Shown here one piece after another: positions 1 through 64,000 of a stretch of 64,000 nucleotides of DNA. Both the position numbers and the translations under genes were made by a program. Under the pieces are notes generated by a model. The model was not told the DNA's origin. It ran no database searches and worked only from the letters and a program-made list of their open reading frames with translations. Every line of letters starts with the position of its first letter. Positions within the stretch are counted from its first letter, which is position 1. The DNA comes from Sphingomonas taxi (GTDB lineage: Bacteria; Pseudomonadota; Alphaproteobacteria; Sphingomonadales; Sphingomonadaceae): positions 434,001 to 498,000 of the forward strand of contig NZ_CP009571.1 of NCBI RefSeq assembly GCF_000764535.1. Direction: 5' to 3'.

Positions 1-200
1 TGACGCTGGCGAGCGACGAGGGGCTGATCGACGGCGGGCTCAAGCTGCGCACGATGCGCCTGCCCGACGTCTTCCAGGATCAGGACAAGCCCGAGAAGCA
101 ATATGCCGAAGCGGGCCTCGACGCCGACCATATCGTCCAGACCGTACTTAAGACTTTGCGTCACAACAGCACCGAGGTGACCGAGGGCGCGCGCGCATGA
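1..200 (+). CDS. dxs: 1-deoxy-D-xylulose-5-phosphate synthase, C-terminal end (partial)
   Basis: Only the last 65 or so codons are inside the window. The frame reads through a segment with [13 protein letters not shown] and [18 protein letters not shown], which matches the end of the C-terminal transketolase-like domain of DXS, where the LPD.F..Q and GLDA.. pattern is typical. DXS condenses pyruvate and glyceraldehyde 3-phosphate using thiamine diphosphate in the first step of the MEP isoprenoid pathway in the cytoplasm. The stop TGA overlaps the ATG of the next small gene (ATGA), so the two are translationally linked. The catalytic parts lie outside the window, so the name rests on the tail alone. 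Confidence 0.8.
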
Positions 201-349
201 AGGGGTGGACCGCGGTCGTCGTCATCACCGGCCTCGCGCTGGTAGTGCTGATCGGCCTCAACGTCCGCCTCTACCGCGCGATGAAGGCGGCGACGGCCAA
301 GGGGCGCGAGCAGGAGCGGGAGGGAGATGTTTCGCATCCGGGCAGCTGA
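197..349 (+). CDS. small single-span membrane protein
   Basis: A 50-residue reading frame starts at the ATG that overlaps the dxs stop codon. Residues about 5-22 ([16 protein letters not shown]) form one hydrophobic helix. A basic amphipathic stretch rich in Arg, Lys and Glu follows, ending in EGDVSHPGS. The translational overlap with dxs supports it as a real gene; the sequence is too short to assign a function. The C-terminal tail runs to within 18 bases of the antitoxin start and its composition differs from the upstream part, so the tail may have been altered when the toxin-antitoxin pair arrived (inference). Confidence 0.5.
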
Positions 350-366
350 TCTGCTATAAGTCGGGT

Positions 367-594
367 ATGAAGCTGACGAGATCTCCTGACGGGTATGTAG
401 TCCGGGTGCCGGCCGATCTGGTTGCGGCTCTCGACTTGCATGAAGGCGACGACGTAACGATTGGGAAGATCGAAGAAATGTCGTGCGACTTGTCCGAAGC
501 CGAGAAGGACGCCCTCGTTGCACGAATGAAGTCTCTGGCGAGACCGTTGCCGCCCGGTTTTAAATTCGATCGCGAGGAAGCGAACTCCCGGTGA
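367..594 (+). CDS. AbrB/MazE-type antitoxin of a VapBC-like module
   Basis: The 75-residue product begins MKLTRSPDGYVVRVPADLVAAL and has the swapped-hairpin AbrB/SpoVT pattern (short beta strands, then an L.L.EGD.V motif) over residues 1-35. A charged C-terminal arm, including RPLPPGFKFDREEA, is of the kind that wraps around the toxin. Antitoxins of this type bind the operon promoter through the AbrB fold and neutralise the toxin with the tail. The ATG at 367 was preferred because the domain begins there; a longer frame upstream has no homology-like content. The stop overlaps the GTG of the toxin by four bases. Base composition is noticeably less GC-rich than in neighbouring genes, suggesting transfer. 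Confidence 0.75.
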   Translation: MKLTRSPDGYVVRVPADLVAALDLHEGDDVTIGKIEEMSCDLSEAEKDALVARMKSLARPLPPGFKFDREEANSR

Positions 595-998
595 GCGCCG
601 GCTTTCTCGATACGAATGTCCTTCTTTACGGCTTTACCGCTGACGATCATCGACAGCCCGAGGCGATGCGTCTTATTCGCGCGGGTTGCGTAATCAGCGT
701 TCAGTGCTTGAATGAATGTGCGTTCGTCGCCCGGCGCAAACTCCGCATGACTTGGGCGGAGATCGCCGACCCCCTTGCGATCATTGTGCAATTGAGCCGT
801 CCGGTCATGCCGGTTACGATCGACCTCCATCGGCTCGGGATACATCTCGCCGAACGCTACACCCTGTCCGTCTACGACGGGATGATCGCGGCGGCAGCCG
901 TCATCGCCGGGTGCGACATTCTCTATTCCGAAGACATGCACCACGGCCTCTTCATCGACGGACGCGTCAGGATCGTGAACCCCTTCGCGCCCGCCTGA
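591..998 (+). CDS. vapC: PIN-domain ribonuclease toxin (VapC family)
   Basis: This 135-residue protein starts with GTG inside the antitoxin stop (GTGA overlap), the usual coupling of a toxin-antitoxin pair. It has the PIN layout: FLDTNVLLY at the N-terminus with acidic Asp7, Glu42 in LNECAF, Asp96 in the SVYDGMIAAAA helix, and an acidic SED near residue 114 before the final strand. These acidic residues bind the metal ions in VapC nucleases, which typically cleave tRNA or rRNA. All of them appear to be present, so the toxin looks intact. Its RNA target cannot be read from the sequence. Confidence 0.82.
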   Translation: MSAGFLDTNVLLYGFTADDHRQPEAMRLIRAGCVISVQCLNECAFVARRKLRMTWAEIADPLAIIVQLSRPVMPVTIDLHRLGIHLAERYTLSVYDGMIAAAAVIAGCDILYSEDMHHGLFIDGRVRIVNPFAPA

Positions 999-1007
999 CG
1001 CGGCCGC

Positions 1008-1679
1008 TCACCGGCCGAGATAATGCGCCTGCGCCGCCTCGGTGGCGTTGATCGCGAGGATCGAACGCGCGTCGCTCGCCGGGCGCGCGCGGCCGCGGCT
1101 GTCGGTGCCCGCGGCGATCACCCGGTTGAGCAACTCCTGCCCCTCTTCCCACCAGCCGATGCCGCTGGCGGCGTTGAGATGCCCCTGCGGCCCGGCATCG
1201 ATGAAATGACTGCCCCATTGCGCGGCGAGGCTGTGCGCGCGGTCGATGCCGATCCACGGATCGTCGCTCGACGCGACGAGGATCGACGGGAAGGGCAGGG
1301 GGGTGCGCGGCGTCGGCGCGAAGCCGCGCAATTCGTCGGGCGCGCCGGGCCGATCCACATCGGCGGGTGCCACCAGCAATGCCCCGGCGACCGGCCAGCC
1401 ATAAGGCTGCGGGCTCAGCTCCGCCCACCACGCCACCGCGAGGCAGCCGAGGCTGTGTGCGGCGAGGATCACCGGCGCCTCGGCGCGGGAAATCGCCTGG
1501 TCGAGCTTGGTCACCCAGGCGTTGCGATGCGGCGTGTTCCACATGCCGAGCTCGACGCGCAGCGTGTCGGGCCGCGAATCCTCCCACAACGTTTGCCAGT
1601 GCGACGGCCCGGAGCCGCCGAGGCCCGGCACGGTCAGGATGGTCGGTTGCACGCTTTCGAAACTGGAAAATCCGGTCAT
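1008..1679 (-). CDS. RBBP9/YdeN-family alpha/beta hydrolase
   Basis: The 223-residue product has the short RBBP9/YdeN hydrolase pattern. An N-terminal ILTVPGLGGSGPSHWQTLWE strand-loop is followed by the nucleophile elbow AAHSLGCLAVAWW (Ser in HSLG), a strand SILVASSDDPW that carries the likely acidic residue, and GPQGHLNAASG with the likely catalytic His. The family hydrolyses small esters, but the natural substrate is unknown. The ATG at 1679 is preferred over an upstream in-frame start because GGAGGGAG precedes it at normal spacing and the core fold begins there. No signal peptide is visible, so it is probably cytoplasmic. It stands alone between the toxin gene and tlyA. Confidence 0.78.
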   Translation of the reverse strand: MTGFSSFESVQPTILTVPGLGGSGPSHWQTLWEDSRPDTLRVELGMWNTPHRNAWVTKLDQAISRAEAPVILAAHSLGCLAVAWWAELSPQPYGWPVAGALLVAPADVDRPGAPDELRGFAPTPRTPLPFPSILVASSDDPWIGIDRAHSLAAQWGSHFIDAGPQGHLNAASGIGWWEEGQELLNRVIAAGTDSRGRARPASDARSILAINATEAAQAHYLGR

Positions 1680-1882
1680 GGCTGCATCTCCCTCCGTGTG
1701 AAAGGGCGTGTCGGGCCGGGGTTCGGATCCTCCGTCCTTCCACACCAGCACAACCACGAAGATAATCCTACTGTTCCACTAGGCAATTGCCGATGCGCCC
1801 AATCGAAGGCGGCGAGCGTCGGAGCGAAGGACCTGCGCATGCGGGGTGACGCGCGCGCCATTTCCGCGCTAGGGCGCGCGTC

Positions 1883-2617
1883 ATGGCAAAGACCCGTGCG
1901 GACCAGATGCTCGTCGATCGCGGCCTTGCGGAATCGCGGACGCGTGCGCAGGCGCTGATCATGGCGGGGCTCGTGTTCGCCGGCACGCGCAAGGTCGACA
2001 AGCCGGGACAGGCGTTCCCCGACGACGTCGCGCTCGACGTGCGTGGGCGCGATCATCCCTGGGTATCGCGCGGCGGCATCAAGCTGGCGCACGGACTGGA
2101 CCATTTCGGTTGGGCCGTCACCGATGCGGTGGCGATCGACGTCGGATCCTCGACCGGCGGCTTCACCGACGTGCTGCTCAGCCGCGGCGCGGCGCGCGTC
2201 TATGCCGTCGACAGCGGCACCAACCAGCTCGCGTGGAAGCTGCGTCAGGATCCGCGCGTCATCGTCCACGAACAGACCAGCGCCCGCATTCTTACCGACG
2301 CGCATATCCCGGAGCCCGTCGACCTGATCGTCTGCGACGCCAGTTTCATCGGTCTTGCCAAGGTGTTGGAACGGCCGATGGGCTTCGCCCGGCCGGGCGC
2401 GCGACTGCTCGCGCTGATCAAGCCGCAGTTCGAGGCGGGGCGGACCGAGGTCGGCAAGGGCGGGGTGATCCGCGATCCGGCAGTCCGAACCCGTGTCTGC
2501 GACGAGGTCGTCGCATGGCTGTCGGCGGAAGGCTGGCCTGCGGTCGGTGTCGTCGAGAGCCCGATCACCGGGCCGGAGGGCAATGTGGAATATTTGGTCG
2601 CCGCGATACGCGATTGA
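1883..2617 (+). CDS. tlyA: TlyA-family S4/FtsJ rRNA methyltransferase
   Basis: The 244-residue protein begins with an S4 RNA-binding domain (RADQMLVDRGLAESRTRAQALIMAG, residues about 5-65). A Rossmann methyltransferase follows, with the SAM-binding motif AIDVGSSTGGFTDVLLSRGA near residue 80, VYAVDSGTNQLAWKLR, and the FtsJ/TlyA catalytic-type segment LALIKPQFEAGR. TlyA enzymes 2'-O-methylate ribosomal RNA; the older 'hemolysin' label is historical. The length matches the family. The gene is monocistronic as far as visible, followed by a TspO gene about 90 bases downstream. Confidence 0.88.
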   Translation: MAKTRADQMLVDRGLAESRTRAQALIMAGLVFAGTRKVDKPGQAFPDDVALDVRGRDHPWVSRGGIKLAHGLDHFGWAVTDAVAIDVGSSTGGFTDVLLSRGAARVYAVDSGTNQLAWKLRQDPRVIVHEQTSARILTDAHIPEPVDLIVCDASFIGLAKVLERPMGFARPGARLLALIKPQFEAGRTEVGKGGVIRDPAVRTRVCDEVVAWLSAEGWPAVGVVESPITGPEGNVEYLVAAIRD

Positions 2618-2706
2618 TCTACAATGGGAACGATCACCGATACGGGTGCTTTACGAAGGCTGCGCGGCGCGGCAAAGCAGGCGTGAACGCTGTTGAGGAG
2701 CATCGG

Positions 2707-3258
2707 GTGGGGGGCATCGCTTCCAAGGGGCAGTTGCGGGTGTCTTTCCTGCGCTGGGCCATCTTTACCGTACCGCTGATCCTGTTGCTCGGCTTCGCCT
2801 CCGGACGGGCGGTGCCGGCGGGTGCCGACAACGGCTGGTACGTCGCGTTGCAGAAGCCGGCGCTGACCCCGCCGGGCTGGGTCTTCCCGGTCGCATGGAC
2901 CTCGCTCTACATCCTGCTCGGCCTTGCGGTGGCGATGATCCTCCATGCGCGTGGCGCGCGCGGGCGGGGACTGGCTCTGGCTGCCTTCGCCGTCCAGTTC
3001 GTCCTCAACCTCGCATGGACGCCGCTGTTCTTCGGGATGCATCAGGTCGGCGCCGCATTGCTGGTCATCGTCGCGATCCTGATCGTAGCGACGATCACCA
3101 CCGTGCTGTTCGGCCGCATCCGCCCGCTCGCCGCGTGGCTGATGGTGCCTTATCTGATCTGGATCAGCTTCGCCGGCGTCCTGACCTGGCGGATCGGCCA
3201 GCTCAACCCCGATGCCGAAACCCTTGTGCCGGCGGCGCATACGTCCCAGATGCTCTGA
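2707..3258 (+). CDS. tspO: TspO/MBR family tryptophan-rich sensory protein
   Basis: The 183-residue membrane protein has five predicted helices and the TspO signature. WYVALQKPALTPPGWVFPVAWTSLY covers the loop and start of helix 2, NLAWTPLFFGMHQVGAALL the third helix, and W..VPYLIWISFAGVLTW the end. TspO proteins bind porphyrins and other tetrapyrroles in the membrane. I chose the GTG at 2707 because GAGGAG lies six bases upstream; an earlier in-frame GTG at 2683 has no convincing ribosome site. It is slightly longer than the usual 160 residues because of a basic N-terminal extension. A second TspO domain, fused to a monooxygenase, occurs at 33403-35157. Confidence 0.88.
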   Translation: MGGIASKGQLRVSFLRWAIFTVPLILLLGFASGRAVPAGADNGWYVALQKPALTPPGWVFPVAWTSLYILLGLAVAMILHARGARGRGLALAAFAVQFVLNLAWTPLFFGMHQVGAALLVIVAILIVATITTVLFGRIRPLAAWLMVPYLIWISFAGVLTWRIGQLNPDAETLVPAAHTSQML

Positions 3259-3290
3259 CACGTAGCATCGCTTTTCCGGGACCCTTCGAT

Positions 3291-3575
3291 ATGCAATCCG
3301 ACAACCGCCTGTTCGACGATCTGGTGAAGCTGGTGAACGGCGCCGCCGGCACTCTGGCCGGCGTCGGCCGCGAGGCCGAATCGGGCGCGCGGGCACGCGC
3401 GCGCGAGTGGATCGGCGGTCTCGACTTCGTCAGCCGCGACGAGTTCGAGGTGGTGAAGGCGATGGCCGTCGCCGCGCGCGACGAAAACGATGCGCTCAAG
3501 GCGCGGCTCGATGCGCTGGAAGCGCGGCTCGGCGCCACCCCGACGCCGTCTGCCGATCCGGTCCCCACCGCCTGA
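3291..3575 (+). CDS. UbiK/YqiC-type accessory factor (BMFP domain)
   Basis: This small 94-residue acidic helical protein begins MQSDNRLFDDLVKLVNGAAGTL. Residues about 40-85 (FVSRDEFEVVKAMAVAARDEN, then a heptad-like LKARLDALEARLG) form a coiled coil. That arrangement is the BMFP (YqiC/UbiK) domain: FVSR.EFE.vk.ma..AR.EN..L..Rl..LE. UbiK helps assemble the ubiquinone biosynthesis complex in proteobacteria, and YqiC homologues are also described as membrane-fusogenic. The Ala/Thr/Pro-rich tail is short. The gene stands between tspO and the ybjN-like gene, 32 bases after the tspO stop. Confidence 0.75.
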   Translation: MQSDNRLFDDLVKLVNGAAGTLAGVGREAESGARARAREWIGGLDFVSRDEFEVVKAMAVAARDENDALKARLDALEARLGATPTPSADPVPTA

Positions 3576-3580
3576 TCGAC

Positions 3581-3613
3581 TTTTCCACAGCTTTATCGAC
3601 AGTGTTGTCCACG
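3581..3613 (+). promoter_or_regulatory. three DnaA-box-like 9-mers phased at 12 bp
   Basis: TTTTCCACA at 3581, TTATCGACA at 3593 and TTGTCCACG at 3605 lie in the same orientation, each starting exactly 12 bases after the previous one. Compared with the general DnaA box TTATCCACA they carry one, one and two mismatches. The cluster sits in the 96-base gap upstream of the YbjN-domain gene. No dnaA, dnaN, hemE or parAB gene is near, so an origin is not supported. A titration or regulatory site, or chance, remains possible. Confidence 0.3.
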
Positions 3614-3671
3614 ATGGGGTTGCCTGGGCGTTTTTGCCTCGGCAGCCTTGTCGTGCGATAGAGGCGTAACG

Positions 3672-4175
3672 ATGCTCGACCACGCTGAACACGAATCCGA
3701 ACCCGACGCCCCCATCGACATGCTCGAGGCCTATTATGCCGCGCATGGCTGGGAGCATGAGCGTCACGACGACGAGATCGTCGCGACGGTGAAGGGCAGC
3801 TGGACCAGCTACGAATTGCGCGCGCTCTGGCGCGAGGACGACAGCGTCCTGCAATTCCTCGCCTTTCCCGACATCAAGGTCACCGACGATCGCCGCGCCG
3901 CGGTCTATGAGGCGATCGGCCTGGTCAACGAGCAATTGTGGATCGGCCATTTCGAGCTCTGGTCGTCCTCGGGCGTGCTGCTCTACCGCCATGCCGCGAT
4001 GATCGACGGCGAGGAGGAGGGGACGATGTCGCTCGGCGCCACCGAATTGCTCGTCGAATCGGCGATCGAGGAGTGCGAGCGCTTCTATCCGGTGTTCCAG
4101 TTCGTGCTGTGGGGCGGCAAGACCCCCAAGGAGGCGCTCGCCGCCGCGCTGATCGAGACGCAGGGCGAGGCCTGA
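3672..4175 (+). CDS. YbjN domain-containing protein
   Basis: The 167-residue soluble protein has the YbjN / type III chaperone-like fold pattern. After an acidic N-terminus come MLEAYYAAHGWEHERHDDEIVATVKGSW, the strands LQFLAFPDIKV, VYEAIGLVNEQLWIGHFELW, LLYRHAAM, and a final helix pair FYPVFQFVLWGGKTPKEALAAALIET. Members are linked to stress and motility phenotypes in enterobacteria, but the biochemical role is unknown. The ATG at 3672 is chosen because GAGG stands eight bases before it, rather than the TTG at 3648. The stop overlaps the proC start (ATGA), so the two genes are probably co-translated. Confidence 0.8.
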   Translation: MLDHAEHESEPDAPIDMLEAYYAAHGWEHERHDDEIVATVKGSWTSYELRALWREDDSVLQFLAFPDIKVTDDRRAAVYEAIGLVNEQLWIGHFELWSSSGVLLYRHAAMIDGEEEGTMSLGATELLVESAIEECERFYPVFQFVLWGGKTPKEALAAALIETQGEA

Positions 4176-4969
4176 TGCGGCTGCTGATGGTCGGTGCCGG
4201 CAACATGGGCGGCGCCATGCTCCGCCGTTGGCTCGCCGCCGGCCTGTCGCCTGCCGACGTCACCGTCGTCAGCCCCAGCGGTCGCGCGATGCCCGATGGC
4301 GTCCGCGTCGTCCCGGCGATCCCCGACGCGGGGGAGGGGGCGTTCGACGTCATCCTGCTCGGGCTCAAGCCGCAGCAATTGGGCCTGTTGCGTGACGGGC
4401 CGCTCGCCGATCATGCGCCCCGCGTGCTGGTGTCGATTCTTGCCGGTGTGGAGGAGGCGACGCTCGCCACGCTCTGCAAGGCGGGCGCGGTGGTGCGTGC
4501 GATGCCGAACCTGCCGGTCGCGATCGGGCAGGGCGTCGTCGCGCTCTTCTCCACCGCCGCCGACGATGCGACACGTGCCGAGCTGACCGAATGGATGCGG
4601 CCGCTCGGCCTCGTCGAATGGATCGCCGGCGAAGCGCAGTTCGACGACGTCACCGCGCTCGCCGGTTGTGGCCCCGGCTTCGTCTTCCGTTTCGCCGATG
4701 CGCTCGCGCAGGCGGGTGCGGCTTTGGGCCTGTCGCAGGATCAGGCGGCGCGGCTCGCGCTGGCGACGCTCGCCGGTTCGGCGACGATGGCCGCAGAGGC
4801 CGACGTCAGCCCCGCGACACTCGCTGATCGTGTCGCCAGTCCGGGCGGCTCGACCCGCGAAGGCCTCAACGTTCTTGACCGCGACGATCGCCTCGTCACC
4901 CTGCTGACCGAGACGTTGGCGGCGTCCGCGGCGCGCAACCGCGCCATGGCGGCGGCAGCGCGGGACTAG
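4175..4969 (+). CDS. proC: pyrroline-5-carboxylate reductase
   Basis: The 264-residue enzyme carries an N-terminal NAD(P)-binding Rossmann fold (LLMVGAGNMGGAMLRRWLAAG, residues 2-22). ILLGLKPQQ and VVRAMPNLPVAIGQGVVAL follow, and the C-terminal dimerisation/active-site domain has ALAGCGPGFVFRFADALAQAGAALGL and the family signature VASPGGSTREGLNVL. It reduces 1-pyrroline-5-carboxylate to proline in the cytoplasm, the last step of proline synthesis. The start overlaps the upstream YbjN gene stop by one base of a shared ATGA. Pairing with a YbjN gene is, as I recall, common in sphingomonads. Length and all motifs are normal. Confidence 0.92.
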   Translation: MRLLMVGAGNMGGAMLRRWLAAGLSPADVTVVSPSGRAMPDGVRVVPAIPDAGEGAFDVILLGLKPQQLGLLRDGPLADHAPRVLVSILAGVEEATLATLCKAGAVVRAMPNLPVAIGQGVVALFSTAADDATRAELTEWMRPLGLVEWIAGEAQFDDVTALAGCGPGFVFRFADALAQAGAALGLSQDQAARLALATLAGSATMAAEADVSPATLADRVASPGGSTREGLNVLDRDDRLVTLLTETLAASAARNRAMAAAARD

Positions 4970-5010
4970 GCCGCCGCGACCGGCGCATCGAGGTCGATGT
5001 GTCTGGATCC

Positions 5011-5085
5011 TGGCTGGGGCGGCAGGATTCGAACCTGCGGATGGCGGCACCAAAAGCCGCTGCCTTACCACTTGGCGACGCCCCA
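5011..5085 (-). tRNA. tRNA-Gln(TTG)
   Basis: The complement strand folds as a standard cloverleaf. The acceptor stem TGGGGCG pairs with CGCCCCA, followed by discriminator G and an encoded CCA (5011-5013). The D-arm contains AAGTGGTAAGGC. The anticodon stem GCGGC/GCCGC encloses the loop TTTTGGT with anticodon TTG (reads CAA, Gln). The T-arm contains GGTTCGAATCC. No intron or mismatch is seen in the acceptor stem. It lies just downstream of ilvE on the same strand. Confidence 0.95.
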
Positions 5086-5164
5086 ACGAGGAGGCGGCCT
5101 TATAGCCGTGTCGACGGGGTTGGAAAGCCCCGCCGGTACGACTTTTCGGGCCGCCCCGACGAAA

Positions 5165-6271
5165 TCAGTCGAGCCGCTGCAACCAGCCGTGCGGGTCGGC
5201 CGCGCGACCGCGCTGGATCGCCGACAGCGCGTCGAGCATCCGCTGCGTGAGCTGACCGGTGCCGCCACCGCCGATCGTGAATCGGCCGTCGACACCGGCG
5301 ACCTCGCCGATCGGCGTCACCACCGCGGCGGTCCCGCAGGCGAACGCCTCGGTCAGGCGACCGCTCGCCGCATCGGCACGCCACTGGTCGATGCCGTACA
5401 GCTCCTCGCGCACCTCGATCCCCTGGTCGCGCGCGATGCGGATGATCGAATCGCGGGTGATGCCGGGCAGGATCGTGCCGGTCAGCGGCGGCGTCACCAT
5501 CGAACCGTCGTCGAACACGAAGAAGACGTTCATGCCGCCCAGTTCCTCGACCCAGCGGCGCTCGACCGCGTCGAGGAAGACGACCTGGTCGCAACCCTGA
5601 CGGATCGCCTCGGACTGGGCGAGCAGGCTGGCGGCATAATTGCCGCCGCATTTCGCCTCGCCGGTGCCACCGGGCGCGGCGCGGGTATAATCCTGGCTGA
5701 CCCAGATCGACACGGCGCGTGCGCCGCCCTTCCAATAGGCGCCGACCGACGAGGCGATCACCATATAGAGATAGTCGGACGACGGTTTGACGCCGAGGAA
5801 CGCCTCGCTCGCGAACATGAAGGGACGCAGGTAAAGCGCGCCGCCCTCGATCTGCGGAAACCAGTCGCGCTCGGTGGCGACGAGCTGCCGGCACGATTGT
5901 AGGAACAGTTCCTCGGGCAGCTCGGGCATCGCGAGCCGGCGCGCGCTGTTGTTGAAGCGGCGCGCATTGGCGTCGGGCCGGAACAGCGCGGTGCCGCCGT
6001 CGTCGAGCCGATAGGCCTTGAGCCCCTCGAAGATTTCCTGCGCATAATGCAACACCGCAGTCGACGGATCGACGGTGATCGGCGCGCGGGCGGTGATCTT
6101 GGCGTCGTGCCAGCCCTCCGCCTCAGTGTAGCGGATCACCGCCATATGATCGGTGAAGACGCGGCCGAAGCCCGGGTCGACCAGCCGCGCGGCGCGCTCA
6201 TTGGCCTCGACCGGGGTCGCGCTGCGATCGAAACGGAAGGTCGGCGCGGCGGCCGTGGAAACACGGGTCAT
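5165..6271 (-). CDS. ilvE: branched-chain amino acid aminotransferase (class IV, long form)
   Basis: The 368-residue PLP enzyme has FTDHMAVIRY and HYAQEIFEGLKAYR near the N-terminus. RRFNNSARRLAMPELPEELF follows, then the PLP-lysine segment GGTGEAKCGGNYAASL (Lys207) and the fold-type IV motif EELGGMNVFFVF with LTGTILPGITRDSI. This matches the long BCAT-II form of about 360 residues. It interconverts Leu, Ile and Val with their 2-oxo acids in the cytoplasm. It is transcribed divergently from the MarR regulator at 6332, with a 60-base shared promoter region. The ATG follows no perfect Shine-Dalgarno but is the only plausible start. Confidence 0.92.
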   Translation of the reverse strand: MTRVSTAAAPTFRFDRSATPVEANERAARLVDPGFGRVFTDHMAVIRYTEAEGWHDAKITARAPITVDPSTAVLHYAQEIFEGLKAYRLDDGGTALFRPDANARRFNNSARRLAMPELPEELFLQSCRQLVATERDWFPQIEGGALYLRPFMFASEAFLGVKPSSDYLYMVIASSVGAYWKGGARAVSIWVSQDYTRAAPGGTGEAKCGGNYAASLLAQSEAIRQGCDQVVFLDAVERRWVEELGGMNVFFVFDDGSMVTPPLTGTILPGITRDSIIRIARDQGIEVREELYGIDQWRADAASGRLTEAFACGTAAVVTPIGEVAGVDGRFTIGGGGTGQLTQRMLDALSAIQRGRAADPHGWLQRLD

Positions 6272-6331
6272 CGATTTCTCTCAGGCATCAGGGGTTGCGG
6301 ACGCGTACGGGCGGGGGCTAAACTGGTCAAC

Positions 6332-6820
6332 ATGGCTGCCACAGCTCCCTCCGCTTCCGCCCAGTTTCTCCGCGAGCCCGAATTGCGTCGCGGCATGGAA
6401 CTGCTGTATTTTGGCCATAGCCATCTCACCCGCTCCGTCGATCAGGGGCTCGCAGCACAGGGATTGGGCCGCGCGCATCATCGTGCACTGTATTTCATCG
6501 CGCGCAAACCCGACCTGACGGTCAGCGAGTTGCTGGGATTGCTCGCGATCACCAAACAGTCCTTGGGCCGCGTACTCAACGAACTAACCGACCGCAAGTT
6601 GGTCGAGACCCGTCCGGGCGAACGCGACCGCCGCCAGCGTCTGCTGCGCCTGACCGAAGAGGGCGCGCGGATGGAGAACGACCTGTTCGAGGCGGTGCGG
6701 ATCAAGATGTCGCAGGCATACCAGACCGCCGGGCAGGATGCGGTGTCGGGCTATTGGGCGGTGCTGGAAGGGATGATCCCCGACGTCGACCTGACGCTGG
6801 TCGAGGGTCTGCGGTCCTGA
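6332..6820 (+). CDS. MarR-family transcriptional regulator
   Basis: The 162-residue protein is a winged-helix MarR regulator. It has dimerisation helices around ELLYFGHSHLTRSVDQGLAAQGLGRAHHRALYFIARKPDLTV, a recognition helix region ELLGLLAITKQSLGRVLNELTDRKLVE, and the wing TRPGERDRRQRLLRLTEEG. In alphaproteobacteria, regulators of this subtype (PetP-like) often stand back to back with the branched-chain aminotransferase gene, as here. The ligand is unknown. Control of the divergent ilvE promoter is likely from position but not shown. A few upstream in-frame codons exist, but the ATG at 6332 begins the conserved part. Confidence 0.85.
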   Translation: MAATAPSASAQFLREPELRRGMELLYFGHSHLTRSVDQGLAAQGLGRAHHRALYFIARKPDLTVSELLGLLAITKQSLGRVLNELTDRKLVETRPGERDRRQRLLRLTEEGARMENDLFEAVRIKMSQAYQTAGQDAVSGYWAVLEGMIPDVDLTLVEGLRS

Positions 6821-6851
6821 CGGGCGGGGGCGGCGCTCGCGCGGCGGCTTG

Positions 6852-7001
6852 CCCGCCGACTGCGCCAGCTACAGCGACGCCTTGACCGCAATACGCCATC
6901 ATCCGGTCGAACGCCGCCTCGCGGATCGCCGCAATCGGCTCGTAGGCGATCCAGCCGGCATTGTGGATCGGCGCGTCAGCCCGTCCGCCGACATCGACCA
7001 T
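6852..7001 (-). pseudogene. remnant of a short-chain dehydrogenase/reductase
   Basis: About 50 residues on the complement read like the middle of an SDR. A D.G.RADAPIHNAGWIAYEPI segment resembles the usual D.LVNNAG..... strand-turn. It is followed by EAAFDRMMA where a complete SDR would continue with VN..G. Then the similarity stops: the frame becomes Ala/Pro-rich and no catalytic Tyr-x-x-x-Lys follows. Upstream there is a stop and no Rossmann glycine motif. I read this as a decayed fragment left between the MarR regulator and the next gene. The match is by eye and short. Confidence 0.4.
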
Positions 7002-7032
7002 GATCCCTCATCCCCGTCCGGCGGCGTTGCGC

Positions 7033-7443
7033 TCACACCCCGTCGGACAGCCCGCCGCCGGCCAGCAGGTGGCGCGCGAGCCGTTCGGCCTCGGCGGCCG
7101 TGGCGCGTACGGCCTGCGGCGTACCGAACGCCTTGACGAGATTGGGGTACATCGCCTCCATCTCCGCCCGCCGCGCGGCATCGGGCTCGATCGCGATCAC
7201 CGCGAGGCAGCGCTCGGCCAAGGCCGTCTTATTGTGTTTGAGCCACTGGCCGCGGGCGACGCGGTCGGCATGTGCCTCCTCCTGGCGGCGCGGCGGATAG
7301 ATCAGCACGAACCGCCCGCCATCGGCGAGCAACCGATCCATTTCCGCGCACCAGCGCGTCGCATAGCCTTCCGTCGCCTCGCCGACGAAGCGCACGATCG
7401 GGTAATCGCGAACGTCGTACAGGGTGTAGACCGGCTCCGTCAT
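7033..7443 (-). CDS. conserved protein of unknown function
   Basis: The 136-residue protein is not a family I can name. It begins MTEPVYTLYDVRDYPIVRF, has a strand GGRFVLIYPPRR followed by a basic helix EEAHADRVARGQWLKHNKTALAERC, then CLAVIAIEPDAARRAEMEAMYPNLVKAFGTPQ, and ends in an Ala-rich helix. The alternating strand/helix pattern with a strongly charged middle resembles small STAS-like or SpoIIAA-like folds, but I see no diagnostic motif. There is no signal peptide or membrane segment. Codon use is ordinary. It is divergent from the DUF6445 gene, with about 130 bases between them. Confidence 0.6.
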   Translation of the reverse strand: MTEPVYTLYDVRDYPIVRFVGEATEGYATRWCAEMDRLLADGGRFVLIYPPRRQEEAHADRVARGQWLKHNKTALAERCLAVIAIEPDAARRAEMEAMYPNLVKAFGTPQAVRATAAEAERLARHLLAGGGLSDGV

Positions 7444-7571
7444 GGCATCGCCTCCGTTGATCCCGTCGCCTTTTCATCATAGATGCTGCGACGCAATAGC
7501 AGAAGTCGGGATATACTTCCTTGCGGGTCCCGCGATTGCATTTTTCGCGCTCATGCCCGACATCGCCGGCG

Positions 7572-8252
7572 ATGGACTGGACGGTTTCGATCACCCACCA
7601 CGGCGCCGAGGCGCAGCCCGTCGTCGTCATCGACGGTTTCGCCGATGCCGCGCGCTTCCGCGACGATGCCGCCTTCCTGTCGTTCGCGCCGATCGGGTCC
7701 CATTATCCCGGCATCCGCGCCCCGGTCTCACCGCGGATGCTGCGCGATCTGCTCGCCCGGCTCGAGCCCGTCGCACAGGCGGCGTTCGGCGTCGGCGGGC
7801 TGGCGATCGCCGATGCCTTCTATTCGATCGTCACCACGCCGCCGGCGGCGCTCGCGCCGATCCAGCGCCTGCCGCATTTCGACGAAGTCTCGCCGACGCG
7901 GCTCGCGCTGCTCCACTATCTGTCGCCGGACGAGCGCAGCGGCACCGCCTTCTACCGGCATCGCAGCACCGGTTTCGAGTCGATCGACGCGACGCGGCTC
8001 GACCCGTATCGCGCCGCGCTCGACGCCGACCTGCGACGCGACGGCCTGCCCGCGGCCGGCTATATCGCGGGCGACACGCCGGTGTTCGAGCGGCTGGCGG
8101 TGCACGAGGGGCGGTTCAATCGCGCGATCCTCTATCGATCGAACACGCTGCACTGCGCCGATCTGCCGGTGGACCTCGCCTTCGATCCCGATCCGGCGAC
8201 CGGGCGGCTCACCGTCAACACCTTCCTCGACGCCACGCACTTAATGATCTGA
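7572..8252 (+). CDS. DUF6445-type protein with an HxD...H arrangement
   Basis: The 226-residue soluble protein starts MDWTVSITHHGAEAQPVVVIDGF. It resembles the DUF6445 proteins that accompany TonB-dependent receptors and flavin halogenases in sphingomonads and caulobacters (recalled, not searched). It contains PHFDEVSPTRLALLHYLSPDERSGTAFYRH near the middle and ILYRSNTLHCADLPVDL near the end. That is an HxD...H spacing, with a strand-rich core, like 2-oxoglutarate/Fe(II) oxygenases such as SM-20/prolyl hydroxylases. I infer a possible metal-oxygenase fold but cannot prove it. The ATG at 7572 has no clear ribosome site; a TTG further upstream is less likely. Confidence 0.7.
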   Translation: MDWTVSITHHGAEAQPVVVIDGFADAARFRDDAAFLSFAPIGSHYPGIRAPVSPRMLRDLLARLEPVAQAAFGVGGLAIADAFYSIVTTPPAALAPIQRLPHFDEVSPTRLALLHYLSPDERSGTAFYRHRSTGFESIDATRLDPYRAALDADLRRDGLPAAGYIAGDTPVFERLAVHEGRFNRAILYRSNTLHCADLPVDLAFDPDPATGRLTVNTFLDATHLMI

Positions 8253-8287
8253 CGTTGCACGAAAAGCACGGCGCGCCTGCCGCTCCG

Positions 8288-8299
8288 TGAATACGTATG
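8288..8299 (+). promoter_or_regulatory. candidate LacI-type operator TGAATACGTATG, copy 1
   Basis: The 12 bases TGAATACGTATG surround the palindromic core ATACGTAT. They lie in the 158-base gap between the DUF6445 gene and the TonB-dependent receptor at 8411. An identical 12-mer (13 with the preceding G) occurs at 14227 in the lacI/amylase promoter region. A CG-centred palindrome is the usual shape of LacI-family operators, so the LacI regulator at 13132-14184 is the obvious candidate to bind both. Confidence 0.6.
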
Positions 8300-8410
8300 T
8301 GGCCGACTTGGCTCCTAATCCCCCCGCGTTCACAAGCCGGGCAACCAGTCAGCTGATCATCCGCGATGGAGCGGGTGGGGGCATGACGCCACCAGGGGGA
8401 GGATTTCTTC

Positions 8411-11323
8411 GTGTCCCAGACCGAGTCTCTATACACGCGCCGCGCTCGTATCGCGCTGTGCTCCAGCACCGTCGCCATCGCCAGCGTGCTGCTGGTCACC
8501 GGCGGTGCCGCCTTCGCGCAGGAAGCGCCCAACCCGCAGTCGCCCACCGCCAATCCGCCCGCCGCGGCGACGGTGCAGGCGCCGGCCCCCGCCGCCGAGC
8601 CGACCCCCAATCAGGAGGCGGCACAGACGCAGACCGTCGAGGACGCCGCCACCGACAGTGGCGAGATCGTCGTCACCGGCATCCGCGCCAGCCTCGCCAA
8701 TTCCGCGAAGATCAAGCGCAACTCGACGCTGATCGTCGACAGCGTCTCGGCCGAGGACGTCGGCAAGCTGCCCGACGTCTCGATCGCCGATTCGCTCGCG
8801 CGTCTGCCCGGCGTCACTGCGCAGCGGCTCGAGGGGCGCGACCAGCGCCTGTCGATCCGCGGCCTCGGCCCCGATTTCTCGACGACGCTGCTCAACGGCC
8901 GCGAACAGGTGACCGTCGGTGACAACCGCGGCGTCGAATACGATCAATATCCCTCGGAATTCTTCCGCAACGTCAACGTCTACAAGTCCGCCGACGCGTC
9001 GCTGATCGCGGCGGGCATCTCGGGCACCGTCGATTTGCGCATGCTGCGTCCGCTCGAACAATCGGGCCGCGTCTTCGCGATCAACGCGCGCGGCCAGATG
9101 AACGGCATCGACAATCTCAACCCGGATTCGTCGCGCTACGGCTATCGCGCCTCGGCGACCTATATCGACAAATTCGCGGGCGACACGCTCGGCATCGCGA
9201 TCGGCGTATCGGGGACGCAGACGCCGTCGCAGGACGAACGCTACAATGCCTGGGGCTATCCGGGCACCGGCACCGCCGCCGACCCGTTCATCCTCGGCGG
9301 CGCCAAGCCCTATGTCCAGTCGAACGAGCTGAAGCGCTACGGCGCGGTCGGCACGATCGAATGGCAGCCGTCCGAGGTGTTCCACTCGACCTTTGACGCG
9401 CTCTATTCCAACTTCGAGGAAACGCAGCGGCTGCGCGGCATCGAATTCCCGCTCGGCTTCTCCGATCCGGTGCGCAGCGGCATCACCGTCAACAACGGCT
9501 TCGCGACGACGACGACGTTCAGCAACGTCTTCGCGGTCCAGCGCAACGACTATAACCAGCGCAAGGCAGAGAATCTGTCGCTCGGCTGGAACAACGACAT
9601 CAAGCTCGGCGAGCGCCTCCACTTCAACGTCGATGCGAGCTGGAGCCGCGCGACGCGCACCGACTTCCTGCTCGAGACCAACACCGGCACCGGCTTCGCC
9701 AAGAGCGGCGTCGCCGACACGGTGACCGTCACGCAGAATGCCAACGGCACCTACCGGATCGTGCCGACGCTCGATTATACCAACACCAACATCCTGCGCC
9801 TCACCGATCCGCAGGGCTGGGGCAACAACGGCACGCAGGCAGTGGTCCAGTCGGGCTTCCTCAACCAGCCCAAGTTCAAGGACGATCTCAAGTCGCTTCG
9901 CGCCAGCCTCAACGGCGAGTTCGAGGGCAGCCTCGTGCGCAGCTGGGAGGTCGGCGGCAATTACAGCCGGCGCGAGAAGACCAGCGCCTATACCTCCTAT
10001 TTCCTCTGCCCGCGGGGCGCCGGCACCGGCTGCACCGTCGCGAGCGGCACGCCGACCAGCGCCGCGGTGCCGACCGAGGCGTTGCTCGGCACCAACATCC
10101 CGCTCGATTATCTCGGCGTCCCGGCGATGCTGACCTACGACCCGCTTTACGTGTACAACAATGCGCTCAACGCCGCTTATGACAACCGGCCGTCGTCGCT
10201 GGTCCGCGACAATCGCGTCATCGAGGACGTCTATACCGGCTATGCCAAACTGAGCCTCGACGGCGACCTCGGCGGCAAGGCGGTCAAGGGTGCGCTCGGC
10301 GTGCAGGTGGTCCGCTCCGAACAACGGTCGGTCGGCCAGATCGCCAGCGTCGTCAACGGCGTGGTCACCGTCGCCCCGGCCGACCAGACCGAAAAATACA
10401 CCAACGTCCTGCCCTCGGCGACCTTCTCGGTCGAGCTGGTCGACAACGGCTACGTCAAGCTCGGCGCATCGCAGACGATGGTGCGTCCGCGCCTCGACCA
10501 GGAGCGCGTCACGCAGGACGTGGGGATCAACCTCACCAACATCGGTCGTACCCCGGCGGGGCTGTTCCCGGTGTTCAGCTCGACCGGCGGCAACGTCGCG
10601 CTGCGGCCCTATCAGTCGACCAACATCGACCTGTCGCTGGAGAAATATTTCGACGCCGGCGGCTATGTCGCGCTGTCGGGCTATTTCAAGCACCTCACCG
10701 ACTTCGTCGATCCGAACAACAGCTACGCCTACGATTTCTCGGCGCTGCTGCCGGCGCTAACCGCGGCGCAGCAGGCGCAGGTCATCGCTGCCGGCCAGAC
10801 GATCGGCAACGTCAGCGCACCGGCCAACACCGGTCGCGGCGAGGTGCTCGGCGTCGAGGCGACCGTCTCGCTGCCGTTCAAGGCGATCACCAGCGCACTG
10901 GACGGCTTCGGCATCTTCGCCAGCGGCAATTACACGCAGTCGACGATCAAGTTCGCCAGCAACCCGACGCAGGCGATCACCTTGCCCGGCCTGTCCAAGT
11001 GGACCGGCAGCGGCACGATCTACTTCGAGAAATGGGGCTTCCAGGCGCGCGCCAACTATCGCTACCGCTCGGACTTCCTCGCCGAGGTCGCCGGCCTCTC
11101 GGCGTCGCCTACCTATCGCACCGCCAAGTCGGAAGGCATCCTCGACGCGCAGATCGGCTATGAATTCCAGGAGGGCTTCCTCCGCGGCTTCTCGATCCTC
11201 GCGCAGGCGAAGAACCTCACCGATCGTCCGTTCATCACCTATCAGAACGACGATCCGCGCCAGGTGATCGATTACCAGCGCTATGGCCGCGATTATTATA
11301 TCGGCGTCACCTACAAATTCTGA
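8411..11323 (+). CDS. TonB-dependent receptor paired with a halogenase
   Basis: The 970-residue outer-membrane receptor starts with GTG, eight bases after GGGGGAGGA. It has a signal peptide (residues about 1-36, ending GGAAFAQ), a Pro/Ala-rich linker, the TonB-box-like EIVVTGIRASL near residue 85, and a plug domain with VSAEDVGKLPDVSIADSLARLPGVTAQR and LSIRGLGPDFSTTLLNGRE. A 22-strand barrel follows, ending in the aromatic YIGVTYKF. VTGIRASL..S..iK plus IADSL.RLPGV is typical of the carbohydrate-type receptors of Caulobacter and sphingomonads. The substrate is probably an oligosaccharide; the operator shared with the amylase genes suggests maltodextrin or a related glucan (inference). A hairpin terminator/attenuator lies between it and the halogenase. 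Confidence 0.88.
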   Translation: MSQTESLYTRRARIALCSSTVAIASVLLVTGGAAFAQEAPNPQSPTANPPAAATVQAPAPAAEPTPNQEAAQTQTVEDAATDSGEIVVTGIRASLANSAKIKRNSTLIVDSVSAEDVGKLPDVSIADSLARLPGVTAQRLEGRDQRLSIRGLGPDFSTTLLNGREQVTVGDNRGVEYDQYPSEFFRNVNVYKSADASLIAAGISGTVDLRMLRPLEQSGRVFAINARGQMNGIDNLNPDSSRYGYRASATYIDKFAGDTLGIAIGVSGTQTPSQDERYNAWGYPGTGTAADPFILGGAKPYVQSNELKRYGAVGTIEWQPSEVFHSTFDALYSNFEETQRLRGIEFPLGFSDPVRSGITVNNGFATTTTFSNVFAVQRNDYNQRKAENLSLGWNNDIKLGERLHFNVDASWSRATRTDFLLETNTGTGFAKSGVADTVTVTQNANGTYRIVPTLDYTNTNILRLTDPQGWGNNGTQAVVQSGFLNQPKFKDDLKSLRASLNGEFEGSLVRSWEVGGNYSRREKTSAYTSYFLCPRGAGTGCTVASGTPTSAAVPTEALLGTNIPLDYLGVPAMLTYDPLYVYNNALNAAYDNRPSSLVRDNRVIEDVYTGYAKLSLDGDLGGKAVKGALGVQVVRSEQRSVGQIASVVNGVVTVAPADQTEKYTNVLPSATFSVELVDNGYVKLGASQTMVRPRLDQERVTQDVGINLTNIGRTPAGLFPVFSSTGGNVALRPYQSTNIDLSLEKYFDAGGYVALSGYFKHLTDFVDPNNSYAYDFSALLPALTAAQQAQVIAAGQTIGNVSAPANTGRGEVLGVEATVSLPFKAITSALDGFGIFASGNYTQSTIKFASNPTQAITLPGLSKWTGSGTIYFEKWGFQARANYRYRSDFLAEVAGLSASPTYRTAKSEGILDAQIGYEFQEGFLRGFSILAQAKNLTDRPFITYQNDDPRQVIDYQRYGRDYYIGVTYKF

Positions 11324-11352
11324 CGCCGACCTCCATTCCTCCCCGGAACCTT

Positions 11353-11383
11353 GGGCTGTCGTCTTGTGACGGCAGCCCTTTTT
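11353..11383 (+). terminator. Rho-independent terminator or attenuator between receptor and halogenase
   Basis: GGGCTGTCGTC (11353-11363) pairs with GACGGCAGCCC (11368-11378) over 11 positions with one G-U, across a TTGT loop, and TTTTT follows. It lies 30 bases after the receptor stop and only 18 bases before the halogenase ATG. It probably lowers read-through from receptor to halogenase rather than separating independent operons. Confidence 0.75.
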
Positions 11384-11400
11384 GTCGATAGGCCAAGGGC

Positions 11401-12897
11401 ATGACTGCATCCGTCACCACGATCGTGATCGCCGGCGGCGGCACCGCCGGCTGGATGGCGGCGGCGGCGCTGGGCGGCTTTCTCGAGACCGGCTATCGCA
11501 TCCGCCTGATCGAATCCGATGAGATCGGCACGGTCGGCGTCGGCGAGGCGACGATCCCGCAGATCCGCCTGTTCAATCAGGCGCTCGGCCTCGACGAGGA
11601 TGCCTTCCTGCGTGCCACCGGCGGCACGTTCAAGCTCGGCATCGCCTTCGACGGCTGGCGCGAGCCCGGCCATAGCTACATGCACGCTTTCGGCGATGTC
11701 GGCCGCGACGTCGGGCTGATCGCCTTCCAGCATTACTGGCTGCGCGCCCGCCGGCTCGGCCTCGCCAAGCCGCTCGACGCTTATTGCCTCAACGAGGTCG
11801 CGGCGCGGGCCGGGCGGATGCACCGCGGCGGGCCGCTCACCGCGGCGACGATCCCGGCGATGCCTTATGCCTTCCATTTCGATGCGGGCCTCTATGCCGC
11901 CTATCTCCGCCGCTTCGCGGTCAACCGCGGCGTCGAGCGGACCGAGGGGAGAATCGCCGGCGTCGAACGCGATTCCCTGACCGGCGACGTCGCCGCGCTG
12001 ACGCTCGATTCCGGCGAGCGTGTCGCCGGCGACCTGTTCCTCGACTGCACCGGTTTCCGCGGCCTGCTGATCGAGGGGGCGCTCGCAACCGGTTACGAGG
12101 ACTGGCGCCATTGGCTGCCCTGCGACCGCGCGATCGCGGTACCGAGCGCCAATGTCGGCGCGCCCTTGCCCTATACCCGCGCGATCGCGCGCGAGGCGGG
12201 CTGGCAATGGCGTATTCCGCTCCAGCATCGCACCGGCAACGGCCACGTCTATTGCAGCGCTTTTACCAGCGACGAGGCCGCTGCCGACACGTTGCTCGCC
12301 ACTATCGAGGGCGAGGCGCAGGGCGATCCGCGCCAGCTCCGCTTCGTCACCGGCCGCCGCAAGCGCGCGTGGAGCCACAATGTCGTCGCGATGGGGCTGG
12401 CGAGCGGCTTCCTCGAACCGCTCGAATCGACCAGCATCCACCTCATCCAGTCGGCGATCGCGCGGCTGATCAAGCTCCTGCCCGCGCTGCCCGTCGCCCC
12501 CGCCTTGCGCGACGAATACAATCGCCAGACCGGGGTCGAGATCGAGCGCATCCGCGACTTCCTGATCCTCCATTATTGGGCGAACGGCCGCGACGAACCG
12601 TTCTGGCAGGCGTGCCGGGCGATGGACCTGCCCGATACGCTGCGCGCCAAGATCGCGCTCTGGCAGGAGGCGGGGACGATCGTCCGCGAACAGGAGGAAT
12701 TGTTCACCGAGGACGGCTGGCTCCAGGTGCTGGCCGGGCAGGGGGTCGCAGCGCGTGCGCATCACCCGCTCGCCGACCAGATCGACGACGGCGACCTCGG
12801 CGAATATATGGAGACGCTGGAACTGCTCTACCGTCGCGAGGCGGGCGCGATGCCGACGCACGCGGCGTTCATCGACCGGCATTGCAAGGCGCGGTGA
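11401..12897 (+). CDS. flavin-dependent halogenase (tryptophan halogenase family)
   Basis: The 498-residue protein has the FADH2-dependent halogenase hallmarks. These are the nucleotide-binding motif VIAGGGTAGWMAA (residues 9-21), GVGEATIPQIRLFNQ, the catalytic lysine in GGTFKLGIAF (Lys78, equivalent to Lys79 of the tryptophan halogenases), the halogenase motif WQWRIP, and GFLEPLESTSIHLIQ, which carries the second conserved acidic site. The family makes HOCl or HOBr, forms a lysine haloamine and halogenates an electron-rich ring. Related enzymes next to TonB receptors in Brevundimonas and Xanthomonas act on indole in vitro, but their true substrate is unknown. Position suggests a compound imported by the receptor. 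No signal peptide is present, so it is cytoplasmic. Confidence 0.85.
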   Translation: MTASVTTIVIAGGGTAGWMAAAALGGFLETGYRIRLIESDEIGTVGVGEATIPQIRLFNQALGLDEDAFLRATGGTFKLGIAFDGWREPGHSYMHAFGDVGRDVGLIAFQHYWLRARRLGLAKPLDAYCLNEVAARAGRMHRGGPLTAATIPAMPYAFHFDAGLYAAYLRRFAVNRGVERTEGRIAGVERDSLTGDVAALTLDSGERVAGDLFLDCTGFRGLLIEGALATGYEDWRHWLPCDRAIAVPSANVGAPLPYTRAIAREAGWQWRIPLQHRTGNGHVYCSAFTSDEAAADTLLATIEGEAQGDPRQLRFVTGRRKRAWSHNVVAMGLASGFLEPLESTSIHLIQSAIARLIKLLPALPVAPALRDEYNRQTGVEIERIRDFLILHYWANGRDEPFWQACRAMDLPDTLRAKIALWQEAGTIVREQEELFTEDGWLQVLAGQGVAARAHHPLADQIDDGDLGEYMETLELLYRREAGAMPTHAAFIDRHCKAR

Positions 12898-12914
12898 TTG
12901 TGAGAAAGGTTTTT

Positions 12915-13050
12915 GTTCGCGCAGGGACGCAGAGACGCGAAGGTGTCGCGCCCGGGGCAAGGCGTGGTCCTGTCTACCTCATGGCGTGAAAGGACGGACC
13001 GCGGCCGCGGCAGCCGCTTCCCCTTTGCGTCTCTGCGTCTCTGCGCGAAC
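12915..13050. repeat. long imperfect inverted repeat in the halogenase-lacI gap
   Basis: A 29-base left arm (12915-12943) and a 29-base right arm (13022-13050) are reverse complements with two mismatches and enclose 78 bases. Each arm itself repeats GACGCAGA-type units (CGCAGAGACGC). The element fills the convergent gap between the halogenase and lacI. It resembles a palindromic intergenic repeat seen in multiple copies in related genomes; it contains no open frame and could fold as a long hairpin that also ends transcription from both sides. Confidence 0.65.
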
Positions 13051-13131
13051 TCTCTTCTTTGCCGGGTTTGAAAAGGCACGAATGTTCGAGCGGGAGCGCC
13101 ACCTATCCCCCGTTGCCGACGCCTAATATCG

Positions 13132-14184
13132 TCACGTCGATCCGCGCACGATCAGCCGCGGTTGCAACAGCGCCGTATCGGTCGGTTCGTCGGCGATGCG
13201 GCGCAGCAAGGTGTCGACCAGCACTTCGCCCGCGCGGCGATAGTCCTGCGCGATCGTCGTCAGCGGCGGCTGCGTCGTCGCGGCGGCGGGGATGTCGTCG
13301 AAGCCGACGATCGCGACATCCTCGGGCACGCGCCGCCCGGCCTCGGTCAGCGCGCGCATCGCGCCGAGGGCGATGATGTCGGAGGCCGCGAACAGCGCGT
13401 CGAACGGAATGTCGCGCGCCAGCAACCGCTTCGTCGCTTCATAACCCGAGTGTTCGACGGTCAGCGCATCGGCGTGCAGGCCGGGATCGACCGGCAGGCC
13501 ATGCGCGCGCAACACGGCGCACAGCCCGCGATAGCGGTCGCGGAATTCGGGATAGTGATCGTCGGCATGGCCGATGAAGCCGATCCGGCGGCGACCGCGG
13601 TCGACCAGATGCTCGGCGGCGATCCGCCCGCCCGCGATATTGTCGCAGCCGATCGTCACGCCGAGATTGTGGCTGTCGACCGAGCCCCAGCGCACGAAAT
13701 GCGTCCCCTGCGCGACCAGCGCCTCCAGCCGCGCCTTGTACAGTTCGTAATCGCCATAGCCGAGCAGGATGATCCCGTCCGCCTTGCGACTGTCCTCGTA
13801 ATCGGTGTGCCAGTCGGCGGAGAGCTGCTGGAACGAGCTGAGCAGATCGTAGCCGCGCGCCGCGCAGGTGCGCAGGATCGATCCCAGCATCGACAGGAAG
13901 AAGGGGTTGATGAAGCTGCCGTCGTCGAGCGGGTCCTCGAAGAACAGCAGCGCCAGCGTCATGCTCTGCCCCCGCCGCAGCGACGAGGCGTTTTTGTCGA
14001 CCTTGTAGTTGAGCTGGCGGGCGATCGCCTCGATCCGCATTCGCGTCGCCGCGCTCACCGTGCGGTCGCCGCGCAGCGCGCGGCTGACGGTCGGCTGCGA
14101 CACGCCGGCGCGTGCGGCGATGTCGAAGGAGGTCGGCTTGTCGCTCGCTCCGCCCGGTCCCCGTCCTCTGCTCTTCACGGCCAT
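13132..14184 (-). CDS. LacI-family transcriptional regulator
   Basis: The 350-residue repressor has an N-terminal helix-turn-helix and hinge (SFDIAARAGVSQPTVSRALRGDRTVSAATRMRIEAIARQLNYKVDKNAS, residues about 18-66). A periplasmic-binding-protein-like effector domain follows: LALLFFEDPLDDG, GIILLGYGDYE, TIGCDNIAGGRIAAEHLVDRGRRRIGFIGH, FDALFAASDIIALGAMRALTEAG, and VAIVGFDDIPAAATTQPPLTTIAQDY. It stands divergent from the amylase operon. It is the likely binder of the TGAATACGTATG sites at 14227 and 8288, so it would control both the amylase genes and the receptor/halogenase genes. The inducer is probably a maltodextrin sugar (inference). Confidence 0.9.
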   Translation of the reverse strand: MAVKSRGRGPGGASDKPTSFDIAARAGVSQPTVSRALRGDRTVSAATRMRIEAIARQLNYKVDKNASSLRRGQSMTLALLFFEDPLDDGSFINPFFLSMLGSILRTCAARGYDLLSSFQQLSADWHTDYEDSRKADGIILLGYGDYELYKARLEALVAQGTHFVRWGSVDSHNLGVTIGCDNIAGGRIAAEHLVDRGRRRIGFIGHADDHYPEFRDRYRGLCAVLRAHGLPVDPGLHADALTVEHSGYEATKRLLARDIPFDALFAASDIIALGAMRALTEAGRRVPEDVAIVGFDDIPAAATTQPPLTTIAQDYRRAGEVLVDTLLRRIADEPTDTALLQPRLIVRGST

Positions 14185-14226
14185 GAGGGCAATCTACATC
14201 AGTGCGACGGGGCGGGATAGCGTCAG

Positions 14227-14238
14227 TGAATACGTATG
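14227..14238 (+). promoter_or_regulatory. candidate LacI-type operator TGAATACGTATG, copy 2
   Basis: The 12-mer, identical to the copy at 8288 and in the same orientation, lies in the divergent gap between lacI (start 14184) and the amylase (start 14329). From here it could control both directions, giving lacI autoregulation and control of the three-gene hydrolase operon. Confidence 0.65.
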
Positions 14239-14328
14239 CCCTATGCTTGGCTTGGCGCGCCCGCGTCCGCACAACGGCCCCGGATGCGGCCGGCGATGGA
14301 TCGGGCGCACGACGATGCCGGGGGATGC

Positions 14329-16152
14329 ATGCTGAAGCTCGCCACACGAACCGCGACCGCGCTTGCGCTGCTGTTCGCTGCCCCCGCCGTGTCCGCGCAG
14401 ACCGCCGATTATCGCGCGCGGTTGCCGCAGGACGAGGTGATCTATTTCCTGCTCCCCGACCGGTTCGAGAATGGCGACACCGCCAACGATCGCGGTGGCC
14501 TCACGGGCGGCCCGCTCGTCACCGGCTTCGATCCGACGGCGAAAGGCTTCTATCACGGCGGCGACCTCAAGGGGCTGACCCGGCGGCTCGACTATATCCA
14601 GTCGCTCGGCGCGACGGCTTTGTGGGTCGGGCCGATCTTCAAGAACAAGCCGGTGCAGGGCGGCCCCGGCCGGCAATCGGCGGGCTATCACGGCTATTGG
14701 ATCACCGACTTCACGCAGGTCGATCCGCATCTCGGCACCAATGACGATTTCGCCGCTTTGGTCGCGGCGGCGCATGCGCGCGGGATGAAGGTCTATATGG
14801 ACATCATCATCAACCACACCGCCGACGTGATCCAGTATCGCGAATGCCAGGCAAAGCGCGAATGCCCGTATCGCAGCCGCGCCGATTATCCCTATCAGCG
14901 CCGGCTCGGCATCACCGGCAAGCCGATCAATCCGGGTTTCGCCGGTGACGACGTCCGCACGCCGGAGAATTTCGCGCGCCTGACCGATCCGGCCTATGCC
15001 TATACGCCCTTCGTTCCCGCCGCCGAAAAGGCGGTGAAGCTGCCGGCATGGCTCAACGACGTCACGCTCTACCACAATCGCGGCGACACGACCTATCGCA
15101 ACGAGAGTTCGACGATGGGTGATTTCGTCGGCCTCGACGATCTGATGACCGAGAATCCGAAGGTCGTCGCGGGGATGATCGACATCTTCGGCGGCTGGAT
15201 CGACCGGTTCGGGATCGACGGCTTCCGCATCGACACCGCGCGCCACGTCAACCCGGAATTCTGGACCGAATTCGTCCCCGCCATGCAGGCACGCGCGAAG
15301 GCGAAGGACATTCCCAATTTCCACATCTTCGGCGAGGTGTCGGATCACGAGGTGCGGCCGGCGGTGCTCGCGCAGCATACGATCGTCGACAAACTGCCCG
15401 CGGTGCTCGACTTCTCCTTCCGGCAGGCGGTGGTCGAGACGGTCGCCGGCACGCGTGGCACCGACGCGTTCGAGGCTCTGTTCGACGGCGATGCGCTCTA
15501 TGCCAAGGGCTTCGACACCGCGGTGCAATTGCCGACCTTCACCGGCAATCACGACGACGGCCGCTTCTCGACCTTCGTCCGCAAGGCCTTCCCGCAGGCG
15601 AGCGACGCCGAGGTGATGGCGCGCGTCATGCTGTCCAACGCGATGCTGCTGACGCTGCGCGGCGTACCGACGATCTATTCGGGCGACGAACAGGGGTTCG
15701 TCAGCGACGGCAACGATCAGGATGCGCGCGAAGACATGTTCGCGAGCAAGGTCGCGGTCTATAACGACAACCGCCTGCTCGGCACCAATACCACCAACGC
15801 GACGGCGCATTTCGGGCAGGACAATCCGCTGTTCCGGCAGACCGCCGCGCTGGCGAAGCTGCGTCTGGCCACCCCGGCGCTCACCCGCGGTCGCCAGCAG
15901 CTGCGCGCCCGCGAGGAGACGCCGGGCCTGCTCGCCATCTCGCGTTTCGATCCGGACAGCGGCGCGGAGGTGCTGCTCGCCTTCAACACCGCGACGACGC
16001 CGCTCACCCGTCAGGTCGAGGTCGGCATCGGCGCGACCGGCGCGACCACGCTCTCCGGCAGCGGCTGCGGTGCGGTCGCCGCGCCGGGCAGCCTGACGAT
16101 CACGCTTCCTCCCCTCGGCTATGCCGTCTGTGCCCTGAAGGCGACCCAATGA
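14329..16152 (+). CDS. secreted GH13 alpha-amylase family enzyme
   Basis: The 607-residue product has a signal peptide (LALLFAAPAVSAQ, cleaved near residue 24), so it acts in the periplasm or outside. The GH13 barrel regions are all present: region I MDIIINHTAD, region II GFRIDTARHV with nucleophile Asp302, region III HIFGEVSD with acid/base Glu336, and region IV TFTGNHDD with Asp409. A beta-sandwich follows the barrel. The enzyme should cut alpha-1,4-glucans to maltodextrins. I chose the ATG at 14329, after GGGGGA, because the signal peptide starts there. The stop overlaps the next GH13 gene (ATGA). It is the first gene of a hydrolase operon with a putative LacI operator upstream. Confidence 0.9.
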   Translation: MLKLATRTATALALLFAAPAVSAQTADYRARLPQDEVIYFLLPDRFENGDTANDRGGLTGGPLVTGFDPTAKGFYHGGDLKGLTRRLDYIQSLGATALWVGPIFKNKPVQGGPGRQSAGYHGYWITDFTQVDPHLGTNDDFAALVAAAHARGMKVYMDIIINHTADVIQYRECQAKRECPYRSRADYPYQRRLGITGKPINPGFAGDDVRTPENFARLTDPAYAYTPFVPAAEKAVKLPAWLNDVTLYHNRGDTTYRNESSTMGDFVGLDDLMTENPKVVAGMIDIFGGWIDRFGIDGFRIDTARHVNPEFWTEFVPAMQARAKAKDIPNFHIFGEVSDHEVRPAVLAQHTIVDKLPAVLDFSFRQAVVETVAGTRGTDAFEALFDGDALYAKGFDTAVQLPTFTGNHDDGRFSTFVRKAFPQASDAEVMARVMLSNAMLLTLRGVPTIYSGDEQGFVSDGNDQDAREDMFASKVAVYNDNRLLGTNTTNATAHFGQDNPLFRQTAALAKLRLATPALTRGRQQLRAREETPGLLAISRFDPDSGAEVLLAFNTATTPLTRQVEVGIGATGATTLSGSGCGAVAAPGSLTITLPPLGYAVCALKATQ

Positions 16153-17756
16153 CCCTGACTGACCGCCCGTGGTGGCACGGCGCGACCATCTACCAGATCT
16201 ATCCGCGCAGTTTCGCGGACTCCAACGGCGACGGCATCGGCGACCTGCCGGGCATCACCGCGCATCTCGATCACGTCGCCAGCCTGGGCGTCGAGGCGAT
16301 CTGGCTGTCGCCCTTCTTCCGCTCGCCGATGGCCGATTTCGGCTATGACGTGTCGGACTATTGCGACGTCGATCCGATCTTCGGCACGATCGCCGATTTC
16401 GACGCATTGGTCGTGCGCGCGCATGCACTGGGTCTCAAGGTGATCGTCGATCAGGTCTGGGCGCATACCAGCGACCAGCATCCCTGGTTCGTCGAGAGCC
16501 GGTCGAGCCGCGACAATCCCAAGGCCGACTGGTACGTCTGGCGCGATCCGCAGCCCGAGGGGTCGCCTCCGAACAATTGGCAATCGGTGTTCGGCGGTCC
16601 GGCCTGGACGTGGGACGCGCGCCGAGGCCAATATTACATGCACAATTTCCTGAAGGAACAGCCGCAGGTCAACGGCCACCATCCGGCGGTGCAACAGGCC
16701 TTCCTCGACGTCGCCCGCTTCTGGCTGGAGCGCGGCGTCGACGGCTTCCGCATCGACGCGATCAACTTCATGATGTTCGACCCCGATCTGCGCGACAATC
16801 CGCCCGCGCCGCTCGACGACGGCATCCCGCGCACGCGTCCGTTCGATTTCCAGCTGCACCAATACAATCAGAGCCACGATGCCATTCCCGGCTTTCTGGA
16901 GCGCGTGCGGGCTTTGTTCGACAGCTATGACGCGCGCTTCACCGTCGCCGAGGTCGGTGGTGCGGACAGCGATCGCGAGATGAAGCTGTTCACCGCGGAA
17001 GGGCGCCGCCTGCACAGCGCTTATGGTTTCGACTTCCTCTATGCGCCGACACTGACGCCGGGGATCGTCGCGGAAGCGATCGACAAATGGCCCGAACAGG
17101 ACGGCGTCGGCTGGCCGAGCTGGGCGTTCGAGAACCACGATGCGCCGCGGGCGATTTCGCGCTGGGCGGGGCAGGGCGATCCCCGTGCCTTCGCGCGCAT
17201 GAAGATGCTGCTGCTGGCCAGCCTGCGCGGCAATATCTTCCTTTATTACGGCGAGGAACTCGGCCTGACCCAGGTCGCGGTGCCGTTCGAGGATCTTCAG
17301 GACCCCGAGGCGATCGCCAACTGGCCGCAGACGCTGTCGCGCGACGGCGCGCGCACGCCGATGGCGTGGCGCAGCGATGCCGCCAATCTGGGCTTCTCGA
17401 CCGCCCGGCCGTGGCTGCCGGTCGGTGCCGATCATGCCGCGCTGGCAGTCGACCGGCAGGAGCGCGATCCGCATGCCCTGCTGCACTGGACGCGCGAGAC
17501 GCTGGCGCTGCGCAAGCGGCACCCCGCGCTGCTGACCGGCGACATTCGCGTCGTCGCGGCGGACGCGGCGATGCTCGCGATCGAACGCCGCGCATCGGAC
17601 GAGACGATGCTCTGCGTCTTCAACCTGTCGCCCGAGCCGCAGCGCTGGGCGCCCGAGCAGCCCGATGCGTGGCGGCCGGTCGTCGAAAACGCGACACAGG
17701 GCTGGCATTTCGACGGATATGGCGCACTGATCGCCACCAAAATGGGAGAGGCATGA
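16149..17756 (+). CDS. GH13 alpha-glucosidase (GH13_23-like)
   Basis: The 535-residue enzyme lacks a signal peptide and is probably cytoplasmic. It opens WWHGATIYQIYPRSFADSNGDGIGDLPGI, the classic oligo-1,6-/alpha-glucosidase start. Region I is VIVDQVWAHTSDQHPWF, region II GFRIDAINF (nucleophile Asp203), region III FTVAEVGG (acid/base Glu268) and region IV FENHDAPR (Asp331). The DQVWAHTS form of region I fits the subfamily 23 alpha-glucosidases known from Halomonas and Caulobacter. It should release glucose from maltose and short maltodextrins. It overlaps the genes on both sides by a few bases and so is tightly translationally coupled. Confidence 0.9.
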   Translation: MTLTDRPWWHGATIYQIYPRSFADSNGDGIGDLPGITAHLDHVASLGVEAIWLSPFFRSPMADFGYDVSDYCDVDPIFGTIADFDALVVRAHALGLKVIVDQVWAHTSDQHPWFVESRSSRDNPKADWYVWRDPQPEGSPPNNWQSVFGGPAWTWDARRGQYYMHNFLKEQPQVNGHHPAVQQAFLDVARFWLERGVDGFRIDAINFMMFDPDLRDNPPAPLDDGIPRTRPFDFQLHQYNQSHDAIPGFLERVRALFDSYDARFTVAEVGGADSDREMKLFTAEGRRLHSAYGFDFLYAPTLTPGIVAEAIDKWPEQDGVGWPSWAFENHDAPRAISRWAGQGDPRAFARMKMLLLASLRGNIFLYYGEELGLTQVAVPFEDLQDPEAIANWPQTLSRDGARTPMAWRSDAANLGFSTARPWLPVGADHAALAVDRQERDPHALLHWTRETLALRKRHPALLTGDIRVVAADAAMLAIERRASDETMLCVFNLSPEPQRWAPEQPDAWRPVVENATQGWHFDGYGALIATKMGEA

Positions 17757-19846
17757 TGAAGCATTACACGATCGGGGGCGCCCTCGCGCTGGCGCTGCTG
17801 ACGAGCACGGCGATCGCGCAGACCGACGCCAATGGCGTCGCCCAGATCCCGACCGTCGCTGCCCAGCCGGCGGCGACCGCGACCTCGCCCGACAAATCAT
17901 TGGTGGTGACGATCGCGCTCGATAACGACGGCCGCCCGACCTATGCGGTGACGCGCAAGGGCAAGCCGGTGCTCAACCCCAGCAAGCTCGGCGTCATGTT
18001 CACCGACGCACCCAAGATCGAGCGCAACCTCGAACTGATCGGCAAGACGACCGCGTCGGCGGACAGCAGCTGGACGCAGCCGTTCGGCGAATGGAAGACG
18101 ATCCGCGATCGGCATAACGAGCTTGCCCTCCGCTTCCGCGAGAAGACCGGGCTGAAGCGTGAGATGGACGTCACCTTCCGCATCTTCGACGACGGCATCG
18201 GTTTCCGCTACAGTTTCCCCGACCAGCCCAATCTGCATCAGGCGAACATCGCCGACGAGCTGACCGAATTCGCCTTCGCGCAGAACGGCACGGCATGGTG
18301 GAAGCCTGCGCTCCAGTGGAATCGCGAGGAATATCTCTACGAGAAGACCCCGCTCGACGCGGTCGGCACCGCGCAGACGGTGATGACGGTCAAGCTGGCC
18401 GACGGCACGCATGCCGCGGTGCACGAGGCCGCGCTGATCGATTATGCCGCAATGAATCTGGCGCGCAGCGAGGGCAATACGTTCAAGGCGGCGCTGACCC
18501 CCGGCGCCGGCGCGCCCAAGGTCGTGCGGACCGCACCCTTCGCCTCGCCGTGGCGGACGGTGATCCTGTCCGACGATGCGCCCGGCCTGTACATGAGCCA
18601 CCTCGAGCTCAACCTCAACGAGCCGAACAAGCTCGGCGACGTCAGCTGGATCAAGCCCGGCAAGTTTGTCGGCGTGTGGTGGAACATGATCAAGGGCGAC
18701 TGGACCTGGGCAACCGGCCCGAAGCACGGCGCGACCACCGCCAACGTCAAGACCTATATCGACTTCGCCGCCGCCAATCGCATCCCCGGCGTGCTCGTCG
18801 AGGGCTGGAACGTCGGCTGGAACGGCGACTGGTTCGGCAATGGCAACGACATGCAGTTCGACCAGCCGACCCCCGATTTCGACGCGGCGGAACTGTACCG
18901 CTACGCCAAGGCGAAGGGTGTCTATCTGGTCGGCCATAACGAGACCGGCGGTTCGGCGAGCCATTACGACGCGCAGCTCGACCGCGCCTTCTCCTATGCG
19001 CGCGACCACGGCATTCCGGTCATCAAGACCGGCTATGTCACCGACGCCGGCCAGATCGAGCGCGTCGATGCCGACGGCACCAGGAAGCGCGAATGGCACG
19101 AGGGCCAGTGGATGGCGAACCACTATCTGCGCGTCGTCCAGACCGCCGCCAAATACAAGGTCGGCATCGACAGCCACGAGCCGATCAAGGACACCGGCCT
19201 GCGCCGCACCTATCCCAACTGGCTGAGCCGCGAGGGTGGCCGCGGGATGGAATATAACGCTTGGCCGGGCAAGAACCCGCCGAACCACGAAGCCAATATG
19301 TTCTTCACGCAATGGCTCGGCGGCCCGATGGACTTCACCCCCGGCGTGCTGAGCCTCGAGGGGTCGGGCGGCAGCCCGTTGCTGTCGACCGAGGCGAAGC
19401 AGCTCGCGCTGTACGTCGTGATCTACTCGCCGGTGACGATGGCGGCGGACACGCCCGAGAATTACGCCAAGCACATGGACGCCTTCCAGTTCATCCGCGA
19501 CGTGCCGGTCGACTGGTCGGAGACGCGCGTGCTCAATGGCGAGGTCGGCGAGTACGTGACGGTGGCGCGCAAGGACCGCGCCGGCGAAGATTGGTATCTC
19601 GGCAGCATCACCAACGAGGCGCCGCGCATGCTCACCGTCGCCCTCAACTTCCTTGATTCCGGGCGTAACTATACCGCTGAGGTGTATCGCGACGGCGCGG
19701 GCGCGGATTACCGGACGTCGGCGCGCCATGCGATCGCGATCGAGAAGCGCAGCGTGAAGAAGGGCGACACGCTGTCGCTCGCGCTGGCGCCGGGCGGCGG
19801 ACAGGCGATCCGCTTCGTCGCCGCCGGCAAGGCGCGGCGGCGGTGA
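17756..19846 (+). CDS. GH97 family alpha-glucosidase (SusB-like)
   Basis: The 696-residue protein has a signal peptide (GGALALALLTSTAIAQ) and the GH97 three-part layout. An N-terminal beta-sandwich is followed by a TIM barrel with VLVEGWNVGWNGDW, YLVGHNETGGSASHYDAQL, VIKTGYV, VGIDSHEPIKDTGLRRTYPNW, EGGRGMEYNAWPG and GGPMDFTPG. A C-terminal domain includes YSPVTMAADTPENY and AFQFIRDVPVDWSETRVLNGEVGEYV. GH97 enzymes are calcium-dependent glucosidases of the periplasm; the conserved Glu in HEP and in RGMEYN fit the inverting SusB type. ATG at 17753 and 17756 are both possible after GGGAGAGG. It is the third gene of the LacI-linked operon. Confidence 0.88.
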   Translation: MKHYTIGGALALALLTSTAIAQTDANGVAQIPTVAAQPAATATSPDKSLVVTIALDNDGRPTYAVTRKGKPVLNPSKLGVMFTDAPKIERNLELIGKTTASADSSWTQPFGEWKTIRDRHNELALRFREKTGLKREMDVTFRIFDDGIGFRYSFPDQPNLHQANIADELTEFAFAQNGTAWWKPALQWNREEYLYEKTPLDAVGTAQTVMTVKLADGTHAAVHEAALIDYAAMNLARSEGNTFKAALTPGAGAPKVVRTAPFASPWRTVILSDDAPGLYMSHLELNLNEPNKLGDVSWIKPGKFVGVWWNMIKGDWTWATGPKHGATTANVKTYIDFAAANRIPGVLVEGWNVGWNGDWFGNGNDMQFDQPTPDFDAAELYRYAKAKGVYLVGHNETGGSASHYDAQLDRAFSYARDHGIPVIKTGYVTDAGQIERVDADGTRKREWHEGQWMANHYLRVVQTAAKYKVGIDSHEPIKDTGLRRTYPNWLSREGGRGMEYNAWPGKNPPNHEANMFFTQWLGGPMDFTPGVLSLEGSGGSPLLSTEAKQLALYVVIYSPVTMAADTPENYAKHMDAFQFIRDVPVDWSETRVLNGEVGEYVTVARKDRAGEDWYLGSITNEAPRMLTVALNFLDSGRNYTAEVYRDGAGADYRTSARHAIAIEKRSVKKGDTLSLALAPGGGQAIRFVAAGKARRR

Positions 19847-20201
19847 TCCGCCGGGGGCGGGCGCGCGCGACGGTTGCCAAACCCACGCCGTCATGCCGGA
19901 CTCGTTCCGGCATCCACCGGCTCGCAGATGCGGAAAGCGTTGCTCACCGGGGTGACGGAGGGTTTGGGGAGGCCGGTTGCCGGGCCCCGTACAGCCGCGG
20001 CATCGCCTATGGCCGATCGGGTGTCGCGGCGGTTCCCACATCGTTCGTCATGCCGGACTTGATCCGGCATCCCGCTTCCTCTTGGCGTCGTGCAGCAAGA
20101 AGCGGGACCCCGGCGCAGGGCCGGGGTTACGGTGGGACGCGAGAGCGTGCGAGGCCAGCATCGACCCTATACCAAGTCCCCGCGATCCACCGGCGCGCGC
20201 C
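19847..20201. repeat. REP-like palindromic repeats in the GH97-transporter gap
   Basis: The 355-base gap holds no gene. Two copies of a 26-base palindromic unit occur in the same orientation, 19890-19915 and 20047-20072, both with the pattern GTCATGCCGGACTCG/TTG..CCGGCATCC. After the second come CCCGCTTC/GAAGCGGG and ACCCCGGC/GCCGGGGT (20107-20114 with 20120-20127) hairpins. This dispersed repeat type is common in alphaproteobacterial intergenic DNA. The repeats may end or stabilise the hydrolase transcript and separate it from the transporter gene. I see no clear promoter for the transporter. Confidence 0.7.
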
Positions 20202-21707
20202 ATGACCGCCGTCGCACGGCCGCGGCAGAGCTGGGCGGGTCTCTGGAACATCTCGTTCGGCTTTTTCGGCATCCAGATCGGCTTCGCGCTCCAGAACGCG
20301 AACATGAGCCGCATCTTCCAATCGCTCGGCACCAGCCTCGACGATCTGCCGGCGCTGTGGGTCGCGGCGCCGCTGACCGGGCTGCTGGTGCAGCCGGTGA
20401 TCGGCCATCTCAGCGACCGCACCTGGCTGGGTCGCCTCGGCCGGCGGCGGCCCTATTTCCTCGCCGGCGCGATCCTCGCCGCGATCGCGCTGCTGCTGAT
20501 GCCCGAGAGTCCGGGGCTGCTGATGGCGGCGTTGCTGCTCTGGCTGCTCGATGCGTCGCTCAACGTCTCGATGGAGCCGTTCCGCGCCTTCGTCGGGGAC
20601 ATGCTCGACAAGGACCAGCATGCCGCCGGCTATGCGGTGCAGACCGCCTTCATCGGTGCGGGCGCGGTGTTCGGGTCGATTTTCCCGTGGCTGCTCGAAC
20701 ACCTCGGCGTATCGAACGTCGCGGCGAGCGGCGGCATCCCCGATACGGTGCGCTTCGCCTTCTGGTTCGGGGGCGCCGCGCTGTTCCTCGCGGTGCTGTG
20801 GACGGTGCTGACCACGCGCGAATATTCGCCCGCGGAGATGGCGGGATTCCACGGCGAGGCCGATGCGGAGGATCAGGCGCAGGTGACGCGCACACTCGCT
20901 GCGCGCCGGCTGGCCGGCAGCAGCGTGTGGATCGCGACGGGGGCGATCGTCGTCGCCGGCGTCGCGGTACTGAGCCTTGAGAAGGAAGTGTATCTGCTCG
21001 GCGGCCTGCTGATCGCTTATGGACTGGCGAGCATTCTCGCCATCCTGCGCGCGCGGGGCGGACGGCCGGTCGACATGCTCGGCCATATCGTCGGCGATTT
21101 CGGCGGCATGCCGGTGCTGATGAAGCGGCTGGCGGTCGCCCAATTCTTCAGCTGGTCGGCGTTGTTCATCATGTGGATCAACACCACGCCAATCGTCGCC
21201 GGGGCCTTTTACGGCGCGCCCGACGCGCGCAGCCCGCTCTATCAGGCCGGGGCCAACTGGGTCGACGTGCTGTTCGCCGCCTATAACGGCATCGCTGCGG
21301 TGGCGGCGCTGACGCTGCTGCCGCTGCTGGCGCGGCGGATCGGGCAGGCGCGCACGCATATCGTCGGGCTGCTGTGCGGCGCGGCGGGCTTCGCGAGCTT
21401 CTTCGTCGTCACCGATCCGAGATGGCTGCTGGCGAGCGAGATCGGCATCGGCATCGCCTGGGCGTCGATCCTCGCCATGCCCTATGCGATCCTCGCCTCC
21501 AGCCTGCCGCAGCGCAAGCTTGGCATCTATATGGGATTGTTCAACGTCTTCGTCGTCGTGCCGCAATTGCTGGTCGCGACGGTGATGGGCTCGATCACCA
21601 AGCATTTCTTCCCGACCGAGCCGATCTGGACGCTCGCCTTCGCCGCCGGCGCGTTGCTGCTCGCCGCGCTGGCGATGACGCGCGTGACGGCAGGCGCGAC
21701 GCGATGA
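20202..21707 (+). CDS. MFS sugar transporter (maltose/SLC45-like)
   Basis: The 501-residue inner-membrane protein has about 12 hydrophobic segments. The loop 2-3 motif is GHLSDRTWLGRLGRRRPYFLAG, and the N-terminus NISFGFFGIQIGFALQNANMSRIFQSLG with PLTGLLVQPVIGHLSDR is characteristic of the SLC45/GPH-like maltose permeases found beside glucosidase genes in sphingomonads and caulobacters. It would carry maltose or maltodextrin from the periplasm into the cell for the GH13 glucosidase. The ATG at 20202 begins the conserved part; no strong ribosome site precedes it. The gene converges with the receptor at 21744 across a hairpin. Confidence 0.85.
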   Translation: MTAVARPRQSWAGLWNISFGFFGIQIGFALQNANMSRIFQSLGTSLDDLPALWVAAPLTGLLVQPVIGHLSDRTWLGRLGRRRPYFLAGAILAAIALLLMPESPGLLMAALLLWLLDASLNVSMEPFRAFVGDMLDKDQHAAGYAVQTAFIGAGAVFGSIFPWLLEHLGVSNVAASGGIPDTVRFAFWFGGAALFLAVLWTVLTTREYSPAEMAGFHGEADAEDQAQVTRTLAARRLAGSSVWIATGAIVVAGVAVLSLEKEVYLLGGLLIAYGLASILAILRARGGRPVDMLGHIVGDFGGMPVLMKRLAVAQFFSWSALFIMWINTTPIVAGAFYGAPDARSPLYQAGANWVDVLFAAYNGIAAVAALTLLPLLARRIGQARTHIVGLLCGAAGFASFFVVTDPRWLLASEIGIGIAWASILAMPYAILASSLPQRKLGIYMGLFNVFVVVPQLLVATVMGSITKHFFPTEPIWTLAFAAGALLLAALAMTRVTAGATR

Positions 21708-21737
21708 ACGGCGCCGGACACGACGGTCCGGCGCCGT
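21708..21737. terminator. bidirectional hairpin between convergent genes
   Basis: A perfect 12-base stem (21708-21719 with 21726-21737, core CGGCGCCGGAC) closes over a six-base loop, directly after the transporter stop and six bases beyond the receptor stop on the other strand. There is no T-run, but the position between convergent genes supports a shared transcription end. Confidence 0.6.
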
Positions 21738-21743
21738 CGACCG

Positions 21744-24563
21744 TCAGAAGGTGATGCGCGCGACGCCGGCGATCTGCCGGTCGCTCATGATCGCATCGCG
21801 CGGTCGGGTGGTGACGCCGTAATAGGTCGACCGCACCGTATTGGTGAGATTGGTGCCGTTGAGTGTCAGCGACAGATGCGGCGTCACGTTGGCGGTGATC
21901 GACGCGTCGAGCTGCCCGGACGATTTCTGGAAGATGGGCAGATTGCCCGTGCCGTTGGCCGAGGTCGTCACCAGGAACTTGTTGCGCCAATTGTAGGCGA
22001 CGCGGGCCGAAATCAGGCCATGTTCGTAGATACCGACCAGATTGTAGTTGTACTTTGACAGGCCCTCCAGCGGCAATTGCGTCACCGGCCCCTGGCTCGC
22101 CGGGCTCGGCGCCTCGGAGTCGACGTAGGTGAAGTTCGCCTGCATGCCGAGGCCGCTCAGCGCGCCGGGGAGGAAGTCGAAGAACTGCTGATAGGCGATC
22201 TCCGCGCCCTTCACCTTGGCCTTGCTGGCATTGTCGTAGGTCGTCACGTCGTAGAGCGCGGTGACGCCGTCGGTGAAGGTGACGCTACGCGGCACGATCA
22301 CCGTCTGGATGTAGTTGGAGATGTTCTTGTAGAAGCCGGCGACGCTCACCGACCCGGTCCGCGCGAAATACCATTCGAGCGAGGCGTCGAGGTTGCTCGA
22401 CCGCATCGGCTTGAGGAACGGATTGCCGGTCGAGGTCGTATGCTGCTGGTCGATCTGCGCAGTGCCGGGCTCGGTGATCGTCAGCGTCGGGTTGAGCTGG
22501 TTGAAGTTCGGGCGCGAGATGTTCTTCGATGCGGCGAACCGCAATTGCAGCCGCTCGGTGAGATGCGCGCGCAGGTTGAGGCTCGGCAGCACCGACGTGT
22601 AATCGTTGCTCTGGTCGTTTGCCGTGAAGGTCGGTGCGGCGGTCTGCTGCGTGCCGTCCGGCGCTGTGATCAGGTCGATCTGCTGGTAGAAGCCGGTCAC
22701 CGCCACCTTGGTGCGGACTACGCGGACGCCGACGTTGCCGTCGATCGGCACGGGCAGCGCGTCCGCCTTGAAGAAGGCGGCGAGATAGCCCGTATAGGTC
22801 TTCTGCGCCTGCGTATTGGTTCCGCTGGGCTGGAAGGTCGGCGTCGAGGTGATGCCGAGCGTCGCCCGCGTCGCATCGTAGTTCAGCACCGTCGGCAGCG
22901 AGAAAGCCTGGATGTCGCCGAACAGATTGGCGTCGCCACGAAAGAAGTCGCCGAGGTCGACATAGCGGAGATTGCCCGCCGGTCCGGTCAGCCCGGTGTA
23001 GCGATAGCCGGTATCGTTGGTGCGGTTGCGGCGATCGGCGTAGCGGACGCCGGCCTTGATCGAGCTGAGGATGCCGCCGTCGAAGCGATATTCGCCGTCG
23101 AGCCGGCCGACCTTGTCGGTGCCCTTCGAATTGTTGAGATTGTCGAGGTAGAAGCCGTTGCTGTAGGTCGCCGGGCTGGCGAGCCCCGCCGCCGAGGTGA
23201 TCTGGAACGACGGAATGTCGCCGCGGATATCCTGGGTCAGCGTCGTCGCAGTGCCGCTCAGGCCGACGATCGAATTGAGGTTGTTGGTCTTCGAGTCGAC
23301 GTACTGGCCGTCGGCGGTGATCGTCAGATTGGGTGTCGGCCGCCATTTGGCGTTGAGCGAATAATCGGTGGTCACCGAATGGCGCGCGCCGATCGAGGTG
23401 TTGTTGCCGATCGGCACGTTGACGAAGGTGCCGCTCTGGAAATCGCCGTTGGGTGCATAAGTGAAGGGCGCACCCGCCTGCGGCGTGATCGCGACGCCGC
23501 TGGTATAGGCGAAATAGCTGTAGCCGTAGGAGCGCAGCTTGTAATCGTTGCGGAAATATTCGCCGGTGAATTCGAGCGTGTCGGACGGCCGCCATTGCAG
23601 CGAAACGTCGACACCGAAGCGGCGGCGGTCGCCGGGCACTTCGCCGATGCCGGTGCCGTGCGGCAGCGTCGTCGTCTGGCCGGTGCGGCCGAGCGTCGCC
23701 AGCGTCGCGGCATCGCCGGCGTTGGTCGGATCGAGCGTGTAAAACGGCTCGGTCGAGATCGTGTCCTGGCGGAAGGCGGTCTTCTGATAGGAGGCGCTGG
23801 CGAGGATGCCGATCTCGCCGATGCCGGTCGACCAGCGATCGCTGAGCAGCAGCGACGCCGCCGGCTTGCTCCGGCGTGCGAGATCGTAATAGGTGTTGGT
23901 CACCGACGCGGACGCCTTGGCACCGTCGAAGTCGAACGGCTTGCGGGTGCGGAAGTTGATCGTGCCGCTGAGCTGATCCTCGATCAGGTCCGCCGACGGA
24001 TTCTTGTAGACGTCGATGCCGGCGAGCAGCTCGGACGGCACATCTTCAAGGCTGAGCGAGTTGCTCGATCCGCTGGCGGTGAAGATGTCGCGGCCGTTGA
24101 GCTCGGTGCGGACCTGGGTTAGGCCGCGGATCGCGACCGAACTGCCCTCGCCGAACGCCCGCTGGATCTGGACGCCGGAGATGCGCTGCAAGGCCTCGGC
24201 GATATTGCGGTCGGGGAGCTTGCCGATGTCTTCCGCGACGATCGAATCGACGATCTGCGCCGCGTTGCGCTTGATGTTCTGCGCCGACTGGAGGCTGGCG
24301 CGGACACCCGTGACAACGATGTCATCGCCGGCCGAAGGCGTGGTGGGGCTTGGGTCGACGGCCTGTCCCTGATCGCCGCTCGGGGCGGCGGTGCCGCTGT
24401 TCTGCTGCGCTTCGGCCGCTGCGACGGGGGCGGGGCCGTCCTGCGGCGGCGCCGTCTGCGCCTGTGCGGCCGAGCCGGCCAGAGCGATCGCCAGCAGCGA
24501 TACCGTCGCGTGGAAGCCCTTGTCGCGACCCAAGCGCGTGCGCACCATCGAACCCGTCATCAT
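21744..24563 (-). CDS. TonB-dependent receptor of the maltodextrin locus
   Basis: The 939-residue receptor has a signal peptide (FHATVSLLAIALAGSAAQAQ), a Pro/Ala/Gln-rich linker, the TonB-box-like DIVVTGVRASLQSAQNIKRNA, and a plug with IVAEDIGKLPDRNIAEALQRISGVQIQR, VAIRGLTQVRTELNGRD and DVYKNPSADLIEDQLSGTINFRTRKP. A barrel ends in IAGVARITF. The VRASL..S...K pattern is that of the MalA-type receptors of Caulobacter, so maltodextrin import across the outer membrane is likely. I place the start at the tandem ATG ATG at 24563, just after GGAGAGAGA; a longer frame upstream adds no signal-peptide-like sequence. It converges with the MFS transporter and probably has its own promoter. Confidence 0.87.
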   Translation of the reverse strand: MMTGSMVRTRLGRDKGFHATVSLLAIALAGSAAQAQTAPPQDGPAPVAAAEAQQNSGTAAPSGDQGQAVDPSPTTPSAGDDIVVTGVRASLQSAQNIKRNAAQIVDSIVAEDIGKLPDRNIAEALQRISGVQIQRAFGEGSSVAIRGLTQVRTELNGRDIFTASGSSNSLSLEDVPSELLAGIDVYKNPSADLIEDQLSGTINFRTRKPFDFDGAKASASVTNTYYDLARRSKPAASLLLSDRWSTGIGEIGILASASYQKTAFRQDTISTEPFYTLDPTNAGDAATLATLGRTGQTTTLPHGTGIGEVPGDRRRFGVDVSLQWRPSDTLEFTGEYFRNDYKLRSYGYSYFAYTSGVAITPQAGAPFTYAPNGDFQSGTFVNVPIGNNTSIGARHSVTTDYSLNAKWRPTPNLTITADGQYVDSKTNNLNSIVGLSGTATTLTQDIRGDIPSFQITSAAGLASPATYSNGFYLDNLNNSKGTDKVGRLDGEYRFDGGILSSIKAGVRYADRRNRTNDTGYRYTGLTGPAGNLRYVDLGDFFRGDANLFGDIQAFSLPTVLNYDATRATLGITSTPTFQPSGTNTQAQKTYTGYLAAFFKADALPVPIDGNVGVRVVRTKVAVTGFYQQIDLITAPDGTQQTAAPTFTANDQSNDYTSVLPSLNLRAHLTERLQLRFAASKNISRPNFNQLNPTLTITEPGTAQIDQQHTTSTGNPFLKPMRSSNLDASLEWYFARTGSVSVAGFYKNISNYIQTVIVPRSVTFTDGVTALYDVTTYDNASKAKVKGAEIAYQQFFDFLPGALSGLGMQANFTYVDSEAPSPASQGPVTQLPLEGLSKYNYNLVGIYEHGLISARVAYNWRNKFLVTTSANGTGNLPIFQKSSGQLDASITANVTPHLSLTLNGTNLTNTVRSTYYGVTTRPRDAIMSDRQIAGVARITF

Positions 24564-24951
24564 TCTCTCTCCAGCCGATCCGGCCGCGGCGATACCGCCG
24601 CGCCTGACTTGCAGACGTCGTGCTCGGCCCGTCGCGAACGTCTCGGGGCGCCGCCTAATCCACTGGAAAACGCATTTATACGACAAATGAGAATTTACAG
24701 GCGAATGTTCTAGCGCATTGGTAAAAATGTCGCAGAAGGGCCTGTTCGGGCTGATCCATGTGAAGCGAGCGGTGTATGCGAGCTAACGTATGGAGATCGG
24801 GTGGTCATGTCCCGCGCAGGGTGGCTAGGTTCGGCTGGTCATGCCGCTGGGGCTGCTGCTGTCCGGCCTCACCATCGGCGGCGTGGCGCGTGGATGACCG
24901 CGCTTGAGCTATGGCTAATTCAGACAAATCCATCGCACGTGAACGATGGGG
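24564..24951. other. 388-base gap with no recognised gene
   Basis: This stretch precedes the maltodextrin-type receptor on the minus strand and follows the end of tonB. An AT-rich island at about 24660-24735 (complement includes TTTGTCGTATAAATGCG) probably holds the receptor promoter, with TATAAA as a candidate -10 and no clear -35. A half-site-like AATGAGAAT is present but the full palindrome is not. The rest, up to the tonB stop, carries short frames only. Confidence 0.5.
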
Positions 24952-25734
24952 TCAGCCCCGCAGGCTGAACTGGATCGGCAGCTCGACCGAGACCGGATCG
25001 CCCGGAATATCGGGCGTCGGCGCGGGCAGGGGCGAGCCGCGCCTGATGGTCGCCAGCGCTTCGCCATCGAGCAACGGATAGCCGCTGCCGCGCACGATCC
25101 GCGCCGAACGGACGATGCCCTGACGATCGACGCCGATCGCGACCAGTGCCACGCCCTGCTGCCCGTCGCGTTCGGCGACGCGGGGATAGCGCAGCAGCGG
25201 CCGGAGATGCGCGAGGATATCGCCCTGCCAATTGGCCCGCGCCGCGCGTTCCGCCGCGGCGGTTCGCCCCGATGTGGGTTGCGCGGCGGCAGGAGCGGCG
25301 CTTGCCGGGGTGGTGGCGTCGGCGGGCTGGTCGCTGTGCCCCTGCGGGCGGGGCAGCGCGGGCGTCGCGGGTTCGGCCGGAGCGGGATGCGGGGCGGGGA
25401 GCTGGACGAGCGGCACCGGCACCGGCGGCGTCGGCGGCGGCGTCTCGGTCCGGCGCGGCATCTCCTGCGCCGGGGTGGTCGCCTGCGCGGTCGCGGATGC
25501 GTCTTGCGCGGCAGGGGGGACGTCGAACACGGCCAGCGCGGGCGCCGGCCGACTGCTCGGTGCCGTGGAGGGGGCCGCCCAGTGCCAGAGCGCGATCGCC
25601 GCCAACACGACATAGACCAGCGCCGTGCCGCCGAGCCCGAGCAAATTCTCGCCATGCCGGCGCCGCGCGGCATAGGAGGCGGTGGGCCAGCCGGTCGCCA
25701 TCGGCGCCGGCGCGAATGCTAGGTCAGAAGACAT
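24952..25734 (-). CDS. tonB: TonB energy-transducing protein, dedicated to the hemophilin-type cluster
   Basis: The 260-residue protein has the TonB plan. A short cytoplasmic N-terminus is followed by one membrane helix (LLGLGGTALVYVVLAAIALWHWA, about residues 31-53). A long Pro/Ala-rich periplasmic spacer (PPPTPPVPVPLVQLPAPHP and others) leads to a C-terminal domain (about residues 165-258) with YPRVAERDGQQGVALVAIGVDRQGIVRSARIVRGSGYPLLDGEALATIRR and a final strand VELPIQFSLRG. It would couple inner-membrane proton motive force to a receptor. ExbB and ExbD are not in the window, so it must use ones encoded elsewhere. Its start overlaps the Slam gene stop by 11 bases, showing one operon. Confidence 0.88.
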   Translation of the reverse strand: MSSDLAFAPAPMATGWPTASYAARRRHGENLLGLGGTALVYVVLAAIALWHWAAPSTAPSSRPAPALAVFDVPPAAQDASATAQATTPAQEMPRRTETPPPTPPVPVPLVQLPAPHPAPAEPATPALPRPQGHSDQPADATTPASAAPAAAQPTSGRTAAAERAARANWQGDILAHLRPLLRYPRVAERDGQQGVALVAIGVDRQGIVRSARIVRGSGYPLLDGEALATIRRGSPLPAPTPDIPGDPVSVELPIQFSLRG

Positions 25735-27241
25735 GATCCATCCTCAGGCTGACGCTGGTGCGCCGGTAGGAATAGAGCCAGTCGACGTTGCTGCCGACGC
25801 GGCTGTGCTGGACGAGCAGGCTGGGGCTGAGGCCCGCGACCTTCGCGCCGGGGAGGCGGGCGAGCATCGTGTAATTCCGCTCGACGTCGCGGCGTCTGGC
25901 GTCGAGCAGCGGGCTGAACGCGCCATAGTCGCGGCGGCGGAGCGAGGCGGTCAGCAGCAGGTCGACCGCCGCGCCGATCGTCCGGTCGAGCCCGAGCCGC
26001 GCGCCATATTGGCGATAGGCGTTGACCCGATCGCCGGCGCGCTTGTCGAGCAGATCCGGCCCGCCGAACACCGTCCAGCCGTGCGGCAGCGTGTGGAAGC
26101 CGGTCAGCCACGCATCCGCCTGCCGCCCGTCGTAATCGCGATAACCGTCGCGCCGGTAGCGATAGTCGCGCCAGTTGCCCTCGACCCGGACGAGCGTGCG
26201 CGACCCGAACCCGCGGCTATATTCGCCGTGCAGACCCCAGGCATCGTAGAGCCGCTGGCCCCCCAGCGTGCCGAGATCGAACGAGGGGGCGAGGACCAGC
26301 CCGGTAGCGGCGGTGCGGCGGTCGTAGCCCGCGTACAGCGACAGCGCGGTCTGGCTGTAGCGGCCGTGGCCGGGAAAGAGATCGCCGAAGGCGAGCGCCC
26401 GGCCGCCGATCCCGTCATGGCCGGCGAGCGGCAGGCGCAGCGTGGCATTGCCCTCGATATTGATCCCGCGCGCGGCGATCGGATCGGGCACCTTGCGGTC
26501 GAACAGGCAATCCCCCGAGGCGCCGGGGATCAGGCAGGTATAGCTCGCCGACGACTGGTTGAGGTTGGAGCTGTATTCGGGGCCGAACGACACCATGCCC
26601 TGCACGCCGCGCCTTTTGCGCAGGGCGGCGAGAAAGGTGTCGACCGTCCGCACCACGCCCGCCGCCTTGTCGCCCTGCGCGAGCAGCGCGCCGCGCACGC
26701 CGGCGAAGGCCTGCGCCGCCTCGCGATCGCGGCGGTCAAGGAACAGCACGCGCGCCAGTTCGAGCCGGCCGGGCACGAAATCGGGCTGCGCCGCGACGAG
26801 CGCGCGATAGGCGCGCTCCGCCCCCGCCATGTCGCCCGCCTCGCGCGCGAGGCCGCCTTCGGCGTAGAGGATCAGCCCGTCCTCGTGACCGGGGAGGGCG
26901 CGATAGGCGGCGAGGAAGCGACGCACGTCCGCCCAGCGTCGCCGCATGATCGAGACGTAGAGCGCCGCGCCCGTGTCGCTGGCGTTGCGGCCGACGGCAT
27001 AGGTGGTGCCGTCGATCTCGACGCTGGTCGGATCGAGCCGCTCGGTCTCGTCGCGCACCCGCGTTTCGGCCTCGGCCTTGCGCTGCTCGACGGTCTGGTC
27101 GAGGCGCAGGCGCGTGTCGCCGCTGCCGGCCTGCTGGGCGAGCGCGGGCGAGGGACAAGCGGCGGCCAACAGGGCGCCGGCGATGCCGACGCCCCGCGGG
27201 CCAAGGACGGAGGCCATGACGGCCCCCGTCCCCCGACGCAT
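25724..27241 (-). CDS. Slam-type outer-membrane translocon (surface lipoprotein assembly modifier)
   Basis: The roughly 505-residue protein has a signal peptide (GVGIAGALLAAACPSPALAQQ). A TPR-like N-terminal domain follows: RWADVRRFLAAYRALPGHEDGLILYAEGGLAREAGDMAGAERAYRALVAAQPDFVPGRLELARVLFLDRRDREAAQAF. The C-terminal beta-barrel opens with VSFGPEYSSNLNQSS, contains many alternating aromatic strands, and ends VSLRMDHVF. TPR plus this barrel is the Slam (formerly DUF560) architecture, which moves a cognate protein across the outer membrane. The gene directly downstream of a TbpB-like secreted protein is the expected arrangement. I used the ATG at 27241, four bases after the hemophilin-like stop; an ATG at 27217 is an alternative. 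Confidence 0.82.
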   Translation of the reverse strand: MRRGTGAVMASVLGPRGVGIAGALLAAACPSPALAQQAGSGDTRLRLDQTVEQRKAEAETRVRDETERLDPTSVEIDGTTYAVGRNASDTGAALYVSIMRRRWADVRRFLAAYRALPGHEDGLILYAEGGLAREAGDMAGAERAYRALVAAQPDFVPGRLELARVLFLDRRDREAAQAFAGVRGALLAQGDKAAGVVRTVDTFLAALRKRRGVQGMVSFGPEYSSNLNQSSASYTCLIPGASGDCLFDRKVPDPIAARGINIEGNATLRLPLAGHDGIGGRALAFGDLFPGHGRYSQTALSLYAGYDRRTAATGLVLAPSFDLGTLGGQRLYDAWGLHGEYSRGFGSRTLVRVEGNWRDYRYRRDGYRDYDGRQADAWLTGFHTLPHGWTVFGGPDLLDKRAGDRVNAYRQYGARLGLDRTIGAAVDLLLTASLRRRDYGAFSPLLDARRRDVERNYTMLARLPGAKVAGLSPSLLVQHSRVGSNVDWLYSYRRTSVSLRMDHVF

Positions 27242-27245
27242 CGGA

Positions 27246-28028
27246 TCAGTTCTTCGTGCCACCGAAGGCCGCGTTGTACTGACGGGCATTGTCGAACTTG
27301 ACCAGACCGGCCAACGCCGCGGCGTTCGCGCCGTAGAAGCGGCCCTCGACCGCACCGCCCGAAGCGACCGTCGTCCCCGACTGGGTCGCGCTCGCACCGG
27401 TTCCGCCGAAAGTCGAGTCGGTCTTGATCGTGGCGGTGCCGATGTTCACCCCATAGCCCGACGCGCTGTTGGCGATGCTGCCGGTCAGCGTGCCCGACGA
27501 GCCCGAGGCGAAGTTGGCGGTGAAGGTGCCGGTTAGCAAACCCTTGTTGGCATAGTCGCTGATGCCCCGGACCGCATAGGTCGCCGAGCCGCTGGTCGGC
27601 ACGGTCGTGCCGGTCGTGGTGCCGGCATAATAGACCGTATGATCGGTGCTGCCCGAGCTGGCATTGCTGCTCCACTCGCCGAACCAGACGTCATTGTTGC
27701 CCGCCTGCGCGAAGTGGAACAGGCCGAGGTTGCGATGATCGTCGGGTCCGGTGGTCGGATTGTTGATCGTCGTCACGCCGTTCAGGTCGGTCGAGCCGTT
27801 GCCCTTCAGGTCCTGGAAGGCGACATGATTGTCGATACCCGTCGCCTTGGCACCGAGCCCGGCTTTGCCTTCTGTCGGATGCGACGGGCCAAAGGCCGAA
27901 CTTACTCCAACCGTGATGTTCGTTAAGTCGCTCGTACCGCCTTTAACGTCTTGCGCATGAGCGGTGCCGGCGAGCGACATCGCAACGGCGGCGGAGGCGG
28001 CGAACAGCTTGAAGTTGGTCATTTTCAT
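27246..28028 (-). CDS. hemophilin/TbpB-barrel-like secreted Slam substrate
   Basis: The 260-residue protein has a Sec signal peptide (FKLFAASAAVAMSLAGTAHA, cleaved near residue 25) but no lipobox cysteine, so it is soluble rather than a lipoprotein. The mature part is Gly/Ser/Thr/Asn-rich, with QDLKGNGSTDLNGVTTIN, NLGLFHFAQAGNNDVWFGEW and a C-terminal eight-stranded-barrel signature. That signature, SGYGVNIGTATIKTDSTFGG... then GAVEGRFYGANAAALAGLVKF...AAFGG, is characteristic of TbpB/hemophilin beta-barrel domains. Hemophilins are exported by Slam and carry haem to a TonB receptor. AGGAG stands eight bases before the ATG at 28028. The haem ligand residues are not obvious, so the cargo could be another iron source. 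Confidence 0.75.
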   Translation of the reverse strand: MKMTNFKLFAASAAVAMSLAGTAHAQDVKGGTSDLTNITVGVSSAFGPSHPTEGKAGLGAKATGIDNHVAFQDLKGNGSTDLNGVTTINNPTTGPDDHRNLGLFHFAQAGNNDVWFGEWSSNASSGSTDHTVYYAGTTTGTTVPTSGSATYAVRGISDYANKGLLTGTFTANFASGSSGTLTGSIANSASGYGVNIGTATIKTDSTFGGTGASATQSGTTVASGGAVEGRFYGANAAALAGLVKFDNARQYNAAFGGTKN

Positions 28029-28049
28029 GATACGTCTCCTGCTTGGTAA

Positions 28050-28072
28050 CGCATCCGGCCATTCCGGATGCG
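28050..28072 (-). terminator. hairpin between the receptor and hemophilin-like genes
   Basis: CGCATCCGG (28050-28058) pairs perfectly with CCGGATGCG (28064-28072) over a five-base loop. It lies in the 114-base gap and about 20 bases upstream of the hemophilin-like gene start. Without a T-run it looks more like a processing or stabilising hairpin than a strong terminator, and it could raise expression of the secreted carrier relative to the receptor. Confidence 0.45.
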
Positions 28073-28142
28073 GGTATCCGGCAGTCGCTGCCCGGCCATG
28101 GGTTTGCATGTCAGGCGCGGCGGCGGCTGCCGAATTCGGGTG

Positions 28143-31100
28143 TCACAGCCTCCCCGTCAGGCTGAGACGCAGCGTCCGTCCCGGCGAGGGATTGAGCGTG
28201 CGGCTGAGCGGGTCGCTGTAGTAATGATCGGTCAGATTGGTGCCGTTGATCTCGGCGGTGAAGCGATCATCGACGCGGAAGCGGACATAGGCGTCCACCG
28301 TCAGGTTCCTGCCCCATGCATAGGGAACGTTGAGCGCATAGCCCTGGACCGGATCGGGGGAGTTTAGCAGCGTGTCGAGCAGCGGGTTGTTATACTGGCT
28401 GTACCAGACGAAGCGGGGGCCGAATTCCAGTCGACGATCGAGCAGCCGCGCACCCAGCGTCAGGTTGAGCGAGTCGTCCGGCGCGGCCTGCGTCAGCAAA
28501 TAACCTTGATAAAAGCCATATTTGACGCAGGCTGGAATCTTGCCGAGCCAAGTAGAACCGGAGTCCGTTACCAATGCTCTGGTTTCGTCGCAGACGCGAT
28601 TGGTGAAGACGTGGGCATAACCGATGTCGCCGAACACGCTGCCGTTATCGTATCGCGCCTGCGCCTCGATGCCCGACAGGATTTGCTTGTCGAGATTGGA
28701 GGACTGAAGGTTGGTGTTGCGATCGATCACGTCGGTCGTGACGTTGCGATACCAGGTCAGGCGAAAGTCCGCCTTCCGGCCGTCACCGAGCCGGAGCAGG
28801 GGGCGCAAGTCCTGAATATAGGCGGCCTCGAGCGAATGCATATGCTCCGGCCTCAATGGATAGTCGGCGTTGAGCGATTGTGAAAAGCCCGACGTGCTTT
28901 CGAATAGGCTGGGATACCGGAAATATTCGGCATAGCGGACATAAGCGCGTGCCGAATGGCTCAGATAGGCTGTCGCTGATGCTGTCGGCGCCCAGTCATG
29001 GCCGGAAAGCCGCGTATCGGCCATCGCAAGGTTCCGAAAGGCGAATATCTGATCGATAGCGCAAACGCTTCGACCAGAGTAATCCGGTCTATAGCGCGAA
29101 CTGTCGCTATATGCCCCGTTCAGACAGTCGATCTGCGATCGTGTGATCTTGCCTCGCGCATCTGGATAGAATGGATCGAAATAGGCATAACCAGTCCAGC
29201 CATTAAGCTTTGGTGTGTAGTTGGCAGCTGCGGTGTCGGCCAGCAGGGTGGCGTCGGCGATCGAATTTCCCCAATAGATGGCCTTGCCATATGTATCGCG
29301 TCGGTAATCGTCTTTGCTCTGGATCTTGAACGATCCCACCCTGTTCACATATCCCGCTACGCCTCTGACCAACAGCTTGTCGCCCGCCGCGATCGCTGCG
29401 CGAAGCTTGTCGTCGATTGCGTGGAATCCAGCATAGGTGACGCCGGCATCGAGCTTGAGGAAGCTGGCCGGGCGCCATTCGGCCTTCATGTCGATGCGAT
29501 ATTCGCCGCGCCGCCCCGAACGGTTGTTGCCGCAGAAGAAGCCGCAATAGCTCGCCCCGCGCGCGACCGCGGACTCGCCGGTCGGGCGCAGCACCTCGCG
29601 CTGCCAGTTGCCCTGCAGCAGCAGGTCGAAGCGCGAACCGAATTTGAACTGGTTGCTGGCGATCGCGCCGAAGCGGTCGTTGCGCTGGTGCAGGATCGCG
29701 GTGTCGCGCAGGATCGGGTCGCTATAGGATGCGGCCTGCGGATAGCCGCCGTTGCTGTTGGTGTCGCTGAGCGTGTGTGTGTCCCAGAAGCTCGCCTTGA
29801 AGTCGAGCCACCAGAGGTTCGGCTTCAGTTTATAGTCGACGTTATACGCCTGCGAATGGACGTGGCCGAGCGTCCACTGGATTGATCCGATGTCCGCACC
29901 GCCCCAGCCGACCACGCGCGACGGCAGGATGTCGCCATAGGTCGAGCGCGTGTCGCGGAACCCGGCCTTTAGGTAGGAGGCATCGTCGATGTGCCAGACC
30001 GCCTTGGCCAGCCATGACGACGTCCGCGACGAGGTGTTGGTGACCTCGTAGCCGGGCCGGTAGTTGAACGCCATGCGCTGGATGAACGTGCCTTGCTTCT
30101 TGGGATCGGCATTGACCTGCGAATAATAGCCGGCGTCATGCTCACCGGCGAAATAATTGCCGCGGGTGCGATAGGCATAGGCGCCGAGCAGATCGATCGT
30201 GCCCAGCCGGCCCGCCACGGCGATGCGCGCCGCCTTGTCGCCGAACGAGATGAGGTCATTGTCGTTGGGACCGCGAGCTTTGACCTGCACCGCCGGGTCG
30301 CGCGACGGATAATTCACGAGCCCCTCGGTTTTGCCGTTGCCGGGGAACAGGGGGAGGTCGCGATAGCTCTGCCCGAGGCTGAGCCGGGGGAGCCGCGGCG
30401 CGGTGGAATTGTCGCCGCCTTCCAGCTTGGCCTCGATGCCGAACGTCTGCCCCTTGCGCAGGATATCGGTGGCGTCGAGCGTGTGGACGACGACCGCGCC
30501 GCCGCTCGATCCGTCGACGCCGCGCTCCGACACCGGCCCCTTCGCGACCTGGATGCCCGCGATCAGATTGGGATCGATATAGGCGCGGTTGCTCGCGCCG
30601 TTATAGCCGCGCCAGACGGTCAGCGCCTGTTCGGTGCCGTCGATGATCACCGGCACGCGGCCGGGGCCGGAAATGCCGCGGATGCTCGGGTCGATGCCGC
30701 CGCCGTTGCGCGCGTCGCCGCTATAGACGCCGAGCATGCCCTTGAGCACGTCCGCCGGGGTCACGCCCTTGTACCGCTCGACCTCGTCCTTGCCCATATA
30801 GGTGGTGGTCGTGTCGCGGTCGTAGATGTCATCATAGCCGCGCGCGTCGCGCGCGCTGCCGCCCTCGGCGGTCTGCTGGCCCTCGACGCGCAGCGCATCG
30901 GTGGTGATCGTGTCCGCCGTCGCGGGCGCGGGCAGCCGCTCGATCGTCACCCGGTCGCCGCGCAGCCGCCCGGTGAAGCCGGTTCCCGCCAGCAGCCGGG
31001 CGAGCGCCGCCTCCGCCGTCCGCCGCCCGCTGACGCCCGGCGATGCCGCCGCCCGGATTGCGTCGTCCGGCGCGTCGATCTGCACGCCCGCCTGCTGTCC

Positions 31101-31301
31101 GAACGTGATCAGCGCCTCGCCCAGCGGCCCCGCGGCGATGGCGAAATCCCGCGCCCGTGCCTGCTCTGCTTGCTGTGCCGCGGCCACGCCCGGCGCCACC
31201 ACCCCCGCGAGCGCGGTCGCGCCCAGCCATGTCGCACGCCACACCACGATCGCCGCGCACCGCCCCCGCAGTCCGCCGCTGGTCCGTTCCGTCCTTCGCA
31301 C
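28143..31301 (-). CDS. TonB-dependent receptor with N-terminal STN signalling domain (candidate haem/hemophilin receptor)
   Basis: The 1052-residue receptor starts with GTG. After a signal peptide (residues about 1-43) it has an STN domain (ARDFAIAAGPLGEALITFGQQAGVQIDAPDDAIRAAASPGVSGRRTAEAALARLLAGTGFTGRLRGDRVTI, about residues 50-120), the kind that signals to an anti-sigma factor in FecA-type systems. The plug holds GKDEVERYKGVTPADVLKGMLGVYSGDARNGGGIDPSIRGISGPGRVPVIIDGTEQALTVWRGYNGA, with RNGGGIDPSIRGI typical of haem/hemoglobin-type receptors. The barrel ends LSLTGRL. It lies between an ECF sigma gene and the hemophilin-like gene on one strand. About 28.5-29.45 kb is much less GC-rich than the rest, indicating a mosaic gene. 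Confidence 0.83.
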   Translation of the reverse strand: MRRTERTSGGLRGRCAAIVVWRATWLGATALAGVVAPGVAAAQQAEQARARDFAIAAGPLGEALITFGQQAGVQIDAPDDAIRAAASPGVSGRRTAEAALARLLAGTGFTGRLRGDRVTIERLPAPATADTITTDALRVEGQQTAEGGSARDARGYDDIYDRDTTTTYMGKDEVERYKGVTPADVLKGMLGVYSGDARNGGGIDPSIRGISGPGRVPVIIDGTEQALTVWRGYNGASNRAYIDPNLIAGIQVAKGPVSERGVDGSSGGAVVVHTLDATDILRKGQTFGIEAKLEGGDNSTAPRLPRLSLGQSYRDLPLFPGNGKTEGLVNYPSRDPAVQVKARGPNDNDLISFGDKAARIAVAGRLGTIDLLGAYAYRTRGNYFAGEHDAGYYSQVNADPKKQGTFIQRMAFNYRPGYEVTNTSSRTSSWLAKAVWHIDDASYLKAGFRDTRSTYGDILPSRVVGWGGADIGSIQWTLGHVHSQAYNVDYKLKPNLWWLDFKASFWDTHTLSDTNSNGGYPQAASYSDPILRDTAILHQRNDRFGAIASNQFKFGSRFDLLLQGNWQREVLRPTGESAVARGASYCGFFCGNNRSGRRGEYRIDMKAEWRPASFLKLDAGVTYAGFHAIDDKLRAAIAAGDKLLVRGVAGYVNRVGSFKIQSKDDYRRDTYGKAIYWGNSIADATLLADTAAANYTPKLNGWTGYAYFDPFYPDARGKITRSQIDCLNGAYSDSSRYRPDYSGRSVCAIDQIFAFRNLAMADTRLSGHDWAPTASATAYLSHSARAYVRYAEYFRYPSLFESTSGFSQSLNADYPLRPEHMHSLEAAYIQDLRPLLRLGDGRKADFRLTWYRNVTTDVIDRNTNLQSSNLDKQILSGIEAQARYDNGSVFGDIGYAHVFTNRVCDETRALVTDSGSTWLGKIPACVKYGFYQGYLLTQAAPDDSLNLTLGARLLDRRLEFGPRFVWYSQYNNPLLDTLLNSPDPVQGYALNVPYAWGRNLTVDAYVRFRVDDRFTAEINGTNLTDHYYSDPLSRTLNPSPGRTLRLSLTGRL

Positions 31302-31332
31302 TTGCTTACCCCCATTTCACGTTCCGGCCGTT

Positions 31333-31351
31333 GATGCGAACGCGTCGCATT
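31333..31351 (-). promoter_or_regulatory. Fur-like palindrome upstream of the STN receptor
   Basis: On the complement the 19 bases read AATGCGACGCGTTCGCATC, that is AATGCGA-N5-TCGCATC. From memory, Fur sites of several proteobacteria read AATGCGA-N5-TCGCATT; 13 of 14 arm bases match, though the centre lacks the usual AT pairs. It lies 32 bases upstream of the receptor GTG, where a bound repressor would block transcription. Confidence 0.5.
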
Positions 31352-31421
31352 AGCCTATATATGGAACGCAGTGGCGGCCGGGATTTTCGGAGAATAATGC
31401 GCGACGAACACCGCGCGGCGG

Positions 31422-31964
31422 TCATTTCGGCTGACGCAGCGCGCTGCGGCAGCGGGCGACGCCCTCGGCGACGAGGCCGTGTGCGGTCGTCACCGACACG
31501 CTGAGCCGTTCGGCGATCTGGGTCAGCGTCGCGCCTTCGATCCGGTGCATCTCGACCGCCCGCCGCATCCGGACCGGCATCGTCTCGAACAAAGCGGCCA
31601 GTGCGCGCAATTCGTCACGGGCGATGGCCTGGCTTTCCGGCGACGGATCGAGGCTTGGCACGTCGACGGGCGGCGTGTCGGCGTTATCGGCAAACAGCGA
31701 CGACTGGACGGAACGCCGACGCCGCCAGTCGCGGCTGAGATTGTCGACGACGGTGCGTAGATAGGGCAGGGTCTCACGCTGCGCCTGACCGGCGGCGGCG
31801 GCGTCGAAGCGCAGCCAGGCGTCCTGCAGCAGATCCTCCGCGATACTCCCGTCACCGGTGAGTCTGACGGCGCGCCCGAGCAGCTTGGCGCGCGACACCA
31901 GATAGAGCCGCAGCCGCCGCTCGGCGGCGGTCATGCCCTGCTCCATGTCGACGTAGCGGGTCAT
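31422..31964 (-). CDS. ECF sigma factor (FecI-like)
   Basis: The 180-residue protein has sigma region 2 (LYLVSRAKLLGRAVRLTGDGSIAEDLLQDAWLRF, about residues 20-54, then LPYLRTVVDNLSRDWRRRR) and sigma region 4 (ALFETMPVRMRRAVEMHRIEGATLTQIAERLSVSVTTAHGLVAEGVARCRSAL). Length and pattern fit the FecI-type iron-starvation sigma factors. The STN receptor follows 120 bases downstream on the same strand, but no FecR-type anti-sigma gene is present anywhere in this region. A Fur-like palindrome lies at 31985-32003 just upstream. Confidence 0.88.
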   Translation of the reverse strand: MTRYVDMEQGMTAAERRLRLYLVSRAKLLGRAVRLTGDGSIAEDLLQDAWLRFDAAAAGQAQRETLPYLRTVVDNLSRDWRRRRSVQSSLFADNADTPPVDVPSLDPSPESQAIARDELRALAALFETMPVRMRRAVEMHRIEGATLTQIAERLSVSVTTAHGLVAEGVARCRSALRQPK

Positions 31965-31984
31965 ACCGAAGTGGACCTAGTGTA

Positions 31985-32003
31985 TATGCTAACGACTCGC
32001 AAT
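31985..32003 (-). promoter_or_regulatory. second Fur-like palindrome, upstream of the ECF sigma gene
   Basis: The complement reads ATTGCGAGTCGTTAGCATA, an AATGCGA-N5-TCGCATT-like site with one mismatch in the left arm and two in the right. It is 20 bases upstream of the sigma-factor ATG. The similarity to the site at 31333 supports iron control of the cluster, but it is weaker. Confidence 0.38.
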
Positions 32004-32153
32004 ATCCTATCGGCTTAGGACAGGCACTCGTTGGTCGTGGTTACGGTCGGCGACATCGCGAGAGTCGGAGAAGCCTCTATTTTTCCAGCCAGCCCGTTTC
32101 CCGGTGGTCCGCTCCTAAAATGGATCGCGAGAGCGTCAAAAGGGGTAGGCTTG

Positions 32154-33184
32154 GTGACATTGGTGAATTCCGCGTTTTGCGCCGTGCGACATGGCGTATC
32201 GGCTGCCGCCCTCGTGACGGCGATCGCCGCACCGGCTTATGCGCAACAGGCGCCGACGGATGCGGCTTCCGCCGATCCCGCTGCAGCGCAGGACGCGCCC
32301 GCTCAGCAAACCGCGACCGTGGCCGCGCCGTCCGATCCCGGCCAGGGCACGGAGATCGTCGTCACCGGCACGCTGTTCCGCGATTCGAACGCGACCTCGA
32401 TCTCGCCGGTCACCGTGCTCAGCGCGGAGACGCTCCAGCGTGCGAACATCACCACTGCGCAGGACGCGATCCGTTCGGTATCGGCGGACAGCGCGGGATC
32501 GATCTCGACCGGCTTCCGCAACGGCTTCTCGGCCGGCGGCGCCGCGGTGTCGCTGCGCGGCCTCGGCGTCTCGTCGACCGTGGTGCTGATCGACGGATTG
32601 CGCTCGGCGAACTTCCCGCTCAACGACGATGGCCACAATGCCTATGTCGATCTGAATTCGATTCCGTTCAGCATCGTCGACCGGATCGAGGTGTTGAAGG
32701 ACGGCGCATCCTCCACCTATGGCGCGGATGCGATCGGCGGCGTGGTCAATCTGATCAGCAAGAAGCATTTCGAGGGAGTCGAAGGACCGGTACAGGGCGG
32801 CGCGACCGAACGCGCCGATGGGTCGCACTATCGCGTGACGCGACAACTTACCACTTAGATTGGATCAAGCAGGTCGCGGCCGACGAGATTGCGCCCGTCA
32901 ACGGCGTGATCGATCTCTCATGCGAGAATACGCTGGCGCCCGTACCGTCGGACGGCGACAAGGCCAAGCAATGCTACGTCCGTCCGTTCATCTACGTCGA
33001 CCTCAACGCCGGCGTGCAGGTGAACGACCAGTTCCGGTTCTTCTTCAACGTGCAGAACCTGACCGATGCCCGCGCGCCGCTGGCATCGGGCGCCTATGCC
33101 AGCAATCCGAACTATCTCAGCAGCTGGCATTATGCAGGCCTCGTCGGCCGGAATTTCAGTGCCGGGGCCAGTTTCAATTTCTGA
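32154..33184 (+). pseudogene. internally deleted and frameshifted TonB-dependent receptor
   Basis: The N-terminal part (32154-32858) encodes a signal peptide (VSAAALVTAIAAPAYAQQ), an EIVVTGTLFRDSN box and a complete plug with AVSLRGLGVSSTVVLIDGLRSANFPL and RIEVLKDGASSTYGADAIGGVVNLISKK, then stops a few codons after SHYRVTRQL. The last strands of a receptor (DEIAPVNGVIDLSCENTL..., DQFRFFFNVQNLTDARAPL, final GRNFSAGASFNF) follow in another frame up to 33184. Several hundred codons of barrel are missing at a junction near 32840-32870. It cannot make a functional pore. It is divergent from the sigma gene; the recent plug and tail sequences are still well conserved, so the loss seems recent. Confidence 0.8.
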
Positions 33185-33402
33185 AATCAGTTGCCGACTG
33201 TAGCGCCTCGAGGCGGCTCTGCCGTCCCGATGCGTCACCGGGATCGCTCCAACGGCCATGACGTTGGGCGAGTAATTAGCTTGTGGCCGACGTGGCGGCC
33301 CGATGCGAACACAACGATCGGGATCGACGCCGTCCGACGGAGTACGAACGAACGCGACCTTCCGTCAGCTCGACCGTTGTGCGGGGCAGAGGAGAGTCCG
33401 CC

Positions 33403-35157
33403 ATGTCCCGCCGTATCCTGATCACCGGTGCCAGCGTCGCCGGCAATACCGCGGCGTGGTGGCTCGGCCGTGCCGGCTTCGATGTCGAGGTGGTCGAACG
33501 CGCACCGGCGTTTCGCGACGGCGGCCAGAATATCGACGTGCGCGGCGTCGGCCGCGAGGTGCTGCGGCGCATGGGACTGGAACAGGCGGCGCTCGATCAT
33601 GGTACCGGCGAGGAAGGCACCGCATGGGTCAAAAGCGACGGCAGCGTCGCCGCGCAGTTCATCACCGCCGAGTTCGGGGCCGACGGCCCCACTGCCGAAA
33701 TGGAGATCCTGCGCGGCGATCTCGCCCGCTTGGTCTACGAACCCGCTGCCGCGCGTGCCACCTATCGCTTCGGCGACAGCGTGGCGGCGATCGACGAGGA
33801 TGACGCGGCGGCGGTGGTCACCTTCGCCAGCGGACGCACCGCGCGATACGATGCGGTCATCGTCGCCGAGGGCGTCGGGTCGGCGACCCGCTCACACGTC
33901 TTCGCGAACGAGAATGCGCCGCGCTGGATGGATCTGACGATCGCCTATTTCACGATCCCGCGAACCCAGGACGACGGGCAATTGTGGCGGTGGTACAATG
34001 CGACCGGCGGGCGCAGCGTGTCGCTGCGGCCCGACCGTTACGGCACCACCCGCGCGATGCTGTCGGTACAGCAGCAGCCGGGCGGCGAGCAGGATTGGAG
34101 CACGGACCGCCAGAAGGCGTGGCTGCGCGAGCGGTTCGCCGAAGCCGGCTGGCAGACCGACCGCGTGCTCGACGGCATGGCGACGACGGACGATTTCTAT
34201 TTCGACGTGCTGCGTCAGGTGCGGATGAAGCGCTGGTCGAAGGGCAGGGTGGTGCTGACCGGCGACGCCGCATGGTGCGCGACGCCGATCGCCGGGATCG
34301 GCACGACGCTGGCGATCACCGGCGCCTATGTGCTGGCGGCGGAGCTGGCGCGGCACGACGATGTCGCCGCGGCGTTCGACTCCTATGAGCAGGCGATGCG
34401 CCCGATGGTCGAGGACGCGCAGGGCGTTCCCAAGATCGCACCGCGGCTGATGAACCCGCAGAGCCGGCTCGCCATCCGCCTGCTCCATGGCGCGCTCGCG
34501 GCGGCAAGCCGGCCCATCGTCCAAAAGGCGATGGGCAAAATGTTCGGGGGCGGCCCGAAGGAGCCCGATCTGTCCCGCTACGATGACGCCATCCCGACCG
34601 ATGTGACGATCGTCGCCTCGGAACCGGCGCCATCCGGCGTCGCGGCGCCGGCGGCGGGCGGGCTGTCGCCGCTGCTCGCGATCGGCGCGGTCGGCGTCGT
34701 GCTGGGGGCGAGTGCGGTGCTCGGGCGGCGCAACGCGCCCGATCCGTCGCACGCCGCCATCCGGCGCTGGTATCGCCGGCTCGACAAGCCCGGCTTCACC
34801 CCGCCCGATGCGGCCTTCGGCGCGGTCTGGCCGGTGCTGGAGACCGGCCTGGCGGTCGGCGGCTATCGTCTGCTGCGACGACCGGCGGGGCCGGCGCGCA
34901 ATGCCGCGGTCGGGCTCTGGCTGCTCAACACCGCAATGGTCGGCGGCTGGACGCACTTGTTCTTCCGCGAGAAGAAGCTCGGCGCGAGTGCGGCGGCATC
35001 GGGTACGATGGTCGCATCGGGTGCCGCCTATGTCGCGACCGCCGCACGCGTGGACAGGCCGGCGGCGGCGGTCGGCGTGCCGTTCGTCGCGTGGCTCGGC
35101 TTCGCCACGCTGCTCGCCGAGCGGATCTGGCGTGACAATCCGGCGGAGGAAGGATGA
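33403..35157 (+). CDS. FAD-dependent monooxygenase fused to a TspO/MBR membrane domain
   Basis: The 584-residue protein starts after GGAGAG at normal spacing. Residues 1 to about 385 are a PHBH-type flavoprotein monooxygenase: ITGASVAGNTAAWWLGRAGFDVEVVERAP (FAD-binding start), DVRGVGREVLRRMGL, EILRGDLARLVYE, VIVAEGVGSATRS, and the second FAD motif GDAAWCATPIAGIGTTLAITGAYVLAAEL. A linker with a hydrophobic stretch GGLSPLLAIGAVGVVLGASAVLG follows. The last 135 or so residues are TspO-like: IRRWYRRLDKPGFTPPDAAFGAVWPVLETGLAVGGYRLL, NTAMVGGWTHLFFREKKLGAS, then two more helices. No stop or frameshift separates the parts. TspO binds porphyrins, so a membrane-bound tetrapyrrole or xenobiotic oxidation is imaginable, but no substrate can be named. 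Confidence 0.82.
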   Translation: MSRRILITGASVAGNTAAWWLGRAGFDVEVVERAPAFRDGGQNIDVRGVGREVLRRMGLEQAALDHGTGEEGTAWVKSDGSVAAQFITAEFGADGPTAEMEILRGDLARLVYEPAAARATYRFGDSVAAIDEDDAAAVVTFASGRTARYDAVIVAEGVGSATRSHVFANENAPRWMDLTIAYFTIPRTQDDGQLWRWYNATGGRSVSLRPDRYGTTRAMLSVQQQPGGEQDWSTDRQKAWLRERFAEAGWQTDRVLDGMATTDDFYFDVLRQVRMKRWSKGRVVLTGDAAWCATPIAGIGTTLAITGAYVLAAELARHDDVAAAFDSYEQAMRPMVEDAQGVPKIAPRLMNPQSRLAIRLLHGALAAASRPIVQKAMGKMFGGGPKEPDLSRYDDAIPTDVTIVASEPAPSGVAAPAAGGLSPLLAIGAVGVVLGASAVLGRRNAPDPSHAAIRRWYRRLDKPGFTPPDAAFGAVWPVLETGLAVGGYRLLRRPAGPARNAAVGLWLLNTAMVGGWTHLFFREKKLGASAAASGTMVASGAAYVATAARVDRPAAAVGVPFVAWLGFATLLAERIWRDNPAEEG

Positions 35158-35211
35158 GCCGCGACCCTTGCGGGCTTGCCGCCGGATGATCCGCCGCTAG
35201 GAGGCTCGGCG

Positions 35212-35478
35212 ATGGACCTCGACGACCAGATGCGCCGCTATTTCGGCACCGACCAACTGGCAACGGTGCCGCCTGAGGCGATCGCCGCCGGGATCGAGCA
35301 TATGAGGGTCGATCTCGGCCTCGAGCGCGACCGGGCGCGGCGGTTCGCGTTGTGGACCTTGCTCTACATGCTGGACGCGGCGCCGGCGCTCGACGCGGTC
35401 TTCGAGGAGGAGGCCGATCGCGACGCGGCGCGCAACCTGATGGACCTGTCCGCCCGGATGATGCCCGACGCGGACTGA
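35212..35478 (+). CDS. small acidic helical protein of unknown function
   Basis: An 88-residue protein starts at an ATG preceded by AGGAGG seven bases upstream, a near-perfect ribosome site. It begins MDLDDQMRRYFGTDQLATVPPEAIAAGIEHMRVDLGLERDRARRFALWTLLYMLDAAPALDAVFEEEADRDAARNLMD and looks all-helical and acidic, with no membrane segment or known motif. It follows the monooxygenase-TspO gene by 54 bases on the same strand and could be co-transcribed. I do not recognise the family. Confidence 0.6.
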   Translation: MDLDDQMRRYFGTDQLATVPPEAIAAGIEHMRVDLGLERDRARRFALWTLLYMLDAAPALDAVFEEEADRDAARNLMDLSARMMPDAD

Positions 35479-35491
35479 ACCGCGACGGCGC

Positions 35492-35650
35492 TCAACTCCG
35501 GTAAAGCGCGATGCCGAGCGCCAGCATGCCGGCCATCGATACGGCGAGGAAGGCGATCATCACGATGATCACCCGCCGGATCAACGGGCGGTTGCCGGCA
35601 GCGCCGTCGCGCCGGCCGGCATCCTGTCCGAAGGTGTCGCGATCCGTCAT
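35492..35650 (-). CDS. small membrane protein, second gene of a two-gene operon
   Basis: The 52-residue product has a polar N-terminal third (MTDRDTFGQDAGRRDGAAG) and one membrane helix (VIIVMIAFLAVSMAGMLALGIAL, residues about 27-49), ending LYRS. Its ATG overlaps the stop of the upstream acidic protein gene (ATGA), the main support that it is translated. The function is unknown. Positive residues before the helix predict a cytoplasmic N-terminus. Confidence 0.6.
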   Translation of the reverse strand: MTDRDTFGQDAGRRDGAAGNRPLIRRVIIVMIAFLAVSMAGMLALGIALYRS

Positions 35651-35829
35651 TGTTCGAGGGGGTCCTTGACGAAGCCCTTCAGGTCGTCCGCGTCGAGATC
35701 CTCCTGCGCCTTGCCGACGTGCTTATCGTCGGTGCCGCTGCTGCCCGATTCCTCGACGGCGCGGGTCGTCTTGCCGGCGGTGTCGTCGGCATCGAGGCGG
35801 TCGGTGGCGTCGTCCGGTTGGTCGGTCAT
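35647..35829 (-). CDS. small acidic, disordered protein of unknown function
   Basis: The 60-residue product, starting MTDQPDDATDRLDADDTAGKTTRAVEESG and ending DLDADDLKGFVKDPLEQ, is strongly acidic and predicted disordered. I chose the ATG at 35829 because AAGGAT stands seven bases before it; a TTG at 35859 would add ten residues. The stop overlaps the start of the small membrane protein gene, so the two form an operon. I recognise no family; the composition resembles general stress-type small proteins (weak inference). Confidence 0.55.
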   Translation of the reverse strand: MTDQPDDATDRLDADDTAGKTTRAVEESGSSGTDDKHVGKAQEDLDADDLKGFVKDPLEQ

Positions 35830-35855
35830 GATGATATCCTTGGCGTTGCTGCTGC

Positions 35856-36359
35856 TCAATGAGCGGCCGGCGGCATCGGGGCCAGCAATTCGGCGAGCGT
35901 GACCGGCGCGAAATCGCGGGCGTCGACGCCGACGTCGAACTGGCGCGGCATCGGTTTCAGCCGGCCGTGGCTATGGCCGTGCAGGTTGATCGCGCGGCGA
36001 TGCTGGCCGTTCCAGCTGCGGAAAGGATAATGGCAGAGAACGAGCGCGTGGCCGTCGAGCGACAGCTCGGCATAATCGCCGACGCTCGCCCAGCCGGCGA
36101 CGACGCGGGTACCGTCGGGATCGTTGTTGCCGGCGAGCAGATGCTTGCTGCCGTGCAGCCGGTCGAGCAGCCCGGCGACATCGCCGGCCCGGCGGGCGAC
36201 GTCGCCAAGATGCCAGACGATATCGTCCGGCGCGACGCGCGCGTTCCAGCGCGCGATGAGCGTCGCGTCCATCGTCGCGGTGTCCGCGAACGGCCGGTGC
36301 TGGATGTTAATCGTGCGATGATCACCGAAATGCGTGTCGGCGGTGAAGAAGACGGCCAT
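35856..36359 (-). CDS. metallophosphoesterase (calcineurin-like)
   Basis: The 167-residue enzyme has the dinuclear-metal motifs in order: FFTADTHFGDHR (D-x-H), IVWHLGDVARR (G-D), HLLAGNNDPDG (G-N-x-D), ALVLCHYPFRSWNG (H) and NLHGHSHGRL (G-H-x-H). This is the short form often labelled phosphoesterase or metallophosphatase. It is cytoplasmic. The substrate cannot be told; the short form with AGNNDP resembles hydrolases of cyclic or mono-nucleotides and phosphoesters. It follows the HxlR gene on the same strand, its ATG six bases after that stop, so the two are probably co-transcribed. Confidence 0.88.
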   Translation of the reverse strand: MAVFFTADTHFGDHRTINIQHRPFADTATMDATLIARWNARVAPDDIVWHLGDVARRAGDVAGLLDRLHGSKHLLAGNNDPDGTRVVAGWASVGDYAELSLDGHALVLCHYPFRSWNGQHRRAINLHGHSHGRLKPMPRQFDVGVDARDFAPVTLAELLAPMPPAAH

Positions 36360-36365
36360 CGCGGA

Positions 36366-36812
36366 TCAACGCGCCGGGAGGACGGACGATGCGGGATCCG
36401 CCGCGGCGCGCGTGTCGTAGCGACCCTGCGCCGCCGCCACCTCGGGCATGCGCGTCTCCGCCCAGTCGATCATCAGCCGCAGCGCGGCGAGCAGGTCGCG
36501 GCCGAGCGGGGTGACGCGATAGCTGACGCTGACCGGCACCGTCGCGACGACGTGGCGCGTCACCAGCCCGTCGCGTTCGAGCGCGCGCAGCGTCTGGCTC
36601 AGCATCTTCTGCGAGATACCGCCGATCCGCTGCTTGAGCTGGCCGAAGCGCAATTCCCGGTCGCCGAGCAGCAGCAGGATCAGCACGCTCCATTTGTCGC
36701 CGATCCGATCGAGCAACTGGCGCGTCGGGCAGTCGCGCGCATAGGCGTCGCCGCGTCCGGTGGCGGTTTCGCCCAAGTGACCAAGGGAGTCGAAAGTGCC
36801 GTCTTGCTTCAT
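36366..36812 (-). CDS. HxlR-family transcriptional regulator
   Basis: The 148-residue winged-helix regulator contains CPTRQLLDRIGDKWSVLILLLLGDRELRFGQLKQRIGGISQKMLSQTLRALERDGLVTRHVVATVPVSVSYRVTPLGRDL, the full HxlR core with its single Cys at residue 28 (DCPTR). In many HxlR/YodB proteins this cysteine senses electrophiles or oxidants. It is divergent from an NAD(P)-binding oxidoreductase gene, and two GGTCACC units lie in the 51-base gap between them, a likely operator. Control of that oxidoreductase is the usual arrangement. Confidence 0.88.
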   Translation of the reverse strand: MKQDGTFDSLGHLGETATGRGDAYARDCPTRQLLDRIGDKWSVLILLLLGDRELRFGQLKQRIGGISQKMLSQTLRALERDGLVTRHVVATVPVSVSYRVTPLGRDLLAALRLMIDWAETRMPEVAAAQGRYDTRAAADPASSVLPAR

Positions 36813-36813
36813 G

Positions 36814-36839
36814 GGTCACCTCTAGCGATGTTGGTCACC
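36814..36839. promoter_or_regulatory. two GGTCACC palindromes in the hxlR/oxidoreductase gap
   Basis: GGTCACC occurs at 36814-36820 and again at 36833-36839, start to start 19 bases apart, each a perfect GGT-N-ACC palindrome. They lie in the 51-base divergent gap. Roughly two helical turns separate them, so a dimer pair of the HxlR regulator could occupy both and control both promoters. Confidence 0.45.
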
Positions 36840-36863
36840 GATGGAAACCAATGGAGGTGCGAC

Positions 36864-37472
36864 ATGCAGATAGCGGTATTGGGTGCGAGCGGTCACGCCG
36901 GGTCGGAGATCGCCACGGAGCTCGCCGCGCGCGGCCACAAAGTGCGGGGCATCGCCCGAAACCCGGCGGCGATCCCGCAGGCGGAGGGGATCGAGGCGGT
37001 GGCGGGCGACGCGTCCGACCCGGCGGCGCTCGCCGAGCTGATCCGCGGCAGCGATGCGGTGATCAGCGCGCTGCATTTCGACGTCACGGCGGACACGTTG
37101 CTGGCGGCGGTCAAGCGGGCGGGCGTGCCGCGATTGCTGGTCACCGGTGGTGCCGCGAGCCTTGAGGTCGCACCGGGTCAGCGGCTGTTCGACACACCGG
37201 ACTTTCCGGAGGAATGGAAGCCGTTCGCTGCCGGCGGGATCGCCTTCCTCGACGCGTTGCGGGACGAGCAAGAGGTCAACTGGACCTTCTTCTCGCCGGC
37301 GGCGCAGATCTTTGAAGGGCCGCGGACCGGCCGGTATCGCACCGGCGGCGATCAGCTCGTCGTCGATGCGAATGGCGAGAGCAGGATCAGCTTCGCGGAT
37401 TTCGCGATCGCGATGGTCGATGAGCTCGAACGGCCGCAGCACAGCCGCGGCCGCTTCACCGCGGCTTATTGA
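36864..37472 (+). CDS. NAD(P)-binding oxidoreductase, atypical SDR (YwnB-like)
   Basis: The 202-residue protein has a Rossmann start IAVLGASGHAGSEIATELAARGHKV (GxxGxxG), then GDASDPAALAELIRGSDAVISALHF and RLLVTGGAASLEVAPGQRLFDTP. It ends with FSPAAQIFEGPRTGRYRTGGDQLVVDANGESRISFADFAIAMVDELE, the pattern of the NmrA-like/YwnB atypical SDRs. It probably binds NAD(P)H; the substrate is unknown. GGAGG stands seven bases before the ATG. It is divergent from the HxlR regulator, which likely represses it until an electrophile or disulfide stress occurs. Confidence 0.85.
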   Translation: MQIAVLGASGHAGSEIATELAARGHKVRGIARNPAAIPQAEGIEAVAGDASDPAALAELIRGSDAVISALHFDVTADTLLAAVKRAGVPRLLVTGGAASLEVAPGQRLFDTPDFPEEWKPFAAGGIAFLDALRDEQEVNWTFFSPAAQIFEGPRTGRYRTGGDQLVVDANGESRISFADFAIAMVDELERPQHSRGRFTAAY

Positions 37473-38659
37473 ACCGCGGCGAGACGGCGACGGATCATCC
37501 GGTCGAAGGTCGCGAGTTCGCATAGACCGGTCACGCCGCAGCCGGGGATCGGCAGCGGCGTGACCGTCACCCTCGGCGACAGGCGGCGCAGATCATCGGG
37601 TGATTGCGTTCGGTAGGAGGCCCGGACGTATCGCCGCTTGCGCGAGGGATCGTACAACCGTTCGAGCCAGATCGCGCCGCCGGGGGCGACATCGCCCTCG
37701 GCATAGCCCGGCGCGCGCAGCGGGACGTGCAGGACGGCGGCAAGCGAGGTGACGTTGGTGTCGTGGCCGACCAATATGTCGACCGGAGGGGCATCGGCGC
37801 CGGTCAGCCCTGCGAGCATGCGACGGCCGAGGACCGCGGCCTGATGCGCGGCCATATAGGGCGGACGGGTGAAGACGTCGAACAGCGCGGCGTGGAGCGC
37901 GCCGACCCGACGGAGCGCGGCCGCGTCGATCCGGGGCCAGCCGCGCGGGTCGAGCCCTTCGGCATATTGCAGCAGGAGCACCTGCGCCGTGCCCGAGGTG
38001 GTGCGGATCGGCCCGCTCAGCTCGATGCCCCGGCCGTCGGCCGACGCAACGATGCGCGAGGGCGTAACCGGGCTGCATCCCTGCGGCGCGGCGCAACCCA
38101 GCAGCATGTCGAGTTGCGCGATCGCTGCGGCATGGCGGCGGGCGAGCGCGTCGACGCCGCCGGTATAATGCTGGATGTCGGCGATCGCGGTCGCCGGGTC
38201 GAACCGGGTCGCACCGGCGCGCAGCGGCTCGAACAGCGGATCGGCGCGATCGGGCGCGAGGTGATCCACCGGGATCGTGCAGCCCGGCGCGAGGCCAGCG
38301 GCGAAGGCGGTTCCGCTGGCGATCGTGCGCTCGGCGGTGTTGGCGTGGATGCGCACCGTGCGCGGGGCAGGACAGCCGACGCGCGGCAACAGCCCGGCGG
38401 CAATCAATGCGCGGCGATCTTCCGCGCCGAGGATCGTCATCGCCCGCGCGCCATGCGGCGTCAGATGCTCGGCCGGCACGGGCCAATGCGGCCATGGCGC
38501 CGCAGTGCGCGTCCCCTCCGGCGCCTCGCCGTCGATCGGCGCACGCACGCCGTGCCGCATCAGTACGACGACGCGCTCGACGGTGAGTACCGGCCGCGCG
38601 GCGAGCGGTGCGGGTGCGGCGAACAGGAACAGGGCGGGCAGCAGGCGGAGGAGCATCAT
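37466..38659 (-). CDS. secreted histidine acid phosphatase (AppA/phytase-like)
   Basis: The 397-residue protein has a signal peptide (LLPALFLFAAPAPLAARP) and the histidine acid phosphatase motifs: VVVLMRHGVRAP near residue 35 (RHGxRxP, phosphohistidine site) and DILVGHDTNVTSLAAVL with the HD motif near residue 295. Cysteines (GCPAPR, PGC, LLGCAAPQGC, GCGVTGLC) could form disulfides, as in phytases and glucose-1-phosphatases. It would act in the periplasm on phytate, sugar phosphates or similar. The start ATG pair sits at the base of a hairpin (38658-38681) and lacks a clear ribosome site. It follows the che operon on the same strand. Confidence 0.85.
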   Translation of the reverse strand: MMLLRLLPALFLFAAPAPLAARPVLTVERVVVLMRHGVRAPIDGEAPEGTRTAAPWPHWPVPAEHLTPHGARAMTILGAEDRRALIAAGLLPRVGCPAPRTVRIHANTAERTIASGTAFAAGLAPGCTIPVDHLAPDRADPLFEPLRAGATRFDPATAIADIQHYTGGVDALARRHAAAIAQLDMLLGCAAPQGCSPVTPSRIVASADGRGIELSGPIRTTSGTAQVLLLQYAEGLDPRGWPRIDAAALRRVGALHAALFDVFTRPPYMAAHQAAVLGRRMLAGLTGADAPPVDILVGHDTNVTSLAAVLHVPLRAPGYAEGDVAPGGAIWLERLYDPSRKRRYVRASYRTQSPDDLRRLSPRVTVTPLPIPGCGVTGLCELATFDRMIRRRLAAVQ

Positions 38660-38681
38660 CCGCGGCGGGCTAGCCGCGGAT
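38658..38681 (-). terminator. hairpin at the end of the che operon, overlapping the phosphatase start
   Basis: ATCCGCGGC and GCCGCGGAT form a perfect nine-base stem over a six-base loop, 35 bases after the end of the last che gene. Its base includes the first ATG of the phosphatase gene. It may end che transcription and at the same time hinder initiation of any read-through message. Confidence 0.5.
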
Positions 38682-38716
38682 TGGGTCAGGCCGGTGACGG
38701 TCCGCGCCGAGGCGGC

Positions 38717-40387
38717 TCAGAACAGTCCGTCGTCGTCGTCATCGTCGTTGGCCGCATGCGCCGTCGGCGCCATGCCGGGCAGCAGGAAACGGGCGTGGAC
38801 GTCGCGCTCCGCGGCCATCGTGTAGAGCTTGGCGATGGCGGGCAGGACGGCGTGCAACGCGCCTTCGTCGTCTTCCGTCAGCGTGGGCAGGTCGCCGGCG
38901 CGTTCCGCCAGGATCGCCGACGCCTCTTCCATCGTGCCGGCCAGCGCCAGCTCCTGCGCGAGGTCGACCGCGGTCGCCTCGACGAGCTCGACCAGCCGCT
39001 GCGCATCGTCGCCACCCTGCAGCACGACCTGATCGGTCCGGCGGCACGCCTCGCGGATGACGAGGAGCGCGCGGGCGAGCATCGTCGCGACATCCGGCTC
39101 GTCATTGCTCAGCGCCAGCGACACCTCGGCATCGCCGAGCCGCCCGATCGTATGGCCGACGTCGATCGTCGTCGCGCCGAGGTCGCGCGCATAGGCATCC
39201 ACCTCCTGCGCGACGACCGCGACGGCCCGACCGACGGTGCCATGCCGGCGGCAGAGCAGGCGGGTGTTGGTGGCGATATCCTGTACGTCGGTGCGGATCG
39301 CGCTCAGCCGGCCGACGCGCTGCGTCAGCTCGGTGACGGTCGCATCGATCAGCCCGGTCATCCCCTCCGCCTGCCGATGTGCCGATTGCAGCTGGACGAT
39401 GATCCGGTCCATGCCGGTGACGCTCTCCTCCAGCCGGGTGAGGAAGCCGCGATTGTCCTCGCCGGCCTGTTCGGCGATCAGGTCGAGCAAGGCGCGGCCA
39501 TCGGGGATCAGCGCGTCCAGCGAGTCGACCAGCGCGCCCGTCTCGCGGCCGAAGTCATGAACGACGGCGTCGAGCTGTGCGGCGAGCAGGCGATCGACAT
39601 GCGCCGCCGCCCCCGGGCCGCAGCCGTGCGATTCGACCAGTTGCAGCGCGGCGACGACGTGTTCCAGCCGCTGACGGGTGCTGTCGCCGACCTGCAGCGC
39701 GCCGAGCAGCACCGCCACCTTGGTCTGGATGCTGCGCGCGATCGCGGCGACGCGGCGGGCGAGCTGCGCGGCGCCCTGGAGGTGGACGCCGAGCGCGGCG
39801 GCGTCCGCGGCGAGGCGCTGCGGCACCGCCGGCACCGCCTTGACGCATTCGGCGGTGAGCAGGCGATCGACCTGCTGGACGCTGGCGAGCCCCGTCTCCA
39901 GTTCCTTGAGCTTGCTGATCACCTCGGTCAGCAGCGTCTCGCCGGCGGCGAGCTTGCCGTTCATGCCGTTGACGAAGCCGACGAATTGCGGCTCGCCCGA
40001 GGCGGCGATCTTGATGTTCATGCCGTAGATGCCGAGCACGCGTAGCGAGCGATGCATGTCGAGCACATGCTGGCGCAGCAACGCGGCAATCGCGGCGATC
40101 GTCTTGACCCGGCCGGTGCGCCCGGCGAGCGTGGCGGGCAAAGCGGTGATGCGCGCGGCGACCTCGGCGAGATCGGCGGCGGCGGCGCCGGCGTTGCTGG
40201 CGTCGAGCGCATCGACGATCGTGTCGAGCCCGCCGACGATCCGGTCGATCATCCCGATCGCATCGGCGAGCGTCGTGCCCGCACGCAGGAAGCGCGTGTC
40301 GAGATTGGCGGCGAGCTGCGCCAGCCCCCGCCGCATCGGGCATTCCGCCGGTTCGACCACGACCAACGCGTTGCTGTCCTGAAGCAT
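38717..40387 (-). CDS. soluble, diverged chemoreceptor-like protein of the che operon
   Basis: The 556-residue protein is almost all helical with no membrane segment. Near residues 370-425 it holds LSAIRTDVQDIATNTRLLCRRHGTVGRAVAVVAQEVDAYARDLG, which aligns by eye with the chemoreceptor hairpin tip (I..IA.QT.LLALNA..EAARAG..GRGFAVVA.EVR.LA). The core LNA..EAARAGE contact residues for CheA and CheW are replaced. It ends in a run of six aspartates and GLF. It is the last gene of the che operon, 13 bases after cheB. It may have lost kinase control and become a scaffold or a CheY/CheB-binding protein; no established family name comes to mind. Confidence 0.65.
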   Translation of the reverse strand: MLQDSNALVVVEPAECPMRRGLAQLAANLDTRFLRAGTTLADAIGMIDRIVGGLDTIVDALDASNAGAAAADLAEVAARITALPATLAGRTGRVKTIAAIAALLRQHVLDMHRSLRVLGIYGMNIKIAASGEPQFVGFVNGMNGKLAAGETLLTEVISKLKELETGLASVQQVDRLLTAECVKAVPAVPQRLAADAAALGVHLQGAAQLARRVAAIARSIQTKVAVLLGALQVGDSTRQRLEHVVAALQLVESHGCGPGAAAHVDRLLAAQLDAVVHDFGRETGALVDSLDALIPDGRALLDLIAEQAGEDNRGFLTRLEESVTGMDRIIVQLQSAHRQAEGMTGLIDATVTELTQRVGRLSAIRTDVQDIATNTRLLCRRHGTVGRAVAVVAQEVDAYARDLGATTIDVGHTIGRLGDAEVSLALSNDEPDVATMLARALLVIREACRRTDQVVLQGGDDAQRLVELVEATAVDLAQELALAGTMEEASAILAERAGDLPTLTEDDEGALHAVLPAIAKLYTMAAERDVHARFLLPGMAPTAHAANDDDDDDGLF

Positions 40388-40400
40388 CGTCTTGTCCTAA

Positions 40401-41477
40401 TTATCGTGCGGCGGCGAGCAGCAGTTCACGGGCGATCGCGCCGAGCGGCACGACGCGATCCGCCGCGCCACGGGCGATCGCTTCCTTGGGCATGCCGAAG
40501 ACGATCGAGGTCGCCTCGTCCTGCGCCAGCGTGCGGGCGCCCGCCTGTTTCATCTCGAGCAGCCCGCGCGCGCCGTCGTCGCCCATGCCGGTCATGATGA
40601 TGCCGACCGCGTTCGATCCGGCGTTACGTGCGGCGGAGCGGAACAGCACGTCGACCGACGGCCGGTGCCGCGACACCAGAGGCCCCTCGCGAACTGCGGC
40701 GACATAGCGGGCGCCCTGGCGTTCGAGCATCATGTGGCGCAGGCCGCCCGGCGCGATCAGCACCCGGCCGCGCATCACCGTGTCGCCGTCCTCGGCCTCC
40801 TTGACGTCGACCTCGCACATGCCGTCGAGCCGCTTGGCGAAGGCGCGGGTGAAGCTTTCCGGCATGTGCTGGACGACGACGATGCCCGGCGAATTGGCGG
40901 GCAGCGCGGTCAACACCTCGCGCAGCGCCTCGGTCCCGCCGGTCGAGGCGCCGATGCACACCACCATCTCGGTGGTGCGGCTCATCGCGCGGCCGCTGGG
41001 TGGCGGCAGCACCGCGTCGGCGGTCAGCCGCTGCTGCGGTGCCGCGCTGGCCGGTTGGCGGCGGCCGAGCCGCGCCTTGGCGGCGCCCTTCACCGTCTCG
41101 CAGATATGCAGATGCGCCTCGACCAGATGATCGGCGACGCCGACGCGCGGCTTGAGGATGACGTCGACCGCACCCGCCTCGAGCGCCTGCAGCAACGTCT
41201 CCGAGCCTTCCTCGACCAGCGACGAGCACATGACGACCGGCGTCGGGCATTGCGCCATCATCCGGCGCAGGAAGGTGATGCCGTCCATCCGCGGCATCTC
41301 GACGTCGAGGGTGATGACGTCGGGCACCTCGGCCTGGATGTAGCGCGCCGCGGCGAAGGGATCGGCGGCGGCGGCGATCACCTCGATCTGCGGATCGGCG
41401 GAGAGGATCTGGGTCATCGCCTGGCGCACGCTGGCGCTGTCGTCGATGATCAGGACGCGGACGGGCTTGGCCGGCAT
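40401..41477 (-). CDS. cheB: chemotaxis protein-glutamate methylesterase/deamidase
   Basis: The 358-residue protein has a receiver domain ([15 protein letters not shown] with the acidic pair, [11 protein letters not shown] with phosphorylation site Asp58, VVMCSSL, ILKPR), a linker, and the methylesterase domain. That domain shows [18 protein letters not shown] (Ser178), [19 protein letters not shown] (His204) and [23 protein letters not shown] (catalytic Asp). It removes methyl groups from receptors when phosphorylated by CheA. cheR ends one base upstream of its start. The full domain set and all catalytic residues are present. Confidence 0.93.
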
Positions 41478-41478
41478 G

Positions 41479-42330
41479 TCAGTGGCGCCTGAAGATGGTG
41501 TTGCCCACCAAAGTGAGCGGAAGGTCGAGGTCGGCGATCGATTCCGAATGACCGAGGAACAGATGGCCGCCCGAGCGCAGATTGGCGAGCAGCCGCCGCA
41601 CGACCTTCTCCTGCGTCTCGCGATCGAAGTAGATCAGCACGTTGCGGCAGAAGATCATGTCCATCGGCGCACCGACGGGATAATGATCGTCCATCAGGTT
41701 GAGCGCTGCGAAGCCGATCGCCGCGCGCAGCGCCGGGGCGATGCGCACCTCGTCGCGGCCCGGCGCGGTCGGGCGCAGCACGTAGCGTTGCTGGAGCAAT
41801 GGCGGCACCGGCTCGACCGCGGCGCGCGGGAAGATGCCGCGCCGCGCGACTGCCAGCACGTCGGTATCAAGGTCGGTGGCGAGGATGCCGAAATCCGGCC
41901 CGCCGCGCTCCTGCGCGAAGGCGTCGAGCAGCATCGCCAGCGTATAAGGCTCCGCGCCGGTCGAGCAGCCGGCGCTCCACACGCGCAGACGGTTGCGTCC
42001 CTCCGCCACCAGCGCCGGCAGCAGCGTGCCGGTGAGATAGTCGAAATGGCCGGGCTCGCGGAAGAAATCGGTCTTGTTGGTGGTCACCGCGTTGATCAGA
42101 TGCTCGGCTTCCACCGCCATGCCGCCCTCCTCGAACAGCCAGTTGCAATAATCGGCGAGCGTCTCGTGGCCGGTCGCCCGCACCCGGCGGCGCAGCCGGC
42201 CGCTGAGCATCGAGGATTTGTTCGACGGCATCTTGATGCCCGACACCTCCGTCACATAAGCGGAGATGCGGGCGAAATCGCGCGCCGACAGCAGATCCTC
42301 GACGATCCGGTCATAGCTTAAATCGCTCAC
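41479..42330 (-). CDS. cheR: chemotaxis protein methyltransferase
   Basis: The 283-residue protein has the N-terminal helical CheR domain ([36 protein letters not shown]). The SAM-binding catalytic domain follows: [75 protein letters not shown] and [15 protein letters not shown]. It methylates glutamates of chemoreceptors. The start is GTG at 42330, whose bases overlap the cheW stop (GTGA), which decides it over any upstream start. The product is of normal length. Confidence 0.93.
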
Positions 42331-42830
42331 GAGACCGCCGCGACCGGGGGCGCCGCGCCCGACTGGGCGAGGATCTGCGCCATACCGGCCAGGACGCCGT
42401 CGAGTTCGAGCAGGCCGACGAAGCCGCCGTCGCGGCGCAGCACGCTGACGACATGGCGCGAATGCCAGGCGGTGCCGGTGTCGGGGAGTGGCTCGATCGC
42501 CTCGCGCGACCAGGTGCTGACGTCGAGCACCCGGTCGACGACCAGCCCGATGACGAGCGGGCGCTCGCCGCCGGTGTCCGATTCGACCACCAGCACGCGC
42601 GTCGCCGGCGTCACCGCGACGCTGGGCAGGCCGAGGCAGATGCGGAAATCGACCATCGGCACCGACAGGCCGCGTACGTCGCATAGGCCGATCAGCCAGT
42701 CGGGCGCATTGGGGACGCGGAACGCCGGGCCGTGATCGAGGATTTCGCGGACCACGCCGATCGGCAGGGCGAACAGTTCGTCGCCGATGCCGAAGACGAT
42801 CGTCTGCAGCGTGCCGTCACCGCCGCTCAT
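42327..42830 (-). CDS. cheW: CheW coupling protein, copy 1
   Basis: This is a 167-residue SH3-like Che[26 protein letters not shown] starts the fold, followed by [31 protein letters not shown], the conserved region around the CheA/receptor interface. [26 protein letters not shown] and a final strand pair [23 protein letters not shown] complete it. The ATG overlaps the stop of the upstream receptor gene (ATGA). The position between receptor and cheR suggests it serves the paired receptors. A second CheW is at 46745. Confidence 0.9.
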
Positions 42831-44644
42831 GCCGCGCGTCCGAAATCGGCGTCTTCCGCATCCGGACCGCCGTTGGCCAGATCGAGCGCGAAGCCGCGCA
42901 CGCGCGTCTGCTGATCGGTGATCGTCCCGGGCTTGGGCTTCGACAATCTGGCCATTTTGGTTCCCTTGACGTCGGCACGACGCACCACGGCGGTCGTCGC
43001 GACGCGTCGCGTCTGCGGGGCGCTGTCCCGCCGATCGTCGGCGAGCCGGAAGAAGGCGATGCTGTGCTCCAGTTCCTCCGCCTGATCGGACAGCGCTTCC
43101 GAGGTCGACGAGATCTGCTCGGACGCCGAGGCGTTCTGCTGCGTGACCTGATCGAGCTGCTGGATCGCCTGGTTGATCTGCGATGCGCCGATGTCCTGTT
43201 CGCGGCAGGCGGCGCTGATCTCGGCGACCAGCTCGGCGGTACGGCGGATGTCCGGAACCAGCCGGATCAGCATGTCGCCCGCTTCGGTCGCCGCGCCGAC
43301 CGTGTCCGAGGACATCGCGCTGATCTCGGTCGCGGCGGCTTGGCTGCGCTCGGCGAGCTTGCGCACCTCGGCGGCGACGACCGCGAAGCCCTTGCCGTGA
43401 TCGCCGGCCCGCGCCGCCTCGACCGCCGCGTTGAGCGCGAGCAGATCGGTCTGACGGGCGATTTCCTGCACGAAGCCGATCTTTTCGGCGATCGTCCGCA
43501 TCGCACCGACCGCACGCTGCACGGCGGCGCCGCTGCGCTCCGCCTCGGTCGAGGACTGGCGCGCAATCTTCTCGGTCTGCGCGGCATTGTCGGCATTCTG
43601 TTTGATGTTCGCGGCCATCTGTTCCATCGACGCCGAGGCTTCCTCGGCGGCGGCGGCCTGTTCGGTCGCGCCCTGGCTGACCTGCTCGGAGGCCGAGGAC
43701 AATTGCTGGCTGCCCGCGGCGACGCTGGCCGAGGCCTGCGTCGCATCGCCGACGACGGAGCGCAGCTTCTCGATCATCGTGACCAAGGCATGGCCGAGCG
43801 TATCCTTGTCGGACAGTGGCTTGTGATCGATGGTGAGATCGCCGGTCGACACCGACTGGGCGAGCTGCGCGCTCTGCCGCAGGTTGATCGTCATGCGATT
43901 GACGGTGTCGACCAGATCCTTGATCTCGTCGTTGTTGGTCGCGGCGATATCATGGTCGAGATCGCCGATCGCCACCGCGTCGATCGCCGCGCCGATCCGC
44001 TTCAGGCCGCGCGACACCAGGGTCGAAATCCAGACCGCGCAGGCCGCCGCGAGCAGCGTCGCGGCGACGCCGACGCCGATCAGCAGGTTGCGCGCGTCGG
44101 CATAAAGCACGTTGGTCTCTTCGTCCGCCTCGTGCATGTGCGCGCTCTGCCGATCGACGATGGCGCTGACATCGCGTGTGATCGCCTCGACCATCTTCTT
44201 CTGTTCGGTTTCGGTGAGTTCACCCGCCTTGGCGTTATCGTTCGCGGTGCCGAGGGCGCTGATCCGCTCGTAGACGGGCTTCAGGGCTTCCCAATCCTGC
44301 CGCACCTGGCGCCACAACGGCTTGTCGTCCGCCGCCGCTCGGCTCTCGCCATCGGCAAGCAAGGTCTCGAACTGACGCACCCGGCGAGCGGTGTCGATAT
44401 TGTAGCCGGCCATGATCTGCTGATCGGTGTTGAGCGCGAGCGCCTTCTGGTTCGACAGCATGTAGCCGAGATGGGTCTCGACCTGCTGCGCCGTCTGGAG
44501 CTGCTTGGCCGGACCGGCGATGACGTCGGTGATCGCGTCGTTGAGGGTGTTCGACTTGGCGATGCCGAGGCCGATCACCATCAGCAACATCGCGGTCAGG
44601 ATCGCAAAGGCGATCCCCAGCTTCATCTTGATCGTGGCTCGCAT
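42827..44644 (-). CDS. methyl-accepting chemotaxis protein, copy 1
   Basis: The 605-residue receptor has two membrane helices (residues about 9-28 and 187-210) flanking a periplasmic four-helix-bundle-like domain of about 155 residues. A HAMP domain ([25 protein letters not shown]...) and a second HAMP-like segment precede the signalling domain, whose tip is [41 protein letters not shown]. The tail carries a basic linker and ends [14 protein letters not shown]. Its signalling domain is nearly identical to that of the next gene upstream, pointing to recent duplication or gene conversion. The ligand is unknown; the periplasmic domain lacks a Cache signature. Confidence 0.9.
43101..43714 (-). 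repeat. near-identical 614-bp segment, copy 1 (receptor signalling domain)
   Basis: This segment aligns without gaps to 45031-45644 at a constant offset of 1930 bases. The encoded 195 or so residues from GSQQLSS to EQISSTS differ at two positions (S/T and S/A). The flanking parts of the two genes diverge sharply, as expected from gene conversion of the CheA/CheW-contacting part. Confidence 0.85.
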
Positions 44645-44711
44645 GGGAAAATCCTAGAGGTCGGAGGCGCTGCGTCGCGCGTCGAATGGGGGGCGTCGTG
44701 ACGCCGGTGGT

Positions 44712-44744
44712 GGATCGGATGGCGATCGAAATGCCATCCGATCC
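44712..44744 (-). terminator. perfect hairpin between the two receptor genes
   Basis: GGATCGGATGGC (44712-44723) and GCCATCCGATCC (44733-44744) are perfect 12-base reverse complements with a nine-base loop, three bases beyond the stop of the receptor at 44748. No T-run follows. It may set the ratio of the two receptors or protect the 3' end of the upstream message. Confidence 0.55.
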
Positions 44745-44747
44745 CGG

Positions 44748-46694
44748 TCAGGCTGCGCGGCCGAAGTCGGCGTCCTCGGCATCCGGGCCGCCGGTGTTGA
44801 GGTCGAGCGCATAGCCGCGCACGCGCGACTGCTGGTCGGCGATCGTCCCCGGCTTCGCCTTGGTCAGGCTGGCACTCTTCGTGCCTTTGATCGGCACGCG
44901 GCGACGCGTCGAAGCGGTGGCGGCGATCGCCTTGCGCGCCGGTTGCGCGGGACCGACGTGATCCGCGTCGGCAAGACGGAAGAAGGCGATGCTCTGCTGC
45001 AATTCCTCCGCCTGATCGGCGAGCGAATCGGAGGTCGACGAGATCTGCTCGGACGCCGAGGCGTTCTGCTGCGTGACCTGATCGAGCTGCTGGATCGCCT
45101 GATTGATCTGCGCGGCGCCGATGTCCTGTTCGCGGCAAGCGGCGCTGATCTCGGCGACCAGCTCGGCGGTGCGGCGGATGTCGGGGACGAGGCGGATCAG
45201 CATGTCGCCCGCCTCGGTGGCGGCGCCGACTGTGTCCGTGGACATCGCGCTGATCTCGGTCGCGGCGGCCTGGCTGCGCTCGGCGAGCTTGCGCACCTCG
45301 GCGGCGACGACCGCGAAGCCCTTGCCGTGATCGCCGGCCCGCGCCGCCTCGACTGCCGCATTCAGCGCGAGCAAATCGGTCTGACGGGCGATTTCCTGCA
45401 CGAAGCCGATCTTCTCGGCGATCGTCCGCATCGCGCCGACCGCGCGCTGCACGGCGGCGCCGCTGCGCTCCGCCTCGGTCGAGGACTGGCGTGCGATCTT
45501 CTCGGTCTGCGCCGCATTGTCGGCATTCTGTTTGATGTTGGCAGCCATCTGTTCCATCGACGCCGAGGCTTCCTCTGCGGCGGCGGCCTGTTCGGTCGCG
45601 CCCTGGCTGACCTGTTCGGAGGCCGAGGACAATTGCTGGCTGCCGGCGCCGACGCTCGCGGCGGCGGCGGTCGCATCGCCGACGACGGTGCTCAGGCGCG
45701 CGATCATCGTGACCAGCGCACGGCCGAGGACATCCCTGTCGGACAGCGGCGTGTGATCGACGGTGAGGTCGCCGTTGGCGATGCGGTCGGCAAGCGTCGC
45801 CATCGCGTTGAGATTGACGGTCATCGTCGTCAACAACCGGCCGACCTCGCTGCTCAGGCCGCCATAATCGCGGTCGAGCCGCTGCGAGAGGTCGCCGACC
45901 GACACCGCGGCAACGACGTTCGAAATGTCGCGGAACGCCGCCTCGACCGCCTGTGCGCTGCCCAACATCCGCCCGACCTCGTCGCGGCGATCGGTCGCGA
46001 GCGGGGTGGCAAGCGTGCCAAGCAGCTCGGCGACGCGGCCGACGGGGCGCGCGATCGTCACCGTCATGCTGAAACCGATCGCGACGAGCAGCACCAGCGT
46101 CAGCGCGGTGCCGATGAAGATCGCGCGTTCGATGGTGGCGAATGCAACCGTCTGATTGGCCTGACGCTCGGTCATCAGCCGGTTTTCCTCGTCGGTCACC
46201 GCGGCGATCTCGGCGCGCAGGCTGTCGAACACCTGCTTGCCGGCGCCGCTGATCTCGATCTGGCGTGCGTCGCCGACGGTCTGCGGATTGCCCATCAGGT
46301 GGATGGCACGCTCGGCGACGCGGTCGTGCCAGTCGTCGACCAGCGTCTTGATCTTCTGCAACCGCTCCTGCTGGCGCGGATTGTCCGCGGTCAGTTTGCG
46401 CGCCTCGTCCCAGGCGGTAGCGAGATCGGTCGCGCCCTTGCGATAGGGTTCGAGGAATTTGGCGTCGCCCGACAGCAGATAGCCGCGATAGCCCGTCTCC
46501 TGATTGACCGCATTCTCCTGGATCCGATTGGCAGCGCCGATCACCGCGAACGTGTGCTGGTTCATCTCGGTCGCCGCCCTCAAGTCGTTGGACTTGTTGT
46601 AGATGACCGTATTGGCGCCGATCGCGAAGAGCAGCAGGATCGTGAAGCAGACGATCAACTTCTTCGGTATCGACAGATTAGTGAATGCGTTCAT
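44748..46694 (-). CDS. methyl-accepting chemotaxis protein with CHASE3-like sensor, copy 2
   Basis: The 648-residue receptor has a first membrane helix at residues about 11-30. The periplasmic domain of about 155 residues resembles CHASE3 ([34 protein letters not shown] is its typical helix pattern). A second helix spans about 190-212, followed by a HAMP, a second HAMP-like region, and the signalling domain with [41 protein letters not shown]. The tail is a basic linker ending [14 protein letters not shown], the same last 14 residues as its paralogue. CHASE3 sensors usually respond to membrane or small-molecule cues that are not defined. Confidence 0.9.
45031..45644 (-). repeat. near-identical 614-bp segment, copy 2 (receptor signalling domain)
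   Basis: This is the partner of 43101-43714, in the same orientation and at a fixed offset of 1930 bases. Differences are mostly at third codon positions. Two direct copies of this length can recombine and would delete one receptor. Confidence 0.85.
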
Positions 46695-46744
46695 GGCGGT
46701 TTCTCCCCCCCCGGGTGATTATCGTGCGGCTGTCGGCCGGCAGG

Positions 46745-47221
46745 TCAGTGGACGACGGTCGCGAAGATGGCGTCGAGGTCGGGCAGGACGACGATCTCGC
46801 CATGGTGCTGGATGAGCCCGCGGATGTGGTCGCGGCGCCAGCGCATGCCGATCGCCGGTGCCGCTTCGCAATCGGTCGACGACAGGGTCGTCACCTCGTT
46901 GACCCGGTCGGCGCGCAGGCCGATCAGTTCGAGCGTCTCGCCGACCGGCCGCTCGATCACGACGATGCGATTGTCGCGGGTGGTGTCCGCCGGCGCCATG
47001 TCGAACGCCCGGCGCAGATCGGCGAGGGGAATGACGCGGCCACGGAAGTTGATGACGTGGCCGACCAGCGGATCGGCGCCCGGCACCGCGGTCTCGGGCA
47101 TCAGGTCGAGGATCTCCTGCACCAGCACGGCCTCGATCGCGAAGGTCTCGCCGCCGACGCCGAAGGACAGGACCTCGAGCGTGCCGTCGGCGGTCCAGGG
47201 GAGGGGAGTGGAATCGGTCAT
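46745..47221 (-). CDS. cheW: CheW coupling protein, copy 2
   Basis: This is a 158-residue CheW with an N-terminal extension (MTDSTPLPWTADG). The SH3-like core follows: LEVLSFGVGGETFAIEAVLVQEILDLMPETAVPGADPLVGHVINFRGRVIPLADLRRAFDM, then RIVVIERPVGETLELIGLRADRVNEVTTLSS and IRGLIQHHGEIVVLPDLDAIF. It lies directly after cheA on the same strand with a four-base gap, so it is the principal coupling partner of CheA. Sequence similarity to the other CheW is low, so this is not a recent duplicate. Confidence 0.9.
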   Translation of the reverse strand: MTDSTPLPWTADGTLEVLSFGVGGETFAIEAVLVQEILDLMPETAVPGADPLVGHVINFRGRVIPLADLRRAFDMAPADTTRDNRIVVIERPVGETLELIGLRADRVNEVTTLSSTDCEAAPAIGMRWRRDHIRGLIQHHGEIVVLPDLDAIFATVVH

Positions 47222-47225
47222 GGGC

Positions 47226-49169
47226 TTATCCCGCGGCCTGCAGCCGCTCCTCCCGGGGCTGGGCGAGATCGACCAGATGGCCGATGTCGAGGATGAGGGC
47301 GACGTTGCCGTCGCCGAGGATGGTGGCGCCCGAGAAGGAGCCGATGTCGCGATGCAGCGCCGACATCGACTTGATGACGGTCTGGTGGTTGCCGATGATC
47401 TGGTCGACGACCAGCCCGACGCGTTCCGCGCCGATCGAGACGACGACGATCTTCTGATAGGGGTCGGGCGCCGTACCGGTGGCGAACAGGTCGCGCAGCC
47501 GGACGAACGGCACCAGCCGGTCGCGCAGGCTGATCAGGCTGCGCCCGCGCGAGCGGATATCCTCCCCGGGACTGAGTTCGAGGCATTCCTCGACCGCGGC
47601 GAGCGGCAGCACGTAGCGGCCTTCGCCGACGCGGATGAGCAGCCCGTCGATGATCGCCAGCGTCAGCGGGATGCGCAATGTGATCGTCGAACCCTCGCCG
47701 TCGACCGAGGCGACATCGATCGTGCCGCGCAGCGTCTCGATCGTGCGCTTGACGACGTCCATGCCGACGCCGCGGCCCGACAGGTTCGTAACTTGCGCGG
47801 CGGTCGAGAAGCCGGGTGCGAAGATCAAACCCAGCAATTCCCCGTCGGTCAGCACCTGGCCGGGCTGGACGAGACCGTTCGCCTCCGCCTTGGCGCGGAC
47901 GCGGCCGCGGTCGATGCCGCGACCATCGTCGCGGATCGTGATGACCACCTCGCCGCCGGCCTGATGCGCCGCCAGCCGGACCGTGCCGGTGGCGGGCTTG
48001 CCCGCGGCGGCGCGGACATCCGCCGTCTCCAGGCCATGGTCGCAGCTGTTGCGGACGATATGGACGAGCGGATCGAACAGGCGTTCGACGACGGTCTTGT
48101 CGATCTCGGTCGCCTCGCCGTCGGTGACCAGCTCGATCGCCTTGCCGGTGTCGCGCGCCAGATCGTGGACGAGGCGGCGGAAGCGGCCGAACAGCGTGCC
48201 GACCGGCACCATGCGCAGCCCCATCATCGTGTCGCGCAATTCGCCCGACAGCCGCTCGATCTCCTCGGACACCGAGCGCAGCGCGACGCCGCCGTCCTGA
48301 TGCGCGAGCTGCGACAGCCGGCTCTGCGCGATGACCAGCTCGCCGACGCGATCCATCAGCAGGTCGAGCCGCTCGGCGGGCACGCGGACGCTTTCCGCCG
48401 CCGGCTTGACGGGCAGCTTCGCCTCGTGCTGGCCTTCGTCGTCGACCGGCGCGGCGGCGACCGCCTCCGCAGCCGCGGCATCCGGCGCGTCCGGCTCGAT
48501 CGCTTCGATCTCGAGCGTCATGTCGTCCATCACGAAGATGAACACGTCCTCGATCGCCTCGCGGCTGATGTCGCCGGTCAGCGTCACGTCCCAGCCAAGA
48601 TGGCAGTCGGTCGGCACCAGCACCGGCAGCGGCGGTACCGCGTCGGTCCGCACCGCGATCGTGCACGCGCCCAGCTCGCGCAGTTCGTCGAGCAGGGTCA
48701 GCGGGTTGGTGCCGTTGCGCATTGCATCGACGGGCAAGCGGAAGAACAATTTCCAGCCGCGCTGCGCCGCGGCGGGCGCCGCGACAGCGACGCCATCGGT
48801 CTGCGCGGCGGCGACCGCATCCGCCAGCCGTGCGAGGATCGCCTCGCCTTCGCCGGTATCGGGATCGCCGTCGACCAGCGCGCGCATATGATCGCCCGCC
48901 GAAAGGATCACCGCGACGAGCTCCTCGGTCGCAGGCACCTCGCCCTTGCGGACCTTGTCGAAGGCGCTCTCGCAATGATGGGTGAAGGCGGCGAGCGCGT
49001 CGAAGCCGAACATCGCGCCCGAGCCCTTGAGCGTGTGCAATCCGCGGAACACCGCGTTGACCAACGCGGTGTCGCCGAGGTGATGGCCGAGGTCGAGCAG
49101 CCCCTGCTCGACCTGGTCGAGCAGTTCGGCGGCCTCGACCCGGAAGGCGGCGGCGGGATCCTCGGTCAT
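47226..49169 (-). CDS. cheA: chemotaxis histidine kinase
   Basis: The 647-residue kinase has the standard domain order. An HPt domain carries phosphorylated His45 in GLHTLKGSGAMFGF, and a linker P2-like region spans about 130-245. The dimerisation domain is VPAERLDLLMDRVGELVIAQSRLSQLA. The ATP-binding domain has HIVRNSCDHGLE (N box), VITIRDDGRGID (G1), FAPGFSTAAQVTNLSGRGVGMDVVKRTIE and GEGSTITLRIPLTLAI. A CheW-like regulatory domain to the end includes RYVLPLAAVEECLE. It phosphorylates CheY and CheB. The start overlaps the cheY stop. No domain is missing. Confidence 0.93.
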   Translation of the reverse strand: MTEDPAAAFRVEAAELLDQVEQGLLDLGHHLGDTALVNAVFRGLHTLKGSGAMFGFDALAAFTHHCESAFDKVRKGEVPATEELVAVILSAGDHMRALVDGDPDTGEGEAILARLADAVAAAQTDGVAVAAPAAAQRGWKLFFRLPVDAMRNGTNPLTLLDELRELGACTIAVRTDAVPPLPVLVPTDCHLGWDVTLTGDISREAIEDVFIFVMDDMTLEIEAIEPDAPDAAAAEAVAAAPVDDEGQHEAKLPVKPAAESVRVPAERLDLLMDRVGELVIAQSRLSQLAHQDGGVALRSVSEEIERLSGELRDTMMGLRMVPVGTLFGRFRRLVHDLARDTGKAIELVTDGEATEIDKTVVERLFDPLVHIVRNSCDHGLETADVRAAAGKPATGTVRLAAHQAGGEVVITIRDDGRGIDRGRVRAKAEANGLVQPGQVLTDGELLGLIFAPGFSTAAQVTNLSGRGVGMDVVKRTIETLRGTIDVASVDGEGSTITLRIPLTLAIIDGLLIRVGEGRYVLPLAAVEECLELSPGEDIRSRGRSLISLRDRLVPFVRLRDLFATGTAPDPYQKIVVVSIGAERVGLVVDQIIGNHQTVIKSMSALHRDIGSFSGATILGDGNVALILDIGHLVDLAQPREERLQAAG

Positions 49170-49534
49170 CTGCCGAGCACCTTGCGCGCGGTCTTGACGA
49201 GCTGTTCGGGCACGAACGGCTTAACGAGCCAGCCGGTGGCGCCCGCCGCCTTCGCCTGCGCCTTGATGTCGCCGTCCGATTCCGTCGTCAGGAACAGGAT
49301 CGGCACGCCGGCCTGTTCGGGCTGCTTGCGCAACTCGCGAATCATCGTCAGCCCATCCATGTTGGGCATGTTGAGATCGGTGACGATCAGATCGAACCGC
49401 GTTTCCGCGGCCTTGGCGAGCCCCTCGACGCCATCGCCCGCCTCGGTCACGGCATAGCCCGCGCCCGTCAGGGCGATACGGATCGCCATGCGCAAACTGG
49501 CGCTATCGTCGACGGTCAGGATGGAAGCGGTCAT
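49166..49534 (-). CDS. cheY: chemotaxis response regulator (single-domain receiver)
   Basis: The 122-residue single receiver domain starts MTASILTVDDSASLRMAIRIAL (acidic Asp9/Asp10) with phosphorylation site Asp53 in LIVTDLNMPNMDG, LFLTTES and the conserved Lys in GWLVKPFVPEQL. It carries the signal from CheA to the motor or to other outputs. Its ATG overlaps the stop of the STAS gene, and its stop overlaps cheA. No CheZ gene is in the window, so phosphate removal must rely on other means. Confidence 0.92.
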   Translation of the reverse strand: MTASILTVDDSASLRMAIRIALTGAGYAVTEAGDGVEGLAKAAETRFDLIVTDLNMPNMDGLTMIRELRKQPEQAGVPILFLTTESDGDIKAQAKAAGATGWLVKPFVPEQLVKTARKVLGR

Positions 49535-49845
49535 TGCGGCAATTCTCCGTGGAACCAGAAGGTGATGTCGGCAGGCGACGCCGCCGCCAGGAAGCCGGCG
49601 CGATCCAGCAGCGCGGCGAGCGCCGGCGAAGCGGGCTGGGCAAGCGTCACCGCCGCGCCGCCTTCCGCAGCATTTCGCCGCGCCGACTCAATTAGTTGCA
49701 AGATACTAAGGTCCATATTGCTGGCCGTGGCGAGATCTAGGCAAATGCTGTCATGCTCGGACGCAGCATCCCGTAGACGATCGGCAATATCCCCGACCGT
49801 CTTCAGGCATGCGTCATCATTGAGCACCAACGTCATGGTGGTCAT
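49531..49845 (-). CDS. STAS-domain protein heading the che operon
   Basis: The 104-residue protein has the STAS fold pattern. MTLVLNDDACLKTVGDIADRLRDAASEHDSICLDLATASNMDLSILQLIESARRNAAEGGAAVTLAQPASPALAALLDRAGF is a strand-helix alternation with DLATASNMDLSILQ at the place where anti-sigma antagonists carry the phosphorylated Ser/Thr (here S in ASNMD). STAS proteins of this kind often open alphaproteobacterial che clusters, but their role in chemotaxis is poorly known. It overlaps cheY by four bases. A TATAAT-like promoter lies 20 bases upstream. Confidence 0.75.
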   Translation of the reverse strand: MTTMTLVLNDDACLKTVGDIADRLRDAASEHDSICLDLATASNMDLSILQLIESARRNAAEGGAAVTLAQPASPALAALLDRAGFLAAASPADITFWFHGELPQ

Positions 49846-49864
49846 GTCTCGATCGCCTCATTGA

Positions 49865-49893
49865 ATTATAGCACCGCAACGCCGTTTGCCGGC
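49865..49893 (-). promoter_or_regulatory. candidate housekeeping promoter of the che operon
   Basis: On the complement, TATAAT (49870 down to 49865) is a perfect -10 element 20 bases before the STAS ATG. The best upstream match for a -35 is TTGCCG with a 19-base spacer, which is long. A GCCGATAA-type flagellar sigma element was looked for and not found, although CTTTAG with CATCGGCC lies nearby. Confidence 0.4.
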
Positions 49894-50072
49894 AGGCCGA
49901 TGCTAAAGCGGGCGAGACAGCTAACGACTGCCTTTTGGTCAGTAATGGATTTAAAAGGCGTTAATGCGCCAGGTGCCGCTGCTGCGAAATCATCGCGTGC
50001 GTGCAATTCGGCCGTTCGCGCTTGTACCGGCGACAGTCGAGGACGGTTCTTAGATTATAGCGCGGGCGCGGT

Positions 50073-50105
50073 GCAACCGATCCGCATTTGCGGCGGATCG
50101 GTTGC
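50073..50105 (-). terminator. strong hairpin after the cupin gene
   Basis: GCAACCGATCCGC (50073-50085) pairs with GCGGATCGGTTGC (50093-50105) over 13 perfect positions with a seven-base loop, 32 bases beyond the cupin stop on the minus strand. It has no T-run, but it is the most stable hairpin in the gap and is the likely end of the Gfo/cupin transcript. Confidence 0.6.
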
Positions 50106-50137
50106 GACGGCGAGGCAGGATCACCGCGGGTCGATCG

Positions 50138-50614
50138 TCATCGGGCGGTGGACAGTTTGGTGCCGAGCAGGACCAGCCGCTCGCCGGTGATGCCGAACCA
50201 ATGCGGCACGCCGGCGGGCACGAGGAAGACGTCGCCGGGCTTCAACGTCCGCGTCGTCCCGCCGACGATACGGCTGCCCTCGGTGAGATCCGGGCGGGTC
50301 GGCTTGGCGTCGGCGAGCGTCCCGCCCGAGATCATCGTACCGGCGCCGTCGACGACCATGACATATTCCGCCTGTGCGGGATGGACCGCGGGACGGCCGG
50401 GCGACTTCCAGATCTCGAGCGCGGCGACATGGCCGTCGGCCTGCACCAACGGCTGCCACGCGAACCCCTGGCCCGGCTTCATCGCCTTGGCCATCGTGGC
50501 GATCTGCGTCCGCACGTCCGCGGCGGCGGCGAAGCGGGCAGGGTCGCTGGTCTGCGCCGCCAGCGGCGCCGCGACCAGCATTGCCAGTGCGGTGCAGAGA
50601 CGCAGGCCGGTCAT
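50138..50614 (-). CDS. secreted cupin-domain protein
   Basis: The 158-residue protein has a signal peptide (LRLCTALAMLVAAPLAAQT) and a small cupin barrel. HVAALEIWKSPGRPAVHPAQAEYVMVVDGAGTMISGG gives the first motif (H...H....E pattern), and LKPGDVFLVPAGVPHWFGI the second (G.......P.G..H). It would sit in the periplasm and may bind a metal and a small acid or sugar acid. Its ATG overlaps the stop of the oxidoreductase gene (ATGA), so they form an operon. The substrate is unknown. Confidence 0.83.
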   Translation of the reverse strand: MTGLRLCTALAMLVAAPLAAQTSDPARFAAAADVRTQIATMAKAMKPGQGFAWQPLVQADGHVAALEIWKSPGRPAVHPAQAEYVMVVDGAGTMISGGTLADAKPTRPDLTEGSRIVGGTTRTLKPGDVFLVPAGVPHWFGITGERLVLLGTKLSTAR

Positions 50615-51717
50615 GCGCGGCCGTCCAGCCGGATCGTCCGGCCTTCGCGTGCCGAGCGGTAGATCGCTTCGACGATGCGCATGTCACGCAGCCCTTCCTC
50701 GCCGGAGACGATCGGTTCGCGTCCGCTGCGCACGCATTGTGCGAGGTGGTCGAGCTGGCCGGCAAATTGCGTCTTCGCGGGGCCGGCGGGCGGCGTCACC
50801 TCGCGCTCGCGGCCGTCGCGCCCCAGCCACATGTGGTTGCCGTCATAGCGCGTCGCCGGCTCCAGCTCGATCCGGCCCTTGTCGCCCATCAGCAGGATAT
50901 GGTTCTGGTTGGCGCTGTACATCGACTGGCAGCCGGCGATCGCACCGGACGGAAATTCCAGCGTCCATTCGATCATGTCCTCCACCTCGGTGAAGCGCGG
51001 ATCGCGCCGATCGGTGGATTCGCGCGCGGTGACCGCGATCGGCTCCTCGCCGGTCATGTAGCGCGCCGCCTGCAGACTGTAGACGCCCATGTCCATCAGC
51101 GAGCCGCCGCCCGCCAGCGCGCGCTTGAGCCGCCACGCCGACGGGCTGCCCTGGGTGAAGCCATGCTCGGTACGGACGTAGCGGATCTTGCCGGCGGCGC
51201 CGGTGCGGGCGAGCCGCATCGCCTCGAGGTTGAACGGCTCGAAATGGCAGCGATAGCCGATCATCAGCTTGCGGTTCGCCTTCTTGCAGGCGGCGATCAT
51301 CGCCTCGCATTCGGCGACCGACACCGCCATCGGCTTCTCGCACATGACGTGCTTGCCGGCCTTGGCGGCGCGGATGGTATATTCGGCGTGCATCGAATTG
51401 GGCAGGCAGACGTAGACGATGTCGACGTCGGGATTGTCGCGGATCGTGTCGAAATTGGCGTAGGAATAGACCGATCGGGCGGGCAGGCCGTGCTCCGCCG
51501 CGACGCGCTGTGCCTTGGCGGCATCGCCGCTGACCACCGCGGCGAGGCGGCTGTGCGTGCAATTGGCGAATTGCGGGATGATGACGCCGAGGCCGTAGCT
51601 GCCGAGCCCGACGATGGCGTAGCCGAGCGGCCGGTCCGGCGCCGCCCGCCCGATCGCGCTGGAGCCGACGGTCAGCGCCGCCGCCGAGAGTAGGAGGTCA
51701 CGACGTCCGATGTCCAT
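50611..51717 (-). CDS. Tat-exported Gfo/Idh/MocA-family oxidoreductase (glucose-fructose oxidoreductase-like)
   Basis: The 368-residue protein begins MDIGRRDLLLSAAALTVGSS, a twin-arginine signal. A Rossmann domain follows (YAIVGLGSYGLGVIIPQFANC, VDIVYVCLPNSMHAEYTIRAAKAGKHVMCEKPMAVS, with the EKP motif). The C-terminal substrate domain has MIGYRCHFEPFNLEAM, GGGSLMDMGVYSLQAARYMTGEEP and GRIELEPATRYDG. This architecture, exported with a bound nicotinamide cofactor, is that of glucose-fructose oxidoreductase of Zymomonas. The true sugar substrate is unknown. It pairs with the cupin gene downstream. Confidence 0.85.
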   Translation of the reverse strand: MDIGRRDLLLSAAALTVGSSAIGRAAPDRPLGYAIVGLGSYGLGVIIPQFANCTHSRLAAVVSGDAAKAQRVAAEHGLPARSVYSYANFDTIRDNPDVDIVYVCLPNSMHAEYTIRAAKAGKHVMCEKPMAVSVAECEAMIAACKKANRKLMIGYRCHFEPFNLEAMRLARTGAAGKIRYVRTEHGFTQGSPSAWRLKRALAGGGSLMDMGVYSLQAARYMTGEEPIAVTARESTDRRDPRFTEVEDMIEWTLEFPSGAIAGCQSMYSANQNHILLMGDKGRIELEPATRYDGNHMWLGRDGREREVTPPAGPAKTQFAGQLDHLAQCVRSGREPIVSGEEGLRDMRIVEAIYRSAREGRTIRLDGRA

Positions 51718-51987
51718 GTCAGGCTCCGATGTGCAGGATAAGCGGCGCGCCGGATGATGCGCCTGCCGCGGGCCGCGACGGATCGAACGCCCGCATCGTG
51801 CCGCACCGGGGGTGGCATCCGATCGCCATCATCCACCTCCTCCCGACCGGGGCTCGCCCGGCCTGTTGCGCCGCTTCGACGAGCGATCTGTCTGCCGCCG
51901 CGACTCACGGCTCGCCACCTTGGTAGTCGAGGCGGTCAGACAGATACAAGCGGGATTGTCGTCTCTTATCCGAGACTTATACTCAGG
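51718..51987. other. 270-base gap with an interrupted inverted repeat
   Basis: No gene is seen. ATCTGTCTGCCGCC (51886-51899) and GGCGGTCAGACAGAT (51931-51945) are reverse complements apart from one extra base, with a 31-base spacer, near the end of the receptor gene and upstream of the Gfo gene. It could be a repressor site pair or the receptor terminator. The rest is GC-rich with no clear promoter. Confidence 0.45.
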
Positions 51988-54273
51988 TTAGAAGTTGAGC
52001 CCGACGCGGAGGCCGCCGTAGCGGCGATAGTCGCGCGGCAGCATCGCGACGGTGGCGACGCGATTGTCGAAGTTGCTCGCGACGTTGACCATCGCGCTAT
52101 AGTGGCGCTGGTCGAACACATTGTCGAGGAAGGCGACCGCTTCCCAGCGATGCGCCTGATCGCGCACGCCGAGATTGACGTTGACGATGTGATAGGCGTT
52201 CTGCAGCACCTGCGGGTCGCGCGGCGCGTAATAGAGCGCACCCTGATATTGCCACGCGACCTGGATCACGCCGCGCCGCTGGTCGTCGAGCGCCGGCGAA
52301 TAGTCCGCGATCGCATTGATCCGCCACGTCGGGGCCTGTGGCAGCCGTTCGCCGCTGAGGTTCTGGCGACGGGGATTGCCGGTGCAGCCCAGCGCCTCGC
52401 TCTGCAACGCATAGCAGGGCGCGGAGGGGAAGGAGACGTAATTGGCGCGCAGATAGGTCGCATTGCCGGTCAGCGTGACATCGTCCGTCGGCCGTACCGA
52501 GCTTTCGACCTCGATGCCGCGGGTCACCAGCCGGCCGACGTTGGTCAGCCGGTTGATGAACGTGCCATCGGGGAAGGTCTCGATCGTCTGTGCCTGCAGA
52601 TCGCGATAATGGGTGTTGAAGAAGGTGAGGTTGAACGTCACGTGACGATCGAACCACTGGCTGCGCACGCCGATCTCCTTGTCGCGCGAGCGTTCGGGCC
52701 GGATCGGGCCGCTGTCGGCGCGCTTCTGGTCGAACCCGGTCGACAGGTCATAGGCCTGCCCCTTGTAGCCGGTCGCATAGCTGCCGAAGAGCATCAGGTC
52801 GCGGGTCGCCTGATAGTCGAGGCCGAGACGGTAGGTGAAGACGTTGTCGCTGTCGTGGCCGGCGAAATAGCTCTTCGCGGTCGGATCGCGCCGGGCGAGC
52901 AGGCGATTGGCATAGGTGTAATCGACGCGTTCGTTCTGGATGCGGCCGCCGGCCGTGGCGGTGAGGTGCGGCACGAACTCCCAGTCGATCTGGCCGAAGC
53001 CGGCGATCTGCCGCGAGCCCGCGGTGGCGTACAGGTTGGACAAGGCGAAACCGGGGCCGCGATCGAACGGGCGTTCGAAACCGGTGTTGGCGTAATAGAC
53101 GCCGAGCGCATAGCGGAACGCCGCATCGTCGGGCGACAGCAGCCGCACCTCCTGACTGAACAGCCGCGACCGGAAGGTGCCGATCTCGCGCGCATTGCCG
53201 ACGCGCTTCCTGGCGGCGGTATCGTCATAGTCGAAATAGTCGTCGAGCTTGAACCGGTCGTAGCTCGTCAGGCTGAGCAGGTTCAGCGTTCCCAGACTGA
53301 GCTCGGTCCGCAGCAGTCCGCCGCCGCCGTGATATTGCGTACCCGAGCGGGCGTTGTAGGCGACGTTCTGATTGTCCGGACCGATCACGACCCCCGGCAG
53401 CACGACCGCGCTGGTGAGGGCGGGATCGCCGCGCAAACGCGCGTCGGGAGACATCGCCACGAACGGTCGCGCGGCGGTGGAATTGCCGGTCAGGTAATTG
53501 CCCGACAGGGTGAAGGTGAGCCCGGGACTGGCCTTCCAGCGCAGCTTGGCGCGCGAGTTGAGCGTCTCGCGGCCATTGGCGCGCTTGCCGTTGTCGAGGT
53601 TGCGGGCGTTGCCGTCCCAATGCGTGTAGCCGCCCGAGAAAACGAAGCCGAGCGTATCGGTCAGCGGCCCGGTGACGCTCAGCTGCTCGGCGAATTCGTG
53701 ATCGCCGGTGATGCGCGCGTTGGCGCGGATATGCAGCTGGTCGGTCGGCTGCGTTGTCATGATCTTGATGAGGCCGGCCGAGGCCGACTTGCCGTACAGC
53801 GTGCTTTGCGGCCCGCGCAGCACCTCGATCATCGCGACGTCGGGCAGGTCGGTGATCGCACGCGCCAGAAACGCCACCGGCGCGCCGTCGACGGTCACCG
53901 CGACGCTCGATTCCACCCCGATCGCATAAGCGAAGGTGCCGATGCCGCGCATCGCCACGTTGTAGTTCACCGGATGGTTCGCCGGCCGAATGACGAGCGA
54001 CGGCATCACCTTGTCGAGATCCTGGAAGTGATGCGCGCCCTGCGCGTCGAGCTGCGAAGGCAGCACCACCTGGACGGGCATCGGCACGTTCTGGAGGTTC
54101 TCGAACCGCTTCTGCGCGGTCGTGGTGACGATGATCGCGCCATCGGCGTCCTCGGTGACGGTCCCCGGTCTGGGCGCGGGCGCCTGCGTCTGGGCGGCGG
54201 CCGGCGCTGCCGCGAGTGCGGCAGCGGAGGCGGCGATCAGGCATCGCGCCTGACGCGAACGACGATAGTGCAT
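51988..54273 (-). CDS. TonB-dependent receptor
   Basis: The 761-residue receptor has a signal peptide (CLIAASAAALAAAPAAAQ) and a TonB-box-like AIIVTTTAQKRFENLQNVP. The plug has HFQDLDKVMPSLVIRPANHPVNYNVAMRGIGTFAYAIGVESSVAVTVDGAP and VAMIEVLRGPQSTLYGKSASAGLIKIMTT. The barrel ends YGGLRVGLNF. TTAQKR.E.LQ.VP and IGT.A......S.V.VDG.. are typical of the large iron-siderophore/B12-like sphingomonad receptor class, often used for lignin-derived or sugar compounds too, so the substrate is not clear. I start at the ATG at 54273, five bases after GGGGGA. It could feed the Gfo/cupin enzymes downstream. Confidence 0.83.
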   Translation of the reverse strand: MHYRRSRQARCLIAASAAALAAAPAAAQTQAPAPRPGTVTEDADGAIIVTTTAQKRFENLQNVPMPVQVVLPSQLDAQGAHHFQDLDKVMPSLVIRPANHPVNYNVAMRGIGTFAYAIGVESSVAVTVDGAPVAFLARAITDLPDVAMIEVLRGPQSTLYGKSASAGLIKIMTTQPTDQLHIRANARITGDHEFAEQLSVTGPLTDTLGFVFSGGYTHWDGNARNLDNGKRANGRETLNSRAKLRWKASPGLTFTLSGNYLTGNSTAARPFVAMSPDARLRGDPALTSAVVLPGVVIGPDNQNVAYNARSGTQYHGGGGLLRTELSLGTLNLLSLTSYDRFKLDDYFDYDDTAARKRVGNAREIGTFRSRLFSQEVRLLSPDDAAFRYALGVYYANTGFERPFDRGPGFALSNLYATAGSRQIAGFGQIDWEFVPHLTATAGGRIQNERVDYTYANRLLARRDPTAKSYFAGHDSDNVFTYRLGLDYQATRDLMLFGSYATGYKGQAYDLSTGFDQKRADSGPIRPERSRDKEIGVRSQWFDRHVTFNLTFFNTHYRDLQAQTIETFPDGTFINRLTNVGRLVTRGIEVESSVRPTDDVTLTGNATYLRANYVSFPSAPCYALQSEALGCTGNPRRQNLSGERLPQAPTWRINAIADYSPALDDQRRGVIQVAWQYQGALYYAPRDPQVLQNAYHIVNVNLGVRDQAHRWEAVAFLDNVFDQRHYSAMVNVASNFDNRVATVAMLPRDYRRYGGLRVGLNF

Positions 54274-54527
54274 CAAAGTCCCCCTGGTTCGTGATATTTG
54301 TCCAGGTCTTGTAGAGACTCCGCGAGGCTCGCCGGCGCAGCGGCGTTGCTTTTCACCGATTATGGGTTTCTTTTCAAAGCGGCCGTATCCTTACGGACAC
54401 TGGGAGCGCCCGCGATGGAAAATAGAATTTAGCGTTTGTTGCGATATGTTTGGCCATGGACATCGCCGTCTAAGGCCACGCTTGACTTGCCGTTGATGCT
54501 CCGGATTTCCGATCGCTGCGCCTTAAC
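54274..54527. other. 254-base AT-richer gap
   Basis: No gene was found between the receptor start and the glpK stop. The sequence is less GC-rich than its flanks, with several T-rich stretches (about 54345-54370, TTTTCACCGATTATGGGTTTC). It probably holds the receptor promoter and the end of glpK. I see no convincing palindrome. Confidence 0.45.
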
Positions 54528-56018
54528 TTAGCGCGTACTCAACGTCCGCCGTACGGCATCATGCCAGCCCGCGGCGAGCGGCGCGCGTTCCTCCGCGCGC
54601 ATCGTCGGCACGAAGCAGCGGTCGCGCGACCAGAGGCGGGCGAGATGATCGAGCCCCGACCAGACGCCGGTGGCGAGGCCGGCGTGGAAGGCGGCCCCGC
54701 GTGCGGTCGTCTCAAGGTCGGTCGGGCGTTCGACCGGGGTGTCGATCATGTCGGCGAGGAAGCCGCACAGCCAGTCGTTCGCCGCCATGCCGCCATCGAC
54801 GCGCAGGATCGCCGGATGGCCGCCGCCGTCGGCCGCCATCGCTTCGGCGAGGTCCATCGTCTGGAACGCCACCGCCTCCAGCGCGGCGCGGGCGAGATGC
54901 GCCGCGCCGGCGCCGAGCGTCAGCCCGAAGATTGCACCGCGCGCGTCCGGGTCCCAATGCGGCGCACCGAGCCCGGTGAAGGCGGGGACCATGTAGACGC
55001 CGTGATTGTCGGGAACGCGGGTGGCGAGATCGTCGGTCTGGCTGGCGTGGGTGATGACGCCGATGCCGTCGCGCAGCCATTTGACCGCGGCGCCGGCGAT
55101 GAAGATCGATCCTTCCAGCGCGTAGAAGGTGCGTCCGTCGAGCCGATAGGCGGGGGTGGTGAGCAGCCGATGCTGCGAGGCGACCGCCTCCGTTCCCGTG
55201 TTGAGCAGCATGAAACAGCCGGTGCCATAGGTCGATTTGGCCATGCCGGGCTCGAAGCACGCCTGCCCGAACAAGGCGGCCTGCTGGTCTCCGGCGATCC
55301 CCGCCACCGGCACCGCGGCGCCGAGCAGGTCGGGCTGCGTGATGCCGTAGACATAAGCGTTGTCATGCACCTGCGGCAGCATCGCCGCGGGCACGCGCAG
55401 CAATCGGCACAGCTCGGCGTCCCAGTCCTGACGGTGGATGTCGTAGAGCATCGTCCGCGACGCGTTGGTGATGTCGGTGGCATGCACCGCGCCGTCGGTC
55501 AGCCGCCACAGCAGGAAGCTGTCGATCGTCCCGAAAGCGAGCTCGCCACGCTCCGCGCGGTCACGTGCGCCCGCCACGTTGTCGAGCAGCCAGGCGACCT
55601 TGGTCGCGGAGAAATAGGGATCGATCAGCAGCCCGGTGCGCGCGCGAACCAGATCCTCGGCATCGTCGGCCTTCAGCTCCTGACAGCGTGCCGCACCGCG
55701 CCGATCCTGCCAGACGATCGCCCGATGGATCGGCTCGCCGGTGGCCCGGTCCCAGATTACTGCCGTCTCACGCTGGTTGGTGATGCCGATCGCGGCGAGA
55801 TCGGCGGCGGCGAGGCCGCTGTTCGCGAGTGCGGCACGCGCGGTGGCGAGCGCGTCGCGCCAGATGTCTTCCGGATCGTGTTCGACCCAGCCGGGTGCCG
55901 GATAATGTTGCGCGAATTCGGCCTGGGCGATGGCGACGCGGCGGGCGGCGCCGTCGAAGACGATCGCGCGCGTCGAGGTCGTGCCCTGATCGATGACCAG
56001 AATGTGCGTCTTGGCCAT
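54528..56018 (-). CDS. glpK: glycerol kinase
   Basis: The 496-residue kinase of the FGGY family starts [22 protein letters not shown] (phosphate-binding loop). It has [114 protein letters not shown] and the FGGY signature region [19 protein letters not shown]. It phosphorylates glycerol to sn-glycerol 3-phosphate in the cytoplasm. AGGAGAG stands seven bases before the ATG. It is divergent from glpD; together they form the glycerol catabolic unit, though no glpF or glpR is in the window. Confidence 0.93.
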
Positions 56019-56032
56019 CCGTCTCTCCTGTG

Positions 56033-56083
56033 CTTCGTTTCGCTCCGGGATGCGGTATTGCTCGCAGCGCGACGAAAGCGAAG
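56033..56083. promoter_or_regulatory. candidate GlpR-like operator pair between glpK and glpD
   Basis: CTTCGTTTCGC (56033-56043) and GCGACGAAAGCGAAG (56069-56083) face each other in the 75-base divergent gap and carry TTCG/TTTCG half-site repeats, as DeoR/GlpR-type operators do. The arms are imperfect. Control of both directions by a GlpR is likely from function and position, but the site itself is tentative. Confidence 0.3.
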
Positions 56084-56093
56084 GATTTTGACG

Positions 56094-57575
56094 ATGGAAC
56101 GGGGGCCGGACGAGAGTGTCGACGTGCTGGTCGTCGGCGGTGGCATCAACGGGACCGGCATCGCACGCGACGCGGCGGGGCGGGGGCTGTCGGTGCTGCT
56201 GGTCGAGCAGGACGATCTCGCCAACCATACCTCGTCCGCCTCGACCAAGCTGATCCACGGCGGGCTGCGCTACCTCGAATATGGCGAGTTCCGGCTCGTC
56301 CGCGAGGCGCTGATCGAGCGCGAGCGCCTGTGGGGGATGGCGCCGCACATCATCTGGCCGCTGCGCTTCGTACTGCCGCAGACGCATTCGCCGCGGCCGG
56401 CGTGGATGGTGCGGGCAGGGCTGTTCCTCTACGATCATCTCGGCGGCCGCCGCAAACTGCCGGGGACGCAGAGCGTCGCGCTGGCGCGGTCGCCGTTCGG
56501 GCAGGGCCTGTCCGAACGGGTCGGCAAGGCATTCGTCTATTCGGACTGCTGGGTCGAGGACAGCCGGCTCGTCGTGCTCAACGCGCGCGACGCGGCGGAG
56601 CGTGGCGCGCGTATCGCGACCCGGACGCGGCTGGTGCGCGCGCAGCGCGGCGCGGACGGCTGGACCGCGGAGATCGCCGACAAGGACGGTCACGTCCGGA
56701 TGGTCCGTGCGCGGGCGCTGGTCAATGCGGCGGGGCCATGGGTCGCCGACGTGCTCGGCCGGACCGCGGGAGCGCGCAACGATCGCGGCGTGCGGCTGGT
56801 CAAGGGCAGCCATATCGTCGTGCCACAGCTCTACGAAGGCGATCATGCCTTCATACTCCAGAACGACGACCGGCGGATCGTCTTCGCCATCCCCTACGAA
56901 GGGCGGTTCACCCTCGTCGGGACGACCGACGCCGCGTGGGACGCGCCGCCCGGTCGCGCGGCGATCGATGCGGCCGAGACGCACTATCTGCTCGACACGA
57001 TCGCCCGCTATTTCGAGCACAGAGTCGAAGCGGACGACATCGTCTGGAGCTATGCGGGCATCCGGCCGCTCTACGACGACAAGGCGGCCAATGCCTCGGC
57101 GGTGACGCGCGACTATGTGCTCGATCTCGACGCGGGCGAGGGGCAGGCGCCGATGCTGAGCGTCTACGGCGGCAAGATCACCACCTATCGCAAGCTCGCG
57201 GAACATGCGCTGCGCGATCTCGCGCCGCTGCTCGGGTCGCAGGCGCCGGCGTGGACGGCGGGGGCGGTGTTGCCCGGCGGCGATCTGCCGGATGCCGATT
57301 TTGTGGGCTTCCTGACCGGTTTGCAGGCGCGCTATCCCGAGGTGTCGCGCGATCTGCTGCGGCGGCTGGCGCACGCGTATGGCACGCGCGCGACTGCGAT
57401 CCTCGACCGCGATCCGGGGCAGGATCTCGGCGGCGGACTGTTCACCACCGAGGTCGACTATCTCGTCGCGCAGGAATGGGCGCAGACCGCCGAGGACGTG
57501 CTGTGGCGGCGCAGCAAGCTCGGCCTGCACGTGCCCGCGGGCACGGCGGAGCGGCTTGCCGCCTATCTCGGATGA
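56094..57575 (+). CDS. glpD: aerobic glycerol-3-phosphate dehydrogenase
   Basis: The 493-residue flavoprotein begins [65 protein letters not shown], the FAD-binding domain and GlpD signature. Later come [68 protein letters not shown] and [18 protein letters not shown], followed by the C-terminal DAO_C domain. It oxidises glycerol 3-phosphate to dihydroxyacetone phosphate at the inner membrane and passes electrons to quinone. AAGGAT precedes the ATG. It is divergent from glpK. Confidence 0.93.
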
Positions 57576-57692
57576 CGCCGCGGCGCCCCTCGACTTTGGT
57601 CGGGGTGGCCGGGCCGGATCAATCCAGTCGTTGCCCAAGGGGGCACCGGCGTGTCATCGAGGGGCGGACGAGAAACGACCGGAGAGCGGTGC

Positions 57693-59048
57693 ATGATATC
57701 GAAATATGTTCGGCTGGCGCTGCTGCTCGCGGCGGTGCCGGGCGCGGTGGCGGCACAGGACGCGCCGGTGGTGCGCACCGTCGACGGCCCGGTGCGCGGC
57801 GCGCGTGCGGACGGGGTCGTCGCCTTCAAGGGCATCCCCTTCGCCGCGCCGCCGGTCGGTGCATTGCGCTGGCGGGCGCCGCAGCCGGTGGCGCGCTGGA
57901 CCGCGGTGCGCGACGCGACCGCTTATGCCGCCGATTGCATGCAATTGCCGTTCCCGAGCGACGCCGCGCCGCTCGGCACCGCGCCGGCGGAGGATTGCCT
58001 CTACGCCAACGTCTGGCGGCCGGCGGGCGACGCCAAGAAGCTGCCGGTGATGGTGTGGATCTACGGCGGCGGCTTCGTCAACGGCGGGTCGTCGCCGCCG
58101 ACCTATAGCGGCGCGGCGCTGGCGCGGTCGGGCATCGTGGTGACGAGCTTCAACTATCGGCTCGGCCGGTTCGGCAGCTTCGCCCATCCCGGCCTCAAGC
58201 CCGCCGACGCGGATTACGGGTTGCTCGATCAGCTCGCCGCGCTGCGCTGGGTGAAGGCCAATATCGCGCGCTTCGGCGGCGACCCCGACAACGTCACGAT
58301 CATCGGCGAGAGCGCCGGCGGCATGTCGGTCCATGCGATGCTCAGCTCGCCGGCGGCGGCGGGATTGTTTCAACGCGCGGTGATCCAGTCGGGCGGCGAC
58401 GGGTCGAACCACGGCATTTCGCTGGCGACCGCGGAGGCGGCGGGCGTCGCCTTCGCCAGCGGCAAGGGCATCGCCGCCGACGATCCGCAGGCCGCCGTCA
58501 AGCTGCGCGCGCTGCCCGCCGAGCAGGTGGTCAATGGCCTCAATCTCGCATCGATGGGGCAGGGCGGCTATAGCGGGCCGGTGCCCGACGGGCGCACCTT
58601 CGTCGATCCACGCACCGCCTACGACGCCGGCCGCTTCGCCAAGGTGCCGGTGATGATCGGCGCGACCAGCGCCGACATCGGCGGTCCGACCGGCGCGATG
58701 ATCGCCGGCGCGCGCGACATCGCCGTGCTGCTCGCGAGCAAGAATGTGCCGGTCTATCATTATCGCTTCGACTATGTCGCGACCTCCGCGGTGACGCCGC
58801 AGACCAAGGGGGCCGGGCATGCCACCGACATCCCGTTCTTCTTCGACACCGCCGCGATCAAATATGGCGCCGCGACCAGCGACACCGATCGCACCGCGGC
58901 GCAGACGATCAGCCGCTATCTGGTCAATTTCGTCAAGACCGGCGATCCGAACGGACCCGGCCTGCCCGCGTGGGGCCGCGTTACCGCGACCGCGCGACCG
59001 ATGCTGACGCTGACCCGCGCCGGCACCGCGCAGGTGGCACCGGAATGA
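57693..59048 (+). CDS. secreted type-B carboxylesterase
   Basis: The 451-residue protein has a signal peptide (YVRLALLLAAVPGAVAAQ) and the type-B carboxylesterase (COesterase) features. GVVAFKGIPFAAPPVGALRWRAPQPV is followed by CLYANVWRP, the oxyanion segment MVWIYGGGFVNGGSS, the nucleophile elbow VTIIGESAGGMSVHAML, and the His segment GAGHATDIPFFF. It would hydrolyse esters outside the inner membrane. It is shorter than the usual 500 residues. GGAGAG lies seven bases before the ATG at 57693, which I prefer over the earlier in-frame start at 57651. The stop overlaps the next gene start (ATGATG), so they are coupled. Confidence 0.87.
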   Translation: MISKYVRLALLLAAVPGAVAAQDAPVVRTVDGPVRGARADGVVAFKGIPFAAPPVGALRWRAPQPVARWTAVRDATAYAADCMQLPFPSDAAPLGTAPAEDCLYANVWRPAGDAKKLPVMVWIYGGGFVNGGSSPPTYSGAALARSGIVVTSFNYRLGRFGSFAHPGLKPADADYGLLDQLAALRWVKANIARFGGDPDNVTIIGESAGGMSVHAMLSSPAAAGLFQRAVIQSGGDGSNHGISLATAEAAGVAFASGKGIAADDPQAAVKLRALPAEQVVNGLNLASMGQGGYSGPVPDGRTFVDPRTAYDAGRFAKVPVMIGATSADIGGPTGAMIAGARDIAVLLASKNVPVYHYRFDYVATSAVTPQTKGAGHATDIPFFFDTAAIKYGAATSDTDRTAAQTISRYLVNFVKTGDPNGPGLPAWGRVTATARPMLTLTRAGTAQVAPE

Positions 59049-60058
59049 TGCCGCTCGATCGCCGCACGATGCTGGCCGGCGGGCTGGCGCTTCTCGCGAC
59101 GCGCGCCGGTGCGCAGACGCCGGCGGCGCCGCGCGTCCGCCGCATCGCCCCCGGCCTCGACCGGATGATCGTGCCCGGCACGCAGCCCGAGGTGATCGCG
59201 ACCGGCATCCGCTGGGCGGAAGGGCCGGTATGGGTGCCGGCGGGGGGCTATCTGCTGTTCTCCGATCCGCCCGCCAACCTCATCCGGCGCTGGCAGCGCG
59301 GGCGCGGCGCGACGCCGTTCCTCAGCCCGTCGGGCGCCGCGGGCACCGACCCCAAATTGGTCCGCGAAGCGGGGTCGAACGGGCTTGCGCTCGATCGCGG
59401 CGGCGGGCTGCTGATCGCCAACAGCGGCGGGCGCAGCATCGACCGCGTCGATCTCGCCACCCGGCGACGGACGGTGCTGGCGGATCGCTACGACGGCAAG
59501 CGCTTCAACAGCTGCAACGACCTGCACGTCGCGCGCGACGGCAGCATCTGGTTCACCGATCCGCCCTATGGCTTCGCCGACGGCGATGCCTCGCCGCTCA
59601 AGGAGCAATCGGTCAACGGCGTCTACCGGCGCCACCCCGACGGCAAGGTGACGCTGATCGAGGGCGGCCTGACCCGCCCCAACGGCATCGCCTTGTCGCC
59701 CGACGAGCGGCGGCTCTACGTCTCGGTCTCCGACGAGGCGGCACCGCGGATCATGGTCTACGATCTCGATGCCGCCGGCAGGCCGGGGGCAGGGCGGGTG
59801 CTGCTCGACGCGAAGGCGATGAAGGCGGCCGGCGGGCCGGGCCTGCCCGACGGGATGAAGGTCGCGCGCGACGGGACCCTGGTCTGTTCGGTACCGGGCG
59901 GCATGATGCTCATGACGCCCGAAGCCGAACCGCTCGGCCTGATCGAAAGCGGCGCGCCGATCGCCAATTGCGCCTTCGGCGAGAAGGGCCGCGCCCTCTA
60001 CCTGACCGCGAACGACCGCGTCCTGCGGCTGGCGCTGCGGCCCGGCTGGCAGGGGTAG
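59045..60058 (+). CDS. SMP-30/gluconolactonase-like protein, Tat-exported
   Basis: The 337-residue protein starts MMPLDRRTMLAGGLALLATRAGAQ, a twin-arginine-type signal. A six-bladed SMP-30 propeller follows: VIATGIRWAEGPVWVPAGGYLLFSDPPANLIRRW, GSNGLALDRGGGLLIANSGGRSIDRVD, FNSCNDLHVARDGSIWFTDPPYGF, LTRPNGIALSPDERRLYVSVSD and GLPDGMKVARDGTLVCSVPGG. The metal site residues (E in AEGP, N in NSCND, N in RPNG, D in LPDG) are present. Family members hydrolyse sugar lactones such as gluconolactone. Coupled to the carboxylesterase gene, it may open a lactone released from an ester (inference). Confidence 0.87.
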   Translation: MMPLDRRTMLAGGLALLATRAGAQTPAAPRVRRIAPGLDRMIVPGTQPEVIATGIRWAEGPVWVPAGGYLLFSDPPANLIRRWQRGRGATPFLSPSGAAGTDPKLVREAGSNGLALDRGGGLLIANSGGRSIDRVDLATRRRTVLADRYDGKRFNSCNDLHVARDGSIWFTDPPYGFADGDASPLKEQSVNGVYRRHPDGKVTLIEGGLTRPNGIALSPDERRLYVSVSDEAAPRIMVYDLDAAGRPGAGRVLLDAKAMKAAGGPGLPDGMKVARDGTLVCSVPGGMMLMTPEAEPLGLIESGAPIANCAFGEKGRALYLTANDRVLRLALRPGWQG

Positions 60059-60071
60059 CCGGGCCCGTGGG

Positions 60072-60593
60072 TCACTCCGCGGTCCCGTCGGGGTCGTCGC
60101 CCTGCCACGTCAGCGGCGGGTTCTCATAGGGTTCGCGGGCGGCCGGCTCGACAGGGATCGTCGTGCCCGGGGCCTCGGCGCCGCCTTTGGCGAACGTGCC
60201 TTCGACGCGGGCGCCCTGTTCGATCGTCAGCGTCTCGTAATGCACGTCGCCAGTGATATGCGCGCTGCGCTGGATGACGAGGTCGACGACGACGATGCTG
60301 CCGCGCACCGTGCCGGCCAGATGCGCCGACTGGGCGGTGATCGTGCCGATCATCTCGCTGGCCGCACCCTGCACCAGCGCGAGGCAGTTGACGTCGCCGT
60401 GGATCCGGCCGTCGATATGCACGTCGGCCGAGGCGGAGAGGTCGCCGGTGATGACGACATCGGCGCCGATCATTGAGAACGTGGCATTCTTGCTCATGGC
60501 TTCAGTCGCTACCCTTGTCTGGACCGGAATCTTCGGCGGGGCCGGTGGCCGGGGCTGGGCCGGCAGATTGGCGGACGATCTTCGATGAAACAT
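60072..60593 (-). CDS. bactofilin (polymer-forming cytoskeletal protein)
   Basis: The 173-residue protein has the bactofilin beta-helix. FSMIGADVVITGDLSASADVHIDGRIHGDVNCLALVQGAASEMIGTITAQSAHLAGTVRGSIVVVDLVIQRSAHITGDVHYETLTIEQGARVEGTF shows the repeated G.I.G.V turns, with Pro-rich tails on both ends. Bactofilins polymerise without nucleotide and anchor cell-shape or wall enzymes. I chose the ATG at 60593 because MF followed by basic residues is the usual bactofilin membrane anchor, although this overlaps the M23 peptidase gene by 92 bases; an ATG at 60497 would avoid the overlap. The peptidase next to it is a known type of partner. Confidence 0.85.
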   Translation of the reverse strand: MFHRRSSANLPAQPRPPAPPKIPVQTRVATEAMSKNATFSMIGADVVITGDLSASADVHIDGRIHGDVNCLALVQGAASEMIGTITAQSAHLAGTVRGSIVVVDLVIQRSAHITGDVHYETLTIEQGARVEGTFAKGGAEAPGTTIPVEPAAREPYENPPLTWQGDDPDGTAE

Positions 60594-61761
60594 GGCTGCG
60601 CGCCTCTAGGAATGGACGGGGGTTGGTGGGACGGTTGTTGATCCGCACCTCGAAATGCAGATGCGGTCCGGTCGAGCGCCCGGTGGAGCCGATCGCGCCG
60701 ATCGTCTGCCCCGCGACCACCTGTTGGCCGACATGGCTGCGGAACGCGGACATATGCGCGTAGCGCGTGACGAGGCCGCTACCATGCGTCACTTCGACGC
60801 AATTGCCGTAGCCGGAGCGCTGGCCGACGAAGCTCACCACGCCGCGCGCCGCGGCGTAGATCGGCGCGCCGAGCGGGCCGCGGAAATCGAGGCCGGGGTG
60901 GAACGATCCGTGCCGCGTGAACGGGTCGGAGCGATAGCCGAAGCCGCTGGAGATCGAATCGACGCTCGCGGGCAGCACCTGCGGCATGCGGGAGCGTGCC
61001 TGATCCAGCGCGCTCATCCGCGCCAGGCTGGCGCCGAGCCGGGCGAAGCGCGGATCGATCGAGCCGTCGGCGTTGGTCGACAGCGTGAACAGCGGCCCGC
61101 CCATCGCCTCGCCATCGTCGCGCGCGGCGAGCAGCATCTGCGGGTTGATGCCGAGCTTGCGCATCGTCGCGGCATCGGTCGCGGCGCGGCGGTCGGCATA
61201 GCGCGTCAGGCTCTCGACGAAGGCGATCTGACGCGCCTCCGCCCGCGCGAGATTACCGGCCTCGGGCACCGCAGCACTGACCTTGTCGATCGTCCGGCGC
61301 GCTTCGCCGCTGCTGTTGGTGACGGTCTCGTCGCGCTTGGCGTCGCGCGGCAGCTTGCCGAGATGCGCCTGCGTCACCTTTTCGATGAAGTCCTGCCGCC
61401 GCTGCAGGTCGGACGCGACGCCGTCGAGGTTCTTGCGATAGGCGGAAACGCGATTCTCCGCCTTCTCGACCCGCGCCTGGCGGGTGAGCAGGGCATCGAT
61501 GTCGTAGGAGTCGCGCCAGCGGATCACCGCGAGCGTGGCGATCGAGCCGACATAGGCCAGCACCAGCACCGCTGCACCCATCGCCGCGCGCTTCTGCGTG
61601 CGCGCGGAGATGCGCAGGAACCGCACCTGCCCCTGCGAGCGCATGATGAACTCGCGGTCGGGGAACCATCCGTCGATCCGCCCCCGCGCATGGGCAAGCC
61701 TGTGACGCAAGCGAGCGCGAGCGAAGCGCTGCCCCGCCTGCCGCGGTTTCGGCTTGTTCAA
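60502..61761 (-). CDS. M23-family peptidoglycan endopeptidase, membrane-anchored
   Basis: The roughly 419-residue protein has a basic N-terminus and one membrane helix (AAMGAAVLVLAYVGSIATLAVI, about residues 58-80). A coiled-coil region follows (LLTRQARVEKAENRVSAYRKNLDGVASDLQRRQDFIEKV), then the LytM/M23 domain: GYRSDPFTRHGSFHPGLDFRGPLGAPIYAAARGVVSF (H..xD metal site), GNCVEVTHGSGLVTRYAHMS and GRSTGPHLHFEVRINN (HxH). All zinc ligands are present. It would cut cross-links in the periplasm. I use the TTG at 61761; an ATG at 61644 (MRSQGQV) is an alternative start with a shorter cytoplasmic part. It pairs with the bactofilin gene. Confidence 0.83.
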   Translation of the reverse strand: MNKPKPRQAGQRFARARLRHRLAHARGRIDGWFPDREFIMRSQGQVRFLRISARTQKRAAMGAAVLVLAYVGSIATLAVIRWRDSYDIDALLTRQARVEKAENRVSAYRKNLDGVASDLQRRQDFIEKVTQAHLGKLPRDAKRDETVTNSSGEARRTIDKVSAAVPEAGNLARAEARQIAFVESLTRYADRRAATDAATMRKLGINPQMLLAARDDGEAMGGPLFTLSTNADGSIDPRFARLGASLARMSALDQARSRMPQVLPASVDSISSGFGYRSDPFTRHGSFHPGLDFRGPLGAPIYAAARGVVSFVGQRSGYGNCVEVTHGSGLVTRYAHMSAFRSHVGQQVVAGQTIGAIGSTGRSTGPHLHFEVRINNRPTNPRPFLEARSHVSSKIVRQSAGPAPATGPAEDSGPDKGSD

Positions 61762-61920
61762 AGCGATCCCGCTTCCCTTACCCCTGACCCTAGGACGCTT
61801 TATAGCGGGCGCGCCGATCCCGGACCGGCGGTTAGGCCACGATGCGCCGCCATCCACGTCGAGGCGCTCCGTACGCACGATGAAGCGAGCGCGTCGGGCG
61901 ACCCAGACGCGTGTGTGCCG

Positions 61921-64000
61921 TCAGACGTCCGGGTCGATCGGCGAGAGGCGCCAGGTGCCGCGGCCGGCGCGTTTGGCGTCGTAGAGCGCGAGATCGGCGA
62001 GCTTGTAGACCGCCTCGGTCGACATCCCCTCCGCCCGCGCGACGACCGCGCCGATGCTCAGCGCGACCTGAAGACGGTGGTTGCCCGCGCTGACCGGCGC
62101 GGTGAAGGCGGCGTAGAGGCGGCGGCACAATTCGTCGATCGCAGGCGCGCCGTCGAGGCCGGCGAGGATGATCGCGAATTCGTCGCCGCCGAGGCGGAAG
62201 ATGCTGTCGTGCTGGCGGATCGTCGCGCTCAGCCGGTCGGCGACCTCGATCAGCAGCGCGTCGCCGACATCGTGGCCGAGCGCGTCGTTGACCTGTTTGA
62301 ACCGGTCGAGATCGATCAGCAGCAATCCGAACGGCGCATGCCGCGCGTCGCCGAGGTGGCGGGCGAGCATCTCGCCGTACAATCGGCGGTTGCCGAGCCC
62401 AGTCAGCGTGTCGGTGTAAGCGAGCTTCTCCAGCTCGGAGCGGCTGACGAGCAGCTCGGCGGTACGCCGCTCGACCAGCGATTCGAGCTGCCGCTCGCGC
62501 TTGCGCGCCGCGCGCAACCGCAGGTTGAGCAAAGCGAGCAGCGCCGCGACGATCGCCGCGGCGGCGGCGATGCGGAACGCGCTCGTCTCGAACCAGCGCG
62601 TCTCGACGTCGATCTCCAGCGTCAGCGGCGCGCCGACGACGTGCAGGCTGCCGCGATCGTCCGCGCCCAGCGCGCGGACGACCAATGTCGACCGGCCCGG
62701 CGGCAGATTGGTGTAGCGCGCGCTGCGGTGCATCGCATCGACCCGCGTCCAGTCGGTCTCCTGCGGGAACAGACGGTAGACGTAGACCTGATCGCGTGCG
62801 GCGGCGTAATCGAGCCGCGCGAAGTCGGCGGTGAGGCTGCGTTCGCCGGCGCCGATGGTCAGCATCCGCCCCGGCGCCGGCACGAAGGCCTTGTCGTTGC
62901 CGCGTACCGTGGTGAAGCGCAGCGGCGCGTCCGCCGCCTCGCGCGGCGGCACGGCGGGATCGATCATCGTCAATCCGCCGAACCCGGCGAACACCAGCCG
63001 GCCGTCGGGCAGCGTGGCGCCGGCGCCGGTCCAATAAGCGGTGAAGGGGACGCCGTCGGACGCGCGGAGCGGCGTGATCGTCAGGCTGGCGGGGTCGATC
63101 CGCGCGATGCCGCCATCGGTGCTCGCCCAGACGTCGCCGTCGCTGCCGAGCAGCAATTTGTCGACGGTATCGTGCGGCAATCCCTCGCGGCGGCCGAGAT
63201 GCGCCACCGGCCGCCATGCGCCGGCAGTGCGCGCGAAGACGGTGATGCCGCCGCCGATCGTCCCCGCCCATAACCGTCCGTCGCTGTCGCACAGCAAGGT
63301 GCCGACGAAATTGGCGCGTAGCCCGTTGGCATTGTCGTCGCCGGGGCGGATGCCGACGACGCGACCGCTGGCGGGATCGACGCGGTTGAGGCCGCGTGCC
63401 GTTCCCACCCACAGCATGCCGTCGGGGGTGAAAGCGAGCGAACGGACGCGCAGGTCGGTGAGCGCCTTCGACCAGGGCAGGGGGCGCGGCGGCCCCGGAT
63501 GGCGCGCATCGACCAGCGCGACGCCGAGGCCGTTGCCGACGTAGAGCCGGTCGCCGTGCAGCAGCACCCGCGACCAGGCCTGCGCCGACAGCCGCTGCGC
63601 GCGCCGCCCGTCGAGCGACAGGCGGAACAGCCCGCCCTCGCCGGCGGTGAACGCGGCGTCTGGGGCGAAGGCGATCGACTGGACGTTGCGCACTGCCGCC
63701 GGCAGCCGCTGCGGCGGCGCGAGACCGCCACCGGCGGCGGGAGCGAGGCGCGATCCCGGAATGTCCGGCGAGCCGTACCAGAGCGCGCCGTCCGGCGCGA
63801 CGCCGAGCGACCAGGCGCTGTCGGGCTGTTGCCGCGGACCGGCGCGCAGCGCGTTCACGAGGCCGAGCACGCGGCGCGGGGCGGGATCGACATAGGAGAG
63901 CGTCGCGTCGCCGACGATCCACACCAGTCCCGACCGGTCGCGGATCAGATGGTTGAGCCCGTCTTCGGCGAGGCTGGCGGGCAGTTGCGGATCATGCGCG
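61921..64000 (-). CDS. periplasmic-sensor diguanylate cyclase (propeller, Y_Y_Y, GGDEF), partial
   Basis: The 3' part of the gene (about 690 codons) is inside the window; the frame stays open to the edge. It encodes two-component-regulator-type beta-propeller blades (LRVRSLAFTPDGMLWVGTARGLNRVD, LLCDSDGRLWAGTIGGGITVF and others) and a Y_Y_Y-like domain (RDQVYVYRLFPQETDWTRVDAMHRSARYTNLPPG...). A membrane helix (FRIAAAAAIVAALLALLNLRL) and a coiled coil precede a GGDEF domain with intact RLGGDEFAIIL. An I-site RxxD (RQHD) lies five residues before GGDEF, indicating c-di-GMP feedback. It should make c-di-GMP in response to a periplasmic signal. The start and signal peptide are outside. Confidence 0.88.
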   Translation of the reverse strand, partial: AHDPQLPASLAEDGLNHLIRDRSGLVWIVGDATLSYVDPAPRRVLGLVNALRAGPRQQPDSAWSLGVAPDGALWYGSPDIPGSRLAPAAGGGLAPPQRLPAAVRNVQSIAFAPDAAFTAGEGGLFRLSLDGRRAQRLSAQAWSRVLLHGDRLYVGNGLGVALVDARHPGPPRPLPWSKALTDLRVRSLAFTPDGMLWVGTARGLNRVDPASGRVVGIRPGDDNANGLRANFVGTLLCDSDGRLWAGTIGGGITVFARTAGAWRPVAHLGRREGLPHDTVDKLLLGSDGDVWASTDGGIARIDPASLTITPLRASDGVPFTAYWTGAGATLPDGRLVFAGFGGLTMIDPAVPPREAADAPLRFTTVRGNDKAFVPAPGRMLTIGAGERSLTADFARLDYAAARDQVYVYRLFPQETDWTRVDAMHRSARYTNLPPGRSTLVVRALGADDRGSLHVVGAPLTLEIDVETRWFETSAFRIAAAAAIVAALLALLNLRLRAARKRERQLESLVERRTAELLVSRSELEKLAYTDTLTGLGNRRLYGEMLARHLGDARHAPFGLLLIDLDRFKQVNDALGHDVGDALLIEVADRLSATIRQHDSIFRLGGDEFAIILAGLDGAPAIDELCRRLYAAFTAPVSAGNHRLQVALSIGAVVARAEGMSTEAVYKLADLALYDAKRAGRGTWRLSPIDPDV

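What the first reader, a model, noticed from the sequence alone, without database searches (positions are those of the whole stretch)
24952..32003. A self-contained sigma factor / STN receptor / secreted carrier / Slam / TonB cluster
One strand carries, in order, an ECF sigma factor, an STN-bearing TonB-dependent receptor, a hemophilin-like secreted protein, a Slam-type outer-membrane translocon and a TonB, with short gaps or overlaps for the last three. Known hemophilin systems (Acinetobacter HphA, Haemophilus) consist of carrier, receptor and Slam. The addition of a surface-signalling sigma factor and a dedicated TonB in the same unit is not an arrangement I know. It would let the cell sense its own loaded carrier, switch on the whole unit and power uptake. 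Seen: gene order and motifs. Inferred: haem as cargo and feedback.
Basis: partly seen in the sequence, partly recalled or inferred. Interest (0 to 1): 0.85.

Follow-up and report, generated by a model that had tools for sequence, protein, structure and literature searches.

The report
Haem-scavenging operon missing its anti-sigma factor
A Sphingomonas bacterium carries a known kind of haem-scavenging gene cluster (secreted haem catcher, its exporter, receptor, energiser and gene switch), but the protein that normally restrains the switch is missing here, so the cell probably cannot sense its loaded catcher in the usual way.

Summary
The claim of a new arrangement does not hold: the Acinetobacter baumannii hemO cluster is sigma, anti-sigma, receptor, haemophore, Slam, TonB, haem oxygenase, and the Serratia has operon uses the same logic. 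Of 24 related loci that I mapped, 22 read sigma-FecR-receptor-haemophore-Slam, then TonB and (in 20 of the 22) haem oxygenase in either order. One relative (G262, Sphingomonas morindae) has at most a scrap of fecR. An ECF-type promoter and Fur-like boxes are still there. Best reading: a standard haemophore system whose surface-signalling loop has been cut, leaving open-loop control by iron starvation. Whether the sigma is then constitutively active, inert, or held by another FecR cannot be told from sequence. A modest variant of a known kind.

The parts
31985..32003 (.). Fur-like operator upstream of the sigma gene
   Evidence: Best-scoring site of the whole window, both strands, with a matrix built from 16 relatives' receptor-upstream palindromes, three of them poor; the name Fur-like is recalled, not tested
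31422..31964 (-). FecI-like ECF sigma factor, 180 aa
   Evidence: Sigma70_r2, Sigma70_r4_2; 35 of 38 columns conserved in at least 90% of 22 relatives are kept
31302..31421 (-). 120-bp gap between sigma and receptor; the place where 22 of 24 relatives carry fecR
   Evidence: no FecR remnant by eye in three frames; best tblastn match to 22 FecR proteins 19.6 bits, no better than shuffled DNA of the G262 gap
31365..31390 (-). ECF-type promoter-like site CCGAAAAT-N14-CGTT, 89 nt before the receptor start
   Evidence: 2nd best of the 64-kb window, both strands, with a matrix from 14 relatives that holds no window sequence
31333..31351 (.). Fur-like operator between promoter and receptor start
   Evidence: 3rd best site of the window
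28143..31301 (-). STN-bearing TonB-dependent haem/haemophore receptor (HphR/HasR-like), 1052 aa
   Evidence: STN, Plug, barrel; TIGR01785 163 bits, below its cut-off of 317; best solved relative by sequence HasR
27246..28028 (-). Secreted HphA/hemophilin-type haemophore, 260 aa
   Evidence: HphA_N, HphA_C; hemophilins 8gmm, 8gm3, 9us7, 7re4, 6om5, 8glo by sequence; AlphaFold model pLDDT 86 matches HphA structures, E 8.8e-20
25724..27241 (-). Slam / T11SS outer-membrane translocon, 505 aa
   Evidence: SlipAM and TPR_Slam
24952..25734 (-). TonB, 260 aa
   Evidence: TonB_C 60 bits; one of 11 TonB_C matches in the genome

Best explanation
It is an HphA/hemophilin haem-acquisition operon of the A. 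baumannii hemO type. The haemophore crosses the inner membrane (Sec-type signal, inferred) and the outer membrane through the Slam, captures haem with two histidines, and hands it to the TonB-dependent receptor, which the adjacent TonB can power. The ECF sigma drives the receptor-haemophore-Slam-TonB run from the CCGRAAA-N15-CGTY promoter in front of the receptor, and Fur-like boxes at both promoters tie the whole to iron starvation. In relatives the sigma probably also drives fecR, whose product lets the STN domain gate the sigma. In this lineage fecR has been lost, most simply by deletion between the two like promoters that flank it, so the circuit now runs open-loop: iron starvation makes sigma, and sigma makes the uptake unit without asking whether haem-loaded carrier is present. 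Shown: gene content, family membership, absence of fecR from the unit, conserved motifs and ligands. Inferred: haem as cargo, sigma-promoter pairing, Fur control, open-loop output, deletion route.
For: Families; H50 and H98 align with the HphA haem ligands H43 and H106 and are invariant and at least 90% conserved in 29 sequences; fold. FecR is between sigma and receptor in 22 of 24 related loci, and one more (Acinetobacter L018) has sigma and FecR inverted downstream. Own genome: five FecR, all five beside another ECF sigma; a search with the FecR N-terminal domain (PF16220, E up to 0.1) gave those five and one marginal match, E 0.012. A promoter matrix trained on receptor-upstream sites only places a site among the top 5 of the locus upstream of fecR in 21 of 22 loci (20 of them 8-24 nt after the sigma stop) and upstream of the receptor in 22 of 23 (leave-one-out), and ranks the window site 2nd in 64 kb. 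The window site lies 32 nt after the sigma stop and 89 nt before the receptor start (89 in S. gei), as deletion between the two copies would leave it. HasI likewise drives hasS in Serratia, and the review calls E. coli FecI's need of FecR unique (passages of PMC9249621); in P. syringae fecR-type genes are hardly expressed without their sigma (passages of PMC3597554).
Against: No expression data. E. coli FecI shows only residual activity, when highly overexpressed, without FecR (passage), and in Sinorhizobium meliloti overexpressed FecI did not raise its neighbouring receptor gene (passage of PMC6180224), so a sigma without FecR may be dead rather than free. The STN domain is still intact and not clearly relaxed, odd if it had long lost its partner. 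The window's sigma does not group with those of its receptor's nearest kin (p-AU 0.032), so it may have been swapped. The motif is of a general ECF type (S. meliloti RpoE4 sites look alike), so another ECF sigma could read it. The window site (13.5 bits) is weaker than most relatives' sites, several relatives' receptor-upstream sites (L003, L007, L010, L014, L062) score only 9-12 bits, near background, and the window's top site (11207 +) is far from this unit.
Confidence: 0.55

Rival explanations
1. Surface signalling still works in trans: one of the five other FecR proteins of the genome serves this STN domain and sigma.
For: The STN domain and sigma are both intact and five FecR proteins exist in the cell.
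Against: Each of the five FecR genes sits beside its own sigma and no clear FecR without one was found. The window sigma is only 26-36% identical to those five sigmas.
Confidence: 0.15
2. The sigma and STN are decaying leftovers: without FecR the sigma is inactive, and the uptake genes run from another promoter or are going silent.
For: Haem oxygenase is not in the unit either; E. coli FecI needs FecR (passage); S. meliloti FecI overexpression did not raise its receptor gene (passage). Loss or decay happens elsewhere: G262 has no intact fecR, and in S. maltophilia KJ the receptor of a HemI-HemR-HemAD set is truncated, though HemI still acts (passages of PMC12772443).
Against: The sigma keeps 35 of 38 strongly conserved columns, promoter and operator sites survive, and a close metagenomic receptor (P0121) differs at about 4% of STN positions against 6% in the first part of the barrel.
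Confidence: 0.25
3. The whole is a complete, novel five-component unit in which the STN domain signals to the sigma directly or through TonB without an anti-sigma factor.
For: The five genes are intact and FecR is absent from the unit.
Against: The STN domain is periplasmic and the sigma cytosolic; known surface-signalling systems use a membrane-spanning regulator (review passages). Sigma (180 aa) and receptor (1052 aa) are of ordinary length, so no fused regulator.
Confidence: 0.05

Closest known systems
Acinetobacter baumannii hemO cluster / heme cluster 2 (HphR-HphA-HsmA-TonB-HemO with ECF sigma and anti-sigma)
   Same: Same gene families in the same order: sigma, receptor, haemophore, Slam, TonB; same two haem-ligand histidines
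   Different: A. baumannii has a FecR/DUF4880 gene between sigma and receptor and HemO plus DUF454 after TonB; the window unit has no FecR or HemO
Sphingomonad hemophilin loci such as S. gei L001 (sigma-FecR-TBDR-Hph-Slam-TonB-HemO)
   Same: Among the nearest relatives: haemophore 66%, receptor 64%, Slam 51% identical; same promoter motif
   Different: FecR and HemO present; two ECF-type promoter sites instead of one
Sphingomonas morindae locus (G262, L061)
   Same: Also without an intact fecR; receptor 65% identical
   Different: HemO kept; a possible FecR C-terminal remnant, 28.9 bits, a score that the best of 60 shuffles also reached; its sigma groups with that of S. gei
Serratia marcescens has operon (hasI-hasS-hasR-hasA-hasDE-hasB)
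   Same: Works alike: sigma, STN receptor, haemophore and dedicated TonB in one unit; HasR is the closest solved receptor by sequence
   Different: Other haemophore and its own HasD/HasE secretion proteins instead of Slam; HasS anti-sigma present
Xenorhabdus hrp locus (TonB, HrpA receptor, HrpB T11SS, HrpC hemophilin homologue)
   Same: TonB, receptor, Slam and hemophilin together (passages of PMC8406197)
   Different: No word beginning with sigma occurs in that paper's main text

Membership tests
Hemophilin/HphA T11SS haem-acquisition system | Soluble haemophore with HphA_N haem domain and HphA_C / TbpB_B_D barrel | tested here: met
Hemophilin/HphA T11SS haem-acquisition system | Bis-histidine haem ligands (HphA H43, H106) | tested here: met
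   H50 and H98 align with them; H50 invariant, H98 at least 90% conserved in 29 sequences
Hemophilin/HphA T11SS haem-acquisition system | Adjacent Slam (TPR_Slam plus SlipAM barrel) | tested here: met
   four bases after the haemophore stop
Hemophilin/HphA T11SS haem-acquisition system | Haem binding, Slam-dependent secretion and receptor uptake | not testable with these tools
   Needs bench work
FecIRA/Has-type cell-surface signalling system | FecI-like ECF sigma beside an STN-bearing receptor | tested here: met
FecIRA/Has-type cell-surface signalling system | FecR-type membrane anti-/pro-sigma factor in the unit | tested here: not met
   120-bp gap without a remnant; five FecR in the genome, all beside other sigmas
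FecIRA/Has-type cell-surface signalling system | Sigma-specific promoter before the receptor gene | tested here: inconclusive
   Motif conserved in relatives and present in the window; binding by this sigma not shown
FecIRA/Has-type cell-surface signalling system | Induction by the loaded ligand | not testable with these tools
   Needs expression data

The most novel reading that the evidence does not exclude
A FecR-free surface-signalling circuit: the STN receptor still informs the sigma of its own loaded haemophore through a partner outside the known FecR route of the unit (a borrowed FecR from another system, or the unit's own TonB), after loss of fecR once or twice in sphingomonads.
Probability: 0.1. 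Interest if true: 0.65.

Novelty: new variant of a known kind. Interest (0 to 1): 0.35.

Why it matters
The claimed novelty (sigma plus TonB with a hemophilin system) is already known, which closes that lead. The natural loss of the anti-sigma factor, with promoter site, operators, sigma and STN domain still in place, is a ready-made experiment on what FecR contributes to haemophore circuits: whether sigma freed from FecR is constitutive or dead. The conserved pair of ECF-type promoter sites before fecR and before the receptor in sphingomonad loci also makes the regulatory wiring of T11SS haemophore systems testable.

Tried and rejected
Rejected: that the five-gene arrangement is new. Rejected: a FecR fused to sigma or receptor (ordinary lengths). 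Rejected as far as searched: an orphan FecR elsewhere.

Tried without a clear result: relaxation of the STN domain. Window STN is 41% identical to S. gei where the barrel is 65%, just under the 42-64% range of 52 FecR-bearing pairs of like barrel identity. With an STN profile trained on the FecR-bearing loci the window scores 85 and G262 82 against 108-125 for 21 of the 22 training loci, but these are in-sample, Luteibacter L012, which has FecR, also scores 85, and four outside receptors of unknown FecR state (P0126-P0129) score 93-100. Mean regression residuals point the other way (+7 and +6). I call this inconclusive.

Tried: whether relatives whose DNA I could not fetch (P0121, P0123 and others) lack FecR, by matching contig lengths between the receptor and FecR protein searches. 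Only 120 of 776 FecR hits are listed; of 16 receptor contigs of 10 kb or more among P0127-P0146, 4 lengths recur in the FecR list (by eye), so absence there means little.

Tried: a FecR remnant in G262. The gap gives 28.9 bits against the very C-terminus of one of 22 FecR proteins, with three others at the same end; but the best of 60 shuffled gaps also reached 28.9 (mean 20.9), so it is suggestive only. The window gap gives 19.6. Tried: an exact promoter pattern over the own genome: 12 matches, 3 with the reversed control pattern; the 11 others were not examined. The promoter matrix found nothing strong (13.2 bits or less) in the stretches around the five FecR genes and the haem oxygenase gene. 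Shared or independent loss of fecR in window and G262: the receptor tree leaves window, S. gei and G262 as an unresolved trio. The sigma test (p-AU 0.032) used a grouping taken from the receptor tree after a first sigma tree had been seen, and involves long branches.

Rows dropped: L018 from the trees and promoter scans; L012 also from the second sigma tree. The promoter matrix used 14 of the 16 relatives in which a pattern found a site; L009 (same site as L008) and L015 were left out, and 7 of 23 relatives had no pattern match.

Literature: no description of a FecR-less hemophilin system in the listings of searches (open-licence PMC papers only). Papers seen in passages only: PMC8560813, PMC8406197, PMC12282271, PMC10483418, PMC9249621, PMC12772443, PMC3597554, PMC6180224. 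None was read whole.
Full report
What is there. On the - strand the window carries an ECF sigma (31422-31964), an STN-bearing TonB-dependent receptor (28143-31301), an HphA/hemophilin-type haemophore (27246-28028), a Slam (25724-27241) and a TonB (24952-25734). Four bases lie between the haemophore stop and the Slam start, and Slam and TonB overlap by 11 nt. The haemophore scores 104 bits with HphA_N and 112 with HphA_C, 129 against a cut-off of 80 with NCBI's Slam-dependent surface lipoprotein model, and is related by sequence to the solved hemophilins 8gmm, 8gm3, 9us7, 7re4, 6om5 and 8glo. An AlphaFold model (mean pLDDT 86) matches hemophilin structures with Foldseek E-values from 8.8e-20. 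The residues that align with the haem ligands H43 and H106 of A. baumannii HphA (passages) are H50 and H98 here: invariant and at least 90% conserved in 29 sequences. The receptor's closest solved relative by sequence is HasR. A haemophore of this kind was found in 16 of 295 genomes of the genus and in 3 of 397 sampled from the family, the window's own counted in both.

The arrangement is not new. A table in PMC10483418 lists the A. baumannii hemO cluster as ECF sigma, anti-sigma, HphR, HphA, HsmA, TonB-related protein, haem oxygenase, hypothetical protein (passages), and a public A. baumannii record shows sigma-70, DUF4880 protein, receptor, transferrin-binding-like protein, DUF560, TonB, haem oxygenase and DUF454 in a row. 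HsmA, HphA, HphR and the TonB-related protein together let E. coli use haemoglobin (passage of PMC8560813). The Serratia has operon has the same logic with another haemophore and exporter (passages of PMC9249621). Association of T11SS genes with TonB, haem oxygenase and TbpB_B_D proteins is described (passages).

What is unusual is an absence. I mapped 24 distinct related loci: 18 from a genome scan and 6 from whole-genome searches. In 22 of 24 a FecR gene lies between sigma and receptor. In one (Acinetobacter sp. ANC 4204, L018) sigma and FecR lie inverted downstream of the Slam. In one (G262, whose receptor contains that of Sphingomonas morindae, P0124, letter for letter but for the start residue) no FecR is found; the 277-bp gap holds a possible remnant of the FecR C-terminus (28.9 bits, a score the best of 60 shuffles also reached). 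In the window 120 bp separate the two genes, without a recognisable remnant. Haem oxygenase is in or next to 22 of 24 related loci (20 of the 22 with FecR in place, L018 and G262), but not in the window's unit; the genome has one match elsewhere. The genome has five FecR genes, every one beside another ECF sigma, and four of the five have an STN match near them, one of these below the cut-off. A search with the FecR N-terminal domain added only one marginal match, E 0.012. Of the five STN matches found in the genome, the window's is the only one without a neighbouring FecR.

Regulatory DNA. A 26-base motif (CCGRAAA, 15 bases, CGTY) precedes the receptor gene in many relatives: a pattern search found a site of this kind in 16 of 23. 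With a matrix from 14 of these, scored leave-one-out, the receptor-upstream site is among the five best of its locus in 22 of 23 relatives (the miss is Luteibacter L012; L018 was not scored), though five of these sites (L003, L007, L010, L014, L062) score only 9-12 bits. The window's site, 89 nt before the receptor start, scores 13.5 bits and is second best in the 64-kb window, both strands; the best, at 11207 (+), is far from this unit. The matrix was trained only on receptor-upstream sites, yet it also places a site among the top five upstream of fecR in 21 of 22 loci, 20 of them 8-24 nt after the sigma stop; L004's lies inside the sigma gene and L012 has none. So in relatives the sigma probably drives fecR and the receptor from twin promoters, as HasI drives hasS in Serratia (passage). 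The motif is of a general ECF type, so the pairing with this sigma is inference. In the window one copy is left, 32 nt after the sigma stop, which is what deletion between the twins would leave. Palindromic Fur-like boxes follow: with a matrix from 16 relatives (three rows are poor), the best and third best sites of the window lie upstream of the sigma and between promoter and receptor; the second best, at 18839 (+), is elsewhere. That these are Fur sites is recalled resemblance, not a test.

History. The receptor tree joins window, S. gei (FecR present) and G262 (FecR absent) with SH-aLRT 100 but does not resolve the three. The sigma tree joins S. gei and G262 but leaves the window's sigma elsewhere on a long branch; holding the three together costs 18.8 log units, p-AU 0.032. 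The window's sigma may have been replaced or may have evolved fast. It keeps 35 of 38 strongly conserved columns. The STN domain is intact, with no clear sign of relaxation.

Mechanism and rivals. I think the unit makes and exports a haem carrier and takes haem back through the receptor with TonB power, and that its control is now open-loop: iron starvation, then sigma, then uptake genes. It could instead be gated by another FecR in trans, or the sigma could be inert without FecR, as E. coli FecI nearly is (passage; the review calls that dependence unique), leaving the operon to other promoters. In S. meliloti overexpressed FecI did not raise its neighbouring receptor gene (passage), a result against easy release. 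S. maltophilia KJ offers a parallel of a partly broken haem surface-signalling set whose sigma still works (passages). Sequence does not decide among these.

Verdict. A FecR-less variant of a known haemophore system, of moderate interest.

Noticed in passing
window 32031-33184 (+): Divergent to the sigma gene lies a 275-aa ORF with only a receptor Plug domain (77.5 bits); an ORF in another frame ends like a TonB-dependent receptor by eye but has no Pfam match. Looks like a receptor gene with its barrel largely deleted.
   Followed up: partly
window 33283-35157 (+): One ORF joins an FAD-binding domain (FAD_binding_3, 79 bits) to a TspO/MBR domain (94 bits). TspO proteins bind porphyrins (recalled), and the gene lies near a haem uptake unit.
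   Followed up: no
window 21744-24686 (-): A second TonB-dependent receptor (TIGR01782, 726 bits, no STN match) follows TonB on the same strand after 265 bp.
   Followed up: no
L061 13434-13710 (G262, S. morindae): Gap between sigma and receptor with a possible FecR C-terminal remnant (28.9 bits; best of 60 shuffles equal): a second fecR-less locus, shared or independent loss.
   Followed up: partly
L001 and L058 (G438, S. gei): Two hemophilin loci, both with FecR and HemO, in one genome.
   Followed up: no
L018 12508-13817: In Acinetobacter sp. ANC 4204 the sigma-FecR pair lies inverted between Slam and HemO, not upstream of the receptor.
   Followed up: no
window 11207 (+): Best match of the window to the ECF-type promoter matrix, 15.0 bits, far from this unit.
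   Followed up: no
L092 (NZ_CP141945.1 89443-104370): A receptor 50% identical to this one sits on a 1.8-Mb plasmid of Novosphingobium sp. RL4.
   Followed up: no
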